From NCBI RefSeq assembly GCF_947487515.1, contig NZ_CANKWO010000004.1, forward strand, positions 372,001 to 436,000: a stretch of DNA of 64,000 nucleotides. Reading direction: 5' to 3'. This DNA is from an uncultured Litoreibacter sp. (lineage in GTDB: Bacteria > Pseudomonadota > Alphaproteobacteria > Rhodobacterales > Rhodobacteraceae). Shown here piece after piece: positions 1-64,000 of the stretch. The first letter of the stretch is position 1; each line of letters starts with the position of its first letter. A model generated the notes under the pieces. That model made no database searches and was not told where the DNA came from. It saw only the letters and a program-made list of their open reading frames with translations. Position numbers and translations under genes: made by a program.

Positions 1-218
1 CGTCTCAATCCACCCGACAGCCGGACAGGTAGCGGTGTTCCCGTCATGTTGTGCCAGTCAAAAGGGTTCACAGACACCGACCGTACGGCCACCAGCACCT
101 CATCGGGATCACAGGTTGGGCGACCAACCTCCTTAAATTTAAGCTTTCGTGCTGGACCATAGCGTTCATGCGAGACAGTTCGCATCAAAGGTAGGTGGCC
201 ATTGTGGTTCGTATGCAT
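1..218 (-). CDS. Zinc-type/quinone oxidoreductase (MDR family), N-terminal part, truncated by window edge
   Basis: Reading leftwards from an ATG at 218, the frame stays open to the window edge (72 codons). The visible part is the N-terminal GroES-like region of a medium-chain dehydrogenase/reductase: an ERYGP start-up strand, then a DEVLVAV strand followed by SVNPFDWH, the usual order in NAD(P)H:quinone reductases and related alcohol dehydrogenases. A strong GGAGG lies at 226-230, 7 nt before the ATG; an in-frame ATG 11 codons later is an alternative start. The gene diverges from a TetR regulator, and two operator-like palindromes lie in the shared promoter region, so it is probably repressed by that regulator. 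Substrate cannot be told from this fragment. Confidence 0.75.
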   Translation of the reverse strand, partial: MHTNHNGHLPLMRTVSHERYGPARKLKFKEVGRPTCDPDEVLVAVRSVSVNPFDWHNMTGTPLPVRLSGGLR

Positions 219-247
219 TTCTATTCCTCCGACCGTTCATTCCGCTA

Positions 248-262
248 CGTACGCTGTACGTT
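248..262. promoter_or_regulatory. Candidate TetR operator 1
   Basis: A palindrome CGTAC-GCT-GTACG followed by TT. The core ACGTAC/GTACGT arms (247-261) are perfect 6-bp inverted repeats around a 3-nt centre. The same 15-mer with one change recurs at 281-295. It sits between the divergent oxidoreductase and the TetR gene. Confidence 0.7.
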
Positions 263-288
263 GACGTCAAAATAATTAGGCGTACACT
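261..288 (+). promoter_or_regulatory. Candidate promoter of the TetR gene
   Basis: TTGACG at 261-266, a 16-nt spacer and TACACT at 283-288 resemble a sigma-70 promoter reading toward the regulator. The -35 lies inside a perfect 10-bp palindrome TTGACGTCAA (261-270), so the opposite strand also carries a TTGACG that could serve the divergent oxidoreductase, although its -10 is weak. Both operator copies overlap or abut these elements, as expected for repression by promoter occlusion. Confidence 0.5.
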
Positions 289-295
289 GTACGTT
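281..295. promoter_or_regulatory. Candidate TetR operator 2
   Basis: CGTAC-ACT-GTACG followed by TT, matching operator 1 in 14 of 15 positions. The two copies are 33 bp apart centre to centre, about three helical turns, which would place two dimers on the same face. This copy covers the proposed -10 of the TetR gene. Confidence 0.7.
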
Positions 296-327
296 CGTCA
301 ACGCAGAATTGCCGGGTGAGAGATAGA

Positions 328-981
328 ATGAACGCAAGGTCACCTAACAAAAGGCAATTTCTGGATCGGCCACGTATCCTTGACGTTGCGATCAGTTTCG
401 CTGACGCGCATGGGGTTGAAGACATGACAATGCGCAAAATTGCGGGTGAGCTGAATTGTGGGGCGATGTCTCTTTATAATCATGTTGCCAATAAGGAAGA
501 ACTCCTGACTGACATGCTCGATGCGGTTGTCGGAAAGATTGACACACCTGACATAGAAGGGGACTGGAAGATTGCGATGCGGGCATCGGCGCAATCTGCA
601 AACCGAGTGCTGCTCAACCATCACTGGGCCGTAGGTGAATGGAATCTGCGTATGCCGGGCCCCAACCGAACGCGATACATGGAGTCCATTTTGGCTGCAT
701 TGACACAGGCCAAATTGAACGATGCGATCATCTATCGGGGGTATCACGCGATCACCATGCATATCGTTGGCTTCTCTCAGCAGCAAATCGGATATCAGAA
801 GATGCTGGGCCCGAACTTCCACGAGATTGCTGAGGGCTTTTTGAGTGAGTTGGGAGGGAATTACCCTTATTTGGCCTACCACGTGCGCGCCCATCTCGAC
901 GAGCCGGAAGAGTGCGATGAGTTCCTGTTTGTGCTCGACCTCATACTCGACGGATTGGAAAGAGCAGCCCAATGCTCATAG
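328..981 (+). CDS. TetR/AcrR family transcriptional regulator
   Basis: A 217-residue repressor. The N-terminal helix-turn-helix is clear: VEDMTMRKIAGELN, then GAMSLYNHVANKEEL, the canonical TetR recognition helix with SLYNHV, and a variable ligand-binding C-terminus. The start chosen is ATG 328, with GAGAG at 318-322; an in-frame GTG at 316 lacks a ribosome binding site. It is divergent from an MDR oxidoreductase, and two copies of a CGTACrCTGTACGTT palindrome in the 110-bp gap suggest control of both genes. The broken AhpD-like gene downstream may once have been in the same regulon. Ligand unknown. Confidence 0.9.
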   Translation: MNARSPNKRQFLDRPRILDVAISFADAHGVEDMTMRKIAGELNCGAMSLYNHVANKEELLTDMLDAVVGKIDTPDIEGDWKIAMRASAQSANRVLLNHHWAVGEWNLRMPGPNRTRYMESILAALTQAKLNDAIIYRGYHAITMHIVGFSQQQIGYQKMLGPNFHEIAEGFLSELGGNYPYLAYHVRAHLDEPEECDEFLFVLDLILDGLERAAQCS

Positions 982-1055
982 GGCGAGGCATAACAACCAG
1001 TTCGGTTTCAACCAAGTTTGGTGTTGGAACTCCTACAGCGCGGTGTTGACCTAAC

Positions 1056-1644
1056 ATGCGCAAGCATCCCTGCATTCGAATGCCGATGCAACTTTACGAC
1101 CGCGTGACGGGGCCGGACGGGAATGCCGATAACATCATGATGTCCCACTCCCTACGGTCGCATTCGACGGAGGGGCATATGGTCCTTCGTAAAACTGAAT
1201 CCTCCATGCGCAGAACACCGTGCCAAGTTGGTCCTTGATAAGATAAGCATTGATGTCAGCCTATTGAACGGCTGTGGCTACTGCGAGGAGCATCATTTCG
1301 CAGGGCTGCGTCGATTGCTGACGGATGACCTGCACGCCAACGAAACCCGCGCCGCATTAGAAGCGCGGACACCGTAGGATACGCCTTTGGAAGCTTTGTA
1401 TCGCGACGGCCTGTTCTATGCGCAAAAGCTGACGGTTTCCCCCGCAACCATGATAGAAGTCGATGTCGCCGCACTGCGGGAGGAGGGCTGGGATGACGGG
1501 CAAATACTGGAGATCAACCACGTCACCGCCTGTTTCACCTACGCCAACCGTACGGTTTTGGGATTGGGCTGCTCTCTCAAAGGCGATGTTTTGGGCTTGT
1601 CGCCGAACAATTCAGATGACCCCGACGATTGGGGGCATAAGTAA
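1056..1644 (+). pseudogene. AhpD-like / carboxymuconolactone decarboxylase (peroxidase-related) pseudogene
   Basis: Pieces of one protein occur in order but in three frames. Frame 1 (from about 1080 to 1193) reads LYDRVTGPDGNADNIM then SHSLRSHSTEGHM. Frame 2 (1202-1237) reads LHAQNTVPSW. Frame 3 (from about 1235) reads LDKISIDVSLLNGCGYCEEHH then FAGLRRLL, runs into an in-frame TAG at 1375-1377, and continues in the same frame with YRDGLFYAQKLTVSP to the TAA at 1642-1644. The CGYCEEHH piece is the CxxCxxxH redox motif of AhpD-fold peroxidase-related proteins. At least two frameshifts and one nonsense codon mean no intact product. Only the 85-residue C-terminal part remains as an open frame (TTG 1387). 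The true 5' limit is uncertain. Confidence 0.75.
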
Positions 1645-1834
1645 GCTGAGGTATGGGCGTTTGTAGGGGCGGTTACGTAAATGGGAAATGTCTGCAATGC
1701 GGGACTTTGCGGTCATCGGCCACCTTAAGTCGAATGCCCGCTTTCTTTCGCTTTTCTCACTGCACTCTAGTCACAAAACGGCCAAATTGATGGAGCAAGA
1801 CACGCAATGCCGAAACATTAAAAGGCCACCAAAA

Positions 1835-3490
1835 ATGGAACCATATTTTGACCTTTCTGACCCGATTGGAATGATCAAACGGGGCTTGGAAGACCTTAAG
1901 GAGGCCAAACGAAGCGCCTACGAAGAGAAACTAGAGTTTCTAGCGCGCTTCGAGAAGGTCGCTGCCTGGGAATCTGATGCATGGACCTATTGGGATTTTG
2001 AAAGAGCGCCCGAGGAGCTGGAAAAACTAAAGGCCGCAAACCTCTCTTACAGTGAGGTCTGCAAGCAATGTGATGCATGGCTCGAAAAAAACGAGAAGTC
2101 GAAACCCCAACTTATCCGTTTGATTGAAAAAGGTGATAAGAAAACCGTTCTACAGGAGGTTAAGGGGCTGGTAGAGACGGGTGCGAACCCCAACGATGTT
2201 TCCATTCTCAAGGACACCGCTTTGGAAGCCGCCCGATACCATGGCCACGAAGATGTCTTTGACTACCTAATTCATAATGGTGCGGACGGCGAAAGAGACG
2301 GCTTCAGCAAATTGCATCATGCCGTGCGATATGGTGATCTCTCAGCTGTAGAACCGCTCATCGGGTCATTCGATATATTGTGGCAGGGTTTTGCGAAGAC
2401 ATCCGTCTTACATGAAGCAGTGAATTCCGGAAAAGTAGATGTACTGGCAGTCTTGCTGGAAGTGATCTCCTCGGAAGGCAGGCTTGAAGACGAAGAGGTT
2501 TCGCACTGTTGCAGTTTGGCAGTTTCAACGGGCAATACAGAGGTGCTGTTGCCGTTCTTGAATCGTGGTGTGAAAGCTGACGTTGGTATGGATGCAACCT
2601 TAGAAAAATACGACACAAGGCTGCTCAAGGCACTTGTTGCCCATGGCGCCAACGTGCACGAAATCTCGGATATTAACCTCTACCACAATGACCCGTTGCG
2701 GGTACGCGATGCCAACGGCGAACCAGCAATCACTGAATACGTGAGAGCACTTTTGGATGCAGGCTGGGTTGTCGACGATCTTGATGAGTTCGAAAGGGAC
2801 CAAATCAGGTTTGTGACCGAGGCCCATTGCATTCAGAAGCAAGACGTCCATGCGCCAGGATTTTTAGAAGGTTCCACACAGTGTTCGGGGACGAAAAATC
2901 CGGAGGAACAAACCTCGTCGTACCATCTTGAAATGTTGCGCACCGGCGAAAGCAGTTTCACGGCGCGACGCCGCATGGAAGGACTTCCGAAAGGTGCTTG
3001 GACTGCGGAGCGCTTTGGCCAAACGACGACAAGACTTCCTGATTGTCGCTGGGTCCAAATCGGCGGCGAGCACGAAGATCATTATGACCCAGACTTCGTG
3101 ATTTTTAGCGATGTCGTCGTGCATGACCAGGACGTGGAACCGCGTGTTTTCTTTTATCCCAGCGACGTCTTTCCACCGACGGATTTTCATTCAGCGTCAT
3201 TGGATGGCCAAACTATCTGGATTATTGGTGGCCTCGGATATCAGGGGAGCCGCAAAGAAGGCGTTACGCCCGTTTACAAACTCAACTTGCAAGATTTCAG
3301 TATCTCGAAAGTCGAGACAACGGGACAAGTACCCGGCTGGATAAACCGACATCGCGCAACACTCACTGAAAACGGTATTGTTGTATCGGGCGGGAAGCTT
3401 GAACCTGGCCATAGAGACAACAAAAGGACATTCCTCCTCAATACCAAGACCCTTCGCTGGAGCGAAATTCCCAATAGCAGCCATTCGTAG
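1835..3490 (+). CDS. Ankyrin-repeat protein with C-terminal kelch-like region
   Basis: A 551-residue protein from the ATG at 1835, with AAAGG at 1821-1825; the frame is open up to 1688, so a longer form is possible. Residues 1-90 are charged and helical. About 90-290 show ankyrin-like units (ETGANPNDVSILKDTALEAA, YHGHEDVFDYLIHNGAD, then KLHHAVRYGDLSAVEPL), partly degenerate. About 385-551 show kelch-like blades: IWIIGGLGY, VYKLNLQDFSISKVET, then NGIVVSGGK and FLLNTKTLRWSEI. No signal peptide or transmembrane segment is seen, so it is probably cytoplasmic. Both repeat types mediate protein binding. No enzymatic motif was found and I cannot name a function. It is flanked by a pseudogene and the convergent dnaB, and its composition looks AT-richer than the core genes, consistent with acquired DNA. 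Confidence 0.7.
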   Translation: MEPYFDLSDPIGMIKRGLEDLKEAKRSAYEEKLEFLARFEKVAAWESDAWTYWDFERAPEELEKLKAANLSYSEVCKQCDAWLEKNEKSKPQLIRLIEKGDKKTVLQEVKGLVETGANPNDVSILKDTALEAARYHGHEDVFDYLIHNGADGERDGFSKLHHAVRYGDLSAVEPLIGSFDILWQGFAKTSVLHEAVNSGKVDVLAVLLEVISSEGRLEDEEVSHCCSLAVSTGNTEVLLPFLNRGVKADVGMDATLEKYDTRLLKALVAHGANVHEISDINLYHNDPLRVRDANGEPAITEYVRALLDAGWVVDDLDEFERDQIRFVTEAHCIQKQDVHAPGFLEGSTQCSGTKNPEEQTSSYHLEMLRTGESSFTARRRMEGLPKGAWTAERFGQTTTRLPDCRWVQIGGEHEDHYDPDFVIFSDVVVHDQDVEPRVFFYPSDVFPPTDFHSASLDGQTIWIIGGLGYQGSRKEGVTPVYKLNLQDFSISKVETTGQVPGWINRHRATLTENGIVVSGGKLEPGHRDNKRTFLLNTKTLRWSEIPNSSHS

Positions 3491-3638
3491 ATCGCGCAGC
3501 ATGGCGAAGTTTGGGCTCGTTGCAGACCTTCGCAGCACGTAAACTCAATGTCCGATTAAGAGTTTGACCAACTAATCAAGTAAGACAAAGCAAAGGATGC
3601 AGCCCGACCTGACTTTGAAAGCAATCCAGCCTTGGACA

Positions 3639-5177
3639 CTAGAACTCGCCGCCGCCTTCGCCTGCACCTTCTTGCCACGGCTTCACGAGGTCGCCAAAGC
3701 GGGTGAAGCGGCCCTCGAACGCCAGATCAACCGAACCGATCGGCCCGTGGCGCGCTTTGCCGATGATGACTTCTGCCTTGCCGTGGCAGTGCGACATTTC
3801 GTTTTGCCAGTTTGCCATTTTCTCTAGCTCATGGTCGGCGGGCTTTTCGCGTTCTTTGTAGTATTCCTCGCGGTACACAAACATCACGACGTCCGCATCT
3901 TGCTCGATCGAGCCGGATTCACGCAGGTCCGACAGTTGCGGGCGTTTATCTTCGCGGCTTTCCACGTTCCGCGACAACTGGGACAGGGCGATCACCGGAA
4001 TGTTCAACTCCTTGGCAATGGCTTTCAGACCTTGGGTGATCTCGGACACCTCGTTCACGCGGCTGTCTTTGGCGGTGGCGGGGCGCACGAGCTGCAAATA
4101 GTCGATGATCAACACATCCAAGCCATGGCTACGCTTCAGGCGACGCGCACGGGCCGCCAGTTGCGAGATGGGCAGGGCAGGGGTGTCGTCGATGAACAGC
4201 GGGCAGGATTCCAGCGCCTTTGCGGCTTCCACAAAGCGGCGGAACTCGGTTTCGTTCATATCACCTTTGCGGATCTGCTCGGACGGGACCTCGGCGGCCT
4301 CGGACAAAACACGCGCGGCGAGTTGCTCGGCGCTCATCTCGAGCGAGAAGAACCCAACGGCGCCGCCCTCAACGGCCCCTTCAGTGCCGTCATGCGTCGT
4401 GCCCTTTTTATAGGCCTTGGCGACGTTGAACGCGATATTGGTCGCAAGCGAGGTTTTCCCCATCGAGGGGCGACCAGCCAAGATCAAAAGGTCGGAGCGG
4501 TGCAACCCGCCAAGCTTCTTATCCATGTCGATCAGGCCGGTGGAAATCCCCGCAAGGCCGCCGTCACGCTGGTAGGCGGCATTGGCGACTTCCACGGCCT
4601 CGGTCACAGCTTTCAGGAAGCTTTGGAAGCCGCTTTCGGACTGCCCAGCCTCGGCCAGCGCATAGAGGCGCTGTTCTGCATCGACGATCTGACTGACAGG
4701 GTCGCTTTCGGTATCAACCTTGCCGGCTTTAAGCGCAATTTCTTGACCAAGTTCGATCAACTCACGGCGGATCGCCAGATCATAGATCATTTGTGCATAG
4801 TCACGCGCCGCGAATGCGGAAATCGACGCGCCTTGCAGACGCACGAGATAGGCGGGGCCGCCCAATTCTTGCAGGCCTTCGTCATCTTCAAAATAGGGTT
4901 TCAAAGTGACAGGGGACACAAGCAGGTTCTTGTGAATGCGAGAGGCCGCAGTTTCGTAGATGCGGCGGTGGACCGGATCATAGAAGTGATCGGAATTGAT
5001 CACAGAAGCCACGCGATCAAAGATGTCATTATTGGTGAGGATAGCGCCAAGAAGTTGCTGCTCGGCTTCGATGTTATGGGGCAGCGCGCTTGCGGCATCT
5101 ACATGTACGGACGCGCCCGGTCCAGAGTTCGGCCCAGTATTCGGTGGCGTGTCCGGCGCCATGCTCAAATCATTCAT
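3639..5177 (-). CDS. dnaB: Replicative DNA helicase DnaB
   Basis: The hexameric helicase that unwinds DNA at the replication fork. The 512-residue length fits the family. The N-terminal domain (HNIEAEQQLLGAIL) binds primase, followed by the RecA-like ATPase: Walker A GRPSMGKTS near residues 236-244, SLEMSAEQL, Walker B VLIIDYLQLV, and the late SQLSRNVE and RESGSIEQDAD motifs. Start: two adjacent ATGs at 5180 and 5177 follow AAGGGG (5184-5189); the second has better spacing. No intein interrupts the P-loop region. It is convergent with the ankyrin gene and upstream of nothing on its strand. Confidence 0.97.
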   Translation of the reverse strand: MNDLSMAPDTPPNTGPNSGPGASVHVDAASALPHNIEAEQQLLGAILTNNDIFDRVASVINSDHFYDPVHRRIYETAASRIHKNLLVSPVTLKPYFEDDEGLQELGGPAYLVRLQGASISAFAARDYAQMIYDLAIRRELIELGQEIALKAGKVDTESDPVSQIVDAEQRLYALAEAGQSESGFQSFLKAVTEAVEVANAAYQRDGGLAGISTGLIDMDKKLGGLHRSDLLILAGRPSMGKTSLATNIAFNVAKAYKKGTTHDGTEGAVEGGAVGFFSLEMSAEQLAARVLSEAAEVPSEQIRKGDMNETEFRRFVEAAKALESCPLFIDDTPALPISQLAARARRLKRSHGLDVLIIDYLQLVRPATAKDSRVNEVSEITQGLKAIAKELNIPVIALSQLSRNVESREDKRPQLSDLRESGSIEQDADVVMFVYREEYYKEREKPADHELEKMANWQNEMSHCHGKAEVIIGKARHGPIGSVDLAFEGRFTRFGDLVKPWQEGAGEGGGEF

Positions 5178-5433
5178 CATTATCCCCTTGTCCCTGAATA
5201 AAACCAATGACGGATACCGCTTTACGGATCAATCTGGATATCCTGTGGGTAACTTTTCTGCGGCAAAAGATGCCGCTATATTGCGTGTTCGATAGGCAAT
5301 CGGTCAACATGTAGAAAAATAATCTGGAGAACGGGCTAATCTTGACGCTACGTAAGCGCCCTCATGCCGCCTTTAGTTCCGGATCAGCTGTTCTGGCACA
5401 TGTGGCGGAGTCCATCCCCCCGACTTCGATTCG
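5178..5433. other. Intergenic region between dnaB and pyrE
   Basis: About 256 nt upstream of dnaB and downstream of pyrE, both on the minus strand. It must hold the dnaB promoter. I saw no strong terminator hairpin or recognisable operator in it. Confidence 0.4.
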
Positions 5434-6108
5434 TCAGCTGTGAGCGGCTTGCCATTTTGCAGGGTCGCGCAGGAAGCTTTCGACTTCGGTTAGCGTCTCT
5501 TCGTCAAAGGTTTTTTGCTCTTTGGCCACGGCCAAAACATCCCACCATGTGCAAAGCGAATGCAGCTGAATGCCATGTCCGCCCAGTACGTCTCGGGTGT
5601 CGGGGAAGATGTCGTAGAAGAAGATCACCGCCGTATGGGCACAGGTTGCGCCGGTTTCGCGGATGGCCTCGACGAAGCTGATTTTGGAGCCGCCATCGGT
5701 GGTCATATCCTCCACCAACAACACACGTTGCCCTTCGGTCATGACCCCTTCGATACGTGCGTTGCGGCCATAGCCCTTGGGCTTCTTGCGCACATAGGTC
5801 ATCGGCAGTTCCAACCGCTCGGCCACCAATGCCCCAAAAGGGATGCCCGCAGTCTCGCCACCGGCGACATTGTCAAAGGCTTCAAAACCGGCGTCGCGCA
5901 TGACGGTGCAGGCGAGGAAATCCATCAATGTCGTGCGAATTCGTGGAAAGGAGATCAACTTGCGGCAGTCCACATAGGTCGGGGCTTTCTTGCCGGATGC
6001 ATGGGTGAACGGCTCACGGGCGTTGAAATGGATCGCGCCGACTTCGAGCAACATCGAGGCAGACAGTCGCGCAATTTCTTCGCGGCTGGGGTAGGTCGTT
6101 GGGATCAT
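5434..6108 (-). CDS. pyrE: Orotate phosphoribosyltransferase
   Basis: Converts orotate and PRPP to orotidine 5'-phosphate, the fifth step of pyrimidine synthesis. 224 residues from the ATG at 6108, chosen because GGAGG lies at 6114-6118; the frame is open further upstream into pyrC. The PRPP-binding loop [13 protein letters not shown] is at residues 129-141, and [16 protein letters not shown] near residues 40-55 is typical of the bacterial enzyme. It lies 38 nt downstream of pyrC on the same strand, so the two steps are probably co-transcribed. Confidence 0.96.
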
Positions 6109-6146
6109 GATGGCCTCCGGCAGAAAAACGGTTGTGAAATACGGCG

Positions 6147-7181
6147 TTACTCGACGCGCCAATGCAGCGGCATCTGCGGGTCGAATACGGTGACGTCGCC
6201 TTGCGGCGTTGAGATGTGATCGGGGTAGCTGACTGGGTCGCCCTTGGTCAGGGTGATGGTATCGGCATTCGGGGGCATGCGGTAGAACGCAGGGCCATTC
6301 AAGGAAGCGAAGCTTTCAAGCTTCTCCAGCGCATTTTGCTGTTCAAACACTTCGGCGAGGATCGACATCGTATTGGTGGCGGTAAAGCAACCGGCACAGC
6401 CGCAGGGCAGCAGCTTGTTGGCGTCCGTATGCGGGGCAGAATCCGTGCCTAGGAAAAAGCTTGGCAGCCCAGAGGTCGCGGCCTCGACCAGAGCAAGGCG
6501 GTGTTCTTCGCGCTTGGCGACCGGCAGGCAGTAGTAATGCGGCTTGATGCCACCCGCGAGGATGTGGTTGCGATTGATGACGAGGTGATGCGTGGTGATT
6601 GTGGCGGCCAGATTGTCGCCGCCTTCGCGGGCATAATCGACACCTTGCTTGGTGGTTATATGCTCCATCACAACACGCAATTTGGGCACCGCGCGGCGAA
6701 TTGGATCCAACACGGTGTCAATAAAGACGGCCTCACGGTCGAATATATCGATTTCGGGGTTCGTGACCTCGCCGTGGACACAAAGGGGCAGGCCGATCTG
6801 AGCCATGTTTTCCAAAACGCGCTGCACCTTGGAAAAATCCGCGACACCAGAGGCCGAATTCGTGGTTGCGCCCGCGGGGTAGAGTTTCACGGCGTGGATC
6901 AACCCGATCTCGGCGGCGGCCCGCAGGTCTTTGACCTCGGTGTCCTCCGTTAGATAGAGGGTCATAAGCGGTTGAAATTTGGAATTATCCGGCTTGGCGG
7001 ACATTATCCTGTCGCGGTATTCGGCGGCATCTTTCGCGGTGATAACCGGCGGCACGAGGTTGGGCATGATGATAGCGCGGCCGAAGTGGCGGGCGGTTTC
7101 AGGCAGCACGGCGGCCAACATATCACCATCGCGTAGATGCAAGTGCCAGTCGTCGGGTCTGGTGATGGTCAAGCTTGTCAT
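6147..7181 (-). CDS. pyrC: Dihydroorotase (PyrC type)
   Basis: Cyclises carbamoyl-aspartate to dihydroorotate. The 344-residue protein is the short class II dihydroorotase: zinc-binding HLHLRD at residues 13-18, the carboxylated-lysine strand [13 protein letters not shown], then VHGEV, MEHITT, and the catalytic-aspartate loop FLGTDSAPH. The start at 7181 is preceded only by a weak purine run. First gene of the pyrC-pyrE pair. Confidence 0.96.
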
Positions 7182-7389
7182 TATGCGCCCCCTATGTGCC
7201 TGCGGCGGTGATTAGCGCTTTGACGCGCGCAAGGCTAGAGGGGGCGGGGCGTTGGAGGCAGAAAATACCGGTTGCATGGGCAGGAATTGGCGCGCGCTGG
7301 CCCGTCTTGAAGTTTCTTCGCACCTAACTGACTGACGCATGCTACAGCCAGTGACGCAAGATACCCTATTGAGTGAAAAGAGACTGGCA

Positions 7390-7680
7390 ATGAAACTCGC
7401 CCCCCTTTTGATCGCGGGCCTCACGGCATGCACCCCCACTGTTTTTGACGTGCCCGAAGTGGCCGAGCGCAGTGCAAATGACATCTCGAATTGTGAAGAC
7501 TTGGGGCGGGTGCGGGGTATTCCGGCTGTGTTCGGGGCCCTGAAGGAGATCGGCTTGAAAGATGTGAGGCGCGCCGCCAAGGAGAAGGCGCGGGATGTCG
7601 GGGGCAACACTATCGTGTTCGAACCCACGCCTGAAGGGGAGGTCGTGCTGGAGGTCGCAGCGCAGGTTTACTCTTGTTAA
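7390..7680 (+). CDS. Small lipoprotein, DUF4156-like
   Basis: A 96-residue protein from ATG 7390; the frame is open to 7339 but the lipoprotein signal begins at 7390. MKLAPLLIAGLTAC is a short lipoprotein signal with a lipobox LTAC (Cys14), so it is predicted to be lipid-anchored in an outer or inner membrane. The mature part, with NCEDLGRVRG, DVRRAAKEKARDVGGNTIVFE and a final Cys, resembles DUF4156 lipoproteins of unknown role. Monocistronic, divergent from pyrC. Confidence 0.7.
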   Translation: MKLAPLLIAGLTACTPTVFDVPEVAERSANDISNCEDLGRVRGIPAVFGALKEIGLKDVRRAAKEKARDVGGNTIVFEPTPEGEVVLEVAAQVYSC

Positions 7681-7818
7681 GCAGCAAGATTGGCGCGGGG
7701 CAGCCCTGCGTTCGCTGCAATGCGGCATTGCGTAATTAGGCTCTGCTCCCAAGGGCAGGGACGTCCTATCTTTATCTCAACCCGAGCAAGTAGGCTCGCA
7801 CTCTGATGGAGATACTCG

Positions 7819-8037
7819 ATGGCATATGTAAGTCAAACACAACCAAATTCCTTTTTTGATCGTATCGGCGACTTCCTTGTCTCGTTGTTCAACTCGATTG
7901 ATCTGGCCGCAAGCGCCAATACACGCATCGCAGAGATGGAAAAACTGAACGCCAAAACAGATGAGCAGTTGAGCGAGATGGGGCTGCGTCGCCAAGACAT
8001 CGCGCGTCACGTGTTTCGCGACATCTACCACATTTGA
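7819..8037 (+). CDS. DUF1127 domain protein
   Basis: A 72-residue protein. The C-terminal half, TDEQLSEMGLRRQDIARHVF then RDIYHI, is the DUF1127 (YjiS-like) arginine-rich motif common in alphaproteobacteria. Known small DUF1127 proteins affect RNA turnover and phosphate or stress responses in related bacteria; whether this one does is inference. GGAG precedes the ATG by about 8 nt. It is followed within 40 nt by a strong bidirectional terminator, so it is a single-gene transcript. Confidence 0.85.
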   Translation: MAYVSQTQPNSFFDRIGDFLVSLFNSIDLAASANTRIAEMEKLNAKTDEQLSEMGLRRQDIARHVFRDIYHI

Positions 8038-8074
8038 GGACGATCCCCGATCAACGGGGTTGTCATAATCGAAC

Positions 8075-8102
8075 AAAAAGGGGCGTGATTACGCCCCTTT
8101 TT
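8075..8102. terminator. Bidirectional rho-independent terminator
   Basis: A perfect 12-bp stem, AAAAAGGGGCGT paired with ACGCCCCTTTTT, around a GATT loop. Runs of five T occur on both strands, so it can end both the DUF1127 transcript and the convergent glycan cluster. Confidence 0.92.
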
Positions 8103-8130
8103 CCGTTGTTCTTTACGATTTTGCACTTAA

Positions 8131-10023
8131 TCAAGCGGATTGAAGCCTGCGACGTTTTTTGAAGGCATTGCCAAAACGCTCGGCGCGATCAGCCTTGCCG
8201 CGGTCGTTCAGGTACCCTTCCATGGCTTGACGATAAAGATAGATATCTTTGCGCGCGCGGATGGCGCGGTAGAAATCGAGCTCGGTCAATTCGCCGGTGA
8301 CCGCCGACTCCATCACGTCTTTCAAGACATTCATCCGACTGAGCACCAGCGCAGACTTATGCCCCAAACCCGCGCCCTTCAGGCGAATAATATTCCGGCC
8401 TTTCAGGCGGTCAACATGCTTGCGATCCCCTTTGTGGAATTGGTCGTAGATGACAAACACCTTTGATGCCGACTTTGTTTGCGATGCAGCATCAGAGTAG
8501 GGCAAAGACCAATCCGCAGCACGGCCCTTGGCAAACCGGCCTTCCCATCGAACCTTGCTTTTGTCCAAAGTCGTTTGCGGTGAAAAGGCGACCACAACAG
8601 CCCCGGGGGCCAGTGAGGAAAATGTCAGCGCGCCGAAGGCCCCCATCGAGGTCCCGACAAAGGCCACTTTCTTAAAGCCCTTGAAGAACCCGTCATCGCG
8701 CAAGCGTTCCAAATGCGCGATCAAATCTGCATCCCGGAACCATGTTGGCTCTTGTGCGTAAATGCCAAGGTGCGAATAGCCGCGATCCGCACAGAATTTT
8801 TGCGCCCATGGCTCTCGGGCGTAGGCGTCATTGCCGGCTTGCGAAAGATTGTCAAAGGAGACGACCAACTGGTCGGTGTCCCGTTCCACAAACGAAGACG
8901 CATAGGCTCCATGCGAATGGAACCAACCACGCTTGTCGCCACCGGGATAGATTTCACGGTACCATGTGGGCGGGGCCAAGGCCTCCTCCAAGGCGTCGTT
9001 GGCAGGATCAAGAACCGGACGCTCCCTGGCCTCTGCAATCAATTCTGCCTCTTGCTTGCGGCGGGCTTGCAAGGTCCCCATGGCGGTCATCAGAGCGTCT
9101 GTGGCGGCAGAGCGATCGGCAAGCTGCCCTCGCAACTGGTCTTCGATGCTTTGAGCGTTGTCGTCCCCTTCCAAATCCTGAGTTTCGAAAAACTCTTTGC
9201 AATCAGGCATGAAGCGTTTCACTAGGCGGCGGTTCTCACGAGACACTTGCGTCATTAGCCCCATACGCTCGGACCGCGAGAAGACGTCGCGCGACTTAAT
9301 GGTTCCAGGGTGGTTCAACGCGATTAACTCGCGGATGACCTCTCGGGTGTTGAAATCGGTGCGCTCGCCCATCAAGGAAAGAAGCTCTGACATCTCGGCG
9401 GAAAATGTCTTGTTGGAGAACCCTTCAACCACGCGCAAATCACGGGTGATGGGCATTTCAAGGTAATGCGCGAAATCGCGAACCACGTCGCCATCCACCA
9501 GATACTTCGGCCCGAAAGGGCGCACGACGATGTTCTCTTCCCCGAACATCTCGGCATAGGTGTTGAAGGTGTTGAGGTAGTGCAACCGGCGCTTGGCGTC
9601 ATCCAAGAAAGCCTGCCGGTCCGGCGGGATGCGGCTGTTCTTCAACAGCTGCTTATACAGCGCTTCGAGGTAGCTGTCTTGGCGGCGAATGTAGCAAATG
9701 ACCTTGGTGCGCTGCTTGAACTCTTCTGGGGCGGCACCCGAAAGTTTCCGCGCCGTATGCAGGTTGAACAGCATCTCGGAGGAGGCAACTTGCGTAACAT
9801 CTGGCGTGGCATCGGCTTCGCGAAGCATCTCTTCCATCAAAATGGTCGCGTTGCCCGTGCGGGCCGCGGCTGCCAGCTGGTTATGTGCGATATGCGCACG
9901 ACCAGTTGTCATGAAATTTAAGCGCCCCGTTTCGCGCAACGTGGTGGCGTTGTCGTTTAGGAAGTTCTGGAGCGATGTTGTTCCAGTTTTAGGTGATCCG
10001 ATATGAAGCCAAATCTGTCCCAT
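8131..10023 (-). CDS. Sulfotransferase fused to an alpha/beta-hydrolase-like domain
   Basis: A 630-residue two-domain protein. Residues 1-280 look like a sulfotransferase: the PAPS 5'-phosphosulfate loop GSPKTGTTSLQ at 9-19, and KVICYIRRQDSYLEALYKQL near 107-126, the usual 3'-phosphate motif region with its Arg-Gln-Asp-Ser. A charged linker (285-345) leads to residues 385-600, which carry a nucleophile elbow GTSMG at 457-461, SPQTTLDKS near 481, a VIYDQFHKGD strand likely to hold the acid, and a LGHK histidine. This second domain is clearly related to the whole of the neighbouring upstream gene. It is last in a minus-strand run of four, 27 nt after the previous stop. Likely role: sulfating, and perhaps deacylating or transferring acyl groups on, a glycan; the substrate is unknown. 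Confidence 0.75.
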   Translation of the reverse strand: MGQIWLHIGSPKTGTTSLQNFLNDNATTLRETGRLNFMTTGRAHIAHNQLAAAARTGNATILMEEMLREADATPDVTQVASSEMLFNLHTARKLSGAAPEEFKQRTKVICYIRRQDSYLEALYKQLLKNSRIPPDRQAFLDDAKRRLHYLNTFNTYAEMFGEENIVVRPFGPKYLVDGDVVRDFAHYLEMPITRDLRVVEGFSNKTFSAEMSELLSLMGERTDFNTREVIRELIALNHPGTIKSRDVFSRSERMGLMTQVSRENRRLVKRFMPDCKEFFETQDLEGDDNAQSIEDQLRGQLADRSAATDALMTAMGTLQARRKQEAELIAEARERPVLDPANDALEEALAPPTWYREIYPGGDKRGWFHSHGAYASSFVERDTDQLVVSFDNLSQAGNDAYAREPWAQKFCADRGYSHLGIYAQEPTWFRDADLIAHLERLRDDGFFKGFKKVAFVGTSMGAFGALTFSSLAPGAVVVAFSPQTTLDKSKVRWEGRFAKGRAADWSLPYSDAASQTKSASKVFVIYDQFHKGDRKHVDRLKGRNIIRLKGAGLGHKSALVLSRMNVLKDVMESAVTGELTELDFYRAIRARKDIYLYRQAMEGYLNDRGKADRAERFGNAFKKRRRLQSA

Positions 10024-10050
10024 GTGTCTTGCCCGCCTTGCCTTGAAGTA

Positions 10051-11013
10051 TCATTTGCGGCCCCCTCGTTTGCCGGGGGGCGTTATGCCACGCTTTTCCA
10101 AAAGCGCATTTGCCGCGTTTAACTTGCGGCGGAACACTGGACCATTGCCGGTGCTTAGAACCCGCTCCGCCAAATAGGCGATGAGCAGGGGGTGTTTCTT
10201 TTCAGGAATGCGCAAGATCAACTCGCGCAGATACCGGCGGAACTCGCGCCGCGCCCGAAGCATTTTGTAAAAGCTGGTGCGCGTCAACGTGCCATCAACG
10301 CATGCTCCGACCACTGGTTTCAGCAATCCCATCTGGATCAGACCCGATGCGATGCGGTGACCTTGGAACCGGCATTTCAACTTGGTTATGTTTTTGCCGC
10401 GGAACAGGGCCGCATGCATTGCGTCAGCAGGTTCCAACGGGTCGTAGAAAATGAACACATCACTGGCTTTGGCCACCATGTCAGGCGCATAGCCGTAGTC
10501 ATTGTTGAAGTTGCGCTTCCACGCTTTTTGATACCGCGTTTCCCAAGAGGTGACATCACGGTCCAGCGTGGCTTGGGGCGAAATTGCAACCACTGTGGCC
10601 TTGGGGCAGGCGGCGGAAAATGCGCATGCTGCATAAGCCCCCATAGAGGCCCCATAAAACACGACAGTGTCGAATTGCGCGAAAAACTTCTGTTTTTTCA
10701 GCCGGTTGAAGAAGGCGATCACGTCTTCATCGCGGTACCACGTCCAGTCATGCGCCATCATGCCCAGAATGGACCAACCCTGCTTTTGAACGAAATCAAA
10801 GCCCCACGGCAGGCGGTTTCCATGCTCAAACACATGGTCGAGGTTCTCGAAGGTGACAATCAGCGTTTTGCCGGATTTGACGAAAAGGGCCGTGTGGTCT
10901 TCTCCCAATTCCTCGAAAAAACCGTGCTCATCCCCTAAGGCGCGCAGCTCGGCGTTCCATGCCGCGCGATCCATTTCTTCGGTGGGGGCTTTGAGGTCGA
11001 TAGCGCTACTCAT
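10051..11013 (-). CDS. Alpha/beta-hydrolase-like protein of the glycan cluster
   Basis: A 320-residue protein from ATG 11013, which overlaps the previous stop as ATGA and has AGAGGG 7 nt upstream. It shows a hydrolase-like core: TLIVTFENLDH near 50-60, a nucleophile elbow GASMG at 121-125, AISPQATLDRDV near 143-154, VFIFYDPLEP and a QGHR histidine near 217-220. The same blocks occur in the C-terminal half of the next gene, so the two are paralogous domains. No signal peptide is seen. Predicted esterase or acyltransferase-like enzyme on a glycan intermediate; this is inference. In databases such proteins may carry only a generic hydrolase label. Confidence 0.65.
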   Translation of the reverse strand: MSSAIDLKAPTEEMDRAAWNAELRALGDEHGFFEELGEDHTALFVKSGKTLIVTFENLDHVFEHGNRLPWGFDFVQKQGWSILGMMAHDWTWYRDEDVIAFFNRLKKQKFFAQFDTVVFYGASMGAYAACAFSAACPKATVVAISPQATLDRDVTSWETRYQKAWKRNFNNDYGYAPDMVAKASDVFIFYDPLEPADAMHAALFRGKNITKLKCRFQGHRIASGLIQMGLLKPVVGACVDGTLTRTSFYKMLRARREFRRYLRELILRIPEKKHPLLIAYLAERVLSTGNGPVFRRKLNAANALLEKRGITPPGKRGGRK

Positions 11014-12020
11014 GCCGCGACCCTCTTGGCTAGGCCAGGAAACATATCCAACGTTGGGGAAATGGCCTTGAACAATGCGCGACCAGTGTCGCTGTCTTGA
11101 AGGATTTGGATTTGATCGCGGTGCCATTGCACCGAGCGGTCATGAAGGCGGCCCAGCTTGGGATCACATATAAGGTCTTCGTATATGTCCTTCATCGCAC
11201 TCAGCTTTGGTTGAATAGAGGCGTCAAATTCCTCATTGCGGTTCATATCCGCCCAATAGTCCGCCCCGCGCAAACCTTCGCCAAAGGCGCGGCCTCGGGC
11301 GGATTTCAGCAAGAAGCTTTCGCGGGTGCGTACGGCGTAATGATTGATCTGGCCCAATTCATAGCTGATGGTGTCGCGGTTTAGACGCCAACTGCTTTTG
11401 TGGTAGCTTTCGGGCAGGGGAGTTCCTGCAGGGCCCGCCCAGTTCAGCGCATCCCAATCGTCGTTGGGAACTGATTTCGGGCGGTGGCACCCAATCAATT
11501 CCACCGCGTCGGTGCGGTGAATGGATTTGATACCCCAAGCCTGCGCAGGGCTTGGGCAATGCTGAGGCGCGGCACGGCGCAGGGTTTCCGTCAAGAAGCC
11601 ATCGTGGAAGGACGTCACATCCGCGCTGCCAAACAAACGCCAAGCCAGCGAAATGCACTTCGCATCCGGAGCGGCGGCGGTGAGGTCGGTGATCCGGCCA
11701 TTCCCTGCGTGAATATTTATGAATTCATCCGCGTCGATCACCGCCACCCAGTCGTGGTCTTGATAGACCTGCTCTTTGGGGGCTTTGCGAAAGGCGCGTA
11801 CTTGATGCGAGGCACGGCCACCTTCACGCGCGGGATTATGGCGCAGGGTTACGATCCCCATATTCGCCAACCGGCGCAGGATCTTGTCAGTGCCGTCTTC
11901 GCAGTCATTGATATAGATAAGGAAGTGATCAAACCCGATAGACATGTGATAGGCCACCCACTCAAGGATGTAGGGGCCTTCGTTCTTCATACATGTTAAG
12001 ATCAGGTGCTTTTGGGTCAT
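11010..12020 (-). CDS. Family-2-like glycosyltransferase (copy A)
   Basis: A 336-residue cytoplasmic glycosyltransferase. LILTCMKNEGPYILEWVAYH (7-26), INDCEDGTDKIL and the metal-binding DADEF at 96-100 followed by INIH are the core of a GT-A fold enzyme of the glycosyl transferase family 2/92-like group. Later blocks WRLFG, CHRPK, INHYAVRTRESFL and YWADMNRNEEFD also occur in two divergent neighbours (13691-14722 and the C-terminus of 14709-16982). Start overlaps the upstream stop as ATGA (12017-12020) and its own stop overlaps the next start the same way, so translation is coupled. Donor sugar and acceptor unknown. Confidence 0.82.
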   Translation of the reverse strand: MTQKHLILTCMKNEGPYILEWVAYHMSIGFDHFLIYINDCEDGTDKILRRLANMGIVTLRHNPAREGGRASHQVRAFRKAPKEQVYQDHDWVAVIDADEFINIHAGNGRITDLTAAAPDAKCISLAWRLFGSADVTSFHDGFLTETLRRAAPQHCPSPAQAWGIKSIHRTDAVELIGCHRPKSVPNDDWDALNWAGPAGTPLPESYHKSSWRLNRDTISYELGQINHYAVRTRESFLLKSARGRAFGEGLRGADYWADMNRNEEFDASIQPKLSAMKDIYEDLICDPKLGRLHDRSVQWHRDQIQILQDSDTGRALFKAISPTLDMFPGLAKRVAA

Positions 12021-13552
12021 CGTTTTTGAACCACCAGCACTTGGTCGCGTTTATCTTTGTGCCACTTCGCTTGGAAAATGAAACAGCCCGAAAAGTCGGC
12101 GCGCATTTCGTTCAGGCGGTTTTGAATTTGGGCGTCTGGATGGGCAAAGCCGCCCTCCCGCAGGTAATTTTGAAACAGCACGGCTGTGCGCGGGTAGCCG
12201 GATTTCTCCAAGTCCTTTGGCTGGAAACGAAGGTCCTCAATGATGTAGAGGCCGCCGGATTTCACCTTTGAGAACAGTGCGGTAAAGGCATGTTGCTGGT
12301 GGTGGGATGCATGTGTTGCATCATCCAGCACAACATCGAACGCATCCGCCTTGGCTGTGGCACGTTCCAGTGTTTCAATGCTATCGGAGGTCGCGCGCAC
12401 AGTCTTGAGGCGCGTGTTTTTCTCACCGCTATAGGCCATCGCATCAATGCCCATTAGTTTGGCCTTGGGCAGGAATTCCAGCCACATATCTACCGCTGCG
12501 GGCTCACTAAGCCCCAGCAACGCCATGTTCACCGCCCGCGTGCGCATCGGGTTGAACAGCATTTGGTAAAGTTCCGTGAACCGGTGTTTGCCGGTGCCTT
12601 GATCCAAGCCCCGTTCATCTGCCAAATCGGTCAAATTCACGATGCCGCGCCCTTTGCGGTCGGCATTTGTCACCTCTGGAATAGATGTTCCAGGGATCAT
12701 TTTGGGCTCTTTTGGCCTATGCGGGTTCGATTTCGGCAAAGGGGCATCAGAGGGCACAATCTTGTGCTTCTTCAGCAGCTTGCCGATGAGGCTGTCTGGG
12801 TGCGGCTCGCCGTTCTCGCGCTCGATAATGCGCATCCGCATACGACGCCCCCAAAAGTGGATCGAGAGCGTGTTGTCGGTGATGTAGTGGCTCAGGTCCA
12901 TGTTCGGCTTTAGCATCATACGACGCTTTTTGAAGCTGACAGGGAACAGGGCCTCAATCGGCATGGCGTATTTATGCTCGCCCGTTTTATGCAGGAAATG
13001 GGTCAGGGCCTGCGGCCCCCAAACACCCCAAGACTGCTCGCCCACGTGCACAGGGTCGCCCGCGGCTTTCTTTTCGCGCATCTCGGCTTTCAGCTCTTCG
13101 GAGAACCAGTCAGGGATCGCATATTCATCAGACGTGAAGTCGATCAGCCCCGCCAGCGTGTCGCTATCTGCAGGCAAGCCCACGACGCCGTTGTTGATGT
13201 GGCGATCACTTTCCCAGCCGTGAAAGTGGCCGTTGGGGGAGGTGAAGCGTTTGACGCAATACGCATCTGTATCGGCCCAAATCTGGTCGTCGGTCTTGGC
13301 CAGCATGTTGTAGCGCCACTTATCCGCCTGCGGAGCAGGGGAGCCAGTGCGCTTATGCGCGATCACATTGCCAAGGGGCATGATCTCATTGGCGTCACAA
13401 ATCTCGATCCCGTCGGGAATATTTCCGACGTCACCGTAAGTGTACATTTTGACATGGTGGCCCGCATCGCGGAATGACACGGCGCAAAGTTGCTCCATGT
13501 AGGATAGATTGCCGCCGATCCACAGCTGGGCAATGGCATAGTCTTTGGACAC
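12017..13552 (-). CDS. Glycosyltransferase (GT32-like) fused to a class I methyltransferase-like domain
   Basis: A 511-residue protein with a GTG start; AGAGG precedes it by 8 nt. The N-terminal 250 residues resemble capsular glycosyltransferases with a DXD sugar-binding motif: AIAQLWIGGNLSYMEQL, KWRYNMLAK, then WADTDAYC (DTD near 94-96) and INNGVVGL. A proline-rich linker (265-300) joins a C-terminal region of about 190 residues that looks like a SAM-dependent methyltransferase: ELYQMLF, VDMWLEFLPKAKLMGIDAM, DVVLDDATHASHHQQ, GGLYIIEDL. This HASHHQ region is typical of sugar or antibiotic O-methyltransferases. First gene of the minus-strand unit. Confidence 0.75.
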   Translation of the reverse strand: MSKDYAIAQLWIGGNLSYMEQLCAVSFRDAGHHVKMYTYGDVGNIPDGIEICDANEIMPLGNVIAHKRTGSPAPQADKWRYNMLAKTDDQIWADTDAYCVKRFTSPNGHFHGWESDRHINNGVVGLPADSDTLAGLIDFTSDEYAIPDWFSEELKAEMREKKAAGDPVHVGEQSWGVWGPQALTHFLHKTGEHKYAMPIEALFPVSFKKRRMMLKPNMDLSHYITDNTLSIHFWGRRMRMRIIERENGEPHPDSLIGKLLKKHKIVPSDAPLPKSNPHRPKEPKMIPGTSIPEVTNADRKGRGIVNLTDLADERGLDQGTGKHRFTELYQMLFNPMRTRAVNMALLGLSEPAAVDMWLEFLPKAKLMGIDAMAYSGEKNTRLKTVRATSDSIETLERATAKADAFDVVLDDATHASHHQQHAFTALFSKVKSGGLYIIEDLRFQPKDLEKSGYPRTAVLFQNYLREGGFAHPDAQIQNRLNEMRADFSGCFIFQAKWHKDKRDQVLVVQKR

Positions 13553-13690
13553 GTTTTTTGCCTCTCATGAGCGAGTTCAATCTCCGCTCGTTTTTATCAT
13601 TGTTTCGATTCTTACAAAGGAGGGGTTAAAACGCAAGGAAAACCGATTCGTTTCACGGGGAAACCGAGCTGTAAGGGCAACAGGCGTCAT

Positions 13691-14722
13691 ATGAAGATCA
13701 CACTTGTAACCACAATGCGCAACGAAGGTCTGCATCTGTTGGAATGGATCGCGCATCACCGTGCCGCGGGTGTCACCGACTTTTTGGTCTACACCAATGA
13801 CTGCGAGGACGGCACAGAGGCGCTATTGAACCTGCTTCCCGACGTCACCCATGTAGCCTTGGAGGACGGGAAAAAGCCACCTCAATGGCGGGCGCTGAAG
13901 GCGGCTTGGGATCATCCTCTGGTGACACATGCGGATTGGGTGATGTGTACTGACTGTGATGAATTTGTGAATTTAGGCAAAGGCTTATCGACCTTAGTTG
14001 AATTGATAGATCATGTGGACGCAGATATGATTTTGATGCCGTGGCGCTTGTTCGGCCACAATGCCCATGCGCAGATGTCCGACGCATTAACCACCGAACG
14101 CTTCACCCGCGCCGCGCCAGAGGCGCTGCTTTATCCGGCGATCGGAAGCTACTTCAAGTCGCTGTTCCGCAAAAGCGGCCCGTTCCGCCAATTTGGCGTT
14201 CATCGTCCAAAACAGAAAAACCCAGAACGCCATGACCCACCACGAGTGGTTGATGGCTCCGGCGTGCCGGTGCCAAGCAATGTGGCCTCAAGGGACGGGC
14301 AGATCATGTTGTGGGGCAAGCCGATCGCGCGCGAATTGGTGCAGCTGAACCATTATTCCGTCCGCTCCGCCGCAGAGTTTATGCTGAAGCGGGGACGAGG
14401 ATTGCCCAATCACCAGCAAAAAGAAATCGATCTGACCTATTGGGTCGAGCGGAATTTCAACGTCGTGGAAGATCGCTCGATTGCACATATGGCGACGGCG
14501 ACCAAAGCCACCTTAACGGACTTTTTGGCAGTCGAGGGCGTCGCGCAGGCACAAGCCGAAAGCCGCGCATGGCACCGTGCCAGATTTGAGGCCTTGATGC
14601 AGCAGCCTGATGCATTGAAGCTATACGGCCGGTTATTGTTGGCCGAAGGGGCGTCGCATTTGCCTGATGCGGTAGCATTGGATCTGATCAAGCGCTATGG
14701 ACAGGTCCATGGCTCAAACTGA
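13691..14722 (+). CDS. Family-2-like glycosyltransferase (copy B)
   Basis: A 343-residue paralogue of the glycosyltransferase at 11010-12020. Shared blocks are MRNEGLHLLEWIAHH, TNDCEDGTEALLNLL, the metal-binding CTDCDEF at residues 86-92, PWRLFG, KSLFRKSGPFRQFGVHRPK, LNHYSVRSAAEFMLKRGRG and YWVERNFNVVED. No signal peptide. It is divergent from the minus-strand half of the cluster across a 138-bp gap, and its stop overlaps the next gene by 14 nt, so the two are co-translated. Sugar specificity cannot be read from the sequence. Confidence 0.82.
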   Translation: MKITLVTTMRNEGLHLLEWIAHHRAAGVTDFLVYTNDCEDGTEALLNLLPDVTHVALEDGKKPPQWRALKAAWDHPLVTHADWVMCTDCDEFVNLGKGLSTLVELIDHVDADMILMPWRLFGHNAHAQMSDALTTERFTRAAPEALLYPAIGSYFKSLFRKSGPFRQFGVHRPKQKNPERHDPPRVVDGSGVPVPSNVASRDGQIMLWGKPIARELVQLNHYSVRSAAEFMLKRGRGLPNHQQKEIDLTYWVERNFNVVEDRSIAHMATATKATLTDFLAVEGVAQAQAESRAWHRARFEALMQQPDALKLYGRLLLAEGASHLPDAVALDLIKRYGQVHGSN

Positions 14723-16982
14723 TATCTACCTAAAGCGCGAATTGAATGTTGTTGAAGATCAAGGCCTTGTGGCGCTTGACTGTATAGGCTGGGCAGATCC
14801 GGTCGGGGGCATGGGGCTGCGGGTGTTTTTCAAGACCGGCACGTCCTACGATCCGTTCGATCCCAAGGGGCGGAAAGGCTGTGCGGCATTTTCGGAAGCC
14901 CGCATGATCAACGGCGGGCCGATGTTCGTCGGCACGGCGCCTGCACCTTCCGGCCATATCAAGATGGCGCTGAAGCAAGGCGAGCTGAAACTCCCAGTCC
15001 AAGAGCCGGAAACCGGTTTGTTCGAAGACATGAATGTTTGCATCGTCGAGCGAAACGGTGAAAGCATATCCGTCATCGAGGACTGGCTGCGCTACCATGT
15101 GACGGGGCATGACTTGCAAGCCGTGCTTATGATTGATCGTGAAAAACCTAACAGTGAGAAGGGGTTCGAGCGCAAACTGAAAGCTCTTGCTGAAAGTGTA
15201 GGGTTGCAACGCCTTGTGCATGTAAAGTCGAAAGTGCCCTTGGGGGATGTGAACCTGCCCCCTGCGCACCACCCGTTCAACGCTCCTGATGCGCCTGGCA
15301 AAGATCGCATGGATGATTTGCCCAAGGACCCTGAAACGTCGCCCTTGGCCGAGCTGTCGCTATATGAATGGGCGAAATGGCGGTTCCTGAGCCGCGCGCG
15401 CGCTGTGATGAACATCGACCTGACCGACTTGCTCGCGTTGGAGGCGAAACCATTCGATCAGGTCCATGAAACCTCGGTCGGGGTCATCCAGCTTATCGGC
15501 CAACGCATCTACCCTTGGCGGGTGCGTCCCAAGAAAAAGCCGACGTTTGGTGACCATATTTGCCGCCAATTCGAAAACCCCCGCGCCAATCGCCGTTGGT
15601 GTGTGGCCCCCTCGCGTGTGGGAAGTGACAAAGTCTGGCGCTTTGTGCGGATCATCGATGCAGACCCGCAGCCGGACGAGGTAATGCCCTTTTTGCGGGC
15701 GATGGCGATCAAGCATCCCAAGAATTCCGCGGCTGAACTGGTGCCAAAAACGTCGTTGATTGAGGATGAACATTTACTCGTGATGGCCCGCGAAATTTGG
15801 GATCACAAACCGGTTCGTCCGCCTGAAAGCAAGATGGCAGAGCCCTCGGGAAAAGCCATCAACGGCGGGCGCACCGCAATTGTCACCTGCATGAAAAACG
15901 AAGGGCCCTTCATTCTTGAATGGATCGCCTACCACCGCGCCATCGGTGTGGATGACTTTCTTGTCTACACCAATGATTGCAACGACGGCACGGATGAGCT
16001 GCTGGACCTGCTGCAAGAGCGCGGCATCTTGCAAAGGCGGGACAATAAATTCGCTGGAACCGACCTGAAGCCGCAGCACTGGGCTTTGGATGCCGCAGGG
16101 CGCGAGGATGTGTTCAAGAATGCCGGTTGGGCGATTTCGATGGATGTGGATGAGTTTATCAACATTCACGTGGGCGAGGGCAAGCTAGAGGATTTGTACA
16201 AGGCAGTAGGGGACGCCAACATGATTTCGCTGACGTGGCGGCTTTATGGCAATGGGGATGTGCATGAATACAAAGACGAATTGCTGATCAACCAATTCAC
16301 CCAATGCGCGCCAGAGCTGTGCCGAAAGCCACATCAGGCTTGGGGCTTCAAGACGCTGTTTCGCAACATTGGCATTTACAAAAAGATGGGAGTCCACCGG
16401 CCCAAAGGCCTAAAGCCGGACCTGTGGGACAAGATCAAATGGGTCAATGGTTCCGGCAAGCCGATGCCGAAAAAGCTGATCCGCAATGGCTGGCGCTCCA
16501 CCACCGACAGCTACGGCTATGACTTGGTGTCGCTGAACCATTATGCGGTTCGATCTGCGGAAAGCTTCCTTGTGAAACGGGATCGTGGGCGGGTGAACCA
16601 CGTGGATCGCGATCAGGGCTTAAGTTACTGGTTTCGAATGAATAACAACTGGGAGTTCAACAACTCCGCTCAAACGAAGCTTCCGCTGGTGCAGGCAGAG
16701 TTCGACCGTTTGATGTCCGATCCGGAGCTGCGTGCGGCCCATGATTATTCCGTCGGCAAGCACCGCGAGAAAATCGAAGAACTGAAGGCGACCGAAAACT
16801 ACTCCAACTTCTATCGCGACCTGACAGGGCCGCGAATGGAGCGTTTGGCACGGATGCACAATTACTTCGGGGCCAATGTGTTTTTGGCGGGCCCCGATGT
16901 TGTGCCCGATGAGGTGGCCTTGATGGAGGAAATCCCCGAGGATTTCTTCTTTACCGTCGAGAAAGTCAAAACGACGCATTAA
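14709..16982 (+). CDS. Tandem glycosyltransferase with degenerate N-terminal copy (copy C)
   Basis: A 757-residue protein; ATG 14709 is preferred (ACAGG just upstream), with an in-frame ATG at 14697. The C-terminal 370 residues are a complete copy of the cluster's glycosyltransferase: VTCMKNEGPFILEWIAYH (from about 393), NDCNDGTDELLDLL, MDVDEFINIH (about 478-487), LTWRLYG, KTLFRNIGIYKKMGVHRPK, LNHYAVRSAESFLVK and YWFRMNNNWEFN. The N-terminal part has echoes of the same fold: NVCIVERNGESISVIEDWLR near 109 matches the first motif, and VMNIDLTDLLAL near 234 aligns with the DVDEF strand but lacks its DxDE. That copy is probably catalytically dead, perhaps binding the acceptor. Confidence 0.75.
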   Translation: MAQTDIYLKRELNVVEDQGLVALDCIGWADPVGGMGLRVFFKTGTSYDPFDPKGRKGCAAFSEARMINGGPMFVGTAPAPSGHIKMALKQGELKLPVQEPETGLFEDMNVCIVERNGESISVIEDWLRYHVTGHDLQAVLMIDREKPNSEKGFERKLKALAESVGLQRLVHVKSKVPLGDVNLPPAHHPFNAPDAPGKDRMDDLPKDPETSPLAELSLYEWAKWRFLSRARAVMNIDLTDLLALEAKPFDQVHETSVGVIQLIGQRIYPWRVRPKKKPTFGDHICRQFENPRANRRWCVAPSRVGSDKVWRFVRIIDADPQPDEVMPFLRAMAIKHPKNSAAELVPKTSLIEDEHLLVMAREIWDHKPVRPPESKMAEPSGKAINGGRTAIVTCMKNEGPFILEWIAYHRAIGVDDFLVYTNDCNDGTDELLDLLQERGILQRRDNKFAGTDLKPQHWALDAAGREDVFKNAGWAISMDVDEFINIHVGEGKLEDLYKAVGDANMISLTWRLYGNGDVHEYKDELLINQFTQCAPELCRKPHQAWGFKTLFRNIGIYKKMGVHRPKGLKPDLWDKIKWVNGSGKPMPKKLIRNGWRSTTDSYGYDLVSLNHYAVRSAESFLVKRDRGRVNHVDRDQGLSYWFRMNNNWEFNNSAQTKLPLVQAEFDRLMSDPELRAAHDYSVGKHREKIEELKATENYSNFYRDLTGPRMERLARMHNYFGANVFLAGPDVVPDEVALMEEIPEDFFFTVEKVKTTH

Positions 16983-17045
16983 AGTCCGAGTGTTTTCCTA
17001 GGCAATGACTTCCCATCTCTCTCAGGCGCTTGTAGAGACAAGGCG

Positions 17046-18692
17046 ATGTTAAACCTAAAGCGCCCCTCGACCGTCAAAGGTCCCAAGAGCCTGCGCCGCG
17101 CAGCGGTTGTCTTGGCAGCCATCTGTGTGTTGCCGATGGTTGCTGTTGCCTTGGCCGCGGTGACGGGGGGCAGTGACACCTTGGTCCATTTGGCCGAAAC
17201 GGTTTTGGGGCGCTATATCACGACCACGGCCTTGCTGGTTGTTTTGGTGTCCATCGGAACTTTTATGATCGGGACAGGCGCCGCTTGGCTGGTGACGATG
17301 ACAGAGTTTCCCGCGCGCCGCATATTGGAGATCGCGTTGGTGATCCCATTGGCCTTTCCCGCATATGTTTTGGCTTATGCCTACACGCATCTATTGGACC
17401 ATCCGGGTATTGTGCAATCCACCTTGCGAGACGTAACCGGATGGGGCCCGCGCGACTATGACTTCCCCGAGATCAGATCCATAGGCGGCGCGGCACTTAT
17501 GCTGATACTGGTGCTTTACCCCTACGTCTATTTGTTGGCCCGCGCCGCATTTTTGCAGCAAAGTGCGACCTCATTCCTCGCCGCACGCTCGTTGGGGAAA
17601 ACCCCGTGGCAGGCATTCTTGGGCGTCTCTATCCCGATGGCCCGTCCAGCGATTGCCTCAGGGGTGTTGCTGGCGGTGATGGAAACAATCGCAGATTTCG
17701 GCACCGTGGCCTATTTCGGTGTGCAAACCTTCGCCACGGGGATTTACACTAGCTGGTTTTCCATCGGGGATCGGGCAGGGGCGGCGCAACTGGCCTCTGG
17801 TATTTTGATGGTCGCCTTGGTGTTGGCCGTTTTGGAGCGTTCCAGTCGTGGCCGCGCCAAGTACCACGATAGCTCCAAGCGCCAAGAACCGATGGAGCCT
17901 ATCCAACTGCGCGGTTGGGCCAAATGGGGAGCCATGGGGCTTTGCATTGTGCCTGTGATGTTTGGCTGGGTGGTGCCGGGGGTGGCATTGATGATCATGG
18001 GCTTTGGAAGTGAGCAGGACCTGTTCTCGCCGCGGTATGTCGCCTTTGCGGTGAACTCTGTCACCTTGGCGTCAATCGCCGCAGTGGTAACCTTGGTCGC
18101 GGCTGTGATCCTTGGGTATATGCAGCGTCTTGATGACGGGCTTTTGTCGCGCTTGTCGACCTCCATTGCGCGACTTGGTTATGCGGTGCCAGGGGGGGTG
18201 ATTGCCGTGGGGCTGATGGTGCCCTTCGCCAGTTTCGACAATGCGCTGGATGCGTGGATGCGGGCGACATTTGATATCTCAACGGGGCTACTGATTACCG
18301 GCTCGATCTGGCTGTTGGTTGCGGCCTATATGATCCGCTTTCTGGCTGCGGCTTTAGGTGCTTACGAAGGGGGGCAAGTCGCGGTGAATGCCAATATGGA
18401 CATGGCGTCTCGCGCCCTTGGGAAGACCGCTCTTGGCACCTTGCGGCATGTGCATTTCCCGATCCTGCGCCCCAGCCTTCTCACGGCTTTGCTGATCGTC
18501 TTTGTGGATGTGATGAAGGAGTTGCCAGCGACCTTGATCTTGCGCCCGTTCAACTTTGATACTTTGGCGGTACAGGCATACCGTTTGGCCTCGGATGAGC
18601 GGCTGGAGGGCGCGGCGGTCCCGTCTTTGGTGATTGTTGCCATTGGGTTGCTACCGGTGATCCTGATCTGTCGCCAAGTGGGGCGCAGGTAG
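17046..18692 (+). CDS. fbpB: Iron(III) ABC transporter permease, FbpB type
   Basis: A 548-residue integral membrane protein with two fused permease halves, each with about six hydrophobic segments, as in FbpB/SfuB ferric transporters. Each half has an EAA-type coupling loop: AARSLGKTPWQAFLGVSIPMARPAI near residue 178-203 and ASRALGKTALGTLRHVHFPIL near 455. It would move periplasm-captured Fe3+ into the cytoplasm using an ATPase that is not in this window. The matching binding protein gene is 1.4 kb downstream on the other strand. It starts 63 nt after the glycan cluster with no visible terminator between them. Confidence 0.88.
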   Translation: MLNLKRPSTVKGPKSLRRAAVVLAAICVLPMVAVALAAVTGGSDTLVHLAETVLGRYITTTALLVVLVSIGTFMIGTGAAWLVTMTEFPARRILEIALVIPLAFPAYVLAYAYTHLLDHPGIVQSTLRDVTGWGPRDYDFPEIRSIGGAALMLILVLYPYVYLLARAAFLQQSATSFLAARSLGKTPWQAFLGVSIPMARPAIASGVLLAVMETIADFGTVAYFGVQTFATGIYTSWFSIGDRAGAAQLASGILMVALVLAVLERSSRGRAKYHDSSKRQEPMEPIQLRGWAKWGAMGLCIVPVMFGWVVPGVALMIMGFGSEQDLFSPRYVAFAVNSVTLASIAAVVTLVAAVILGYMQRLDDGLLSRLSTSIARLGYAVPGGVIAVGLMVPFASFDNALDAWMRATFDISTGLLITGSIWLLVAAYMIRFLAAALGAYEGGQVAVNANMDMASRALGKTALGTLRHVHFPILRPSLLTALLIVFVDVMKELPATLILRPFNFDTLAVQAYRLASDERLEGAAVPSLVIVAIGLLPVILICRQVGRR

Positions 18693-18811
18693 TCGGAACT
18701 GAATTTGGCCTCTGGGGCGGGTAATATTTGCCTAAAATTGCCCAAAAAATGTGACCGCTCTATTGGTCTAATCTTCTGAACGGAAACCGGTAATTTAACT
18801 ATTTAGCCTAT

Positions 18812-18835
18812 TCCTGCAGTGATTGTAGTGCAGGA
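18812..18835 (+). promoter_or_regulatory. Hairpin covering the ribosome binding site of the Hint gene
   Basis: TCCTGCA (18812-18818) and TGCAGGA (18829-18835) form a 7-bp inverted repeat around a 10-nt loop. The right arm overlaps GGAG (18833-18836), the only Shine-Dalgarno for the ATG at 18842, so the folded mRNA would hide it. Confidence 0.4.
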
Positions 18836-18841
18836 GTTGGC

Positions 18842-19969
18842 ATGCCGGAATTCACATTCAGTGTTATCCATCTTGGCAATATTGCTGATCTGGATCCGAC
18901 CGACGGGAACACCGTTGCGGAAAACCAATCGGCCCTTTTGGGCAGCTATTATAGCGCCGGAGACCCTGCATCTGACCATATCGTCACCCTCACGGCGCAA
19001 GATACAAACTCGGACAACCTGATCAACACCAACGATACAGCATCCCCAGAAGCCATTTCCTTCGATCTGGGGGATGGGCCGGTGGCAACACAATATGATA
19101 GTCTCTTCAATCTGGACGTCACAGTGACCTTCGATTCCGCCAGTGGGGAGCCCCCCTACAACGGGTTGGGAGGGGTCATTCAGACAGAAACCGGTGACTT
19201 GTTCTTTGTGATGATCGATGATGATGCGGGATTGGGGGCGAATTCCTTTGATGATGTTGCAATTGATTCAATCACCATCAACAGCATCTCAGCCTATGGG
19301 AGCCAGCAAAGCGCCACTGTATCTGATGGCCAGTCCTTTGTTCCCTGTTTTGCAGCAGGCACCCAAATCGAAACCCCAGATGGGTTGATTCCAGTCGAGA
19401 ACATAGCCGTAGGCGACCGCGTCATTACTCTGGATTGCGGAGTTCAACGGGTGAAATGGGTCGGCCGCCGGTTCCTAAGTGCGCGCCAGCTGGCAGAGCA
19501 TCCGAAGTTGCGTGCAATTCACATTAGTGCAGGGGCTTTGGGGGATGGATACCCCTCCCGCGATCTTTTAGTTTCGCCGCAGCATCGGATTTTGTTGAAA
19601 TCCAAGATTACCAAACGCATGACGGGGCAGTCGGAAATTCTCGTTGCGGCTAAGAAGCTCGCGGGGTTTCCGGGAATTCGTCAGGTGGATTGTGGATTGG
19701 GCGTTCAATACCACCATTTCGCTTGCGAGTCGCATCAGTTGGTTTGGGCCAATGGTGCGGTCGCAGAGACGCTGCTTCTGGGGTCACAACTGGGGAAATG
19801 GCTCAGCCCGAAAGCCCGCGAAGAGTTGGCAATGATCTTACCCTGCGCCTTTGGAATTGAAGCGCCGCTCGGGATAGAGCCCGCAAGACCCATCGTTCAA
19901 CGTCGCGCTGTATTACAAAACATGCTTGCAAGACATATCAAGAATGACATGAAACTGGTGACGCTCTGA
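18842..19969 (+). CDS. Hint-domain protein (Hint_2), first copy
   Basis: A 375-residue protein. Residues 1-165 are acidic, rich in D, T and S, and probably beta-rich (LTAQDTNSDNLINTND, FFVMIDDDAG), without a classical signal peptide. Residue 168 onward is a Hint_2 domain: PCFAAGTQIETPDGLIPVENI, VGDRVITLDCG, VKWVGRR, LLVSPQHRILL, then a late HHFACESHQLVWANG block. These are the hedgehog/intein folds common in Rhodobacterales secreted or surface proteins. The nucleophile Cys169 is present. Self-cleavage is possible for the fold but not shown. The acidic N-terminus suggests type I secretion or calcium binding, which is inference. It sits between the convergent fbpB and fbpA genes. Confidence 0.8.
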   Translation: MPEFTFSVIHLGNIADLDPTDGNTVAENQSALLGSYYSAGDPASDHIVTLTAQDTNSDNLINTNDTASPEAISFDLGDGPVATQYDSLFNLDVTVTFDSASGEPPYNGLGGVIQTETGDLFFVMIDDDAGLGANSFDDVAIDSITINSISAYGSQQSATVSDGQSFVPCFAAGTQIETPDGLIPVENIAVGDRVITLDCGVQRVKWVGRRFLSARQLAEHPKLRAIHISAGALGDGYPSRDLLVSPQHRILLKSKITKRMTGQSEILVAAKKLAGFPGIRQVDCGLGVQYHHFACESHQLVWANGAVAETLLLGSQLGKWLSPKAREELAMILPCAFGIEAPLGIEPARPIVQRRAVLQNMLARHIKNDMKLVTL

Positions 19970-19990
19970 CGGTGGTTGCGAAGGGCGTAG

Positions 19991-20020
19991 CAAAAGGCGC
20001 GCAGGTTTCCCGACGCGCCT
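19991..20020 (-). terminator. Probable terminator of fbpA
   Basis: On the minus strand AGGCGCG and CGCGCCT form a 7-bp stem with a 12-nt loop, followed by TTTTG. It lies 30 nt beyond the fbpA stop. The T run is short. Confidence 0.5.
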
Positions 20021-20049
20021 GATGCATGTGGCTCGGATCACAGGGACGT

Positions 20050-21072
20050 TTATTCCCAGCCAACTTTATTGAAAGTCTCAAGGGCCATTGGCAGCTTCTT
20101 TGCAACCGCCGATAGGCTCACATCGTCTGCTTTGAACTCACCAAGGCTTTGAACTGCGGATGTGGTTTCTACGCTGGCGACGACGGGGAATTCGTTGTTC
20201 CCGGCGGCGAAGTATTTCTGCGCGGATTCGGAGGCAAGATACTCAAGGAATTTCACGGCGTTTTCTTTGTTGGGGGCATGCGCTGCAATACCACCACCCG
20301 AAAGGTTCACATGTGCGCCGGTTCCGTCTTGATCAGGGAAGACCCAGCCGACTTTGGCGATGTCAGCGGACAGGCCATCCACGTCTTTTGCCATGGCGCG
20401 CGCGAAGTAATAGGTGTTTGCAACAGCGATGCCGCATTCGCCGGAGACAATGCCGCGCAGTTGGTCGGTGTCACCGCCTTGCGGCGCACGGGCCATATTG
20501 TCGACCACACCTTGTGCCCATTTCGTCGCGGCTTCTGCACCATTGTTCTCAATGATCGAGGCCAAAAGAGTTTGGTTGTAAGTGTTGGTCGAGGAGCGGA
20601 TGCACACCATGCCCTTATAGGCAGGGTCAGCCAAATCAGCGTAGGTTTTGGGCGGGTTTTTCACCGTTTCCTTGTCAAAGAAAATGATCCGTGCACGTTG
20701 TGAGAAACCAAACCACTGGTTGTCGCTGTCTTGCAGGTTGGCAGGAATTTTGTCTTCCAAAACAGCGCTTTGCGCCGCTTGCAGGATGCCGGCATCCTTT
20801 GCCCGCTCCAATCGGGAAGTGTCCACGGTAATCAACACATCCGCAGGGGAGTTCGCCCCCTCTGCGTGAATGCGTGTGATCAGCTCATCCGCCTTGCCCT
20901 CGATGCGGTTGATCGTGATGCCTGTTGCATTGGTGAAGTCGGAATACAGTTTCTCGTCCGTGTCATAGTGGCGCGAGGAATAGAGGTTCAATTCGCCCTC
21001 AGCCAAGGCAGGCAAGGCGGCCCCGAAGGTCGCAGCAAGGATCAAAGAGAGCGTAGCGGGAGATTTGGTCAT
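20050..21072 (-). CDS. fbpA: Iron(III) ABC transporter substrate-binding protein, FbpA type
   Basis: A 340-residue periplasmic ferric-binding protein. A signal peptide ends near ALPALA at residue 24, and the mature protein starts with ELNLYSSRHYDTDEKLY, the classical FbpA/AfuA opening. VVDNMARAPQGGDTDQLR and ANTYYFARAM hold the C-terminal iron-ligand tyrosine region (YY). It delivers Fe3+ to the FbpB permease encoded at 17046-18692. A palindromic TGA-N9-TCA box about 75 nt upstream suggests iron control. Confidence 0.93.
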   Translation of the reverse strand: MTKSPATLSLILAATFGAALPALAEGELNLYSSRHYDTDEKLYSDFTNATGITINRIEGKADELITRIHAEGANSPADVLITVDTSRLERAKDAGILQAAQSAVLEDKIPANLQDSDNQWFGFSQRARIIFFDKETVKNPPKTYADLADPAYKGMVCIRSSTNTYNQTLLASIIENNGAEAATKWAQGVVDNMARAPQGGDTDQLRGIVSGECGIAVANTYYFARAMAKDVDGLSADIAKVGWVFPDQDGTGAHVNLSGGGIAAHAPNKENAVKFLEYLASESAQKYFAAGNNEFPVVASVETTSAVQSLGEFKADDVSLSAVAKKLPMALETFNKVGWE

Positions 21073-21142
21073 GGAAGCAATCCAGTTGTTTACATTTCTT
21101 ACTGTTTTTATTGGTTACTACATTGTGCGGGGGATGCAAGAG

Positions 21143-21165
21143 TTTCTGACTAAAAGGATCAGAAA
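21143..21165. promoter_or_regulatory. Candidate iron-responsive box (IRO/RirA type) upstream of fbpA
   Basis: TTTCTGA-CTAAAAGGA-TCAGAAA has perfect 7-bp arms and contains TGA-N9-TCA (21147-21161), the published IRO-box pattern for RirA in alphaproteobacteria. It lies just upstream of a possible -35 (TTGCAT on the minus strand, 21134-21139) of fbpA. RirA binding itself is inferred. Confidence 0.6.
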
Positions 21166-21190
21166 AGAACTTTTGGACAGGCTTTCAACG

Positions 21191-21214
21191 AAAAGGGCGA
21201 CCAATTGGCCGCCC
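21191..21214 (-). terminator. Terminator of the glutaryl-CoA dehydrogenase gene
   Basis: On the minus strand GGGCGGCC-AATT-GGTCGCCC forms an 8-bp stem (one G-U pair) followed by TTTTCG. It begins 27 nt after the stop at 21241. Confidence 0.7.
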
Positions 21215-21240
21215 CGAACGCATAAAACCTTAGAGTAATT

Positions 21241-22461
21241 CTAGAAAAAGGCCTGTAATCCGGTCACCGCACGCCCAAGAATCAAAGCGTGGACATCGTG
21301 GGTGCCTTCATAGGTGTTCACCGTCTCTAAGTTCACCATGTGGCGCATGATCTGGTAATCCTCTTGGATGCCGTTGCCACCATGCATATCGCGTGACACC
21401 CGCGCCATATCCAGCGCCTTGCCACAGTTGTTGCGCTTAACGATTGAAATCATCTCGGGGGCCGCGCGGCCCTCATCCATTAAGCGACCAACCCGCAAGG
21501 ACGCCTGAAGCCCCAGCGAAATTTCGGTCAGCATGTCTGCCAACTTTTTCTGATACAGTTGGGTTTGCGCCAATGGTTTGTTGAATTGCTTGCGATCCAA
21601 CCCGTATTGGCGGGCGGCATGCATGCAGAATTCTGCGGCCCCCAGCACCCCCCATGAAATGCCATAGCGCGCGCGGTTCAAACACCCAAATGGCCCCTTT
21701 AACCCTTCAACATTGGGCAGCAAGGCATCCTCGCCGACAGCCACGTCCTTCATCACGATTTCACCCGTGGTCGACGCACGCAACGACAGCTTTCCGCCGA
21801 TCGTAGGGGCCGACAGCCCTTGCATGCCCTTTTCCAAGACAAAGCCGCGGATTTTGCCGCCATGTGCATCAGACTTTGCCCAGACCACGAAAACATCCGC
21901 AAAGGGCGAGTTGGAAATCCACATTTTGGAGCCGTTCAAAATGTAGCCCGTCTCCGTCTTTTTCGCGACAGTTTTCATTCCTGCAGGGTCGGAGCCCGCA
22001 TCCGGCTCCGTCAACCCGAAGCAGCCAATCAAATCACCAGACGCCAAGCCGGGAAGATACTTCTGCCGTTGTGCCTCAGAGCCATAGGCATAGATCGGAT
22101 ACATCACCAAGGAGGATTGCACCGACATCATAGAACGGTAGCCGGAATCAATGCGCTCGATCTCGCGCGCAACAAGCCCGTAGGTCACATAGGACGCGCC
22201 CAAACCGCCGTATTGCTCTGGCACTGTCAGCCCCAGTAAACCGGCTGAGCCCATTGCTTTGAACATGCCGGGATCTACCGTTTCCTCGCGATATGCGTCG
22301 ATGACCTTCGGGGCGAGTTCGGATTGCGCAAAGCTGCGCGCGGCATCGCGCAACATGCGTTCGTCTTCGGTCAGCTGATCTTCCAAGCGGAACGGGTCTT
22401 CCCAGTCAAAACGAGCCATATCAGGGGTGTCTTTGGTGGATATAGAGGGGGTGGCGTTCAT
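21241..22461 (-). CDS. gcdH: Glutaryl-CoA dehydrogenase (acyl-CoA dehydrogenase family)
   Basis: An FAD enzyme that oxidises and decarboxylates glutaryl-CoA to crotonyl-CoA in lysine, tryptophan and aromatic degradation. 406 residues. [18 protein letters not shown] is the typical GCDH opening; [17 protein letters not shown] contacts flavin and substrate; [11 protein letters not shown] and the catalytic glutamate in [17 protein letters not shown] near the C-terminus mark the GCDH branch rather than a general acyl-CoA dehydrogenase. It ends in its own terminator and diverges from the CoxD-like gene. Confidence 0.92.
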
Positions 22462-22572
22462 TGGGGTGCTCCAATTGCAATGTTCGAGTTAGACTATAGT
22501 CGCGCTTTGTGGGGGGCAATGCTTGACGAGGTGGGTTCCAGATGCAGCTATGCTACATCGCAGGAGACCCGA

Positions 22573-23478
22573 ATGACCGATTTGCCCCATTCTATCGATG
22601 AGACCATCACGCTTCTTGAGGGCGAAAACTACATATGTGGCAGGGCGCTGGCGACGGTTGTGTTCCTATCCCTGAAACTTGGTCGACCCTTGTTTCTTGA
22701 AGGCGAGGCAGGGACGGGCAAAACCGAGATCGCAAAAGCAATTGCCGCAGGTCTGGGCCGCCGGTTGATCCGCTTGCAATGTTATGAGGGGATGGATGCC
22801 GCATCCGCCGCCTATGAGTGGAACTTCCCAGCCCAAATGATCGCGATCCGCACGGCGGAGGCCGCGGGCACCTCTGATCGCACCGCGTTGCAATCGGAGC
22901 TGTTTTCCGACGAATTCCTCACAGCGCGGCCTTTGCTGGAGGCCTTGCAACCGCAAGACGCTGGCCCGCCTGTATTGCTGATTGATGAGCTAGACCGAAC
23001 CGATGCCCCCTTCGAAGCCTATTTGATGGAGGCTTTGTCGGACTTCCAAATCACCATTCCAGAACTGGGCACCATAAAGGCCACTGAGCCGCCGATCGTT
23101 ATCCTGACCTCCAACCGGACACGTGAAGTTCATGACGCGCTCAAGCGTCGATGCCTGTATCACTGGGTAGACTACCCCGACTTCGACCGCGAAATGTCCA
23201 TCCTGCGTGCCCGCGCACCCGAGGCACAACAGGCCCTGAGCCAAGAGGTTGTGGGGTTCGTTCAACGCCTTCGACGTGAAGACCTGTTCAAGTCACCAGG
23301 CGTGGCCGAAACCATCGATTGGGCAAAATGCCTGCTGGCGCTGGACGTGATTGCCCTTAGTCCGCAGGTCATTGCCGACACCCTAGGCGCGATCCTCAAG
23401 TACCAAGACGACATCCAAAAGATACAAGGCGCAGAGGCACAGCGAATTCTCCAAGACCTTCAAGATCATCTAACGTGA
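22573..23478 (+). CDS. MoxR-family AAA ATPase, CoxD-like
   Basis: A 301-residue ATPase from ATG 22573, with AGGAG at 22562-22566 fixing the start. Walker A GEAGTGKTEIAKA lies near residues 46-58, followed by LQCYEGMDAASAAYEWNF (a MoxR hallmark), Walker B VLLIDELDRTD, and the sensor TSNRTREVHDALKRRC. MoxR ATPases pair with VWA proteins as chaperone machines; CoxD is needed for building the [CuSMoO2] site of CO dehydrogenase in Oligotropha. The VWA partner follows. The oxidase itself is not in this window, so the client may be another molybdo-hydroxylase. Confidence 0.88.
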   Translation: MTDLPHSIDETITLLEGENYICGRALATVVFLSLKLGRPLFLEGEAGTGKTEIAKAIAAGLGRRLIRLQCYEGMDAASAAYEWNFPAQMIAIRTAEAAGTSDRTALQSELFSDEFLTARPLLEALQPQDAGPPVLLIDELDRTDAPFEAYLMEALSDFQITIPELGTIKATEPPIVILTSNRTREVHDALKRRCLYHWVDYPDFDREMSILRARAPEAQQALSQEVVGFVQRLRREDLFKSPGVAETIDWAKCLLALDVIALSPQVIADTLGAILKYQDDIQKIQGAEAQRILQDLQDHLT

Positions 23479-23551
23479 ATATCCTGCCGCACCCCCATTG
23501 CAAATGCGCCGTCGCAGCCGCCTGCCAAGTAATGCACGGTGGCGCCTAACA

Positions 23552-24841
23552 ATGCAGTTTCCTGCCCTGAACATCCCTGAGAACGGCAAGCTCGCTGACA
23601 ATATCACATGGTTCGCCCGCGCGTTGCGTGTGGCTGGCCTTCCGGTGGACACTGGCCGCATTATCGATGCCATCCGCGCAGTCGAAGCCGTGGGGTTCAC
23701 TCGCAAGCAGGATTTCTTCAACGTGCTACAGGCGTGTTTCGTCTCGCGCCCTGAACACCGGCTTGTTTTTGCGCAGACCTTTCGCTTGTTTTGGCGGGAT
23801 CCCAAGTATCTTGAGCATATGATCGCAGCACTGTCGCCAATGATCCGAGGGGTGCAAGAAGAGCGCCGCGCGCAGCCCGCTGAGAAACGCGCAGCAGAAG
23901 CATTACTGGATGGCATGTCTCGTGACAGTCGCAAACATGAAGAGGATACCGAAGAGACCGAAATCGAGATCGATGCCTCGCATACAATGTCAGGGGAAGA
24001 GCGGCTGCGCACATTGGATTTTGAACTAATGAGCAGCGAAGAAATGGCCGCTGCGAAACGGATGCTGTCCAAGCTGGCGCTTCCCGCAAAGCCGCTGATC
24101 TCTCGGCGCAGCAAACCTCACCCCCACGGGATATTAAACGACGGCCCCGCAACGTTGCGTAAGGCTTTGCGTCACGGTGGCGAAGTTCACAAATTCAGCC
24201 TCAAGACGCGGCGCAAAAACTGGCCCAATCTGGTGACGCTTTGCGATGTTTCCGGATCGATGTCCCAATATTCGCGCGCGGTTTTGCACTTCCTTCATGC
24301 CGTGAGCAACGAGAGGGCCGCGGGTTGGGCCAAGGTGCACGCGTTCACCTTCGGCACGCAATTGACCAATATCACGCGGCATCTCGCCACGCGAGACGTT
24401 GATGCCGCACTGGCCGCTGCAGGCGTGCAGGCGCAAGACTGGCAGGGGGGCACCAAAATCGGCACCTGTCTGCACCGGTTCAATCGCGACTGGTCTCGGC
24501 GTGTGATGGGGGCGGGGGCCGTGGTCTTGCTGATCACCGACGGATTGGACCGCGACGATCCCGCTGTGTTGGAGCGCGAGATGCGCCGTTTGCAGCGCAG
24601 CGCCAAGAAGGTGATCTGGCTGAACCCGCTGCTGCGTTGGGATGCCTTTGCCCCAAAGGCCGAAGGGATCAAGGCGATGCTCCCCCATGTCGACAGCTTT
24701 CGCGCCGGTCACAACATTGCCGCACTGGAAGCCTTGGCCGAGGCAATATCGCGCCCCGATGACAAAGGGGAGAAGACCCGCCTGATGGAGCAGATTTCCC
24801 GCAAGGAACGGGTCGCTCCAGCCCGATCATGGTCGGCATAG
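23552..24841 (+). CDS. VWA domain protein, CoxE-like
   Basis: A 429-residue partner of the MoxR ATPase. The N-terminal half is the CoxE/VWA_CoxE region (FARALRVAGLPVDTGRIID, then KQDFFNVLQACFVSRPEH). A von Willebrand A domain follows with MIDAS DVSGSMSQYS near residue 233 and the later VVLLITDGLD. CoxE acts with CoxD in maturing the CO dehydrogenase metal site. The frame is open to 23498, but MQFPALNIPE at 23552 matches the usual start; the ribosome binding site is weak. 73 nt follow the CoxD-like stop. Confidence 0.85.
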   Translation: MQFPALNIPENGKLADNITWFARALRVAGLPVDTGRIIDAIRAVEAVGFTRKQDFFNVLQACFVSRPEHRLVFAQTFRLFWRDPKYLEHMIAALSPMIRGVQEERRAQPAEKRAAEALLDGMSRDSRKHEEDTEETEIEIDASHTMSGEERLRTLDFELMSSEEMAAAKRMLSKLALPAKPLISRRSKPHPHGILNDGPATLRKALRHGGEVHKFSLKTRRKNWPNLVTLCDVSGSMSQYSRAVLHFLHAVSNERAAGWAKVHAFTFGTQLTNITRHLATRDVDAALAAAGVQAQDWQGGTKIGTCLHRFNRDWSRRVMGAGAVVLLITDGLDRDDPAVLEREMRRLQRSAKKVIWLNPLLRWDAFAPKAEGIKAMLPHVDSFRAGHNIAALEALAEAISRPDDKGEKTRLMEQISRKERVAPARSWSA

Positions 24842-24867
24842 TGAGCACATGGAAAAAGGAGATACCC

Positions 24868-25332
24868 ATGCGCTACACATCTTATGATCAAGCCTTTGTC
24901 GACGCGGTTCGGGTCGGTGGGCCAGACGCCAACGGATTGCCGGCGGAACGCGCGGTAAGCGACGGGAAAGGCAAGCCTTGCCGTTGCTGCCTAGATCAGG
25001 TTCCGAACGGTGCGGACATGCTGGTGCTGTCCGCGCGGCCGTTTCCCAAGTTGCAGCCCTACGCGGAACAAGGCCCGATATTCTTGTGCGCGACTGATTG
25101 TGCGCCATTCGCAGGCATAACCATGCCCCCGATTTTCACCGCATCCGCAAGCTACCTGCTGAAGGCATATTCCCCCGACAACCGCATAATCTACGGAACC
25201 GGAAAAATCACTCCAACGGGGCAGGTGGAAGAATATGCCTCAACCCTGTTCGCGCGCTCTGACGTTGCCTATATTGATGTGCGATCGGCCTCAAACAACT
25301 GCTTCCTCACAAGGATATACCGTGACGAATGA
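24868..25332 (+). CDS. DUF1203 family protein
   Basis: A 154-residue protein from ATG 24868, with AAGGAG 6 nt upstream. It resembles DUF1203: a GKPCRCCLDQVPNGADMLVLS opening with three cysteines (CRCC), RPFPKLQPYAEQGPIFLC, and a C-terminal IDVRSASNNCFLTRIYR. The function of DUF1203 is unknown. Its place between CoxE and XdhC, with an 11-nt overlap into XdhC, suggests a role in molybdo-enzyme maturation, perhaps sulfur or metal handling; this is guilt by association. Confidence 0.72.
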   Translation: MRYTSYDQAFVDAVRVGGPDANGLPAERAVSDGKGKPCRCCLDQVPNGADMLVLSARPFPKLQPYAEQGPIFLCATDCAPFAGITMPPIFTASASYLLKAYSPDNRIIYGTGKITPTGQVEEYASTLFARSDVAYIDVRSASNNCFLTRIYRDE

Positions 25333-26287
25333 CTTGAACGACATCCCGTCTATCGCCCTTGAGTGGCACCGCGGCGGCAAGGGGGCGGCGTTGGCCACTG
25401 TGGTCGAAACTTGGGGGTCGGCCCCGCGGCCGGTTGGGTCTCAATTGGCGGTCTCGGGGCAGGGCGATATCATGGGCTCTGTCTCGGGGGGCTGCGTCGA
25501 GGGGGCGGTTGTGGTCGAGGCGCTTGAGGCCTTGGAAGATGGCGCGTCGCGGCTTTTGGAATACGGCGTGTCCAACGACGAAGCCTTTGATGTGGGGTTG
25601 GCCTGCGGGGGCACCATTCGCGTATTGGTGGAGCCAATCGGCGCCGGTTTCCCAGAAGATATGCTGGCGGAATTGGTCGCCACCCGTGCGGCGTCAACTC
25701 CGGTGGCCTACACGGTCGACACCACCACTTGGGAACGGGGGGTGCACGCATCCGAGATGTTCCCTGACCGGTTCAAGTCAGACAAATCGGGGTTTGAAGG
25801 CGCGACTTTTGTTGCCATTCACAACCCGCCGTTGCGCCTCGCCGTTGTCGGAGGCGTGCATATCGCACAAAGCCTATTGCCCATGGCACGCGCGGCGGGC
25901 TTTGCGCCTGTGTTGATCGATCCGCGTGAAGCATTTGCCAGCGCAGCGCGCTTTCCGGATACGGCTTTGGTTCACGATTGGCCCGATGCCGCGCTTGATG
26001 CCTTTGGTATCGATGCTCGGACGGCCATTGTCACCCTGACCCACGACCCCAAGCTGGACGATCCCGCCATCCACAAAGCCTTGGCGTCGGAGTGTTTTTA
26101 TCTGGGGTGCTTGGGGTCTAAGCGGACGCATGCCAAGCGCGTGGCCCGATTGAATGAGGCCGGTTTTACTCCTGCTCAAATTGGCCGGATCCACGCGCCG
26201 GTCGGGTTGGACATTGGGGGGAACACCCCCGCTGAAATCGCGATCAGTATCATCGCGCAGATCACTCAAGTCTTGCGGAAAAGCTGA
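25322..26287 (+). CDS. XdhC/CoxI family accessory protein
   Basis: A 321-residue protein with a GTG start (AAGGAT 6 nt upstream), overlapping DUF1203 by 11 nt. The N-terminal XdhC_CoxI domain is recognised by WHRGGKGAALATVVETWGSA, SVSGGCVEGAVV and GLACGGTI. The C-terminal XdhC Rossmann-like domain has RLAVVGGVHIAQSL, ALVHDWPD and YLGCLGSKRTHAKR. XdhC binds molybdopterin cofactor, promotes its sulfuration and hands it to xanthine dehydrogenase-like enzymes. It ends TGATG with the next gene. Confidence 0.88.
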   Translation: MTNDLNDIPSIALEWHRGGKGAALATVVETWGSAPRPVGSQLAVSGQGDIMGSVSGGCVEGAVVVEALEALEDGASRLLEYGVSNDEAFDVGLACGGTIRVLVEPIGAGFPEDMLAELVATRAASTPVAYTVDTTTWERGVHASEMFPDRFKSDKSGFEGATFVAIHNPPLRLAVVGGVHIAQSLLPMARAAGFAPVLIDPREAFASAARFPDTALVHDWPDAALDAFGIDARTAIVTLTHDPKLDDPAIHKALASECFYLGCLGSKRTHAKRVARLNEAGFTPAQIGRIHAPVGLDIGGNTPAEIAISIIAQITQVLRKS

Positions 26288-27279
26288 TGGAGTTCGGCCC
26301 TGTCCCAACCCAGAAGGCCTTGGGGGCGATTTTGGCTCATTCAGAGCAGGTCGAAGGGGGCCGATTGCGCAAAGGGGTGCAGTTGGAACAGTCGCATCTG
26401 CAACAGCTGGCGGCGGCAGGGCTAGAAGAGGTGACCGTTGCGCAGCTTGGGTCGGATGACATCCATGAGGACGCCGCGGCCTTGGCCTTGGCGAAGGCGT
26501 TGGTGCCAGATGAAGCTGCGGCCTCTTTGAACATAGGGGCCGTTGGAACAGGGCGCTGCAATCTATTCGCGGCAACTGCAGGCGTGGTTCAGATCGATGA
26601 GGGCGCCATCAACGCTTTGAATTCCATCCACCCGATGATCACGGTTTCGACGGTACCCCAGCATCACCGGATGGATGCCGGTGGCATGGTGGCCACGGTC
26701 AAAATCATCTCATATGCGGTGCCAGAACATGCGCTACGGCTGACCTGCGCCGCGGCGCAAGAGGCCTTACAACTGGCCACAGTAAAACTGCATCAAGCCA
26801 GCTATATCGAGACCACACTTGGGGCACGCACCAAGGGGGTCGATGCGATCCGCGGCAGGGTTGAAGCCCTTGGGGGGTGCATGCAGCCCCCTGTATTCTG
26901 TGCGCATGAAACGGCGGCACTATGTGACGCTTTGTTGCAAGCCTCGGGTGATATTCTTCTCATTATGACGGCATCCGCGACGTCTGATCTGCGAGATACC
27001 GCACCATCAGCACTGAGGCAGGCGGGGGGCAGTGTGGCCCATTTCGGCATGCCGGTAGATCCGGGAAACCTGTTGTTTGTCGGAGAGTTGCGTGGAAAGC
27101 CGGTGGTCGGTCTTCCGGGCTGTTCGCGCTCGCCTGCGCTCAATGGCGCGGATTGGGTGTTGGAGCGTTTGATCTGCGGTATACCCGTCAGCGCAAAAGA
27201 CATCATGGGCATGGGGGTTGGCGGCCTGCTGAAGGAAATTCCCTCTCGGCCGCAGCCGCGCAATCCGAATCGCAAGTAA
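26287..27279 (+). CDS. Molybdopterin-binding protein (MoeA/MoaB-like fold)
   Basis: A 330-residue protein starting on the last base of the XdhC stop (TGATG). The N-terminal SAF-like half (EGGRLRKGVQLE) and a C-terminal MoCF-type half with MTASATSDLRDTAPSAL, HFGMPVDPGNLLFVGEL and VVGLPGCSRSPALNG resemble molybdopterin-binding proteins placed beside XdhC and MobA-like genes in Rhodobacterales. Likely handles Moco nucleotide intermediates for the same enzyme served by the four upstream genes. A terminator follows 3 nt after the stop. Confidence 0.75.
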   Translation: MEFGPVPTQKALGAILAHSEQVEGGRLRKGVQLEQSHLQQLAAAGLEEVTVAQLGSDDIHEDAAALALAKALVPDEAAASLNIGAVGTGRCNLFAATAGVVQIDEGAINALNSIHPMITVSTVPQHHRMDAGGMVATVKIISYAVPEHALRLTCAAAQEALQLATVKLHQASYIETTLGARTKGVDAIRGRVEALGGCMQPPVFCAHETAALCDALLQASGDILLIMTASATSDLRDTAPSALRQAGGSVAHFGMPVDPGNLLFVGELRGKPVVGLPGCSRSPALNGADWVLERLICGIPVSAKDIMGMGVGGLLKEIPSRPQPRNPNRK

Positions 27280-27282
27280 CAA

Positions 27283-27315
27283 AAAGCCCCGATGCCAGTG
27301 GGCAATCGGGGCTTT
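27283..27315. terminator. Bidirectional rho-independent terminator
   Basis: AAAGCCCCGAT and ATCGGGGCTTT form an 11-bp stem with an 11-nt loop. The minus strand has a five-T run, so it best serves infC; the plus strand tract (TTTC) is weaker but also serves the Moco cassette. Confidence 0.88.
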
Positions 27316-27339
27316 CTAATGTCGATCAGATAGGGCGGG

Positions 27340-27885
27340 TTAGGTTTTTAACGGACCAATCAGCATAATCATCTGGCGGCCTTCCATCTTGGGGAAGTTT
27401 TCCACTTTGCCGTGACCTTCAATGTCTGCGGCCACGCGTTCCAGCAATTCACGACCCAAATTCAGGTGGGCCATTTCGCGGCCACGGAACCGGAGTGTCA
27501 CCTTAACTTTGTCGCCATTCTCGAGGAACTTAAACACGTTGCGCATTTTCACGTCGTAATCATTTGTGTCAGTGTTCGGGCGGAACTTGACCTCTTTGAT
27601 CTCGATGATCTTTTGCTTCTTGCGGGCCTCGGCCTCTTTCTTCTGGGTTTCGTACTTATACTTGCCGAAATCCATGATCTTACAAACAGGCGGGTTGGCG
27701 TTGGGAGAAATCTCTACCAGATCAAGTCCGGCGTCATCGGCCATGGCCATCGCACGGGCGGGCGTCACAACGCCCACGTTTTCACCTTCAGCGCCAATCA
27801 GGCGGATTTCATCAGAGCGGATGCGGTCGTTGACGCGCGGTCCGGTTTCGCGCACGGGGGGCGCATTATGTGGTCTGCGGGCTAT
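27340..27885 (-). CDS. infC: Translation initiation factor IF-3
   Basis: IF-3 binds the 30S subunit, keeps it free of 50S and checks the start codon. The protein is 181 residues if it starts at 27885. [17 protein letters not shown] begins the N-domain; [20 protein letters not shown] and the C-domain EIKFRPNTD-type stretch with RFRGREMAH are all present. The start is odd: the best Shine-Dalgarno, AAGGA (27895-27899), sits 9 nt before an ATA codon (27883-27885) that begins [10 protein letters not shown]. The nearest in-frame ATG (27972) has no ribosome binding site and adds 29 unusual residues. Non-AUG starts are known for infC and let IF-3 repress its own synthesis. No rpmI-rplT follow. Confidence 0.93.
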
Positions 27886-28090
27886 GGCCTGAAGTCCTTC
27901 TTTGGTTTCAATACTGTCAGTGCGATAATCTAGTGCGCGCAAGCCCGTCCTACAAGCCGGTTTTCCGCCCATTTCGTATAGAAGGGGAAAAACAATAGCG
28001 AAACCCCGTTGTATCCGGCATTCCTATGTCATAGCTCGTCGCAGTAAGCAGGGGGATCATCTCTGCGTAAACTTAGGGACTGGAAGAATT

Positions 28091-29077
28091 ATGCAACGTG
28101 GAATTATTACCGTAGCGGTACTCGCAGCAATCGGTGTTGGTGGCTATGTTTGGATGAACAACGGCGGCGACGCCATGGAGGCTGTCAAAGACGCAGCCGG
28201 TGAAGCGACCTCTGCAGTAGAAGGCGCCGTCGAAGCAACAACAGAAGCCGCAGCAGATGCCGCGAGCACTGCAACCGAAGCAGTTGAAGGCGCCGTAGAA
28301 GCCGCAGCCGAAACTGCTGGCGAAGCTGTTGAAGCAACAACTGAAGCCGCATCAACCGCTGCTGAAGCTGTGACCGAAACTGCTAGCGAAGCCGTTGAAG
28401 CAACAACTGAAGCCGCATCAACCGCTGTTGAAGCTGCGACAGAAACCGCTGGTGAAGCCGTTGAAGCAACAACTGAAGCCGCATCAACCGCTGTTGAAGC
28501 TGCGACAGAAACTGCTAGCGAAGCCGTTGAAGCAACAACTGAAGCCGCATCAACCGCTGTTGAAGCTGCGACAGAAACCGCTGGTGAAGCCGTTGAAGCA
28601 ACAACTGAAGCCGCATCAACTGCTGTTGAAGCTGCGACAGAAACTGCTGGCGAAGCCGTTGAAGCAACAACTGAAGCCGCATCAACCGCTGCTGAAGCTG
28701 TAACAGAAACTGCTGGCGAAGCCGTTGAAGCTGCGACGGAAACTGCTGGCGAAGCTGTTGAAGCAACAACTGAAGCCGCATCGACCGCTGCTGAAGCTGT
28801 GACAGAAACTGCTGGCGAAGCTGTAGAAGCTGCGACAGACACGACTGCTGCTGAAACTGCAGTTGAAGCAACCGAATCGGCGGGTGGTTTGGCCGGTATG
28901 GCAGACTTGCTGACGGTAGATGGCTTCAACTACGACAAGGTTGTTGAAATGGTTGATGGCTCCGAGTTGGGCGGCGTTGCCAAAACAACTTTGAAAGCTG
29001 GTCTTGCAAAAGCACAAGAAAACCCAGAGCTGCTGTCTGGTGTTCTGGACCAAGTAAAGGCGGCAATGGGCCTCTAA
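28091..29077 (+). CDS. Membrane-anchored alanine-rich hendecad-repeat protein
   Basis: A 328-residue protein. Residues 4-22 are a single hydrophobic segment (IITVAVLAAIGVGGYVW). Residues 25-265 are almost only A, E, T, V, G and S, built on an 11-residue period; seven 22-residue units of the type EAVEATTEAASTAVEAATET plus one 11-residue half unit run from residue 77 to 241. The last 45 residues form a different, probably folded domain (VDGFNYDKVVEMVDGSELG, AGLAKAQENPELLSGVLDQV). Period-11 amphipathic helices occur in LEA-type and long coiled-coil proteins, so a long envelope-spanning or stress-protective helix is likely. No family name recognised. Followed by two strong hairpins. Confidence 0.7.
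   Translation: MQRGIITVAVLAAIGVGGYVWMNNGGDAMEAVKDAAGEATSAVEGAVEATTEAAADAASTATEAVEGAVEAAAETAGEAVEATTEAASTAAEAVTETASEAVEATTEAASTAVEAATETAGEAVEATTEAASTAVEAATETASEAVEATTEAASTAVEAATETAGEAVEATTEAASTAVEAATETAGEAVEATTEAASTAAEAVTETAGEAVEAATETAGEAVEATTEAASTAAEAVTETAGEAVEAATDTTAAETAVEATESAGGLAGMADLLTVDGFNYDKVVEMVDGSELGGVAKTTLKAGLAKAQENPELLSGVLDQVKAAMGL
28319..28813 (+). repeat. 66-bp in-frame tandem repeat, 7.5 copies
   Basis: Seven 66-bp units and one 33-bp half unit, 495 bp in all, lie inside the gene at 28091-29077. Units differ by a few bases (AGC or GGT/GGC at the first codon, GCT versus GTT later). The half unit at 28715-28747 shows the basic period is 33 bp. Confidence 0.9.
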
Positions 29078-29088
29078 GCCTCGCCGCG

Positions 29089-29118
29089 AAGCTTGGGCCG
29101 CGTCATTGGCCCAAGCTT
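29089..29118. terminator. Inverted repeat after the repeat-protein gene
   Basis: AAGCTTGGGCC and GGCCCAAGCTT form an 11-bp perfect stem with an 8-nt loop, 12 nt after the stop. It has no T run and may act as a pause or 3'-end protecting hairpin ahead of the next terminator. Confidence 0.55.
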
Positions 29119-29129
29119 GCACCAAAAGA

Positions 29130-29164
29130 AAACGCCGCGTTTGGGACGTCCAAACGCGGCGTTT
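29130..29164. terminator. Bidirectional rho-independent terminator
   Basis: AAACGCCGCGTTTGG and CCAAACGCGGCGTTT form a 15-bp perfect stem around GACGT, followed by a T-rich run on the plus strand and TTTTCTTTT on the minus strand. It separates the convergent repeat-protein gene and fpr. Confidence 0.93.
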
Positions 29165-29189
29165 TTATTTTCGGGGTCACAGCCAGCAG

Positions 29190-30035
29190 TTAGCCTACAA
29201 AGGCTTTCTCAACCACGTAGTGTTTCGGGTCGCTGTTTGCCCCTTCTTCCAAGCCAAAGCCCTCAAAAATTTCCTTCAGGTCGGTATTCAATCCCATTGA
29301 GCCACAGACCATCGCGCGGTCCGTCTCGGCGGTCATCGGCGCGATCCCCAGATCTTCGAAGATTTCGCCGCTGCGCAGCTTATCGGTCACGCGGCCCATC
29401 TTCGGGCTCTCTTCGCGGGTGGTTGTCGGGTAGTAGACCAGCTTTTTAAGGTTTTCCTCGCCCAGAAGTTCCAGCATCATTTCGTCAGTGCGAATGTTTT
29501 CAATCAACTGACGGCCATACTCCAACTCCGCCACTTCGCGACAGGTGTGGGTGATGATGATTTCGTCGTAGTCCTCAAATGTCTGCGGATCGCGCAGCAA
29601 GGAGGCAAAGGGTGCAAATCCGGTGCCGGTCGCAAAGAACCACAGGCGTTTTCCGGGCAGCAGCGCGTCATGAACCAAGGTGCCCACCGGTTTTGGGCGT
29701 AGAATGATCTCATCGCCAACTTTAATGTGCTGCAGCTTTGAGGTTAGCGGCCCGTCTTGCACTTTGATGGAATAGAATTCCAACTCTTCGTCCCACGAAG
29801 GGGAGGCGATGGAATAGGCGCGCAGCAGCGGCTTTTGCTTACCTGTTTCCGGATGCGGGTCGCCCATCAGGCCGATCATCACAAATTCGCCAGAGCGAAA
29901 GCGCAGGGAGGCGGGGCGGGTGACGCGGAAAGAGAACAAGCGGTCCGTCCAGTGTTTTACTTCCGTGACGGTTTGAGCGTCGGGCAAGGTGGGGACGGCT
30001 TTTACGGGTGCGTTCATGTCAGCAACTTCATTCAT
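29190..30035 (-). CDS. fpr: Ferredoxin-NADP reductase
   Basis: A 281-residue FAD enzyme that moves electrons between NADPH and ferredoxin. FAD-binding RAYSIASPSW and EFYSIKVQDGPLTSKLQ, the NADP-binding FATGTGFAPFASLL, a CGSMGL strand, and the terminal HYVVEKAFVG typical of bacterial subclass I/II Fpr are present. It lies 73 nt downstream of the sulfur operon on the same strand, a fitting place because the sulfite reductase there is a ferredoxin-type enzyme needing six electrons. Confidence 0.92.
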   Translation of the reverse strand: MNEVADMNAPVKAVPTLPDAQTVTEVKHWTDRLFSFRVTRPASLRFRSGEFVMIGLMGDPHPETGKQKPLLRAYSIASPSWDEELEFYSIKVQDGPLTSKLQHIKVGDEIILRPKPVGTLVHDALLPGKRLWFFATGTGFAPFASLLRDPQTFEDYDEIIITHTCREVAELEYGRQLIENIRTDEMMLELLGEENLKKLVYYPTTTREESPKMGRVTDKLRSGEIFEDLGIAPMTAETDRAMVCGSMGLNTDLKEIFEGFGLEEGANSDPKHYVVEKAFVG

Positions 30036-30108
30036 GGCAATTGTCCGGAGAGGGGGATGCCCTCACCGGCCTTTCTAATGATCTATGATCGTATGTTAAA
30101 TAGGACGT

Positions 30109-30522
30109 TCAGCCGCGCAGGCGGGCTTGATAGTCATTGGCCTTCCAGTCCGCGCGGGCGCGCCACTGGTCCTCGGGTTGGCGTGCTGCAAGCGCATCGT
30201 CAATCTCGACTTCGTCAAAGCCGGACCTACGTGCCATGGCGTATTGATCAGCCAATACATGCCCTTTGGCGCGAAGACGCCCCGTAAACCCCATCAATCG
30301 CAGGCGACGGGCAATGGTGAAGCCGCGACCATCGGCGGAGCTGGGAAAATCGACGCGGATCATTTCGATCTCGCTCATGCGGTTGGCTAGACCGGCCGGA
30401 TCGGCGTCGGAGGGGAGGTCGACGCAACACGGCGTATCATTGGCCGGCAATTCGGCCAAATCCGTATATCCGCGATCCCATGTATCGGCTGAAAAGCCTG
30501 TGTCTGTTACGATAACGCTCAT
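30109..30522 (-). CDS. DUF934 domain protein of the sulfur operon
   Basis: A 137-residue protein. IEMIRVDFPSSADGRGFTIA, RRLRLMGFTGRLRAKGHVL and DQYAMARRSGFDEVEI are the DUF934 signature. DUF934 genes usually follow cysH/cysI in proteobacteria, but the biochemical role is unknown; a part in sulfite or APS reduction is inferred. Start overlaps the cysH stop as ATGA (30519-30522). Confidence 0.85.
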   Translation of the reverse strand: MSVIVTDTGFSADTWDRGYTDLAELPANDTPCCVDLPSDADPAGLANRMSEIEMIRVDFPSSADGRGFTIARRLRLMGFTGRLRAKGHVLADQYAMARRSGFDEVEIDDALAARQPEDQWRARADWKANDYQARLRG

Positions 30523-31238
30523 GCTGCGTTCCTTTGTCTAACGACTTTGCCATCCACAATGTGGATACCGCATTCGGATTTGTCCTGACCGCGCCAGCGG
30601 CCTGCACGCGGGTCTTCACCCGCTTTTGTCTTCGTGGTGCAGGGAGCGCACCCAAGAGATTGAAAGCCACGCTCAACCAGCGGGTGTTTGGGCAACTTGT
30701 GCTCTTCGATGTAGGCGGCCAGTTTTGGCGCGTCCCAATCAGCCAGCGGGTTGATTTTGATCTTATCGCCGGATTTCTCAAAGATGGGCAGGGCGCTGCG
30801 TTGGCCGCTTTGGTAGCGTTTGCGTCCTGTAATCCATCCGTCATAATCCTTCAACGCGTCGTCCAATGGTTGGGTTTTGCGCAGGGCGCAGCAGGCGTCG
30901 GTGTCAATCGTATGAAGGATGCCGTCGACGTCCTTCTCAAGCAATTTGGCGCGTGATGGCTTGATCACTTGAACATTGGTCAAGCCAAGGTGCTCTGCCA
31001 CATCCTTTTGATACTGCAGCGTTTCTGGGAACAGCATTTCAGTGTCGATGAATAGGATCGGCGCATCAGGGTCAACCTGAGCGATCATATGAAGCAGCAC
31101 GACACTTTCTGCGCCAAAGCTGCTGACCATAGCGACCTTGCCAATTTGGACGTCATCCAAAGCATGCTTGATCACCGTTTGCGGATCACTTTTACGGTGA
31201 AGGATTGTGCGGCGCTCGGCCAGCTCCTTAAGCGGCAT
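30519..31238 (-). CDS. cysH: Phosphoadenylyl/adenylyl-sulfate reductase
   Basis: Reduces activated sulfate to sulfite in the cytoplasm. 239 residues from ATG 31238, inside the end of cysI by 11 nt. AMVSSFGAESVVLLHM is the nucleotide loop and ITGRKRYQSGQRS the substrate loop. Two cysteine pairs, DACCALRK and LGCAPCTT, ligate a [4Fe-4S] cluster, which marks the APS-type (or dual) enzyme rather than the E. coli PAPS reductase. The terminal CGIH catalytic cysteine is present. Confidence 0.93.
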   Translation of the reverse strand: MPLKELAERRTILHRKSDPQTVIKHALDDVQIGKVAMVSSFGAESVVLLHMIAQVDPDAPILFIDTEMLFPETLQYQKDVAEHLGLTNVQVIKPSRAKLLEKDVDGILHTIDTDACCALRKTQPLDDALKDYDGWITGRKRYQSGQRSALPIFEKSGDKIKINPLADWDAPKLAAYIEEHKLPKHPLVERGFQSLGCAPCTTKTKAGEDPRAGRWRGQDKSECGIHIVDGKVVRQRNAA

Positions 31239-32892
31239 TTGCTTTAGCCTCCGGGTAAAGAGCGGCCTTGAACGGTGCCAGGCCGAGGCGGCGGTAGGCA
31301 TCGATAAAGCGCTCTGTGTCGTTTTCGCGGTGCTCTAGATAGGCACCAATCAGGCGTTCGATTGCGGGCACAATTTCGTCATAGGCAAAACCTGGCCCTG
31401 CGCGTTCACCTACAGCGGCGGTTTCGGTATGATCGCCCCCCAAAGTGATCTGGTAGTTTTCGACGCCCGCGCGGTCCAAGCCCAATATGCCGATGTGGCC
31501 TACGTGGTGGTGGCCGCAGGCGTTGATGCAGCCCGAGATTTTGATCTTCAGATCGCCGATGTCGTGCTCCAGCTTCAACTCGTCAAAACGGATCGCGATT
31601 TGCTGGGCCACAGGGATCGAGCGGGCAGTCGCCAGCGCGCAATAGTCCATGCCAGGGCAGGCGATGATGTCGGAGATCTTGCCGATATTCGCCGTCGCCA
31701 GATCTGCGGCTTTCAAACGGGCGTGGATGGCAGGCAGGTGCGATTTATGCACATGCGGCAGGATCACGTTCTGCTCGTGGCTGATGCGCAGCTCATCATG
31801 ACCGAACTCGCGGGCAATCGCCGCCATCTCGCGCATTTGCGCGGAGGTCGCGTCACCCGGAGTTTGACCGTGCTTCTTGATTGAGATCGATACGATCGAA
31901 TAATCGTCGTTCTTATGCGCGGTCAGATTGGTGTCGGCCCAAGAACGGAAGACAGGATCGGCGTCATAGGCCGCGGTATAGCTGTCAGTCGGGCCCGTTG
32001 TGAATTCAGGCAACGCGAATTGCGCTTCAATGCCTTTCAGCATCTCTTGATCAACGCCACCGAACTGCGGTTTCAGCAGCGCGAAACGCTCCTCCACCAA
32101 GTCACGAATGGTCTCGATGCCGTTCTCATGCACAGTGATCTTGATGCGGGCTTTGTATTTGTTGTCACGGCGGCCCAGTAGATTGTAGACGCTGACGATG
32201 GCCTCGCAATAGGGCAGCAGGTCCGCTTTTGGCAGGAAGTCGCGAAGCACTTTGCCGATCATCGGCGTGCGGCCCAAACCACCCCCTACAACGATCTCGT
32301 AACCTTCCTCGCCGTCGCGCGACAGCAGGCGGATGCCGATGTCATGCGCCTTGATCACGGCGCGATCATTCTCGGAGCCAGTGACGGCCAGCTTGAACTT
32401 ACGTGGCAAGAACTGGAACTCGGGGTGATCGGTGGACCATTGGCGCAGCAGCTCTGCCGTGGGGCGCGGGTCGGCGATTTCGTCCTTGGCGGCACCGGCG
32501 AAATGGTCGGCGGTGACGTTGCGGATGGTGTTGCCTGACGTTTGAATGGCGTGCATGCCAACTTCGCCCAAGGCGTCCAGCATGTCAGGGACGTCCTTCA
32601 GCTTTGGCCAGTTGTACTGGATGTTCTGACGCGTGGTGAAGTGGCCGTAGCCCTTGTCCCATTTGTCGGCAATGTCAGCCAGCACATCCATTTGTCCGCC
32701 ATTGAGCGTGCCATAAGGAATAGCCACGCGCAGCATGTAGGCGTGCAGTTGCAGGTACAGGCCGTTCATCAGGCGCAGGGGCTTGAATTCGTCTTCGGTG
32801 AGGGAGCCGTCGATGCGGCGCTCGACTTGGGCGCGGAATTGAGCGTTGCGCTCCGCGAGGAAGTCGCGATCGAAGTCATTGTATTGATACAT
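31228..32892 (-). CDS. cysI: Sulfite reductase, siroheme [4Fe-4S] hemoprotein (ferredoxin type)
   Basis: A 554-residue enzyme reducing sulfite to sulfide. GHFTTRQNIQYNWPKL near the N-terminus is a nitrite/sulfite reductase repeat half. ACPGMDYCALATA and KISGCINACGHHHVGHIG hold the four cysteines for the bridged siroheme and [4Fe-4S] centre. No cysJ flavoprotein is nearby, so electrons probably come from ferredoxin via Fpr. It overlaps DUF2849 by 1 nt and cysH by 11 nt. Nitrite reductase is the alternative activity, but cysH and cysG neighbours favour sulfite. Confidence 0.9.
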   Translation of the reverse strand: MYQYNDFDRDFLAERNAQFRAQVERRIDGSLTEDEFKPLRLMNGLYLQLHAYMLRVAIPYGTLNGGQMDVLADIADKWDKGYGHFTTRQNIQYNWPKLKDVPDMLDALGEVGMHAIQTSGNTIRNVTADHFAGAAKDEIADPRPTAELLRQWSTDHPEFQFLPRKFKLAVTGSENDRAVIKAHDIGIRLLSRDGEEGYEIVVGGGLGRTPMIGKVLRDFLPKADLLPYCEAIVSVYNLLGRRDNKYKARIKITVHENGIETIRDLVEERFALLKPQFGGVDQEMLKGIEAQFALPEFTTGPTDSYTAAYDADPVFRSWADTNLTAHKNDDYSIVSISIKKHGQTPGDATSAQMREMAAIAREFGHDELRISHEQNVILPHVHKSHLPAIHARLKAADLATANIGKISDIIACPGMDYCALATARSIPVAQQIAIRFDELKLEHDIGDLKIKISGCINACGHHHVGHIGILGLDRAGVENYQITLGGDHTETAAVGERAGPGFAYDEIVPAIERLIGAYLEHRENDTERFIDAYRRLGLAPFKAALYPEAKANAA

Positions 32893-33194
32893 TAAACCAG
32901 CTCCGCCTGTTTGCCGTGGTTGTAGTTGGATGGGCCGCGGGTGCGGAACTCTTCGCGAAAATGCGTGGGCTGTGGTTTGCCGTCTTCGATCTTCACGTCG
33001 GCAAGGTAGACGCCTACAACGAGGTCGGGCTCGGAATTGCCTTGAAGCAGGCGCGCGTCGCCGTGGGCCGCATCTTCGATGACTTCGGCCTCGTCAAGGT
33101 GGCGCGACCATTGGTCGTTCGCCATGAGATAAACCACGTCGCCTTCCAGCAAAGCATTTGCCGTTACGACTTTTGGGGTGAATGGCTTGCTCAT
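32892..33194 (-). CDS. DUF2849 protein
   Basis: A 100-residue protein. KVVTANALLEGDVVYLMAND, then WSRHLDEAEVIED, and a C-terminal FREEFRTRGPSNYNHGKQAEL match DUF2849, which is regularly found between cysG and cysI in alphaproteobacteria. No cysteine is present. Function unknown; a small accessory to siroheme insertion or sulfite reductase is inferred from position. Overlaps: ATGA with cysG (33191-33194) and 1 nt with cysI. Confidence 0.82.
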   Translation of the reverse strand: MSKPFTPKVVTANALLEGDVVYLMANDQWSRHLDEAEVIEDAAHGDARLLQGNSEPDLVVGVYLADVKIEDGKPQPTHFREEFRTRGPSNYNHGKQAELV

Positions 33195-34570
33195 ATCGCA
33201 GCCTCCATTTCATGTTGTTGTGCGGCGTTCAGGGCCGCGCGTGGGGCAAGGCCAAGGAAAACCAGCGCGGGGCCGGAGAGCTTGGCGTGTGTCAATGTTG
33301 GCTCCAGCTCGCCCAAGGTCGTGGCGAGGATGCGCTGCTCGGGGCGGGAGGCGTTTTCAATCACGGTGACCTGCGTCAGCGCGTCGGCACCATGCATCAG
33401 CAGGCGGCCTTGGATGAAGCGGGCGGACTTCTTGCCCATATAGATCGCCGCGACCTCACCCTCACGGGCAAGGGTTTTCCAATCATGGTCGGCAAAGCCT
33501 TTGGTGTCGTGGCCAGTGATGAAGCGCACGCCTGAGTTGCGCCCCCGTTTGGTGAAGCTTTGTCCCAATGCGGCAACGGCTGCGGACGCCGAGGTGATGC
33601 CGGGCACGATATTCCAAGCAACGCCCGAGGCATCACAGGCCTCTAGCTCTTCATCCAAGCGCCCGAAGACTGTCGGGTCGCCGGATTTCAACCGAACAAC
33701 ATGCGCGCCGCCGCGGGCATGGGTCACGATCATCTCGTTGATCGCGTCTTGTGTCATGGACGGGCCGAAGCCTTCCTTACCAGCGGACAACATGATCGCT
33801 TCGCGGCGGGCAAGTTCCAGAATTTCTGGGGCGACGAGGCGGTCATAGATCACAACATCGGCCTCATCCAACGCCTTGCGGGCCTTCAAGGTCAGTAGCT
33901 CGGGATCACCTGGGCCTGCGCCAACCAAGTCAACATGGCCTTCTTTGGTCTGCGCCGACAGATGCTGGTCCAGCAAAGCGTTCAGGGCGCCGTTGGCTTC
34001 GTCTTCGCTTGCAATGTCTTGCGCATAATAGTCGGCCCAAAACTCGCGACGCTTCACGCCGAAGGGCAGGGCGTCGGCCTTTGCACGGAAGGCTTTGCCG
34101 ATGCGCGCCATCAAACCAAGACGCGGGGAAAGGCGTTCTTCGATATCTTTTTTGATGGCGCGTGCCAGCACAGGGGCCGCGCCTTCTGTGCCGATGGCCA
34201 CAACCACGGGATCGCGGTCGACCATGGCTGGCGTGATAAATTGGCTGTCATTGAGGTTGTCGACAATGTTTACCAATGCGCCTTCGCGTTCTGCCAACTC
34301 GGCCACGCGGGCGTCTTCCGCGTCATCTTCATTGGCCGCATAAAACAGACGTGCCCCTTGCGCATCCCCTGTTTGAACGGCACGCCGTGTCAACGTAAGT
34401 CGAGCCTCGCGCGCCCAAGCCACAATTTCTGGGGCCGGGTCTGTTGCGAAAACTTTAAGTGCGGCTTCTGTTTTCAAAAGCAGACGCAGTTTCGCAAGCG
34501 CTGCCTCGCCTCCGCCGGAGACGATTACGCTTTGGCCGGTCAGAGCCATGAAAATTGGAAAGTGCTTCAT
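33191..34570 (-). CDS. cysG: Siroheme synthase CysG (multifunctional)
   Basis: Makes siroheme from uroporphyrinogen III. 459 residues. Residues 1-200 are the CysG-B dehydrogenase/ferrochelatase (QSVIVSGGGEAALAKLRLLL, then NDSQFITPAMVDRDPVVVAI). Residues 215-455 are the SAM-dependent methyltransferase: VDLVGAGPGDPELLTLKA, YDRLVAPEIL, RLKSGDPTVFGR and VPGITSA. First gene of the sulfur operon and supplier of the cofactor for the sulfite reductase two genes on. It is divergent from an Lrp/AsnC regulator. Confidence 0.94.
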   Translation of the reverse strand: MKHFPIFMALTGQSVIVSGGGEAALAKLRLLLKTEAALKVFATDPAPEIVAWAREARLTLTRRAVQTGDAQGARLFYAANEDDAEDARVAELAEREGALVNIVDNLNDSQFITPAMVDRDPVVVAIGTEGAAPVLARAIKKDIEERLSPRLGLMARIGKAFRAKADALPFGVKRREFWADYYAQDIASEDEANGALNALLDQHLSAQTKEGHVDLVGAGPGDPELLTLKARKALDEADVVIYDRLVAPEILELARREAIMLSAGKEGFGPSMTQDAINEMIVTHARGGAHVVRLKSGDPTVFGRLDEELEACDASGVAWNIVPGITSASAAVAALGQSFTKRGRNSGVRFITGHDTKGFADHDWKTLAREGEVAAIYMGKKSARFIQGRLLMHGADALTQVTVIENASRPEQRILATTLGELEPTLTHAKLSGPALVFLGLAPRAALNAAQQHEMEAAI

Positions 34571-34604
34571 CCGAGGCGTCCTTCGTTGCTTGAGCTAGAA
34601 TATA

Positions 34605-34687
34605 GGAAAAATTCCCTAATCTGCCTATACTTTGATGCAGATAAGGAATATTGTTCTCCATAAGGCGCAATTTGGAACATGAGTTCC
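34605..34687. promoter_or_regulatory. Candidate operator array between cysG and the Lrp-family gene
   Basis: Two inverted repeats, GGAA-AAA-TTCC (34605-34615) and GGAAC-ATGA-GTTCC (34674-34687), flank a related half-site GGAATATTGTTCTCC (34645-34659). The gap is 137 bp between divergent starts. Lrp-family proteins often bind several spaced sites; that these are the sites is inference. Confidence 0.35.
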
Positions 34688-34707
34688 GGTTATGAAGGAA
34701 AACGCGA

Positions 34708-35169
34708 ATGGCGGTTCAGATTGATGCGATGGATCGGAATATCCTCGCGCAGCTCCAACAAGATGCTTCACAGAGTCTTGATGAAATTGCCCGAAAAACA
34801 GGCAGTTCTAAGACGCCAGTGTGGAACAGAATCAAGAAATTGCGGGCAGCGGGGGTGATCAAACACGACACAGTGGTTCTGGACCCCGACAAGCTGGGTT
34901 TGGAGGCGTGTTTTTTCGTGTTGGTGCGCACATCCGAGCATGAAAGCGATTGGCAAGAAAAGTTCTTACTGACCTTGCAGGCGCGTCCTGAAGTGATGGA
35001 AGCACACCGCTTGGCGGGGGATATCGACTACATCTTGAAGGTACGGGTCGAAAACGCCCGCGCCTATGATGTGTTTTATCAAGCTCTTATATCTGAAGTT
35101 CGAATTTTCAACGTCACAGCATTGTTGTCGATGGAGGAGATCAAATCCACCACAGCTTTACCGCTTTAA
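34708..35169 (+). CDS. Lrp/AsnC family transcriptional regulator
   Basis: A 153-residue regulator. The helix-turn-helix lies at residues 5-60 (MDRNILAQLQQDASQSLDEI, SSKTPVWNRIKKLRAAGVI) and the RAM ligand-binding domain follows (FFVLVRTSEH, VMEAHRLAGDIDYILKVRV). AAGGAA lies 8 nt before the ATG. Divergence from cysG suggests it senses an amino acid such as cysteine and controls sulfur assimilation; this pairing is inferred. Its stop overlaps the convergent gene's stop by 4 nt. Confidence 0.9.
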   Translation: MAVQIDAMDRNILAQLQQDASQSLDEIARKTGSSKTPVWNRIKKLRAAGVIKHDTVVLDPDKLGLEACFFVLVRTSEHESDWQEKFLLTLQARPEVMEAHRLAGDIDYILKVRVENARAYDVFYQALISEVRIFNVTALLSMEEIKSTTALPL

Positions 35170-35618
35170 CCGGCAAGGAGCTGATGTTCCGCGGACCGTG
35201 TGCTGCTAAAGCGCGGCGGAGGAACAAGGTTCTGGGATCTGGGATCTTGCACCTGAGCGCGCCCCGCGACGCTAGACAAGGCGATTTGCGAGATAAGGTT
35301 GGGCGATAGCGCAGGACTTACAATGCTGACCAAACTGGGAAGCAATTCGTAAAGTTCATCGACAGCTTCGTCAGTGCGATCGCTCAACAGTAGGGTTTTT
35401 ACAAATGGGGCATGTCTTTCCGCGGAAAGGGCCACTTGATGCGTTAACGCGTCATTCACCGTTTCTGTCATGACAATCAGATCAAAGGTCCAGACGCGCG
35501 CATGCGCTGTCGCCATCATCACGCTTTCACTATTCACCACCTGAAATCCGTTTTCGATCAGCCGATGGGACAGGCGGTGGTGAATGTCTGGGGTGTCGGA
35601 AAGAACAAGCGCTAGCAT
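35166..35618 (-). CDS. Receiver-like (CheY-fold) protein, degenerate
   Basis: A 150-residue protein. Residues 1-110 look like a response-regulator receiver fold: MLALVLSDTPDIHHRLSHRL (first strand and helix), FQVVNSES, FDLIVMTETV (third strand, where the phosphoacceptor aspartate is replaced by Thr or Glu) and KTLLLSDRTDEAVD. The C-terminal 40 residues are disordered-looking and rich in S, R and P. No output domain is present. I would not assign a function; a pseudo-receiver is the best description. Single gene, convergent with the Lrp-family gene. Confidence 0.5.
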   Translation of the reverse strand: MLALVLSDTPDIHHRLSHRLIENGFQVVNSESVMMATAHARVWTFDLIVMTETVNDALTHQVALSAERHAPFVKTLLLSDRTDEAVDELYELLPSLVSIVSPALSPNLISQIALSSVAGRAQVQDPRSQNLVPPPRFSSTRSAEHQLLAG

Positions 35619-35695
35619 CTCGGGGTGGCCTCGTGGTCTGAGCAGATGCTCGAACGATACCGGCCGACCCTTAATACAATCCTAAGTGCGCCGGA

Positions 35696-37069
35696 TTACT
35701 TCGACATTGCATCCAGCACCCGCACCCACGAGCGAATGCCTTTGTGGAAGCTCGACAGATCATATTTCTCGTTGGGCGAATGAATCTGGTCGTCGTCCTT
35801 GCCAAACCCAACCAGCAGGGCGTCCATTCCCAACACATCCTTAAAATGTCCGGCAATCGGAATCGATCCACCACATCCCACAAAGGCGGCGGGATTGGGC
35901 CATTCATCCGACAAGGCAGCACGGGCCTGTTCGAAGGCGGGGTGTTGCGTGGACATTTCGGAGGCGGAGGAGGCGCCATGGCTTTTGAATTCGACCGTGC
36001 AATCCTGAGGAAGCTGCGCTTGCACGAAGGCACGGAAGCTTTCGCGCAGTTTCAGCGGATCTTGACCTGGCACCAACCGGAAGGAAATTTTGGCGGTCGC
36101 AATGGACGGAAGCACCGTTTTGAAACCATCCCCTTGGTAGCCGCCGGAAATGCCATTCACTTCGCAGGTCGGGCGCGACCAAATCATTTCCAGTCCTGTG
36201 CGGCCCTCTTCTCCTGCGGGCACGCCAAGGCCAACCTCGCCAAGAAACTTCGCATTGTCGAAGCCGAGATCATCCCATTGCCGCGCAATATCTGCGGGCA
36301 AATCCTCAACCCCGTCATAAAACCCAGGAACCATGATTTTGCCCGAGGCATCATGCAGGCTGGCGATGATCTTGGCCAAAACACGTACAGGGTTGCGTGC
36401 GATGCCGCCATACATGCCCGAATGCAGGTCTTTGCTTGGGCCGGTGATTGTCAGCTCTTCGCCCAGCAGGCCGCGCAGGCGCGTTACAATGGCGGGGGTG
36501 CTGTCACCAAAGAGGCCGGTGTCACAGATCAATGCGATGTCCGCCTTCAGCTCTTCGGCGTTGTCCTTCATAAAGGGCACCAATGACGGAGAGCCGCTTT
36601 CCTCCTCTCCTTCAAAGAACAACGATACTTTGGCGGGCAGGGTGCCATGCACAACCTTCCACGCCCGACAGGCTTCGATAAAGGTCATTAACTGGCCTTT
36701 GTCGTCAGAGGAGCCACGCCCGCGGATCACGGGGCCTTTGTCGGTGTCTTCCAAGCGGGGCTCGAACGGTGGGTTGTCCCACAAGGACAGCGGATCAACC
36801 GGCTGTACGTCGTAATGCCCGTAGAACATGATATGCGGGCCGTTGCCCGTACCATGCGCCACCACCATAGGATGGCCGGACGTGGGGCGCTTCGAGACGT
36901 CAAACCCGATGCTTTTCAGATCATCCACCAACCAGTCCGCGGCGGCGTCGCAATCGTCTTTATAGGCTGGGTCGGTCGAGATCGACGGAATCCGCAGCAG
37001 CTCCAATAGCCGCGCGATGGAGGATTCCAAATCCCCGTCAACCTGATCCAATACGGTATCTAGTGTCAT
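35696..37069 (-). CDS. M20 family dipeptidase/metallopeptidase
   Basis: A 457-residue zinc peptidase of the M20 family (CNDP/DapE-like). Metal and catalytic motifs are MFYGHYDVQPVD, IRGRGSSDDKGQL (bridging aspartate), FEGEEESGSPSL (general-base glutamate and ligand), DTGLFGDSTPAI, and late HSPNEKYDLSSF with the last histidine ligand. A dimerisation lid (LHSGMYGGIARNPV) is present. Cytoplasmic, hydrolysing di- or tripeptides; the exact substrate is not determinable. Monocistronic. Confidence 0.88.
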   Translation of the reverse strand: MTLDTVLDQVDGDLESSIARLLELLRIPSISTDPAYKDDCDAAADWLVDDLKSIGFDVSKRPTSGHPMVVAHGTGNGPHIMFYGHYDVQPVDPLSLWDNPPFEPRLEDTDKGPVIRGRGSSDDKGQLMTFIEACRAWKVVHGTLPAKVSLFFEGEEESGSPSLVPFMKDNAEELKADIALICDTGLFGDSTPAIVTRLRGLLGEELTITGPSKDLHSGMYGGIARNPVRVLAKIIASLHDASGKIMVPGFYDGVEDLPADIARQWDDLGFDNAKFLGEVGLGVPAGEEGRTGLEMIWSRPTCEVNGISGGYQGDGFKTVLPSIATAKISFRLVPGQDPLKLRESFRAFVQAQLPQDCTVEFKSHGASSASEMSTQHPAFEQARAALSDEWPNPAAFVGCGGSIPIAGHFKDVLGMDALLVGFGKDDDQIHSPNEKYDLSSFHKGIRSWVRVLDAMSK

Positions 37070-37261
37070 GTCCTATCAGCCCCCATGCCGAAATATTTGC
37101 CTGTCGTAATTTGCCCACAAGGTTAACAGCCCGAACTGCACTGTCCAGCGTCAACGGCCAGTTTTAACCGGTAACGAAACAATGACATTTCCCCCTTGAG
37201 ACTGAGGTCAATTTCAAGCGTAATAGCCGTCAACAATGATCTATATCTTGGGGTAATTTGC

Positions 37262-37849
37262 ATGAGTTCCACTTTGCATAGCGGTGTGTTGGCCGGATTG
37301 ATGGTCCTAGCCGCGGGAATCGCCGGCGCTGAGTCGCTGAATTTCAAACAGGCGCGCAAGGTTTTGCCGAAGGGCACAAGCATCGTGGCGCAGATGCCCG
37401 ACACTCCGTTTCTGGACGATAAAGAACGCGCGATTGTGTTGTCTTTGAAGGATACAATTCCCTACTATGGTGCGGTGGCCCTGTCGCCTGATGAAGGCCT
37501 CTATGTGGAGTGGTTGAACGCCTCAGGGCAACATCATTCACCGCAGGCTGCTCGCGTCGCGGCATTGGCACATTGCAACGCAAACCGGAAGGCGGCCTCT
37601 GCAAAATGTGTGGTGGTGCTGGAGGTCTCTCCGAAGGGGGCCAAACCTGAGGCGGCCCTTAGCTTGTCCGCCGATGCGGTTGACGCTGTAAAAGGGGGCT
37701 ACAAGAAGCTAAAGGGCCCCAAGGCTTTTGCAATTTCCCCCAGCCTTGGCACATTTGGCTTTGCGGACGGTGATGGCGCGCGCGCCTTGAAGGCCTGCGC
37801 TGACGCCGGGGCAGGGGCACAAGATTGCGTCGTAGTGATCGAAGATTAA
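37262..37849 (+). CDS. Hypothetical exported protein upstream of hemA
   Basis: A 195-residue protein from ATG 37262; the frame is open to 37196 but MSSTLHSGVLAGLMVLAAGIAGA is a clear signal peptide. The mature part contains FKQARKVLPKGTSIVAQMPD, GAVALSPDEG and two cysteine pairs (AHCNANRKAASAKC and KACADAGAGAQDC) that could form disulfides. Proteins like this are found in Rhodobacterales next to hemA and are sometimes mislabelled after it. No enzymatic motif is seen; not a synthase. Confidence 0.6.
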   Translation: MSSTLHSGVLAGLMVLAAGIAGAESLNFKQARKVLPKGTSIVAQMPDTPFLDDKERAIVLSLKDTIPYYGAVALSPDEGLYVEWLNASGQHHSPQAARVAALAHCNANRKAASAKCVVVLEVSPKGAKPEAALSLSADAVDAVKGGYKKLKGPKAFAISPSLGTFGFADGDGARALKACADAGAGAQDCVVVIED

Positions 37850-37937
37850 GGATTGCTTTGCGCTTATCGGATACATCTGGCGCTGATTGAAGGTGGCTTT
37901 TCTTGGGGGGCGGCAAATTGTAGCCTATTCGTGAATG

Positions 37938-37948
37938 GCCAAATTGGC
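37938..37948. promoter_or_regulatory. Small palindrome upstream of hemA
   Basis: GCCAA-A-TTGGC is a perfect 5-bp inverted repeat, 52 nt before the hemA start. It could be a regulator site; no FNR-type TTGAT-N4-ATCAA box was found in this gap. Confidence 0.25.
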
Positions 37949-37999
37949 TAAAGGCTGTAAAACCATTGTAACGCCCCGCTAGCAAAGGCTTCCAATCCT

Positions 38000-39223
38000 G
38001 TGACTTACGATTCCTCTTTAGATATTGCCCTGCAACGTTTGCATGATGAAGGCCGCTACAGGACCTTTATCGATGTGGAGCGTGAGCGTGGCAATTTCCC
38101 TCATGCGGTTCGCACGAAGCCGGACGGCAGCAAGCAGGACGTAACCATCTGGTGTGGCAACGATTATTTGGGCATGGGGCAGCATCCTGTTGTCTTGAAG
38201 GCCATGCATGAAGCAATTGATGCGACCGGTGCGGGGTCGGGCGGGACGCGCAATATCTCCGGCACGACGGTGTATCATAAAAGGTTGGAGGCGGAGCTGT
38301 CCGACCTGCACCACAAGGAAGACGCGCTGCTGTTCACCTCTGCCTACATCGCCAATGACGCGACATTGTCCACGCTGCCCAAAATTTTTCCAGGCTTGGT
38401 TATTCTGAGCGACAGCCTGAACCACGCGTCGATGATTGAAGGTATTCGCCGCAACGGCGGGGCGAAAAGCATTTTCAAGCACAATGATCTGGACGATTTG
38501 CGCGCAAAGCTGGAAGCCGTGCCGGCGAACTTGCCAAAGCTGATTGCCTTCGAAAGCATCTATTCCATGGATGGCGATTTTGCCCCCATTGAAGCGATCT
38601 TGGATCTGGCCGATGAATACAACGCATTGACCTATATCGACGAGGTCCACGCGGTGGGCATGTATGGTCCACGCGGGGGGGGCGTCGCAGAGCGGGATGG
38701 CTTGATGGGGCGCATTGACATCATCAACGGAACCTTGGCCAAAGCATATGGTGTGATGGGCGGCTATATCGCGGCATCTGCCAAAATGTGTGATGCCATA
38801 AGGTCTTATGCGCCGGGCTTCATCTTCACAACGTCGCTTCCGCCTGCCGTTGCTGCCGGTGCTGCGGCCTCGGTTGCCCATCTGAAAACGGACACGGCTT
38901 TGCGCCAACAGCATCAGGACGGGGCTGCGGCTTTGAAGCTGCGTCTCAAGGGATTGGGCATGCCACTCATTGATAACGGGACACATATTGTGCCCGTTCA
39001 TGTCGGCGATCCGGTGAAGTGCAAGATGATCTCGGACCGGTTGCTCGATGACTTTGGGATTTATGTTCAACCCATCAATTTCCCGACTGTTCCACGCGGA
39101 ACAGAGCGCCTGCGCTTCACCCCGTCACCGGTGCATGGCCCAGAACAGGTAGATGCACTTGTTAACGCTTTAGACATGCTTTGGTCCCACTGTGCGCTAA
39201 ATCGTGCCGAGTTAGCAGGTTAA
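38000..39223 (+). CDS. hemA: 5-aminolevulinate synthase
   Basis: PLP enzyme condensing glycine and succinyl-CoA to 5-aminolevulinate, the Shemin route to heme, vitamin B12 and, where present, bacteriochlorophyll. 407 residues with a GTG start. [52 protein letters not shown] and the PLP-lysine [12 protein letters not shown] (Lys248) are all in place. The length matches the alphaproteobacterial enzyme. It has its own 150-nt upstream gap. Confidence 0.96.
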
Positions 39224-39341
39224 CTGCGTTTCAGCTCTGCACTAGTTTGTCAGAATGTGTTAGAGTTATCCCAATGTGGTCACGTGGGGACGAATCGATA
39301 CCGCATTGAATTGGGATAACAATAACAGCGAGCAGACGCGT

Positions 39342-40556
39342 ATGTTGGGGCGATACAAACAGCCCAAATCGAAAAAGACCGAGGAAACTCGGGGCTTTGA
39401 CGCGTTTGAAATGCGGCTCGGCGATATGATGCGCGGGGAGCGGGCCACGCTTGGCAAATCCCTGCTAGACGTGCAGCGCGAGCTGAAGATCAAAGCCACC
39501 TATATTGCCGCTGTTGAAAATTCCGACCCATCAGTTTTTGAAACCCCTGGATTTATCGCAGGCTACGTGCGCTCCTATGCGCGCTACCTTGGCATGGATC
39601 CGGATTGGGCGTTTGAGCGGTTCTGCAACGAAAGCGGCTTTGCGGGCGTTGAGGGGCTATCAGGATCTTCAGCAAGCTCAAAACCATCCAAAACACGCCG
39701 GAAACCTGTTGCGGGCGAGGAGGCGATCGTGCGCCCTGTGGCCCCTTATGCGCCCACAGGGGAAAGCATTTTTTCCAAGGTTGAGCCGGGGGCAGTCGGC
39801 TCCATTGCGGTTCTCTTTGGGCTGATCGGCTTGATCGGCTATGGCGGCTATTCTGTCCTTCAAGAAATTCAACGTGTTGAATTCGCACCCGTCGATCAAT
39901 CCCCCAGCCTGTCTACTGATGTGGCCTCTTTGGGATCGTTGCCATCAGCGTCCCCAAGTCAAAATGAAAATGCCACGGGTTTTGTGGCACCTGCGCCGGA
40001 TTCTCTGGATCGCTTGTATCGCCCGCAAGCTTTGGAAGCCCCTGTGCTGACAGCGCGTGATGGGCCGATTGCTGGGCTGGACCCTCGGATCAACGGCGCT
40101 TTGGTGAACGAGCCGGACATTCAATTGTCAAATGCTGCTCTGAGCCGCACCGCAGATGACGCCCCGGCACTCGGGACACCGCAGGTTTTCGCGGAAAGCG
40201 CCTCCGATGTCGTGCTGTTTGCGACGCGTCCTGCTTGGGTCCGTATCTCCAATGCCGATGGAAGTGTGTTGTTTGAAAAGGTTCTCGACGCGGGCGAGAC
40301 ATATGTTCTACCGCAAACCGACGAACAGCCCATTTTGCGCGCAGGCAACTCGGGATCCTTGTTTTTCAACGTTAAAGGCCAGACCTACGGCCCCGCCGGT
40401 CCAGGGACGTCAGTGGCCAAAAATGTGGCCCTTGGTGTAGATGCCATTGTCGAGACCTACGATGTGGCAGATACCACCGATACCTTGCTGGCAGAAGTTC
40501 TGACGGCAATGGCCACCTCGCTTGCCGTCGATCCGGACACCCCAGCAGCAGAATAG
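39342..40556 (+). CDS. RodZ-like protein (helix-turn-helix, transmembrane, DUF4115)
   Basis: A 404-residue membrane protein from ATG 39342; a GTG at 39276 would add 22 residues. The N-terminal HTH_25 domain covers FEMRLGDMMRGERATLGKSL, KIKATYIAAVENSDPSVF and GFIAGYVRSYARYLG. A transmembrane segment (SIAVLFGLIGLIGYGGYSVL) is near residue 152-171. A long P/S/A linker leads to a DUF4115 domain (RPAWVRISNADGSVLFEKVL, AGETYVLP). RodZ links MreB to the cell wall elongation machinery and helps set cell shape. It sits 91 nt upstream of ispG, as in many proteobacteria. Confidence 0.82.
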   Translation: MLGRYKQPKSKKTEETRGFDAFEMRLGDMMRGERATLGKSLLDVQRELKIKATYIAAVENSDPSVFETPGFIAGYVRSYARYLGMDPDWAFERFCNESGFAGVEGLSGSSASSKPSKTRRKPVAGEEAIVRPVAPYAPTGESIFSKVEPGAVGSIAVLFGLIGLIGYGGYSVLQEIQRVEFAPVDQSPSLSTDVASLGSLPSASPSQNENATGFVAPAPDSLDRLYRPQALEAPVLTARDGPIAGLDPRINGALVNEPDIQLSNAALSRTADDAPALGTPQVFAESASDVVLFATRPAWVRISNADGSVLFEKVLDAGETYVLPQTDEQPILRAGNSGSLFFNVKGQTYGPAGPGTSVAKNVALGVDAIVETYDVADTTDTLLAEVLTAMATSLAVDPDTPAAE

Positions 40557-40648
40557 ACGCGGGATAAATCCTGCCGACACATTGCGACACCCCGTCACGA
40601 GGGTTATATCGTCAGGTAACAGCAGTGTTCTCATAAGGCTTGCACCCC

Positions 40649-41782
40649 ATGTCCTCCCTTCATTCGATCCGTCCATGGCGCCAAATCGAGCGCCGTAAAT
40701 CCCGCCAGATAATGGTTGGAAACGTCCCTGTAGGTGGTGACGCACCGATCACCGTGCAAACGATGACCAACACCGACAGCTCGGACGTGGCCGCTACGGT
40801 GGCGCAAATTCAGGCCTGCGCGGAAGTCGGGGTGGATATCGTGCGTGTCTCGACCCCAGACGAAAGCTCCACCACCGCCTTGCGTGAGATCGTCAAAGAA
40901 AGCCCTGTGCCAATCGTGGCCGACATTCACTTTCACTACAAACGCGCGATTGAGGCCGCCGAGGCGGGGGCTGCGTGCCTGCGCATCAATCCTGGCAATA
41001 TCGGGGATGCTTCTCGTGTGCGCGAAGTGATCAAAGCCGCGAAAGATCATGGCTGCTCAATCCGCATCGGCGTGAACGCCGGCTCGCTTGAAAAGCACCT
41101 TCTTGATAAATATGCGGAACCTTGCCCCGAGGCGATGATCGAAAGTGGTTTGGACCACATCCGCATCCTTCAGGATAATGATTTCCACGAATTCAAAATC
41201 AGCTGCAAGGCCTCCGATGTGTTCCTCGCCGCCGCCGCCTATCAAGGTCTGGCCGAGGTCACAGACGCACCAATTCACCTTGGGATCACAGAGGCGGGGG
41301 GATTGACCTCGGGCACCATCAAGTCAGCGATCGGCATGGGAAATCTGCTTTGGAGCGGTATCGGCGACACCATTCGTGTGTCCCTGTCGGCGGATCCTGT
41401 GGAAGAAGTCAAAGTCGGCTATGAAATCCTGAAATCTCTAGGGTTGCGGCACCGCGGTGTGAACATCATCTCCTGCCCATCTTGCGCGCGCCAAGGGTTT
41501 GATGTGATCAAAACAGTCGCCGCACTTGAGAAGCGCCTTGAGCATATCAAAACACCGATGAGCCTGAGCATTATCGGCTGTGTGGTCAATGGCCCCGGAG
41601 AGGCGCTCATGACTGATGTGGGCTTTACCGGCGGCGGAGCTGGGTCAGGCATGGTCTATCTGGCTGGCAAACAAAGCCACAAGTTGAGCAATGACCAGAT
41701 GGTAGATCACATCGTCGAGCAGGTAGAAGAGCGCGCCAGTGTTATTGCTGCAGAATTGGCCAAAGCCGAAGCAGCCGAATAA
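40649..41782 (+). CDS. ispG: (E)-4-hydroxy-3-methylbut-2-enyl-diphosphate synthase
   Basis: Penultimate step of the MEP isoprenoid pathway. 377 residues from ATG 40649 (AAGG at 40635-40638). [19 protein letters not shown] is the typical opening, followed by the TIM barrel and the [4Fe-4S] cluster cysteines in [10 protein letters not shown] and [13 protein letters not shown], plus the glutamate ligand region. Short bacterial form without the plant insertion. The next gene starts immediately after the stop. Confidence 0.96.
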
Positions 41783-42292
41783 ATGCTGAAGATCCTTGCG
41801 CTGCTTTTGCTAGCCGCGGTGATCCTTGGGCAGCTGTTTGTCCGGCTCTACCCGTTGGACCCCAAGGCCTATCACGTCGACTTGCGCAGTTTGGAGCAAC
41901 ACGGTCAAGGGGCTTCGCTGCGTGACCCGACTGGCAATTTCCAAAGCTTCGCCTTGGGGATCCGCTCTGATGCGCTTGAGCGCTCGATTTCGAACATCAT
42001 TACCTCAACGCCGCGCACGACTTTGCTGGCGGAAACTGTGGCGAAGGGGCAAGTCGTTTCTTCGGTGACCTATGTGACGCGATCTGCGTTCTGGGGGTTC
42101 CCCGATGTCACGACCGTAGAAATCGAGCAGACGAATATGGGGGCCGCGTTGCGAATATACGGGCGGTTGGTATTTGGGAAAGCCGATTTCGGCATGAACA
42201 AGACCCGCATCAATACGTGGCTGGACCAGCTTTTCGCTCAACCATTGAAGGATCACTTGGGGGATCCAATCCCGCGACCGCCAAGCCTGTAG
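41783..42292 (+). CDS. DUF1499 family protein, membrane-anchored
   Basis: A 169-residue protein starting directly at the ispG stop (TAAATG), so translation is coupled. Residues 3-20 (KILALLLLAAVILGQLFV) are an uncleaved signal anchor. The rest resembles DUF1499: SVTYVTRSAFWGFPDVTTVEI and RIYGRLVFGKADFGMNKTRI. Function unknown; family members are often envelope-localised. Confidence 0.75.
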   Translation: MLKILALLLLAAVILGQLFVRLYPLDPKAYHVDLRSLEQHGQGASLRDPTGNFQSFALGIRSDALERSISNIITSTPRTTLLAETVAKGQVVSSVTYVTRSAFWGFPDVTTVEIEQTNMGAALRIYGRLVFGKADFGMNKTRINTWLDQLFAQPLKDHLGDPIPRPPSL

Positions 42293-42295
42293 CGC

Positions 42296-42529
42296 TTAGC
42301 CCGTCACGCAACTGCTTTGCATTTCACGCCACATCGGCACGTTTTGCGACATCTCGCAGCGGGCCATATAGATGCGCCCACCAACGCTCAGGCAGCGTTG
42401 CTCCCCGAGTTCCACGCGGGCCCCAGCCTTGTCGGTGCAGTAACAATCGACGGTTTTGCCCGAAGGCGACGTCACATCCGCGCTTATTGGTAGGGCCAGC
42501 ACGGTGAAGGCCGCTGCATATTTCCACAT
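42296..42529 (-). CDS. Small exported cysteine-containing protein
   Basis: A 77-residue protein from ATG 42529; the frame runs up to 42577 but [19 protein letters not shown] is a signal peptide. The mature part, about 60 residues, has five cysteines (DCYCTD, QRCLSV, ARCEMS, SSCVTG), probably with disulfides in the periplasm. It fits the group of small secreted Rhodobacterales proteins of unknown role. Ends 3 nt from the convergent DUF1499 stop. No clear ribosome binding site. Confidence 0.6.
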
Positions 42530-42583
42530 GCCGTCTATCTTAGCACACTTGACCCCAACTCGCCAAATGTCCATCAACGGCCC

Positions 42584-43636
42584 ATGGTTCCATTAGACAG
42601 ACTACAGCAAATCACCGAGCGCTTTGAGTATCTTGAGGCGCGGCTGGCATCCGGTGACACCGAAGATTTTGCGGGCATTTCGCGTGAGTACGCGGAGCTG
42701 AAGCCTGTGGCAGACGAGGTCGCGGCTTATGTGCAGCTATTGGCGGATGTCGATGAGGCACGCGCCATGATGGACGATCCGGAACTGCGCGAGCTGGCCG
42801 TTGACGAATTACCCGTGCTGGAGGCCCGCTTGCCGGAGGCCGAGGCGTCGATCAAACTGGCGTTGTTGCCGCGTGATGCGGCAGACGCCAAGCCTGCGAT
42901 GCTGGAAATTCGCCCGGGGACGGGCGGGGATGAGGCGGCGCTTTTCGCTGGGGATCTTTTGAACATGTACCGCCGCTACGCCGAAGGGCGGGGCTGGGGA
43001 TTTGACTTGATTGAATATCAAGAAAGCGAACTTGGTGGCGTAAAATCGGTAACCGCGCATATCAAAGGGCAAAATGTGTTTGCCCGAATGAAGTTTGAAA
43101 GCGGGGTGCACCGTGTGCAACGCGTGCCGGTGACGGAAAGCGGCGGGCGGGTTCATACGTCGGCGGCGACGGTGGCGGTTCTGCCGGAAGCCGAAGAGGT
43201 GGATATCGACATTCCCGCCTCTGATTTACGTCTCGATACGATGCGGGCCTCTGGGGCAGGCGGGCAGCATGTGAACACCACCGATTCTGCCGTGCGCATT
43301 ACCCACATTCCAACCGGTATCATCGTGGTCAGCGCCGAGAAATCGCAACACCGGAACCGCGAAATCGCGATGCAGGTGATGCGGGCGCGTCTTTATGATC
43401 TTGAACGCCAAAAGCTGGATGACGAACGCTCTGCCGATCGCAAAAGTCAAATCGGCAGCGGGGATCGTTCGGAACGCATCCGCACCTACAACTTTCCTCA
43501 GGGGCGCATGTCGGATCACCGGATCAATCTAACGCTGTATAAGCTGGATCAGGTGATGCAGGGCGATCTGGATGAGATCATCGACGCGCTCACCGCAGAT
43601 GCACAAGCGCAATTGCTGGCCGAACAAGGCCTATGA
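42584..43636 (+). CDS. prfA: Peptide chain release factor 1
   Basis: Recognises UAA and UAG in the ribosomal A site and triggers peptide release. 350 residues. The codon-reading tripeptide region is [13 protein letters not shown] (PVT at 182-184, the RF1 PxT motif, not the RF2 SPF), and the catalytic GGQ is at 226-228 in [11 protein letters not shown]. Overlaps prmC, its methyltransferase, as ATGA. Confidence 0.97.
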
Positions 43637-44409
43637 GTGATGCGGTTGCGTCTGCTGTGGTGCGTTTGCATGAGGCAGGCATTCCAGACCCGACCAATGA
43701 GGCACGACGGTTGGCAGCACTGGCTGCCGAGCAGGGGACCGACTTGGCCGATCTGGTGGCCCGCCGTGTCACCCACGAACCCTTTTCCCACATCAAAGGT
43801 CGACGGGCTTTCTGGAAGCATGATTTCGTCGTCACCGCCGATGTCCTAGACCCGCGTCCGGACACAGAAACCTTGGTCGAAATTGCGCTGACTTTGCCCT
43901 TTGACAGGGTGCTGGATCTCGGGACGGGGTCGGGGTGCATCCTACTCTCATTGCTTGCGGAACGTCGCTCGACCACAGGGGTTGGGGTCGATATTTCTGC
44001 CGCGGCTTTGCAGGTTGCAAAGACCAACGCGGGGATCACCCAGACGGAAGAACAAGTGCAGTGGCTTGAAAGCGATTGGTTTGACGCGGTTGAAGGGACA
44101 TTTGATCTGATCACCTCTAATCCGCCCTATATCACCGAGGCGGCCTATGCCGATCTTGACCCGACGGTGCAACGCTACGAGCCGCGGATCGCTCTTACGC
44201 CGGGGGGGGACGGACTGGCGCCCTATAGGTTGATCGCGCAACAGGGGGCCAAGTTTCTGGCGCCGGACGGATATGTGCTGCTGGAAATCGGCTTTGATCA
44301 GGGCGACAGCGTGCAATCCATCTTCAAGGTGAGCGGCTGGCGCGATATTTCCTGCATACCGGATTTGAATGGCAAGGACCGTGTTATACGCGCCAAATCC
44401 CCAAATTAG
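43633..44409 (+). CDS. prmC: Release factor glutamine methyltransferase
   Basis: Methylates the GGQ glutamine of RF1 and RF2. 258 residues. SAM-binding DLGTGSGC at 95-102 and catalytic NPPY at 163-166, followed by a typical [16 protein letters not shown]. Translation is coupled to prfA by the ATGA overlap (43633-43636), so enzyme and substrate are made together. Confidence 0.95.
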
Positions 44410-44630
44410 CTACATTTTCCGCAATATTGTAACCATTTACACCGAATCATCTTGCAAAAAACGGGTGTGACTGCTTTTGTCATACGCAGTAGGACGCAGG
44501 CGTTATCAGCGCCCCCTACGCTTAAGCCCAAAATAAGGTCTCAATCCTATTGTCACGGGGACACCGCGAGCTAAGAAGCGGTCAGGATTGATTACAAGAC
44601 CAAAGCGCTAACGGCTGGAACCCAAAACTC

Positions 44631-45269
44631 ATGAGATCATCGAAGTCCCGCTCACGCGGTAAGAACCGTAACAACAACAACAACCGTTCTGGCGTGAATG
44701 TCGTCAATCGGGTGTTCGACAGCTCGGGCCCCGAAGGCAAAGTGCGCGGCACCCCGCAACAGATTATTGAAAAATACCAGCAGTTGCACCGCGATGCGCA
44801 ATTGGCGAACGACCGTGTTGCTGCCGAAAACTTTGCACAGCACGCCGAGCATTACGCCCGCATGCTGGGCGAGGCGATGAAAGAACAAGAAGCGCGCCGT
44901 GTGGCCCATGAGGCCCAGCAGCAAGCGCAACGTGAGCAGCAGCAAAAGCGTGACCAGCAGCGCGAGCAAAACCAGCAACGCGATGCGCAACCACGTGACC
45001 CAAAAGAGGGTCAGCCTCAGCCAACTGTTTCGGTTGATGATATGTCTCCTGCGGCCTTGGTTGCCGAAGCAGAAGCCCGTGCAGGCGCAGGCAAACAGCC
45101 CGATGTGATCGACTTGTCAGAAGGTCGCGATGCCGCCGATAGCGGGCTTGTTGAGACAGCCGAAGCCGCGCCAAAGCCTGCCCGTAAACCGCGTACGCGC
45201 AAACCCAAGGCCAAGCCAGAAGCGCCAAAAGCGGACACTCCGAAAGGCGAAACCCCAGCGGCTGAGTAA
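44631..45269 (+). CDS. DUF4167 protein
   Basis: A 212-residue, highly charged protein. The DUF4167 core at the N-terminus is VNVVNRVFDSSGPEGKVRGT then HRDAQLANDRVAAENFAQHAEHYAR. It is followed by Gln/Arg-rich and Pro/Lys-rich low-complexity tails (EQQQKRDQQREQNQQRDAQ). Known only as a conserved alphaproteobacterial protein; basic ends and an Asn-rich start suggest nucleic-acid binding, which is inference. The stop abuts the convergent rsmA stop with no gap. Upstream 220 nt (44410-44630) hold its promoter; nothing else was recognised there. Confidence 0.82.
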   Translation: MRSSKSRSRGKNRNNNNNRSGVNVVNRVFDSSGPEGKVRGTPQQIIEKYQQLHRDAQLANDRVAAENFAQHAEHYARMLGEAMKEQEARRVAHEAQQQAQREQQQKRDQQREQNQQRDAQPRDPKEGQPQPTVSVDDMSPAALVAEAEARAGAGKQPDVIDLSEGRDAADSGLVETAEAAPKPARKPRTRKPKAKPEAPKADTPKGETPAAE

Positions 45270-46112
45270 TCAGTCGCGGGCGATCTCGCGCGCCAGCGCG
45301 CAAAACGCTTCCAATGACACTTGTTCCGCCCGCTCTGTGGGCGGAATGCCCGCAGCCACAAGATGGGCCTCAATGTCAGGTCCCATCACTTTTAGGGCCG
45401 CCCGCAGCATTTTGCGACGCTGGTTAAATGCCGCCCCCACCACACGAGATAGGATCGCGGCATCGGCCTCAAAACGGGGCTTTTCCAGCGCCGTCAAATG
45501 CACCACCGCCGAGTGGACTTTTGGGGCAGGCACAAAGGCCTCGGGCGGCAATTCCATCACGATACGTGCATCGGCGCGCCACTGGGCCAAAAGTGCCAAG
45601 CGCCCGTATTTCTTGGTGCCAGGTTCTGCGACGATCCGCTCTGCGACCTCGCGCTGGAACATCAATGTCAGGCTTTGCCAAAACGGGGGCCATTCCTTTG
45701 GGGTCAGCCAGCGCACAAGCAGCTCGGTGCCAACATTGTAAGGCAGGTTCGCTGCAACCCGCACGGGCGGGGTCAAATGGTCCAACACATTGACCTGCAA
45801 GGCGTCTCCTTGGATGACCTGCAGCTGCGAGGGGTAGGCGTCAGAAATCTCGGCCAAGGCTGGCAGGCAACGGGGGTCCATCTCAACTGCCAGAACTTTG
45901 CGCGCGCCTTCAGCCAGTAACCCGCGCGTCAATCCACCAGGACCAGGGCCGACTTCGAGAACATCACAATTCGACAGATCTCCTGCCTGACGGGCAATTT
46001 TTGCCGTGAGGTTCAAATCCAGCAAGAAGTTTTGCCCAAGGCTTTTCTTGGCCGTGAGTTCATGCTTTCGGATCACGTCCGAGAGCGGAGGAAGCCCGTC
46101 TATTTGCGCCAC
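45270..46112 (-). CDS. rsmA: 16S rRNA dimethyladenosine transferase RsmA/KsgA
   Basis: Dimethylates A1518 and A1519 of 16S rRNA in the last stages of 30S assembly. 280 residues from a GTG at 46112, with GGGG 8 nt upstream; the frame runs further into pdx[38 protein letters not shown] and the catalytic NLPYNV are present. Last gene of the lptF-to-rsmA run; pdxA ends 31 nt upstream. Confidence 0.94.
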
Positions 46113-46143
46113 GTATTTGGCCCCATCTTCTCTAAAGTTTGGC

Positions 46144-47112
46144 TCACTGTCGTTTGCCTGCCATGTCCCATGCCATGCGAAGGGCCGCAATGGTTGAGGT
46201 CGGGTCCGCAATGCCTTTGCCAGCAATATCAAAGGCGGTGCCATGATCGGGGGAGGTGCGGATAAAGGGCAAGCCCAAGGTCACATTGACCCCGCCTGCG
46301 AAATCGATGGTCTTTATCGGGATCAGCGCTTGATCGTGATACATGCAAATCGCCGCGTCATAGCCGGCGCGGGCTTCGCTGTGGAACATCGTGTCTGCAC
46401 TCATCGGGCCGGCAAGCTGCATGCCGCTTTCGCTCAGGCGCCGCAGCAATGGAGAGATCATGTCTACCTCTTCCATTCCCATGGCCCCGCCTTCACCAGC
46501 ATGGGGGTTTAGCCCCGCTACGGCCAGTCGTGGCTTGGCGATGCCGAAATCGCGGATCAAGGCTGCCTCGGTAATGCGCAACGTGTCTTCCAACAAGTCA
46601 GGCGTCAGAACCGTCGGTACATCCGTGACTGCGATGTGGATCGTTACCGGCACCACGCGCAACTCAGGGCAGGCCAGCATCATGACCACGCGTTCGGTCC
46701 CCGCAAGGGCCGCCAGATACTCGGTGTGCCCAGGATAGGGGAAGCCAGCGCCGTCCATTAGGGCCTTCTTGTGGATAGGCAGGGTGCACAGGGCACTTGC
46801 GTCTCCAGCGGTGACCAGATCGACGCCGCGCGCAATGACATCAATCACGCCTTGGGCATTGCGAGGATCAACCTTTCCCGCCACTGCATCGCCAGAAAAA
46901 TCGTGATGAAGAAGGGGAAGGGTGCTCTCTTCCCCAGTGACATCGGCTACGCAGGACACTTCGGTCACGGGGCCACAAACATGGCGCCGATCAGCCAGCA
47001 GCACCATCGGCAGCTCGCCGCGCAACGCGTCATAGGCGGAATGTGCGATTTCAAGCCCAACCCCCGCAGGCTCGCCGCAGCTCACCACGATGGGAGGAAG
47101 GCGGCGGGTCAT
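46144..47112 (-). CDS. pdxA: 4-hydroxythreonine-4-phosphate dehydrogenase
   Basis: A zinc- and NAD-dependent step of pyridoxal 5'-phosphate synthesis. 322 residues. Motifs are [30 protein letters not shown] (substrate phosphate and His ligand), [12 protein letters not shown] and [13 protein letters not shown] (metal histidine). The start overlaps surA's stop as ATGA (47109-47112). The surA-pdxA-rsmA order is classical in proteobacteria. Confidence 0.95.
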
Positions 47113-48368
47113 TGCTCTACGATGACCGCATCTGCGCGCAGCTCTTCGAGGTAGCTGTCTGCGAAGGAGGTGATACGCTGGTTGAATAGCCGCTCACGGA
47201 CTTGCGTGCGCAGGTCAATGGCTTCACCGTTTTCGTCCAAGGGGACATCCAGCGTGCGACCGCAAAGCATCAGATACACCAAGAATTGGCCATTTTGGCG
47301 GGTAAGCGCGGTAGAGACTTCGTTGTTGTCCAGCTTGGCCAGTTCCAGTGCAATGTCTCCGGGGACATCTGCGGCGGGCAGGACGGTGCGCTCGAAGTAT
47401 TCTGCGGGCATGTCTTTGGCAGGGGTGTAGAGATCATCGCATGTGTCATAGCGACTTTCAAACTCCCGTGCTTGCGTCAGGGTTTCACTGTTGCGCCCAC
47501 CTGGAAACAGGACGGTGACATATTCAAGCGCTTGCGTGTTCGGAGTTTCGGCTTCAATTTCTTCAATGCCGCGCAATTGGAACACGCCTACGGCATTGCC
47601 AAGGCTAAGGGGCGGGCTTGTCTCTCCGGGTTCCAGCGTCAAAACGGCTGCGCGAATTTGTGGTGGAACATTGCCCAGAGGCAACCATTCAAGACGTCCA
47701 CCCCGACCCCGTGTCGGCGAAGCGGAATAGCGGCGGGCCGCGGAGCCGAAGGCGCTTTCGGATTTAATCGTTTCAGACAAACGCTGCGCCAAAGCTTGGT
47801 TGCGAGCGGCGACCGGTGGGGCCAGCGGCAAAATGATCTCGGCCAACAAGATCCGCGCGCCGCCAGATGTCCCTTGCAACGCCAAGGCACGGTCAACTTC
47901 CGGTTCGGTTACTTGGCTGCGTGCGCCAAAACGCCCTTGCACCAATTCACGCCATGCAAGACCTGCGGCCACAAAATCGCGAAAAGTTTCAGCTGCAACG
48001 CCGGCTTGGCCAATAGCCTTGATAAATTCATCTGCGGTTAGGTTGGCGCGTACCGCGAACTCTTCCATACCTTGCAGCACTTGTTCCTCGGCTGGGGTGA
48101 TGCCAGCCCGTTGCGTGGCCATCAGACGAAGACGGTCATCGATCAGGCCCTTGCGGGCTTCAATCGTCGGATTCCCAGGAGCCCGCAGAACGTTGAGAAA
48201 CAGCTCGCGTTGCTGCAACTCGTAATTGGTGATCACAAGATCATTCACCGTGATGGCGGTCTGGAACAGCCCTTGTTGCTGGGCACTCGCAGAGGAGGGG
48301 GCGACAAAGGTCAGGGCCGCAAGGGTCAGGGCGAAAAATCGGGTCAGGCGCGCATGTATCGGCATCAT
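47109..48368 (-). CDS. surA: Periplasmic peptidyl-prolyl isomerase/chaperone SurA
   Basis: A chaperone for outer-membrane proteins, with LptD as a known client in E. coli. 419 residues with a signal peptide ending near PSSASAQQ. The SurA N-terminal domain (FQTAITVNDLVITNYELQQR, then KGLIDDRLRLMATQRAGI) is followed by a single parvulin-like region (RRYSASPTRGRGGRLEWLPL), so it has fewer isomerase domains than the two in E. coli. It lies 18 nt below lptD. Confidence 0.9.
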   Translation of the reverse strand: MMPIHARLTRFFALTLAALTFVAPSSASAQQQGLFQTAITVNDLVITNYELQQRELFLNVLRAPGNPTIEARKGLIDDRLRLMATQRAGITPAEEQVLQGMEEFAVRANLTADEFIKAIGQAGVAAETFRDFVAAGLAWRELVQGRFGARSQVTEPEVDRALALQGTSGGARILLAEIILPLAPPVAARNQALAQRLSETIKSESAFGSAARRYSASPTRGRGGRLEWLPLGNVPPQIRAAVLTLEPGETSPPLSLGNAVGVFQLRGIEEIEAETPNTQALEYVTVLFPGGRNSETLTQAREFESRYDTCDDLYTPAKDMPAEYFERTVLPAADVPGDIALELAKLDNNEVSTALTRQNGQFLVYLMLCGRTLDVPLDENGEAIDLRTQVRERLFNQRITSFADSYLEELRADAVIVEQ

Positions 48369-48385
48369 CTATAACTGCTCTATTT

Positions 48386-50539
48386 TTATCCGTTGCACTG
48401 TCTGGCGAAGCTGGCTCCACCAATCCCACGCGCGCCGAAGCCCGCGAGTTGGACTGACAGGTTGAGGTCCGTCGTTGCCGACACACTAGTCGAAGTCGTA
48501 AAGCGGCGCGAGACCGAAAGGTCCATTTTCGCGCATTCGTTCTGATAGCTCACGCCAATTCCTGCTTCCGTCGTGCGGTCATTCACGAAATCGTAGCGCA
48601 ATTCGCTGGAAAGCGTCCAATGGCGTGACACACGATAGGCTCCCTCAAATGCCCATTCGGAGGTGTCCGTCGGGCGTCCTTCTCCGGCATCCGCCTCCAG
48701 CCAAGCGTAGGTCGAGGCCAATTGGAATTCATCCGTGGTCCAGCCCATGCGCATCTCGTTGCGCGCGAAGGAAAACTGGTCATCGAAGATGGCGCGGTTG
48801 ATCAGATCAAAATTTTCACCGACCTTGAGCTGCGCTGCAACAAGCCAATCCGACTTCGACCCCGTCAAACCTGTGGACGTTGAGAATTGCCCCAGATTGT
48901 CCTTGCGCAAAATACGCCCGACGGTGAACCCCAGCTTCCAGCCGTCATGGCTTTCGCGTGTGTAAGTCAGGCCCAAGTTGATCCGGTTCCCGACCTCGCG
49001 ATTGTCAGCACCGGGGGCACGGGAAAACTCGAAGATATTGGCTTCGTCAAACTCGGCCAGCAGGCTGTCTTCATTGTCGACGTCACCGCTGACATTGTTG
49101 TTTGACACCACCACCTGAACAACCGGTTCCAGCAGATGATTGGCTTTAACCCCTTGGCGCAGCATCGGCCAACGCCATTCAAGGGCAGCATAGGGGGTTA
49201 CTTCGACGGTATCATCAAAGGTTGGAGCCGTTGTTCGCGGTTGGCGAATTTTGTAGCCGTCAATGAACACCGCGCCTTCAGCCGCGAAAACCATGCCGTT
49301 TTTCCAAACCCAATCCCTGCGCCATTCCGCCGAAGTCGTGATCCGTACAACATCCCGTGACAGGCCTTGGTTGGTGGGGTCTGTGTCGGCGCGGCGGTAA
49401 TGACCGTGGGCCTGAGCTGCCAGCGTAGCAATCCCGCCCAACTGCGCGGGCACAAAGCGTTTCACAATGGTGGCATCGCCAACAACGGTGGGCAGGGTGC
49501 GGTTGTCATCGCCATCACGCAAGGATTTGTAGTGGATCAGCTCGGCACCGATATATTCATCGCGGCTTGCACGATCCACCGAGATGGCGCTGTCTAGAAT
49601 GTCTTTGTTTGAGTAGTCATAGAGCAGCAGGTAGCCCGGGTCGGACACCAGTTCGAGGTCAAATTTCCCTGTGAACCCACGTCCCAACGCAAAGGTTCCA
49701 TCGGCAAACAAGTAGCTGCGAGTGTCCAAAGCCGACACATTGTCATCCGTAACAGCGCCGTTGATTTCGATCTCGCCATTGACGAATTTCTGGCGATAGC
49801 GGGCCTCTAGGGTTCTGGCCCCTTTTGTTGTCAGCCAAGGGGTTAGTGTCAAATCCGCATGATCGCCCAAGGTGAAGAAATACGGAGTTCGGACCCCGAC
49901 ACCCAAATCCCCGTTGGAGCGCAATTCGGGAAACAAAAAGCCGTTCGAGCGTTCGACCGACGGATCGGGTAGGCGCAGGTAGGGCGTGTAGAAAACCGGA
50001 ACACCCAAAACACGCAAGGTTGCTTCGTCAAAGTAGATCTGGCGCTCTGTGGAATCATGAACAACGCGTTTGGAGCGGATTTCCCATAAGGGAACCGGAT
50101 TGGTCTCGCAGATGTGACAGCTGGAGGCGACGGTTTTATAGAACTGGGTGTAGCGACCTTGGGTGCGGCGCACTTCGGCGGCGGCCAGCTGCAGTTGCTG
50201 CGCATAGACCACACGCGCACTTTTGAGCACGCCGGATTGCAAATCCCCTGACAGCTCTGCGAAATCGGCGGCGATCAACGTGTCTGTACCGTCCACAATG
50301 TAGATCGGGCCGGAGATCACAAGCGTGTCGGTTGCCCCATTGTAGGTGATGGACTGCGCGCGCAGGCGAACGCCGTTTTGCAGGATTTCCACATTGCCAC
50401 TGGCTTGCAATTCTTGTGTGCCATTGGCGAAGACAACACTGTCGGCCACTAGGCTAGCGGTTTTGGTGTCTTGCTGCTGCCCGAAGCTGGGGGCCGCGAA
50501 GCTCGCGGCTAGAAATAGACCAAATAGGGCCGCGCGCAT
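48386..50539 (-). CDS. lptD: LPS-assembly protein LptD
   Basis: The outer-membrane barrel that inserts LPS. 717 residues with a signal peptide (MRAALFGLFLAASFAAPSFG). The N-terminal OstA/LptA-like jellyroll has LVADSVVFANGTQELQASGN, then VRLRAQSITYNGATDTL. The plug-linker CHICETNPVP holds two cysteines and the barrel ends CNG; a further Cys near the C-terminus (YQNECAK) gives partners for the usual disulfides. Begins 1 nt after lptG's stop. Confidence 0.93.
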   Translation of the reverse strand: MRAALFGLFLAASFAAPSFGQQQDTKTASLVADSVVFANGTQELQASGNVEILQNGVRLRAQSITYNGATDTLVISGPIYIVDGTDTLIAADFAELSGDLQSGVLKSARVVYAQQLQLAAAEVRRTQGRYTQFYKTVASSCHICETNPVPLWEIRSKRVVHDSTERQIYFDEATLRVLGVPVFYTPYLRLPDPSVERSNGFLFPELRSNGDLGVGVRTPYFFTLGDHADLTLTPWLTTKGARTLEARYRQKFVNGEIEINGAVTDDNVSALDTRSYLFADGTFALGRGFTGKFDLELVSDPGYLLLYDYSNKDILDSAISVDRASRDEYIGAELIHYKSLRDGDDNRTLPTVVGDATIVKRFVPAQLGGIATLAAQAHGHYRRADTDPTNQGLSRDVVRITTSAEWRRDWVWKNGMVFAAEGAVFIDGYKIRQPRTTAPTFDDTVEVTPYAALEWRWPMLRQGVKANHLLEPVVQVVVSNNNVSGDVDNEDSLLAEFDEANIFEFSRAPGADNREVGNRINLGLTYTRESHDGWKLGFTVGRILRKDNLGQFSTSTGLTGSKSDWLVAAQLKVGENFDLINRAIFDDQFSFARNEMRMGWTTDEFQLASTYAWLEADAGEGRPTDTSEWAFEGAYRVSRHWTLSSELRYDFVNDRTTEAGIGVSYQNECAKMDLSVSRRFTTSTSVSATTDLNLSVQLAGFGARGIGGASFARQCNG

Positions 50540-50540
50540 G

Positions 50541-51638
50541 TCAGCCGTCCTCCGTGTGCAGCAATAAGCCCAATGACAGGAATATTCCCGCCAATGGCGG
50601 GGCCCATGCCGCGACTAGTACAGGAATTTGCCCGTTCTGGCCAAGCACTTGCGCAAAGTTTCGTAAAAAGAAAATGCCAAAGCCCATGAGAACGGCAAAG
50701 AGCACCATGAGCCCCGTGCGCCCAAAGCGGGTGTGGCGCATGGTGAAGCCCGCGCCGATTAACACCATCGCGGCCAAAAGCACGGGGTTGGCCAGTTCCA
50801 TATTTAACCAAACGCGGTGCTGCAACGCGGAGAAACCGGCACGATCCAATTGGCGAATGAACCTTGGGAGTTCCCAAATTGAGATCGACGACGGGTTGCC
50901 AAAACTGTCGCGGATTTGGTCGCGGGTCAGATCGGACAGGATATTTAGTCTGGGGTGTTCTACTGCTCCGGTTTCGGGGTTTTGTAGGTCGGCGAAGGTC
51001 CATCGTTTGGCTTTTGACAACACCCAGTTGCCCGGTTCCAGCAGCGCCTCGGCGGCCTCGATGCGGTACTCAATCGCGCCGTCGCTGGTGAAACCGTAGA
51101 AGGTCACTCCGAAAAACCGCGTGCCATCTAGGTTGGACCGGCTGGCGCGGATCACAACCTGCCCACCAGCGCTGGCTTGACGCAGCCAAAGCCCTTCCTC
51201 GGACACCGATGAGATCGAGCCTCCGGTGTTGGCATAGCGGCTGGAAATGACCTCGAATTGCTTGGACGTCGCCGCGACAATCGGGTTCAGCACGGCAACG
51301 CCCAAAGCCCCGAACAGTAAAGCCGTCAGAACAGGGGCCACCAAGGAGCGCAGCGCTGAGCGCCCTGACGCGCGGGTTACCACCAATTCGGATGTACGCG
51401 CCAAACCAAGGAACAAGGTGATCGTCGCCAAAACCACCAACAACGGCAACATCCGGTACATCGTGTCCGGCGAGTTCAGCAAGGCAAGTTGGCCAGCTTC
51501 CAAAACGCCGACTTGGTCACTGTCAAAGCGGCGCATTTGCTCCACAAGGTCGATCAGCAAAACGATCCCGAAAAACACCCCGAAAACCAAGGTAAAAGAC
51601 CACACAAAACGGCGTGCAAAATACAGATCCAACCTCAT
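50541..51638 (-). CDS. lptG: LPS export ABC permease LptG
   Basis: One half of the LptFG permease that extracts LPS from the inner membrane. 365 residues from ATG 51638, overlapping lptF as ATGA. The N-terminal LDLYFARRFVWSFTLVFGVF starts the first of six transmembrane helices. A periplasmic beta-jellyroll domain (EEGLWLRQASAGGQVVIRAS) is in the middle, and IGAGFTMRHTRFGRTGLM opens the second helix set. The ATPase LptB is not in this window. Confidence 0.93.
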   Translation of the reverse strand: MRLDLYFARRFVWSFTLVFGVFFGIVLLIDLVEQMRRFDSDQVGVLEAGQLALLNSPDTMYRMLPLLVVLATITLFLGLARTSELVVTRASGRSALRSLVAPVLTALLFGALGVAVLNPIVAATSKQFEVISSRYANTGGSISSVSEEGLWLRQASAGGQVVIRASRSNLDGTRFFGVTFYGFTSDGAIEYRIEAAEALLEPGNWVLSKAKRWTFADLQNPETGAVEHPRLNILSDLTRDQIRDSFGNPSSISIWELPRFIRQLDRAGFSALQHRVWLNMELANPVLLAAMVLIGAGFTMRHTRFGRTGLMVLFAVLMGFGIFFLRNFAQVLGQNGQIPVLVAAWAPPLAGIFLSLGLLLHTEDG

Positions 51639-52762
51639 GCGGGGGTTCCTTTCGGGGCGCGGCCACGGAGGCGCTTCATGGAGGTTGAATAGAGAAGCCC
51701 CGCAGCCATCAATGCACCGACCACCGGTCCGGCATAGGCCAGCCAAAACAAGGCGGCGTCTTTGCGAGCAGCTTCCTCAGAGACATTGGAGACCATTTGA
51801 ACCAGTATAATCAACACCACCGCGATCACCACTTGGCGCCACACCCCGAAACGGGAAAACCCGCCCATCATCAACGTGGCAAACCCCATGAGCGGTACGA
51901 CAATTGCCAGTAGTGATTTGGCAAAGCGGTCATGGGCCTCAAACAAGAAATCGGGCAATTCGCCGCGCGCCGAGGCCAGATCATCCGGGGACGGGTTCAG
52001 CAACACAGGTGTGGATAGCTCGCGAAGATCCCGTACCCCGCCGTCGTTGGATTTGATCAACGCGCCGATGTCATAGGTGAAATCAACGAAAGCCACCGTG
52101 GACAGGCGACCGGAATTGGGCCTGAAAGTTTGCGCCAAACCATCGCGCATGACCAAACGCGGGCCAGTCTCTGCTCTGACCAAAAAGGCGCGCTCGGCGG
52201 TGTAGGTGACCACCGCTTCGGGGTCACGACTGTCTTCGAGGAACATTTCCTCCAGCTCGCCCAAATCCGTAATGTTGCGGATGTAGACGGAAATATCCGA
52301 TGTCGGATGCAAAAACTGCCCTTCTTTGAGGAACTGCGCGGTAATATCCTTGGAGATTTCCTGACTGCGGCCCGCCAATTCAGTCCGCGCGGCAGGAACA
52401 AGAACATGTGCAAGCACTGCGACCAACAGGGCCACCAAGACCCCAAAGTAGATCACCGGTCGCCCGATGCGCAGCGACGAGGCCCCTGCGGTTTGCAAAA
52501 CCACCATCTCCGAGTCCGCACTCAGACGATTGGTGACATAGACCGCCGCCACAAACGCCGAGATCGGCAACACGATAAGGATGACATAGGGCAGGGTCAG
52601 CAAGGTAAATTCCAAGAACACCAAGGCAGACTGTCCGTCACTGATCAATTGGTCGAACAACCCGATGGCACGGTTCACCCAATACACGGACACCAGCACA
52701 AGGGAGAAGAAGCCAAACAGAACCAACAGCTGCGACAGCATATATCTGTCGAATCGTGCCAC
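51635..52762 (-). CDS. lptF: LPS export ABC permease LptF
   Basis: Partner of LptG, 375 residues. FDRYMLSQLLVLFGFFSLVL opens the transmembrane part. LPISAFVAAVYVTNRLSADS and EMVVLQTAGASSLRIGRPV mark the coupling region, with a periplasmic domain (QFLKEGQFLHPTSDISVYI) in the middle. First gene of the minus-strand run lptF-lptG-lptD-surA-pdxA-rsmA. It diverges from pepA across 124 nt, as in E. coli. Confidence 0.93.
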   Translation of the reverse strand: MARFDRYMLSQLLVLFGFFSLVLVSVYWVNRAIGLFDQLISDGQSALVFLEFTLLTLPYVILIVLPISAFVAAVYVTNRLSADSEMVVLQTAGASSLRIGRPVIYFGVLVALLVAVLAHVLVPAARTELAGRSQEISKDITAQFLKEGQFLHPTSDISVYIRNITDLGELEEMFLEDSRDPEAVVTYTAERAFLVRAETGPRLVMRDGLAQTFRPNSGRLSTVAFVDFTYDIGALIKSNDGGVRDLRELSTPVLLNPSPDDLASARGELPDFLFEAHDRFAKSLLAIVVPLMGFATLMMGGFSRFGVWRQVVIAVVLIILVQMVSNVSEEAARKDAALFWLAYAGPVVGALMAAGLLYSTSMKRLRGRAPKGTPA

Positions 52763-52886
52763 GCCCTGTCCTCCCTAGTTATTGGCCTGCTTTTTAGCGC
52801 AAAATCTGGGGGTGGAACAGGGGGTTCTGGTCATTAGCGCTCTGCCGCGATAGCAATGGGGAAACCCCTCAACAACAGGCCGCAAC

Positions 52887-54359
52887 ATGACCGCTTTGAT
52901 CCCCGTAGACTTCTTCGCAACCGACATTGACGCAATCAAGGATCTAGAGGGGCGCCTCGCCATTTTCGTCCCCCCAGCGGGGACATTGGATACGACAGCC
53001 AAACGCCTTAACCGCCTGACCCGTGGCTCTGTAGCGCGCGCCGTCAGCAGCGACGCCTTTGAGGCCTTGGAGGATGGTGGCACATTGGTGCTGTCCTTTC
53101 CGGTGAACATTCCCGCGGAGGCCGTGATTATCGTCAAAACCGCCCGCCGCCCGAGCGCCAATGAGGCCCGTAAGGCGGGGGCTGCATTGATCAAACTGGG
53201 AGGGAAGTCCAAGATTACAGCGCTTTGTGGCAATTTGCGCCGCGCCCATGAGCTGGCGTACGGGGCCTTGCTGCGGGCCTATGAGTATACGGATCAGAAA
53301 ACTGCGCAGGATACAGCGCATGAGGGATTCGGCCTGATGGTGAACGCCCCCGACGACGTGAAGGCGGCCTTTGAGGGGTTGGATGCGCTTGCGGAAGGGG
53401 TGTTTTTCACACGTGATCTGGTGAACATGCCCGCCAATGTGCTGACCACAACTGAATTTGCCAAGCAATTGACGGACCTGAAGAAGCTGGGCCTGAAAGT
53501 GGAGGTTCTGGAAGAAAAAGACCTCGAGAAACTCGGCATGGGGTCGCTTCTTTGCGTGGGGCAGGGCTCTGACAGCCCGTCCAAAGTTATCGTGATGGAA
53601 TGGGAAGGCGGCGAAAAGGGCGATAAGCCCTTTGCATTCGTCGGAAAGGGCGTGGTGTTCGACACCGGCGGGATCTCGCTGAAACCTGCGGGTGGCATGG
53701 AAGATATGACCATGGACATGGGCGGCGCGGGCGTGGTGGCTGGCGTGATGAAGTCACTGGCGATGCGCAAGGCTAAGGCCAATGTCGTGGGGCTGGTTGG
53801 GCTGGTGGAAAACATGCCGTCGGGCAATGCCGTGCGTCCGGGGGATGTCGTGACCTCGATGAAGGGCGATACAATTGAGGTTATTAACACGGATGCGGAA
53901 GGGCGTTTGGTGCTGGCTGATGTCCTTTGGTATGCGCAAGAACGCTTTGAGCCACTGGGCATGATCAATCTTGCGACATTGACCGGCGCGATCATTATCG
54001 GGCTTGGCCATGAGAACGCGGGCGTGTTTTCCAACAATGATGCCTTGTCGAACGCGTTTTTGAAGGCCGCCAACACCGAGGAAGAAGGCGCGTGGCGCAT
54101 GCCAATGGGCAAAGCTTATGATGACCAGCTTAAATCGCGCATCGCTGATATGAAAAACGTCGGTGGGCGTCCGGCAGGATCAATCACAGCTGCGCAATTT
54201 TTGCAGCGCTTCGTAAAGCCCGAAACCCCTTGGATTCACTTGGATATTGCCGGTGTGGCCTCGGTTAAAGCTGACACGGACTTTGCTCCTAAAGGGGCCA
54301 CAGGCTGGGGCGTGCGCGCGTTGAACCGCCTGATCATGGACAACTTCGAGGGCGAATAA
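52887..54359 (+). CDS. pepA: Leucyl aminopeptidase (M17)
   Basis: Cytosol aminopeptidase with two metals, 490 residues. The C-terminal catalytic domain has VGKGVVFDTGGISLKPA, MDMGGAGVV, NTDAEGRLVLADVL (metal and bicarbonate site) and TLTGAIIIGLGHENAG. PepA in E. coli also binds DNA at carAB and cer sites; nothing here tests that. Followed by holC after 2 nt and divergent from lptF. Confidence 0.95.
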   Translation: MTALIPVDFFATDIDAIKDLEGRLAIFVPPAGTLDTTAKRLNRLTRGSVARAVSSDAFEALEDGGTLVLSFPVNIPAEAVIIVKTARRPSANEARKAGAALIKLGGKSKITALCGNLRRAHELAYGALLRAYEYTDQKTAQDTAHEGFGLMVNAPDDVKAAFEGLDALAEGVFFTRDLVNMPANVLTTTEFAKQLTDLKKLGLKVEVLEEKDLEKLGMGSLLCVGQGSDSPSKVIVMEWEGGEKGDKPFAFVGKGVVFDTGGISLKPAGGMEDMTMDMGGAGVVAGVMKSLAMRKAKANVVGLVGLVENMPSGNAVRPGDVVTSMKGDTIEVINTDAEGRLVLADVLWYAQERFEPLGMINLATLTGAIIIGLGHENAGVFSNNDALSNAFLKAANTEEEGAWRMPMGKAYDDQLKSRIADMKNVGGRPAGSITAAQFLQRFVKPETPWIHLDIAGVASVKADTDFAPKGATGWGVRALNRLIMDNFEGE

Positions 54360-54361
54360 CC

Positions 54362-54814
54362 ATGGGGGCCGCATTTTTCTATCACATGACCTCGCAACCG
54401 GTGGAGGTGACTTTGCCCATGCTGTTGGGCAAGGCACGGGACGCGGGGTGGCGGGTTGCCGTGCGAGGGGCAGATGCGGCCCGTTTGGATCATTTGGATG
54501 CAAAGCTATGGGAAGGTGAGGGGTTCCTTGCCCATGGTCGCTCGGGCGGGCCACATGACGCGGATCAACCCATATTATTGACCAGTGCCAACGAGTTACC
54601 AAATGGGGCCTCTTGCCTCGTGAGCCTCGATGGCGCGGATATCGCGGTGGAGGAAGTCAATTCTTCCGAGCGCACGATGATCTTGTTTGACGGAAATGAT
54701 GGGGATGCTGTCGCCCGCGCACGGACGCAATGGAAGGCGCTGACATCTGCGGGATGCTCTGCGCAATATTGGTCTCAGGAAACCGGCCGGTGGGAAAAGA
54801 AGGCGGAAAGCTAG
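54362..54814 (+). CDS. holC: DNA polymerase III chi subunit
   Basis: Clamp-loader accessory subunit that binds SSB. 150 residues. AFFYHMTSQPVEVTLPML, GKARDAGWRVAVRG, LDAKLWEGEGFLAHG and PILLTSA match the HolC family. The pepA-holC pairing is common in proteobacteria. Its stop lies 1 nt from the convergent aspartic protease stop. Confidence 0.92.
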   Translation: MGAAFFYHMTSQPVEVTLPMLLGKARDAGWRVAVRGADAARLDHLDAKLWEGEGFLAHGRSGGPHDADQPILLTSANELPNGASCLVSLDGADIAVEEVNSSERTMILFDGNDGDAVARARTQWKALTSAGCSAQYWSQETGRWEKKAES

Positions 54815-54815
54815 T

Positions 54816-55394
54816 TTACCGCTCCAGAACCAATGTGGTGGGTGTAAACTCGACACGGCCAAACCTGCGCAGATAAGACATGCCCAACAAAGAGCTGTCC
54901 ATCTCGCCCTCGTTGACGAAGGCGCGAACACGCCCCTCGTCAAGGTCGCCTAACCGAACATTCTCCAAGGTGACGCGGGCTGTGCGAACGTCTCCATTGG
55001 CGGTGCTGGCACGGCCGCTATAGATCAGTGTTTTGGTGTTGATACCCACGCGGGCTGCATCTTCGGTGCTTAGCACCACGCCACTTGCGCCCGTATCCAC
55101 AACGAATTCAACAGGTTTGTCCCCGACGTGGAGCGTCAGATAAAAATGCCCATCGGTGCGAAGCGGAACCTCAATGCGCCCATCTTCAAAGGCGGATTGG
55201 CGTGGGAGCACCGTGCGGGAGACGTCATTCCACAACCCATACGCCACGATCACGCCGATAAAGATGAACCCCCATAGCGCGGCCTGCCGCGCCAACTCGC
55301 TCATGCGGTCACGATTGGAGATCAAGAAATATCCGGCGATCACGGAGCCAAGTAAAACGAGATAGATGAGGCGGGCTGTGTCTTCTGTATCCAT
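54816..55394 (-). CDS. TIGR02281-type retropepsin-like aspartic protease, membrane-bound
   Basis: A 192-residue protein. Two N-terminal hydrophobic segments (LIYLVLLGSVIAGYFLI and AALWGFIFIGVIVAYGLW) anchor it. The C-terminal retropepsin-like (clan AA) domain has FVVDTGASGVVLS with the catalytic aspartate DTGA, and SLLGMSYLRRFGRVEF. It faces the periplasm by the positive-inside rule. Substrate unknown. Third gene of a likely operon after the ABC-F and MarC genes. Confidence 0.88.
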   Translation of the reverse strand: MDTEDTARLIYLVLLGSVIAGYFLISNRDRMSELARQAALWGFIFIGVIVAYGLWNDVSRTVLPRQSAFEDGRIEVPLRTDGHFYLTLHVGDKPVEFVVDTGASGVVLSTEDAARVGINTKTLIYSGRASTANGDVRTARVTLENVRLGDLDEGRVRAFVNEGEMDSSLLGMSYLRRFGRVEFTPTTLVLER

Positions 55395-55415
55395 AGAACC
55401 TATATAGGGGCAGCT

Positions 55416-56045
55416 TCAGCTTCCTGCCACCACCCCAAATTCACGCAAGCCATCAAGGATGAACTGGACTGACAATGCCGCCAAGAGCATTCCCATAAGG
55501 CGGGTTGTCACCTTGATGCCGGTGTCCCCGATGATGCGCTCCATAGCACCTGCCATCAAGAAAAAGGCGAACACAATCGCCAGCACCACCAGCATGACGC
55601 CGTGCACCGCTGCGACATAGGACCAATCTGCCCCCGGAGCACCCGTCAACAGGATCATTGTCGCCAGTGACCCAGGCCCAGCAATCAACGGCATAGCCAA
55701 TGGAAAAACGGAAGGGTCGTCGTCTTCCAATGGGCCCTCGGCCTGATCTTCGCGACGTTGTGTCCGGCGCTCAAACAGCATGTCCAAAGCTGTGATGAAC
55801 AACAAAACGCCCCCTGAAATTCGGAATGCCGCCATGGAGATGCCGACGAATTCCAACAAAGCCTCGCCAGCCAAACCAAATGCGGTCAGCAAAAATGCCG
55901 CGACAAGGCAGGAGCGAATCCCAATGCGCAGCCTGTTTTGGAAGGTGGTGCCCGCGGTCATTGCCACGAAAAGCGGCGCTAGGCCGATGGGGTCAATAAT
56001 CACGAACAACGTGACAAAGGCTGTGACTGCGACGCTAAGTTCCAT
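55416..56045 (-). CDS. MarC family integral membrane protein
   Basis: A 209-residue protein with about six transmembrane helices. The MarC hallmarks are FVIIDPIGLAPLFVAMT near the N-terminus and MPLIAGPGSLATMILL in the fourth helix region. Function of MarC proteins is unsettled; they were once linked to multiple antibiotic resistance by name only. A cytoplasmic loop (ERRTQRREDQAEGPLEDDD) is acidic. Starts 3 nt after the ABC-F stop. Confidence 0.9.
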   Translation of the reverse strand: MELSVAVTAFVTLFVIIDPIGLAPLFVAMTAGTTFQNRLRIGIRSCLVAAFLLTAFGLAGEALLEFVGISMAAFRISGGVLLFITALDMLFERRTQRREDQAEGPLEDDDPSVFPLAMPLIAGPGSLATMILLTGAPGADWSYVAAVHGVMLVVLAIVFAFFLMAGAMERIIGDTGIKVTTRLMGMLLAALSVQFILDGLREFGVVAGS

Positions 56046-56048
56046 TGT

Positions 56049-57896
56049 CTAACGCTCTGCTTTTTCTAATTTTTCCTGCGCCTTAATCCACATGGATTCG
56101 GCGCGGTCCATGGCCTCCATCACCTCGGAGTACTTCTTTTGCCAAACTGTACGCTTGTCGGCCATATGGTCTTCATAGACCTTTGGGTCCCCCAAGCGTT
56201 TGGCCAGCTCATCTTGCATCTCCGACAGCTTGGCCACGCGGGCTTCGCATTTGCGCACCTCGGAGCGCATCGCAAGGATGTCGTCACGCGAGGCGACTTT
56301 GGCTTTGGCCTTGGGTTTGTCCTTCGCCGGCTTGTCTGGCGGGGCCAGCAGAAGCTTGCGGTAACTTGGCAAATCACCTTCATAGGGGTTCACGCGGCCA
56401 TCTTTGACCAACCACAACCGGTCCGCCACCAAGGACAGAAGGTGCATGTCGTGCGACACAAGAATGACCGCGCCCGAATAGGCGGTAAGCGCCTGAACAA
56501 GCGCCTCGCGGCTTTCAATATCAAGGTGGTTGGTAGGTTCGTCGAGGATCAGCAAATGCGGGGCGGGCAGGGTGGCCAGCAATAGAGACAGGCGCGCTTT
56601 TTGCCCACCAGACAGGCGTCCGACTTCAGTGTCGGCTTGATCGGGACCAAGGCCAAAGCTTGCAAGACGCGCACGCAGCTTGGCCTGACCTTCATGGGCC
56701 CGTTCGCGGATCAGGTGCTCCAAGGGGGTCTCGTCCACGAACAACTCATCCACTTGGTGCTGCGCGAAAAAGCCGATCCGCAGCTTGCTGGAGGTCGACA
56801 TGCGCCCGTCCATCACTTCAAGTCTGCCCGATAACATCTTGGAAAGAGTAGATTTACCCTCACCATTCCGTCCCAGCAGCGCGATGCGATCATCTTGATC
56901 AATGCGCAGGTTCAACTTCCCCAAAATGACCGTGCCATCATAGCCCACAGAGGCGCTTTCCGTGCTGATGATCGGCGGCGACAGCTCTTCGGGCTTTGGA
57001 AATGTGAAAACCACACGGGCCGCATCTTCGGGGGCGGTGATGGTTTCCATTTTCTCCAGCATTTTGACACGGGACTGGGCCTGTTTGGCTTTCGACGCCT
57101 TGGCCTTAAAGCGATCCACGAAGGATTGCAGATGCGCCCGTTGCAGGTCTTGCTTCTTGGCTGCGGCAGCTTGCACCGCACGGCGTGCCGCGCGTTGACG
57201 GGCGAACTGGTCGTAGTTGCCCGAATAGAAGGTCAGTTGCTTGTCCTCAAGGTGAAGGATGCCGTTGACCGATCGGTTCAGCAACTCTCGATCGTGAGAA
57301 ATAATGATGACAGTGTGTGGGTAGCGGGTCAGGTAGTGCTCCAGCCACAAGGCACCTTCAAGGTCCAAATAGTTGGTTGGTTCGTCAAGCAAAAGCAGAT
57401 CGGGCTCGGAGAACAACACAGCAGCCAGCGCCACCCGCATGCGCCACCCGCCCGAGAAGTCAGAGCAGGGGCGCAGGGTTTCTTCGGTGGTGAAGCCAAG
57501 CCCCACCAAAATAGACGAGGCGCGTGCCTCTGCTGACCAAGCGTCAATATCGGCCAAACGGGTTTGGATTTCAGCAATACGGTTGGGGTCAGTCGCGGTT
57601 TCAGATTCGGCCATCAGGCTGGCACGCTCTTTGTCTGCGGCCAAAACCGTGTTCAGCAAAGACACCTCATTGGAAGGCACCTCCTGCGCGATGCCACCGA
57701 TACGAGCGCGATCCGGCATGGTTACGCTGCCGCTTTCGAGTTGCAACTCGCCGCGTATCAGTTTGAAAAGAGTGGTTTTTCCCGTGCCATTGCGCCCCAC
57801 AAGGCCGACCTTGTGGCCCGTAGGAATATTGGCCGATGCCCCCTCAAAAAGAGAGCGACCTTCGACGGCGTAGCGGAGTTCTGAGATACTTAACAT
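56049..57896 (-). CDS. ABC-F family ATPase (Uup/YheS-like)
   Basis: A 615-residue soluble protein with two ABC domains and no transmembrane segment. Walker A motifs are [10 protein letters not shown] and [10 protein letters not shown]; signatures are FSGGWRMR and LSGGQKARL; Walker [12 protein letters not shown] and [11 protein letters not shown]. An inter-domain linker with many K/R/A residues ([19 protein letters not shown]) and a C-terminal coiled coil ([20 protein letters not shown]) are typical. ABC-F proteins act on the ribosome E site to relieve stalled elongation; which subgroup this is would need a tree. Confidence 0.9.
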
Positions 57897-58004
57897 GCCC
57901 CAGCGTGTCGCCTATGCGGGCAAGGGTGTCAATTGGGCGCTTTTCATGCCGTTGAACCCATGTTAGGTGCGCCCCAAATTCACTCTAGTTTAAGGACCAG
58001 CATC

Positions 58005-58427
58005 ATGGCTATCCAACGCACGTTTTCGATCATCAAACCAGACGCCACCAAACGCAACCTGACAGGTAAGATCGCTGCCAAGTTTGAAGAAGCTGGTCTG
58101 CGCATCGTGGCTTCCAAGCGTATTCAACTGACTTTGGCACAAGCTCAGCAGTTCTACGGTGTGCACTCCGAGCGCCCCTTCTTTGGCGAGCTGTGTGAAT
58201 TCATGATCTCCGAGCCAATCGTTGTTCAAGTTCTGGAAGGCGAAGACGCCATCGCGAAAAACCGCGAAGTTATGGGCGCAACTAACCCAGCAGACGCAGA
58301 CGAAGGCACAATCCGCAAAGAGTTCGCACTGTCCATCGGCGAAAACTCTGTACACGGCTCCGATGCTCCAGAGACAGCAGCAGAAGAAATCGCATTCTTC
58401 TTCTCCGGCCTTGAGCTGGTAGGCTAA
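58005..58427 (+). CDS. ndk: Nucleoside diphosphate kinase
   Basis: Equalises nucleoside triphosphate pools by phosphate transfer through a phosphohistidine. 140 residues from ATG 58005; the frame is open to 57933. [20 protein letters not shown] is the N-terminal nucleotide region and [20 protein letters not shown] has the active-site histidine motif. Monocistronic, with its own terminator. Confidence 0.97.
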
Positions 58428-58445
58428 GCCGCTTTCATAGTGCTC

Positions 58446-58482
58446 AAAGGCCCGCGTCAGTGAAAACTGGCGCGGGCCTTTT
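58446..58482 (+). terminator. Rho-independent terminator of ndk
   Basis: AAAGGCCCGCG-T-CAG pairs with CTG-G-CGCGGGCCTTT around a 6-nt loop, with a T run in TTTTCG, 18 nt after the ndk stop. On the minus strand it could also serve the TfoX-type gene. Confidence 0.88.
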
Positions 58483-58526
58483 CGTTTCGGGTTTTGTGAA
58501 AACTATACTCTAGATGTGCGGCAGTG

Positions 58527-58856
58527 CTAGCGGCGCAACCCTGTTCCGATTTGGTCAAGCGTTTGTTCCAACGCAGATGTATCGTTTCCGGCGTTTTGAG
58601 CTTTGATCTTGTCAAAAGTCACACGCAGCGCATCTTTTTCAGCGCCCTTGCAGTCATTCCAAGGTCGCCCCTGAAGCGCCATAACCAATACATAGTAGGC
58701 GATAAAATGGGGGCGGTCGCCAAGGGCCAATAGCTTGCTATAGGCTGCATCAGCCCCCAGTGCGCGCAGCTGATCTGCGGAATGGACGCCTATGCGCGCA
58801 AGGCTCGCCTCATAGGCTGGGCCAAGGTAGCGGATGGAAGACACGGGTTCAGTCAT
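58527..58856 (-). CDS. TfoX C-terminal domain protein
   Basis: A 109-residue protein. IRYLGPAYEASLARIGVHSA then DQLRALGADAAYSKLLALGD matches the TfoX_C helix-hairpin-helix-like domain, without the N-terminal domain of Sxy/TfoX competence regulators. Stand-alone TfoX_C proteins are common in alphaproteobacteria and have no proven role in competence. Confidence 0.82.
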   Translation of the reverse strand: MTEPVSSIRYLGPAYEASLARIGVHSADQLRALGADAAYSKLLALGDRPHFIAYYVLVMALQGRPWNDCKGAEKDALRVTFDKIKAQNAGNDTSALEQTLDQIGTGLRR

Positions 58857-58895
58857 AGGTGTCTAATAATGCCCTCAGGCGTCGTCTGAAAGCCC

Positions 58896-59000
58896 TTACA
58901 AACTGGCCCAGTCGGAAAACCCAGCCGGAGGGGTAGGGCGTGGCGATTGGGTTTGTTGCGGCTGTGGTGCCGGCGTTGGGGCGGGTGCTTCATAGGCCAT
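58896..59000 (-). CDS. Candidate 34-residue proline-rich small protein
   Basis: A short frame reading MAYEAPAPTPAPQPQQTQ then SPRPTPPAGFSDWASL and stop. It is rich in Pro and Ala with no hydrophobic segment. The ATG at 59000 is preceded by a perfect AGGAGG (59008-59013) with a 7-nt gap, the best ribosome binding site in this part of the window, which is the main support. It lies 39 nt upstream of the TfoX-type gene on the same strand, so could be a leader gene. Function unknown; comparison with relatives would settle whether it is conserved. Confidence 0.5.
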   Translation of the reverse strand: MAYEAPAPTPAPQPQQTQSPRPTPPAGFSDWASL

Positions 59001-59014
59001 TTTGCGGCCTCCTG

Positions 59015-59422
59015 TTTTGTTTACATGCTCTGTATTGTTTCAGGGCACCATTGGATTGGGGCTGTGAAGCGTCTGAAATGTGGCCGAAATAGGGCGGGGA
59101 TTTAGGGCAACAGTCACCCTTCTACATGTGACCATTTTTCCAGCATTGGACCCTAGATATAGATGGAGGGGGGGAGCGCTTCAGCGCTGGTAACGGAATT
59201 GTCACCCGTCGGAAGGCAGTCCAGACCGAGGTTGAAGGTCAAACAGCACATGCGTCCGGCCAAAAGATCGCATTCAATCTTCCATAATCAGAGCAGATAA
59301 GCCCTGCTATATGGGGGCGAAGATGCGGTTCATTCAAAGGACAGAAAATTCACAACACCCATGGCACGAAGACGCACAGAAGCAGCGCGCTTGCGCTACG
59401 AGAATTTGCCATTTGGTGTAAA
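59015..59422. other. Gene-free stretch between small ORF and tRNA-Asn
   Basis: About 410 nt without a supportable gene. It holds short inverted repeats (AGCGCT-TC-AGCGCT near 59175-59188) and the probable promoter of the downstream minus-strand small ORF and TfoX-type gene. I saw no terminator-like hairpin. The strand of any small RNA cannot be told. Confidence 0.4.
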
Positions 59423-59497
59423 TGGCTCCGACGGTAGGGATCGAACCTACGACCAATTGATTAACAGTCAACTGCTCTACCGCTGAGCTACGTCGGA
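59423..59497 (-). tRNA. tRNA-Asn (GTT)
   Basis: A 75-nt cloverleaf on the minus strand with encoded CCA. The acceptor stem is TCCGACG/CGTCGGA, the D-arm contains GTAGCTCAGCGGTAGAGC, the anticodon loop is CTGTTAA (anticodon GTT), and the T-loop is GTTCGATCC. All four stems pair. Confidence 0.97.
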
Positions 59498-59557
59498 ACG
59501 GTATGGGGCATATAGCAAGCGCGATTCCGGTCGTAAAGAGGGATTTGATTAAATAAT

Positions 59558-60469
59558 TCAGATAACTGAAAAGCGACTTGTGGCGCTCAGCGTTTCCTCG
59601 GGTTTCACCTGATTTCGTTGGTGAAGATCAATCAGATGGGCAATGACATTGCGCTCGGCAGCAGGCAGAAGTGCAGGGTTCACGTCGGTATAAATACGCG
59701 CCGTCAGCTCCTTTGGGGTCATTGGGTTGACTTGTAGTGCATCAAGAATTTGGGATTCGCGCTTGCGGCGGTGGGTCAGGAGCTCCGCCACCCGCGCGGC
59801 GGGGTCGCTCACCGGCAGCCCGTGGCCGCTGTAATAGGTCTCGTCACCTTGACGACTTGCCAACATTTCCAGTGAGGTCATGAAATCTGTGAGATGGCCG
59901 TCCGGAGGGGAGACCATCGACGTGGCCCAGCCCATCACCAAATCACCACTGAACAATGCGCGGCCTTGTTCCCAATGGAAGCAAAGGTGATTCCCCATAT
60001 GCCCCGGTGTATGCAGCGCAGTCAGTGACCAGTCAGACCCTTGAATGCGGTCGTTATGGGCAAGCTTCACATCGGGCATGAAGGTTGCATCTATGCCTTC
60101 ACCCCCTCCAAGGTCCGAAAAAGAGGACATCACCGGCGCACGACCCGCGCTGCTGGGCCCAAAGCCGTAAACCTTTGCACCCGTGACCTGCGCCAGAACC
60201 ATCGCCAATGGCGAGTGGTCGATATGCGAATGGGTCACAACGATATGGCTAATGCGCTGACTGGCGTCCAAAGCGTCCATAATGGCAGACATGTGGGCGT
60301 CATCGGGGGGGCCGGGATCAATCACCGCTATATCGCGCGTGCCAAGCAAGTAGGTGTTGGTGCCCGTAAAGGTCATCGCAGAGGCGTTTGGCGCAAGGAT
60401 GCAGCGCAGGCCGTCAGCAAGGCGGATAGGTTTGCCCACAATGCGGGTGTCGGCCGGTTCAGGTGCCAT
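59558..60469 (-). CDS. Metallo-beta-lactamase fold hydrolase (LACTB2-like)
   Basis: A 303-residue protein. NTYLLGTRDIAVIDPGP leads to the metal motif THSHIDHSPLA, then HTPGHMGNHLCFHW, FSGDLVMGW and SGHGLPV, in the order of the MBL fold. The C-terminal 80 residues (HRRKRESQILDALQVNPMTP, KELTARIYTDVNPALLP) form a winged-helix tail, as in the LACTB2-like group, which includes RNA endonucleases and hydrolases. The exact substrate cannot be read. Divergent from the histidine kinase with overlapping 5' ends only if the longer kinase start is used. Confidence 0.88.
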   Translation of the reverse strand: MAPEPADTRIVGKPIRLADGLRCILAPNASAMTFTGTNTYLLGTRDIAVIDPGPPDDAHMSAIMDALDASQRISHIVVTHSHIDHSPLAMVLAQVTGAKVYGFGPSSAGRAPVMSSFSDLGGGEGIDATFMPDVKLAHNDRIQGSDWSLTALHTPGHMGNHLCFHWEQGRALFSGDLVMGWATSMVSPPDGHLTDFMTSLEMLASRQGDETYYSGHGLPVSDPAARVAELLTHRRKRESQILDALQVNPMTPKELTARIYTDVNPALLPAAERNVIAHLIDLHQRNQVKPEETLSATSRFSVI

Positions 60470-60510
60470 CGCTCTTTTCCTTTTGCGCGGGGGGCTTTAC
60501 GGTACGCAAC

Positions 60511-61830
60511 ATGGCACGGTTCTCAATCAAGCGCTACCTTCCTCGCAGTCTTTACGGACGAGCGGCACTCATCTTGTTGGTGCCTATTATCACGATCCAG
60601 CTTGTGGTCTCCTTTGCGTTTATCCAGCGTCTCTATGAAGACGTGACAGCGCAAATGACACAAAACATATCCGTGGAGTTGCAGCTGTTGTTGGACGTGG
60701 TCGAAGACGCCCCCAATGCCGACGCTGCCGCAACTTTGGTCGCCGAGACCGCAAATGCGTTGGACATGACCGTAGCGTTACCCGGCGGGACAATCACCGA
60801 AAGACGCTGGTTTAGTGATCTTTCGGGGCGCGCAATTCGCAACACGTTGGCCCGCCAGTTTGAAACCTTGCAAGTTGTGGACTTGGTGAGCCTTGATAAG
60901 ACAGTTCAGGTCAGTTTGGGCACCTCGAAAGGGGTGCTTGATGTGGCTTTCTCGCGCCGACGGGTTGCAGCGACCAACCCACATCAATTGTTGGTTTTGA
61001 TGCTGTTCACTGCCGTTCTGATGACCGTGATATCCTATCTGTTTTTACGCAATCAGCTGCGCCCGATCCGTAGGCTTGCGCATGCCGCAGAAGCGTTTGG
61101 GAAAGGCCGAAATGAGCCGTACTCGCCAAGCGGCGCATCCGAGGTGCGATCTGCGGGGGCGGCGTTCTTAAACATGCGCGCCCGTATAGAACGCCAGATT
61201 GAGCAACGCACCTTGATGCTTTCGGGGGTCAGCCATGACCTGCGCACGCCCTTGACCCGCTTGAAGCTGGGGTTGTCGATGCAGCCGGAAAGCGAAGAGG
61301 TTGAAGAGCTGATCGGGGACGTCGACGAGATGGAGCGTCTGATCGAAGCGTTTTTGGATTTCTCAAAGGCAGATGCGCTTGAGGCGTTGGAGCAGGCCAA
61401 CCCGATCAGCCTGATCGAAGACCTTGTGACGGACGCGCGCCGCTCGGGCAAAGCCGTCGACTTCCTTGGTGAATTGCCCGACGCAATCACCATGAAGTTG
61501 CGCCCATTATCGGTGCGACGTGCGGTTGAAAACCTGATCAACAACGCTGTGCGTTACGGCACCCACGCCCAAGTTCAGGTGACGGTTCTGGAAACCGCAC
61601 TGCGGATCAGTATTGAGGACAATGGCGCGGGCATTCCAGAAGCGCAGCGCGACCAAGCGATGAAGGCGTTTTCTCGGTTGGACGCGGCGCGCAATCAAAA
61701 TGCAGGGTCGGGTGTGGGGCTTGGTTTGGCCATCGCGGCGGATGTGGCGCGATCCCATGGGGGCGCGTTGCGGCTGGGGGACAGCGATGTCCTTGGCGGG
61801 CTGAAGGCGGAACTTGTGCTGCCGCGCTAA
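60511..61830 (+). CDS. EnvZ-like sensor histidine kinase
   Basis: A 439-residue sensor. Two transmembrane helices (GRAALILLVPIITIQLVVSF near 16-35 and LVLMLFTAVLMTVISYLF near 161-178) flank a periplasmic domain of about 120 residues. A HAMP region and the H-box SGVSHDLRTPLTRLK with His242 follow, then the N-box ENLINNAVRYGTHAQV, G-boxes DNGAGIP and GVGLGLAIAADV. This resembles EnvZ. No response-regulator gene lies next to it in the window, so it looks orphan or split from its partner. Start chosen at ATG 60511; the frame is open to 60463. Confidence 0.88.
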   Translation: MARFSIKRYLPRSLYGRAALILLVPIITIQLVVSFAFIQRLYEDVTAQMTQNISVELQLLLDVVEDAPNADAAATLVAETANALDMTVALPGGTITERRWFSDLSGRAIRNTLARQFETLQVVDLVSLDKTVQVSLGTSKGVLDVAFSRRRVAATNPHQLLVLMLFTAVLMTVISYLFLRNQLRPIRRLAHAAEAFGKGRNEPYSPSGASEVRSAGAAFLNMRARIERQIEQRTLMLSGVSHDLRTPLTRLKLGLSMQPESEEVEELIGDVDEMERLIEAFLDFSKADALEALEQANPISLIEDLVTDARRSGKAVDFLGELPDAITMKLRPLSVRRAVENLINNAVRYGTHAQVQVTVLETALRISIEDNGAGIPEAQRDQAMKAFSRLDAARNQNAGSGVGLGLAIAADVARSHGGALRLGDSDVLGGLKAELVLPR

Positions 61831-61858
61831 GCTGTCTGGCCAAAAATGAAATCTGACC

Positions 61859-62842
61859 TCAACTCATGAGCTGACATAAAACGGCGGCCTCATTGCCGGT
61901 CAGGCAGGGCCTTGCGCTATTGCCGAAGGCGGTTGTGTCGTATGGGCTTAGGCTTGGAAACAGGGCGAAGATTTCCTTTCGCGTTGCGTGCTCCATTCCC
62001 TCAAGGATTGTGGCCCCGGGGAAGAAGCTTTCGGTAGCTGCGCCGTCTGAAAACACAATTTCATGTTGATCGAACATGAAGTGGTAATACGTGAACATCC
62101 CTCCGGTTTGTCGTGAGATGCTATGGTCGGTGAGCAGGGATTTGGCCGGAACTAGGACTTCGGTTTCACCAAAAAGTAACTCCGCCTGCCAGCCTGAAAT
62201 CAATATGCGATGTTGCGGCGACACCTTCAATTCTCTTGCGTTTCCGACCGCACCTGCCTGAAAGGAAATCGGCGCGAATTGAGCTGTGGCAAAGCGTGTG
62301 CATGACCCGATCCAACAAATTGGGCGGGCGCCATGATCTAGTGTCGTGACCAGTTGCCCGACCTCCAGCTCTTCCACAGGAACTTCACCGTCCGGTGTGA
62401 GGATAAGCGTTTTCTCGGCAAAGCAGGGCAGGGTTTCGACCTCAACATTCCCGCCATTCCCAGTCATCGAATAGGTTCCACCGACAGTCAGATTAACTGA
62501 GGTGTTCGGAACATTAAAAACAGCGGTTGTCGTTTGCCAAGCCCCGTCGACCTTGGGAACATAGATGTCGTCTGGGCCTCCTGTCCCGTCCAACCCCCTG
62601 GATCCAGCAAAGTAGAAGCTATCTCCCACATTCCAGTCTGCAGGGGCGCCGGGGCCAAGGGATTGGATTACCGGAGCCGCACCGGTTTCTGAGACGCCTT
62701 GGTTCGCAGTTTGATCGTCACCGACCCCAAAATTGTCGTCAGAATCGTAGATGGTAACTTCAAAGGAGCTGACCACCGTGAAAGTGCCATTCGCGCTGCC
62801 GCTTATGTTATAAAGAACGTAAGTATATGTACCTGCGGGCAT
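61859..62842 (-). CDS. Hint-domain protein (Hint_2), second copy
   Basis: A 327-residue protein. The N-terminal 135 residues (MPAGTYTYVLYNISGSANGT, FEVTIYDSDDNFGVGDDQT) are beta-rich and acidic, no signal peptide seen. Hint_2 starts at residue 139: PCFAEKTLILTPDGEVPVEE, LEVGQLVTTLDHGARPICWI, LKVSPQHRILISGW, then MFTYYHFMFDQHEIVF. The first nucleophile is Cys140. It has the same architecture as the protein at 18842-19969. Surface or secreted localisation is likely by family but not visible. The region upstream (62843-63058) holds no other supportable gene. Confidence 0.8.
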   Translation of the reverse strand: MPAGTYTYVLYNISGSANGTFTVVSSFEVTIYDSDDNFGVGDDQTANQGVSETGAAPVIQSLGPGAPADWNVGDSFYFAGSRGLDGTGGPDDIYVPKVDGAWQTTTAVFNVPNTSVNLTVGGTYSMTGNGGNVEVETLPCFAEKTLILTPDGEVPVEELEVGQLVTTLDHGARPICWIGSCTRFATAQFAPISFQAGAVGNARELKVSPQHRILISGWQAELLFGETEVLVPAKSLLTDHSISRQTGGMFTYYHFMFDQHEIVFSDGAATESFFPGATILEGMEHATRKEIFALFPSLSPYDTTAFGNSARPCLTGNEAAVLCQLMS

Positions 62843-63160
62843 GTATGTCTCTGAGCGTTAGGAGCAGTGCCTTGCCCTTGCCTGATGTGGCCTTCGGGGC
62901 TGCCAAATATGTCGCTCAATGTTTCACTATTGATATCTCCAAACGGTAACTTCCGCGGATATTCGCATTCAAATTTGTCTCGAATTTTAAATTGGGTAAG
63001 AATCCGCATATGACACCGCCACTTGCCAAGACATCGCCCTTGCTGACAGGGTCCATAGATGTTTGAGAAAATTAAGTACAAAAGCCCTTTGATAACCGCG
63101 AGTACGCCTTTGCTCGGGTTCTTTTTCTACATTGGGTCCCGTCTCCAAAGCGGGGAAAGC

Positions 63161-63319
63161 ATGAGCGGATCACGCGGATTTTTGCGCTGGATTGCCGAAG
63201 GGCTGACCGGCCTTGCGGAGATGTTCGGGCCAGCCGCAGCTGGATACGGGGTCATGGGGGTATCGCTCTTTTGCGGGGTGTTTGCGGCTGTGTGGATTTG
63301 GCGCGACCCGATGATGTAG
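63161..63319 (+). CDS. Small membrane protein
   Basis: A 52-residue frame from ATG 63161 (GGGGA just upstream), MSGSRGFLRWIAEGLTGLAE then one transmembrane helix (GYGVMGVSLFCGVFAAVWIW) near the C-terminus. The frame is open from ATG 63059, giving an 86-residue form with a second hydrophobic stretch (PLITASTPLLGFFFYIG) and a weak CAGGG site. The true start is undecided. No family recognised. tRNA follows 46 nt later on the other strand. Confidence 0.45.
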   Translation: MSGSRGFLRWIAEGLTGLAEMFGPAAAGYGVMGVSLFCGVFAAVWIWRDPMM

Positions 63320-63364
63320 TATCGCGGCGCCACACTTCTGCCTGTCAGTTTCGACGGTAGGTAG

Positions 63365-63441
63365 TGGTAGGCCCGGCAGGACTTGAACCCGCAACCAAAG
63401 CGTTATGAGCGCTCTGCTCTAACCAGTTGAGCTACAGGCCC
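63365..63441 (-). tRNA. tRNA with CAT anticodon, probably tRNA-Ile2 (lysidine), alternatively tRNA-Met
   Basis: A 77-nt cloverleaf with encoded CCA. The D-arm contains TAGCTCAACTGGTTAGAGC, the anticodon loop is CTCATAA (CAT), the T-loop GTTCAAGTCC. The acceptor has C4-G69 and C5-G68, known determinants for TilS lysidine synthetase in E. coli tRNA-Ile2, which favours Ile2 over elongator Met. It also has G1-U72 and U6-G67 wobble pairs. Confidence 0.85.
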
Positions 63442-63560
63442 ACTAAGAGCGATGGCTACCAGACGCAGAGGCGGCGTCAAGCCTCTAAGCGATTGATTTG
63501 CGTATATGCCATCGCATGCGCACATATGTTGGGAAAATTGGTTAAGGAACTCTTATAGAC

Positions 63561-64000
63561 ATGTCCTATCTGGTAAAGCGCTACGCAGTGGTCGCGGTCA
63601 TCACGATGATAACCGTTGCAGTCTTGGGGTATGTGATCGAAGTGTTCTTTGACCATGACATCGGCGCTGCTGGTGGAATGATTGCGGTATTTGTGCCGGC
63701 GATGGACGCGGGGCAGGCCTATGTACGGCGTGGGCACGGCAAACCGGAGAATGGTTTTGCTTGGAAGATGTCTTTGATCTTTATGGGGGTGAACCTTGCG
63801 ATTGTGGGCGTGTTGATGTCCGCGCTTTCAGCGATCTTGGGCGGTGAGGGCGAATTGCTGGCCATTTTTGCCGAGCTTGGCGGGGCGGGGCTTGCCATCA
63901 TAATCGGGGTAACGTTTGTGCTTGGCATTCTCTTAAGCCGCTTTTTCTTCGGATTCGGCGCGAAAAACCAACTGAATCTGGAAGAAAAGCTGGCGGCCAA
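63561..64000 (+). CDS. Four-helix membrane protein (ABZJ_00895-like), truncated by window edge
   Basis: The frame from ATG 63561 stays open to the window end (146 codons). AAGGAA at 63544-63549 is about 11 nt upstream. Four hydrophobic segments (AVVAVITMITVAVLGYVIEVF, AGGMIAVFVPAMDAG, MSLIFMGVNLAIVGVLMSAL, GLAIIIGVTFVLGILLSRFF) follow the pattern of the ABZJ_00895 family, a small group of unknown function. The C-terminus is missing. Confidence 0.55.
   Translation, partial: MSYLVKRYAVVAVITMITVAVLGYVIEVFFDHDIGAAGGMIAVFVPAMDAGQAYVRRGHGKPENGFAWKMSLIFMGVNLAIVGVLMSALSAILGGEGELLAIFAELGGAGLAIIIGVTFVLGILLSRFFFGFGAKNQLNLEEKLAA

Follow-up and report, generated by a model that had tools for sequence, protein, structure and literature searches.

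A divergent six-gene putative glycan assembly and decoration locus in Litoreibacter is a variant of a cluster recurring beside pyrC in Rhodobacteraceae

ORF calling on the window, the whole stretch of 64,000 nucleotides analyzed from an uncultured Litoreibacter sp., recovered six genes in two divergent units, with genuine overlaps and fusions, as stated in a preliminary description of the locus. The minus-strand unit comprises genes 1 to 4. Gene 1 (8131-10023) codes for a single fusion protein with a sulfotransferase-like domain (residues 2-289) followed by an alpha/beta-hydrolase domain (residues 352-629). Gene 2 (10051-11013), whose start was set at 11013 in a frame open to 11127, codes for a second alpha/beta-hydrolase and candidate glycan O-acyltransferase, and gene 3 (11010-12020) for a GT2_4/GT92-type glycosyltransferase with a DADEF (DxD) motif. 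Gene 4 (12017-13552), with a GTG start, joins a putative GT32-like GT-A domain (residues 7-276, WADTD motif) to a MycE/TylE-like O-methyltransferase domain (residues 301-511). On the plus strand, gene 5 (13691-14722) codes for another GT2_4/GT92-type glycosyltransferase (DCDEF motif), and gene 6 (14709-16982, in a frame open from 14697) for an N-terminal region (about residues 1-380) followed by a GT2_4/GT92 domain with a DVDEF motif. Genes 3 and 4 overlap by an ATGA at 12017-12020; the ATGA shared by genes 2 and 3 (11010-11013) and the 14-nt overlap of genes 5 and 6 (14709-14722) are valid if genes 2 and 6 start at 11013 and 14709, respectively.

The two units are separated by a 138-bp spacer (13553-13690), presumably a promoter region, in which no match to a sigma-70-type consensus was found; the scan yielded 3 sites where chance alone would give 4.9. 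A palindrome of 12 pairs with A and T runs (8075-8102) lies between the 3′ end of the minus-strand unit and pyrC and probably serves as the terminator of that unit; its stem is the longest listed among 17 terminator-like sites in the region, for a chance expectation of 12.5 (sd 3.4). Beyond it lie pyrC (6147-7181, minus strand), the anchor gene of a family-wide site, then pyrE (5434-6162) and dnaB (3639-5207; named from reading of the ORF), all three outside the system. The flanking genes tested with Pfam coded for PyrC, PyrE, an uptake-type ABC permease, a solute-binding protein and a Hint protein. Anti-phage defense was considered and rejected, as PADLOC matched none of the six proteins at an E value of 0.01.

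The presence of three homologous family-2-like glycosyltransferases was confirmed. The products of genes 3 and 5 and the C-terminal part of that of gene 6 exceed the Pfam cut-offs of both PF13704 (Glyco_tranf_2_4) and PF01697 (GT92), and each of the three retains a DxDEF motif; gene 6 departs from these families in its additional N-terminal region of approximately 380 residues. This region has no Pfam match at an E value of 0.1. It possibly comprises a beta-rich part and a degenerate GT-A domain, for which hhalign gave weak matches (E values of 0.002 and 0.0035, probabilities of 14% and 9%). AlphaFold modeled gene 6 poorly (pLDDT 55), and this model was left out of the fold search. A gene of this type is also found on a Phaeobacter plasmid, the other cluster genes being absent within 12 kb on either side.

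Gene 4 had been described as a GT32-like transferase fused to a methyltransferase, of which the second half is the firmer. Its C-terminal part matches the O-methyltransferases MycE and TylE (3ssm and 8ia9) by sequence, with E values of 2.4e-16 and 5.4e-14; the DDatH and IED stretches align, and the gene 4 domain differs in being fused behind the GT32-like domain. The substrates of MycE and TylE are macrolide sugars. In the N-terminal part, gene 4 itself has no hit to PF04488 (GT32). The profile matches two of the 12 members of an alignment of this part, with a best E value of 0.0023, below the cut-off, and the profile of the alignment matches a GT-A glucosyltransferase with an E value of 6e-6. 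These sequence similarities hint that the domain may be GT32-like.

The proposed fusion of a sulfotransferase with a paralogous hydrolase in gene 1 likewise stands in one of its halves. The hydrolase domain is a paralog of gene 2, with 37% identity over query residues 50-301. The N-terminal domain contains a PKTGTTS loop and scores 17.7 bits against PF17784, below the cut-off of 22.8, which was exceeded by both sulfotransferase relatives tested from the other version of the cluster (version A, see below). The gene in the corresponding place in Pacificibacter is a Sulfotransfer_2 member (66 bits). Gene 1 may code for a sulfotransferase.

Both alpha/beta-hydrolases score below Pfam cut-offs. The candidate catalytic triad of gene 2 (S123, D191 and H219) is invariant across 11 aligned sequences, and that of gene 1 (S459, D527 and H555) lies in columns that do not vary among 4 sequences. 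Modeling of gene 2 (pLDDT 81.8, pTM 0.81), proposed earlier as a check, gave a structure that matches the alpha/beta-hydrolase fold. The best matches in the fold search were feruloyl, cinnamoyl and other esterases, with Gap2 within 1 Z unit, and the esterase scores were as good as those of CsaC and Gap2; 6yuo was not among the best 50 matches of a second aligner. A search of gene 2 by sequence against solved proteins found no relevant relative. PMC7501274 presents CsaC as an O-acetyltransferase of alpha/beta-hydrolase fold with the triad S114, H228 and D198. The predicted fold of gene 2 and its Ser-Asp-His residues would fit a CsaC-like glycan O-acyltransferase, and would fit an esterase equally well.

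The two proteins could instead be genuine esterases, deacylating the glycan for editing or recycling. The lead of esterases among the fold matches agrees with this possibility, as does a Thioclava plasmid on which three hydrolase-family genes surround a gene of the formylglycine-generating-enzyme family, with a sulfatase-like gene adjoining. However, none of the six proteins has a clear membrane segment (signal peptides were judged by eye from the N termini), which fits action in the cytosol, where glycans are built. Furthermore, in different relatives the hydrolase forms fusions with a sulfotransferase domain, a GT32-like domain, a methyltransferase domain or a GT domain, all biosynthetic partners, including a G32 and a hydrolase within one 1379-aa frame (L023) and a fusion in which the G32 match is partial, at 88 residues (L071). 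We regard hydrolysis as the less probable activity. Members of the family are often annotated as 'hypothetical protein' and, in Thioclava, as 'phosphoadenosine phosphosulfate reductase'.

The six functions are clustered in 15 of 21 genomes of the same genus and at least five of them in 17 of 21, indicating that the genes behave as a unit; co-occurrence of at least five genes had been put forward as the mark of a system. In contrast, the claim of an unusual composition was not supported, since a set of very similar functions is found repeatedly next to pyrC in other members of the family. This version A includes three GT92/GT2-type transferases, a sulfotransferase, often a methyltransferase, and an alpha/beta-hydrolase, in the order GT (~350 aa), sulfotransferase, large GT (777 to 917 aa), methyltransferase, GT (~350 aa), hydrolase and then pyrC. 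It shares with our locus the three transferases of the same family, the hydrolase and pyrC as chromosomal neighbor and, like it, has a sulfotransferase (6 of the 7 loci inspected) and a methyltransferase (at least 4 of 7). The two versions differ in that the N terminus of the version-A large GT has no detectable relation to that of gene 6 (profile comparison, E value of 0.72), the version-A methyltransferase is TRM5/FkbM-like whereas that of gene 4 is MycE-like, no GT32-like gene is labeled in version A, and its hydrolases are separate from gene 2 in the tree. We conclude that the locus is version B of a recurrent, family-wide cluster and not a one-off.

In one search over all 149 Rhodobacteraceae genomes, which the genus counts for hydrolase, GT and Kps genes span, the hydrolase was found in 110 of 149 genera. 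Across the class it was found in 4 of 240 genomes, 3 of these 4 being Rhodobacteraceae. Seven of the 79 genera with tandem GTs lacked the hydrolase at the threshold used, and a labeled GT was often absent beside the hydrolase (e.g., L046-L048, L050 and L051). The operon counts come from 40 regions picked from hydrolase matches, mostly the better-scoring ones, and thus describe a biased sample. The neighborhood drawings omit short pieces or duplicates (L001-L012, L055, L057 and L062) and label profiled domains only, and antisense frames may mask true small genes in them, e.g., between two GTs in L092. That horizontally acquired carbohydrate genes have grouped by chance at a permissive chromosomal site beside pyrC is very improbable: site content does vary between genera, and one genus (G035) has its cluster parts split over three places (L029, L030 and L052), but purifying selection acts on genes 1-4 and 6 (dN/dS of 0.03 to 0.07 relative to L. 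albidus), the core is kept in Shimia, Cognatishimia and Pseudopelagicola, where its flanks differ, and the same types of partners are fused in several different ways.

Pfam searches of genes 1-6 found no match to a kpsM/T/E/D exporter, a polymerase or a flippase, from which it had been argued that this is not a capsule cluster. The argument is weak because Kps genes are present elsewhere in the genome, namely a KpsS-KpsD-KpsC set and a KpsE/KpsT/KdsA-like set, at sites away from the enzyme families of the cluster, and because the hydrolase lies near an ABC exporter, a sulfotransferase and cysND on a plasmid of Paracoccus saliphilus. KpsC/S (PF05159) is above the cut-off in all 21 genomes of the genus. 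In genome G000, genes for KpsS, a Poly_export protein and KpsC adjoin riboflavin genes on another contig, and the KpsE-like gene adjoins genes for an ABC ATPase and a KdsA-type protein, none of the nine proteins scanned at that site being a GT. Of the 21 genomes of the genus, 20 retain a KpsE-like match in a long open frame, every match being below the curated cut-off. We rejected the idea that the KpsE-like protein of 570 aa is a KpsM-KpsE fusion, because only two hydrophobic segments are present in it; KpsM was therefore not found at that site.

The hydrolase occurs in 109 of the 134 genera with KpsC/S and in 1 of the 15 without, 25 of the 149 genera having KpsC/S but no hydrolase. The association is not significant when counted over phylogenetically independent pairs, of which there were 2 on a pyrC tree (75 genomes) and 5 on a three-gene tree (71 genomes), the latter with a mean of 3.4 in the same direction and 0.0 in the opposite one (median P of 0.25). 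The same genome also contains a second polysaccharide cluster with its own ABC exporter and Poly_export genes and WbsX/RgpF transferases, so that the Kps set may serve that cluster. The six genes might then act on a different acceptor, for instance LPS/LOS core, a glycolipid or a protein that is secreted. This is a possible but rather unlikely alternative; the missing exporter, polymerase and flippase, the second cluster with export genes of its own and the non-significant count of independent pairs speak for it, whereas the raw co-occurrence, the conserved KpsE-like frame with its ATPase and KdsA-type neighbors, and the Paracoccus plasmid speak against it. A link between the cluster and rcc01932, a capsule gene of the Rhodobacter capsulatus gene transfer agent system, was also considered; PMC10218006 assigns that gene to chain initiation, and its text contains neither 'glycosyltransferase' nor 'sulfotransferase'.

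We favor, with a probability of about 0.55, the interpretation that Rhodobacteraceae have a cluster that assembles and tailors a capsule-like glycan exported by Kps proteins encoded elsewhere, and that this locus is its variant in one lineage. The gene contents look like those of enzymes for glycan decoration with sulfate, methyl and probably acyl groups, as suggested before. The three GT92/GT2-type transferases and the putative GT32-like one, apparently soluble and cytosolic, would extend the growing glycan. The MycE-like domain of gene 4 would O-methylate a sugar, sulfate would come from PAPS through the sulfotransferase domain of gene 1, and the two alpha/beta-hydrolases would, like CsaC, pass an acyl group to the glycan by way of a Ser-His-Asp acyl-enzyme. 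Once complete, the chain, probably capsule-like, would exit through the Kps machinery, and the locus may supply the half of a capsule pathway that is missing around the export genes, which sit elsewhere in the genome.

A broader proposal, which we put forward tentatively, is that the family makes its own sulfated, O-methylated and O-acylated capsule-like glycan through a split pathway, in which the transferases and tailoring enzymes usually sit next to pyrC while the Kps genes for initiation and export occupy other, housekeeping sites; the nearly mutually exclusive versions A and B would correspond to two glycan types, and the hydrolases would form a new family of acyltransferases as the signature enzyme. 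We found no description of the cluster in the titles and abstract openings listed by searches of open-licence papers. If correct, our interpretation names genes for a surface glycan common to a large, mostly marine bacterial family and suggests, for a hydrolase family whose members are often labeled hypothetical, a role that can be tested. It also bears on attachment to algae, on receptors for phages and gene transfer agents, and on marine sulfated polysaccharide.

The locus belongs to an already known biological class, the glycan assembly and decoration clusters. Wzx/Wzy-dependent capsule or O-antigen clusters include a flippase and a polymerase, neither of which was found among genes 1-6. 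The fold match of gene 2 to Gap2/Asp2 of the streptococcal serine-rich glycoprotein systems (6oyc_B) is tied in score with matches to many esterases. With the KpsMTEDCS and csa/ctr loci, the latter of Neisseria meningitidis serogroup A, which make Kdo-linked chains, the locus has in common transferases and a protein of alpha/beta-hydrolase fold (in csa the O-acetyltransferase CsaC), and the genome codes for KpsC, KpsS, KpsD and KpsE/T-like proteins. It differs from these group 2 (ABC-transporter-dependent) capsule loci in that the exporter genes are outside the locus, while a putative sulfotransferase and a MycE-like methyltransferase sit within it.

ORF calling on the window recovered the six genes as two divergent units, whose overlaps agree with the preliminary description: genes 1 to 4 on the minus strand (8131-10023, 10051-11013, 11010-12020, and 12017-13552) and genes 5 and 6 on the plus strand (13691-14722 and 14709-16982). 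The three glycosyltransferases (GTs), described as homologous, are indeed so, as genes 3 and 5 and the C-terminal part of gene 6 share the Pfam family PF13704/PF01697, and identity to gene 6 is 42% for gene 3 and 40% for gene 5. The two alpha/beta-hydrolases, gene 2 and the C-terminal part of gene 1, proved paralogous as claimed (37% identity). Of the fusion proposed for gene 4, the methyltransferase domain was substantiated by matches to MycE and TylE, whereas the GT32-like GT-A domain (G32) gave only a weak match. The N-terminal part of gene 1 resembles a sulfotransferase, yet scored under the Pfam cut-off. The dN/dS ratios of genes 1 to 4 and 6 (0.03 to 0.07) show that they are under strong purifying selection. 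No clear membrane segment was found in the six proteins; gene 1 has a single marginal window of 19 residues, versus 100 windows in a control permease.

Past the end of the minus-strand unit lies a palindrome of 12 pairs with runs of A and T (8075-8102); across the whole region, terminator-like sites show little excess over chance (17 versus 12.5 expected, SD 3.4). The locus has pyrC and pyrE as neighbours on one side and, on the other, an ABC permease whose substrate is uncertain. A small putative lipoprotein (7339-7680, plus strand) is encoded between pyrC and gene 1, on the strand opposite to both, and its DUF4156 match is weak and below the cut-off; a cluster of small ORFs (c11) is represented at five other loci, and these may be the same gene. 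Adjoining ABC uptake genes, a 375-aa protein (18842-19969, plus strand) with a Hint_2 domain at residues 168 to 314 (PF13403, E 2e-49) is possibly autoprocessing.

Co-occurrence of at least five of the six genes, set beforehand as the test of a conserved system, was found in 17 of 21 genomes of the genus (G000 to G020). All six functions were together in 15 (G000-G003, G007-G010, and G014-G020), including one with separate sulfotransferase and hydrolase genes (G014), one with a diverged gene 3 (G016), and one whose contig ends inside gene 6 (G019). G005 had five together, as did G013, in which a contig end falls inside gene 5; the set was reduced in G004 and G006, spread over two contigs in G012, and represented only by pieces of gene 6 in G011 (79% complete). 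The named loci with relatives of gene 2, 11 in all, came from Litoreibacter albidus (89%), an uncultured Litoreibacter (73%), Pacificibacter, Shimia, Nereida, Pseudopelagicola, and Cognatishimia. In seven of eight named loci of other genera (L036 to L043), a GT, a gene-6-type GT, G32, and the hydrolase occurred together, with differing flanks at some (e.g., a LacI-type regulator); no MycE-like domain was seen in these eight. A sulfotransferase gene, Sulfotransfer_2 in L036, separates G32 and hydrolase in L036 to L041.

The hydrolase is present in 110 of 149 Rhodobacteraceae genera, each represented by one genome, and in 4 of 240 genomes of a class-wide sample, three of them in the family and the other a weak match. 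It lies within 2 kb of pyrC in 74 of the 107 genomes having both. A related cluster, version A, with the order GT, large GT (777 to 917 aa), GT, and hydrolase, was found in 18 of 40 loci read and in L044, and pyrC came next in 15 of the 18. Of seven loci inspected closely, six had a sulfotransferase-like gene after the first GT, and at least four had a methyltransferase before the last GT; these types are supported by Pfam matches over the cut-off (2/2 and 2/3 tested, respectively). The large GT of version A occurred in 47 genera and that of version B, the gene-6 type to which our locus belongs, in 33, with both in one genus versus 10.4 expected (Fisher P = 1.4e-5, counting related genera as independent). 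The hydrolase was within 10 kb in 39 of the 47 and 23 of the 33, on another contig in 2 and 9, and absent in 6 and 1. In a FastTree phylogeny of 109 hydrolase domains, gene 2 fell among other version B hydrolases with a support of only 0.69, the gene 1 domain grouped with other sulfotransferase-fused ones, and version A hydrolases grouped with pyrC-side ones. The locus, noted for its unusual composition, is real and makes coherent biological sense, and its conservation exceeds what the sequence alone could reveal; it is not a one-off but one variant of a glycan cluster found across the family.

Hydrolase domains are repeatedly fused to biosynthetic partners: to the sulfotransferase (in the genus, L024, L029, and L068), G32 (L013, L022, L023, L071-L075, and L077), a methyltransferase (L042), a GT (L066, a Loktanella plasmid), and G32-GT (L085). 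The last is a single 1,049-aa frame (3114-6263, genome G170), as if most of the version B core were in one polypeptide. Such fusions argue that the hydrolase would act on the glycan of its partners. Plasmid records matched gene 2 in 34 cases and gene 6 in 160; seven of these regions were opened, and five agree with this reading: the hydrolase lies beside rfbABCD (Loktanella), within an annotated sulfotransferase that neighbours glf and GTs (P. albus), near an ABC exporter as well as a sulfotransferase and cysND (P. saliphilus), beside a GT and UDP-sugar genes (S. indolifex), or next to GTs and an FkbM methyltransferase (P. inhibens P78). Plasmid pPGA1_262 of Phaeobacter inhibens DSM 17395 carries a gene-6-type tandem GT (L064, 11974-14247; 48.5% identical across 99% of its length), with no other cluster genes within 12 kb on either side; 57 Phaeobacter plasmid records match gene 6. 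On Thioclava sp. GXIMD4215 plasmid p2 (L065, 3764-9014), three hydrolase-family proteins, one annotated as phosphoadenosine phosphosulfate reductase, surround a formylglycine-generating-enzyme-family gene, adjoining a sulfatase-like gene. A 16-kb "Bacillus velezensis" plasmid record (NZ_CP061939.1, 13467-14168, H6) holds a homologue (39.7%) of this mainly Rhodobacteraceae hydrolase, perhaps through contamination or mislabelling.

We infer the chemistry, acceptor, and export of the cluster glycan, and the group 2 capsule (Kps) genes are possibly the other half of its pathway. KpsC/KpsS-type matches occurred in all 21 genus genomes, and long-frame KpsE-like matches (558 to 633 aa), every one below the family cut-off, in 20. 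In G000, the KpsE-like protein is grouped with an ABC ATPase and a PF00793 enzyme, KdsA-type judging from size and context; no GT was found among nine proteins scanned there. At another site of this genome, KpsS, a Poly_export protein, and KpsC adjoin riboflavin genes. The GT, G32, hydrolase, sulfotransferase, and methyltransferase families represented in our cluster were not found in the 38 kb covered at that site, or in 19 kb each of G006 and G018. The hydrolase was found in 109 of 134 genera with KpsC/S versus 1 of 15 without (P = 1.2e-8, related genera not being independent), suggestive of a link, but independent pairs numbered only two (pyrC tree, 75 genomes) and five (pyrC+dnaB+pyrE tree, 71 genomes), with a nonsignificant sign test. 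The main rival user of the Kps machinery is a second polysaccharide cluster of the same genome (L172, 3860-19226, G000:C2), which has transferases (WbsX-RgpF) and exporter genes of its own (ABC exporter, Poly_export) and a nucleotidyltransferase. RTX-repeat proteins are scattered among its genes, and one of them has peptidase M10 matches.

The structure model of gene 2 is good (pLDDT 81.8), and its candidate triad of Ser, Asp, and His is invariant in 11 sequences. By fold it matches, among others, esterases, Gap2, and CsaC, the O-acetyltransferase of the meningococcal capsule, all close in score; CsaC ranked 17 in one search and fell outside the 50 best rows of a second, in which Gap2 ranked 11. 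CsaC uses acetyl-CoA as a donor and has a Ser-His-Asp triad (PMC7501274). Because of the fold matches, the invariant candidates, and the CsaC chemistry, acyl transfer is the preferred, though unproven, function of the hydrolase.
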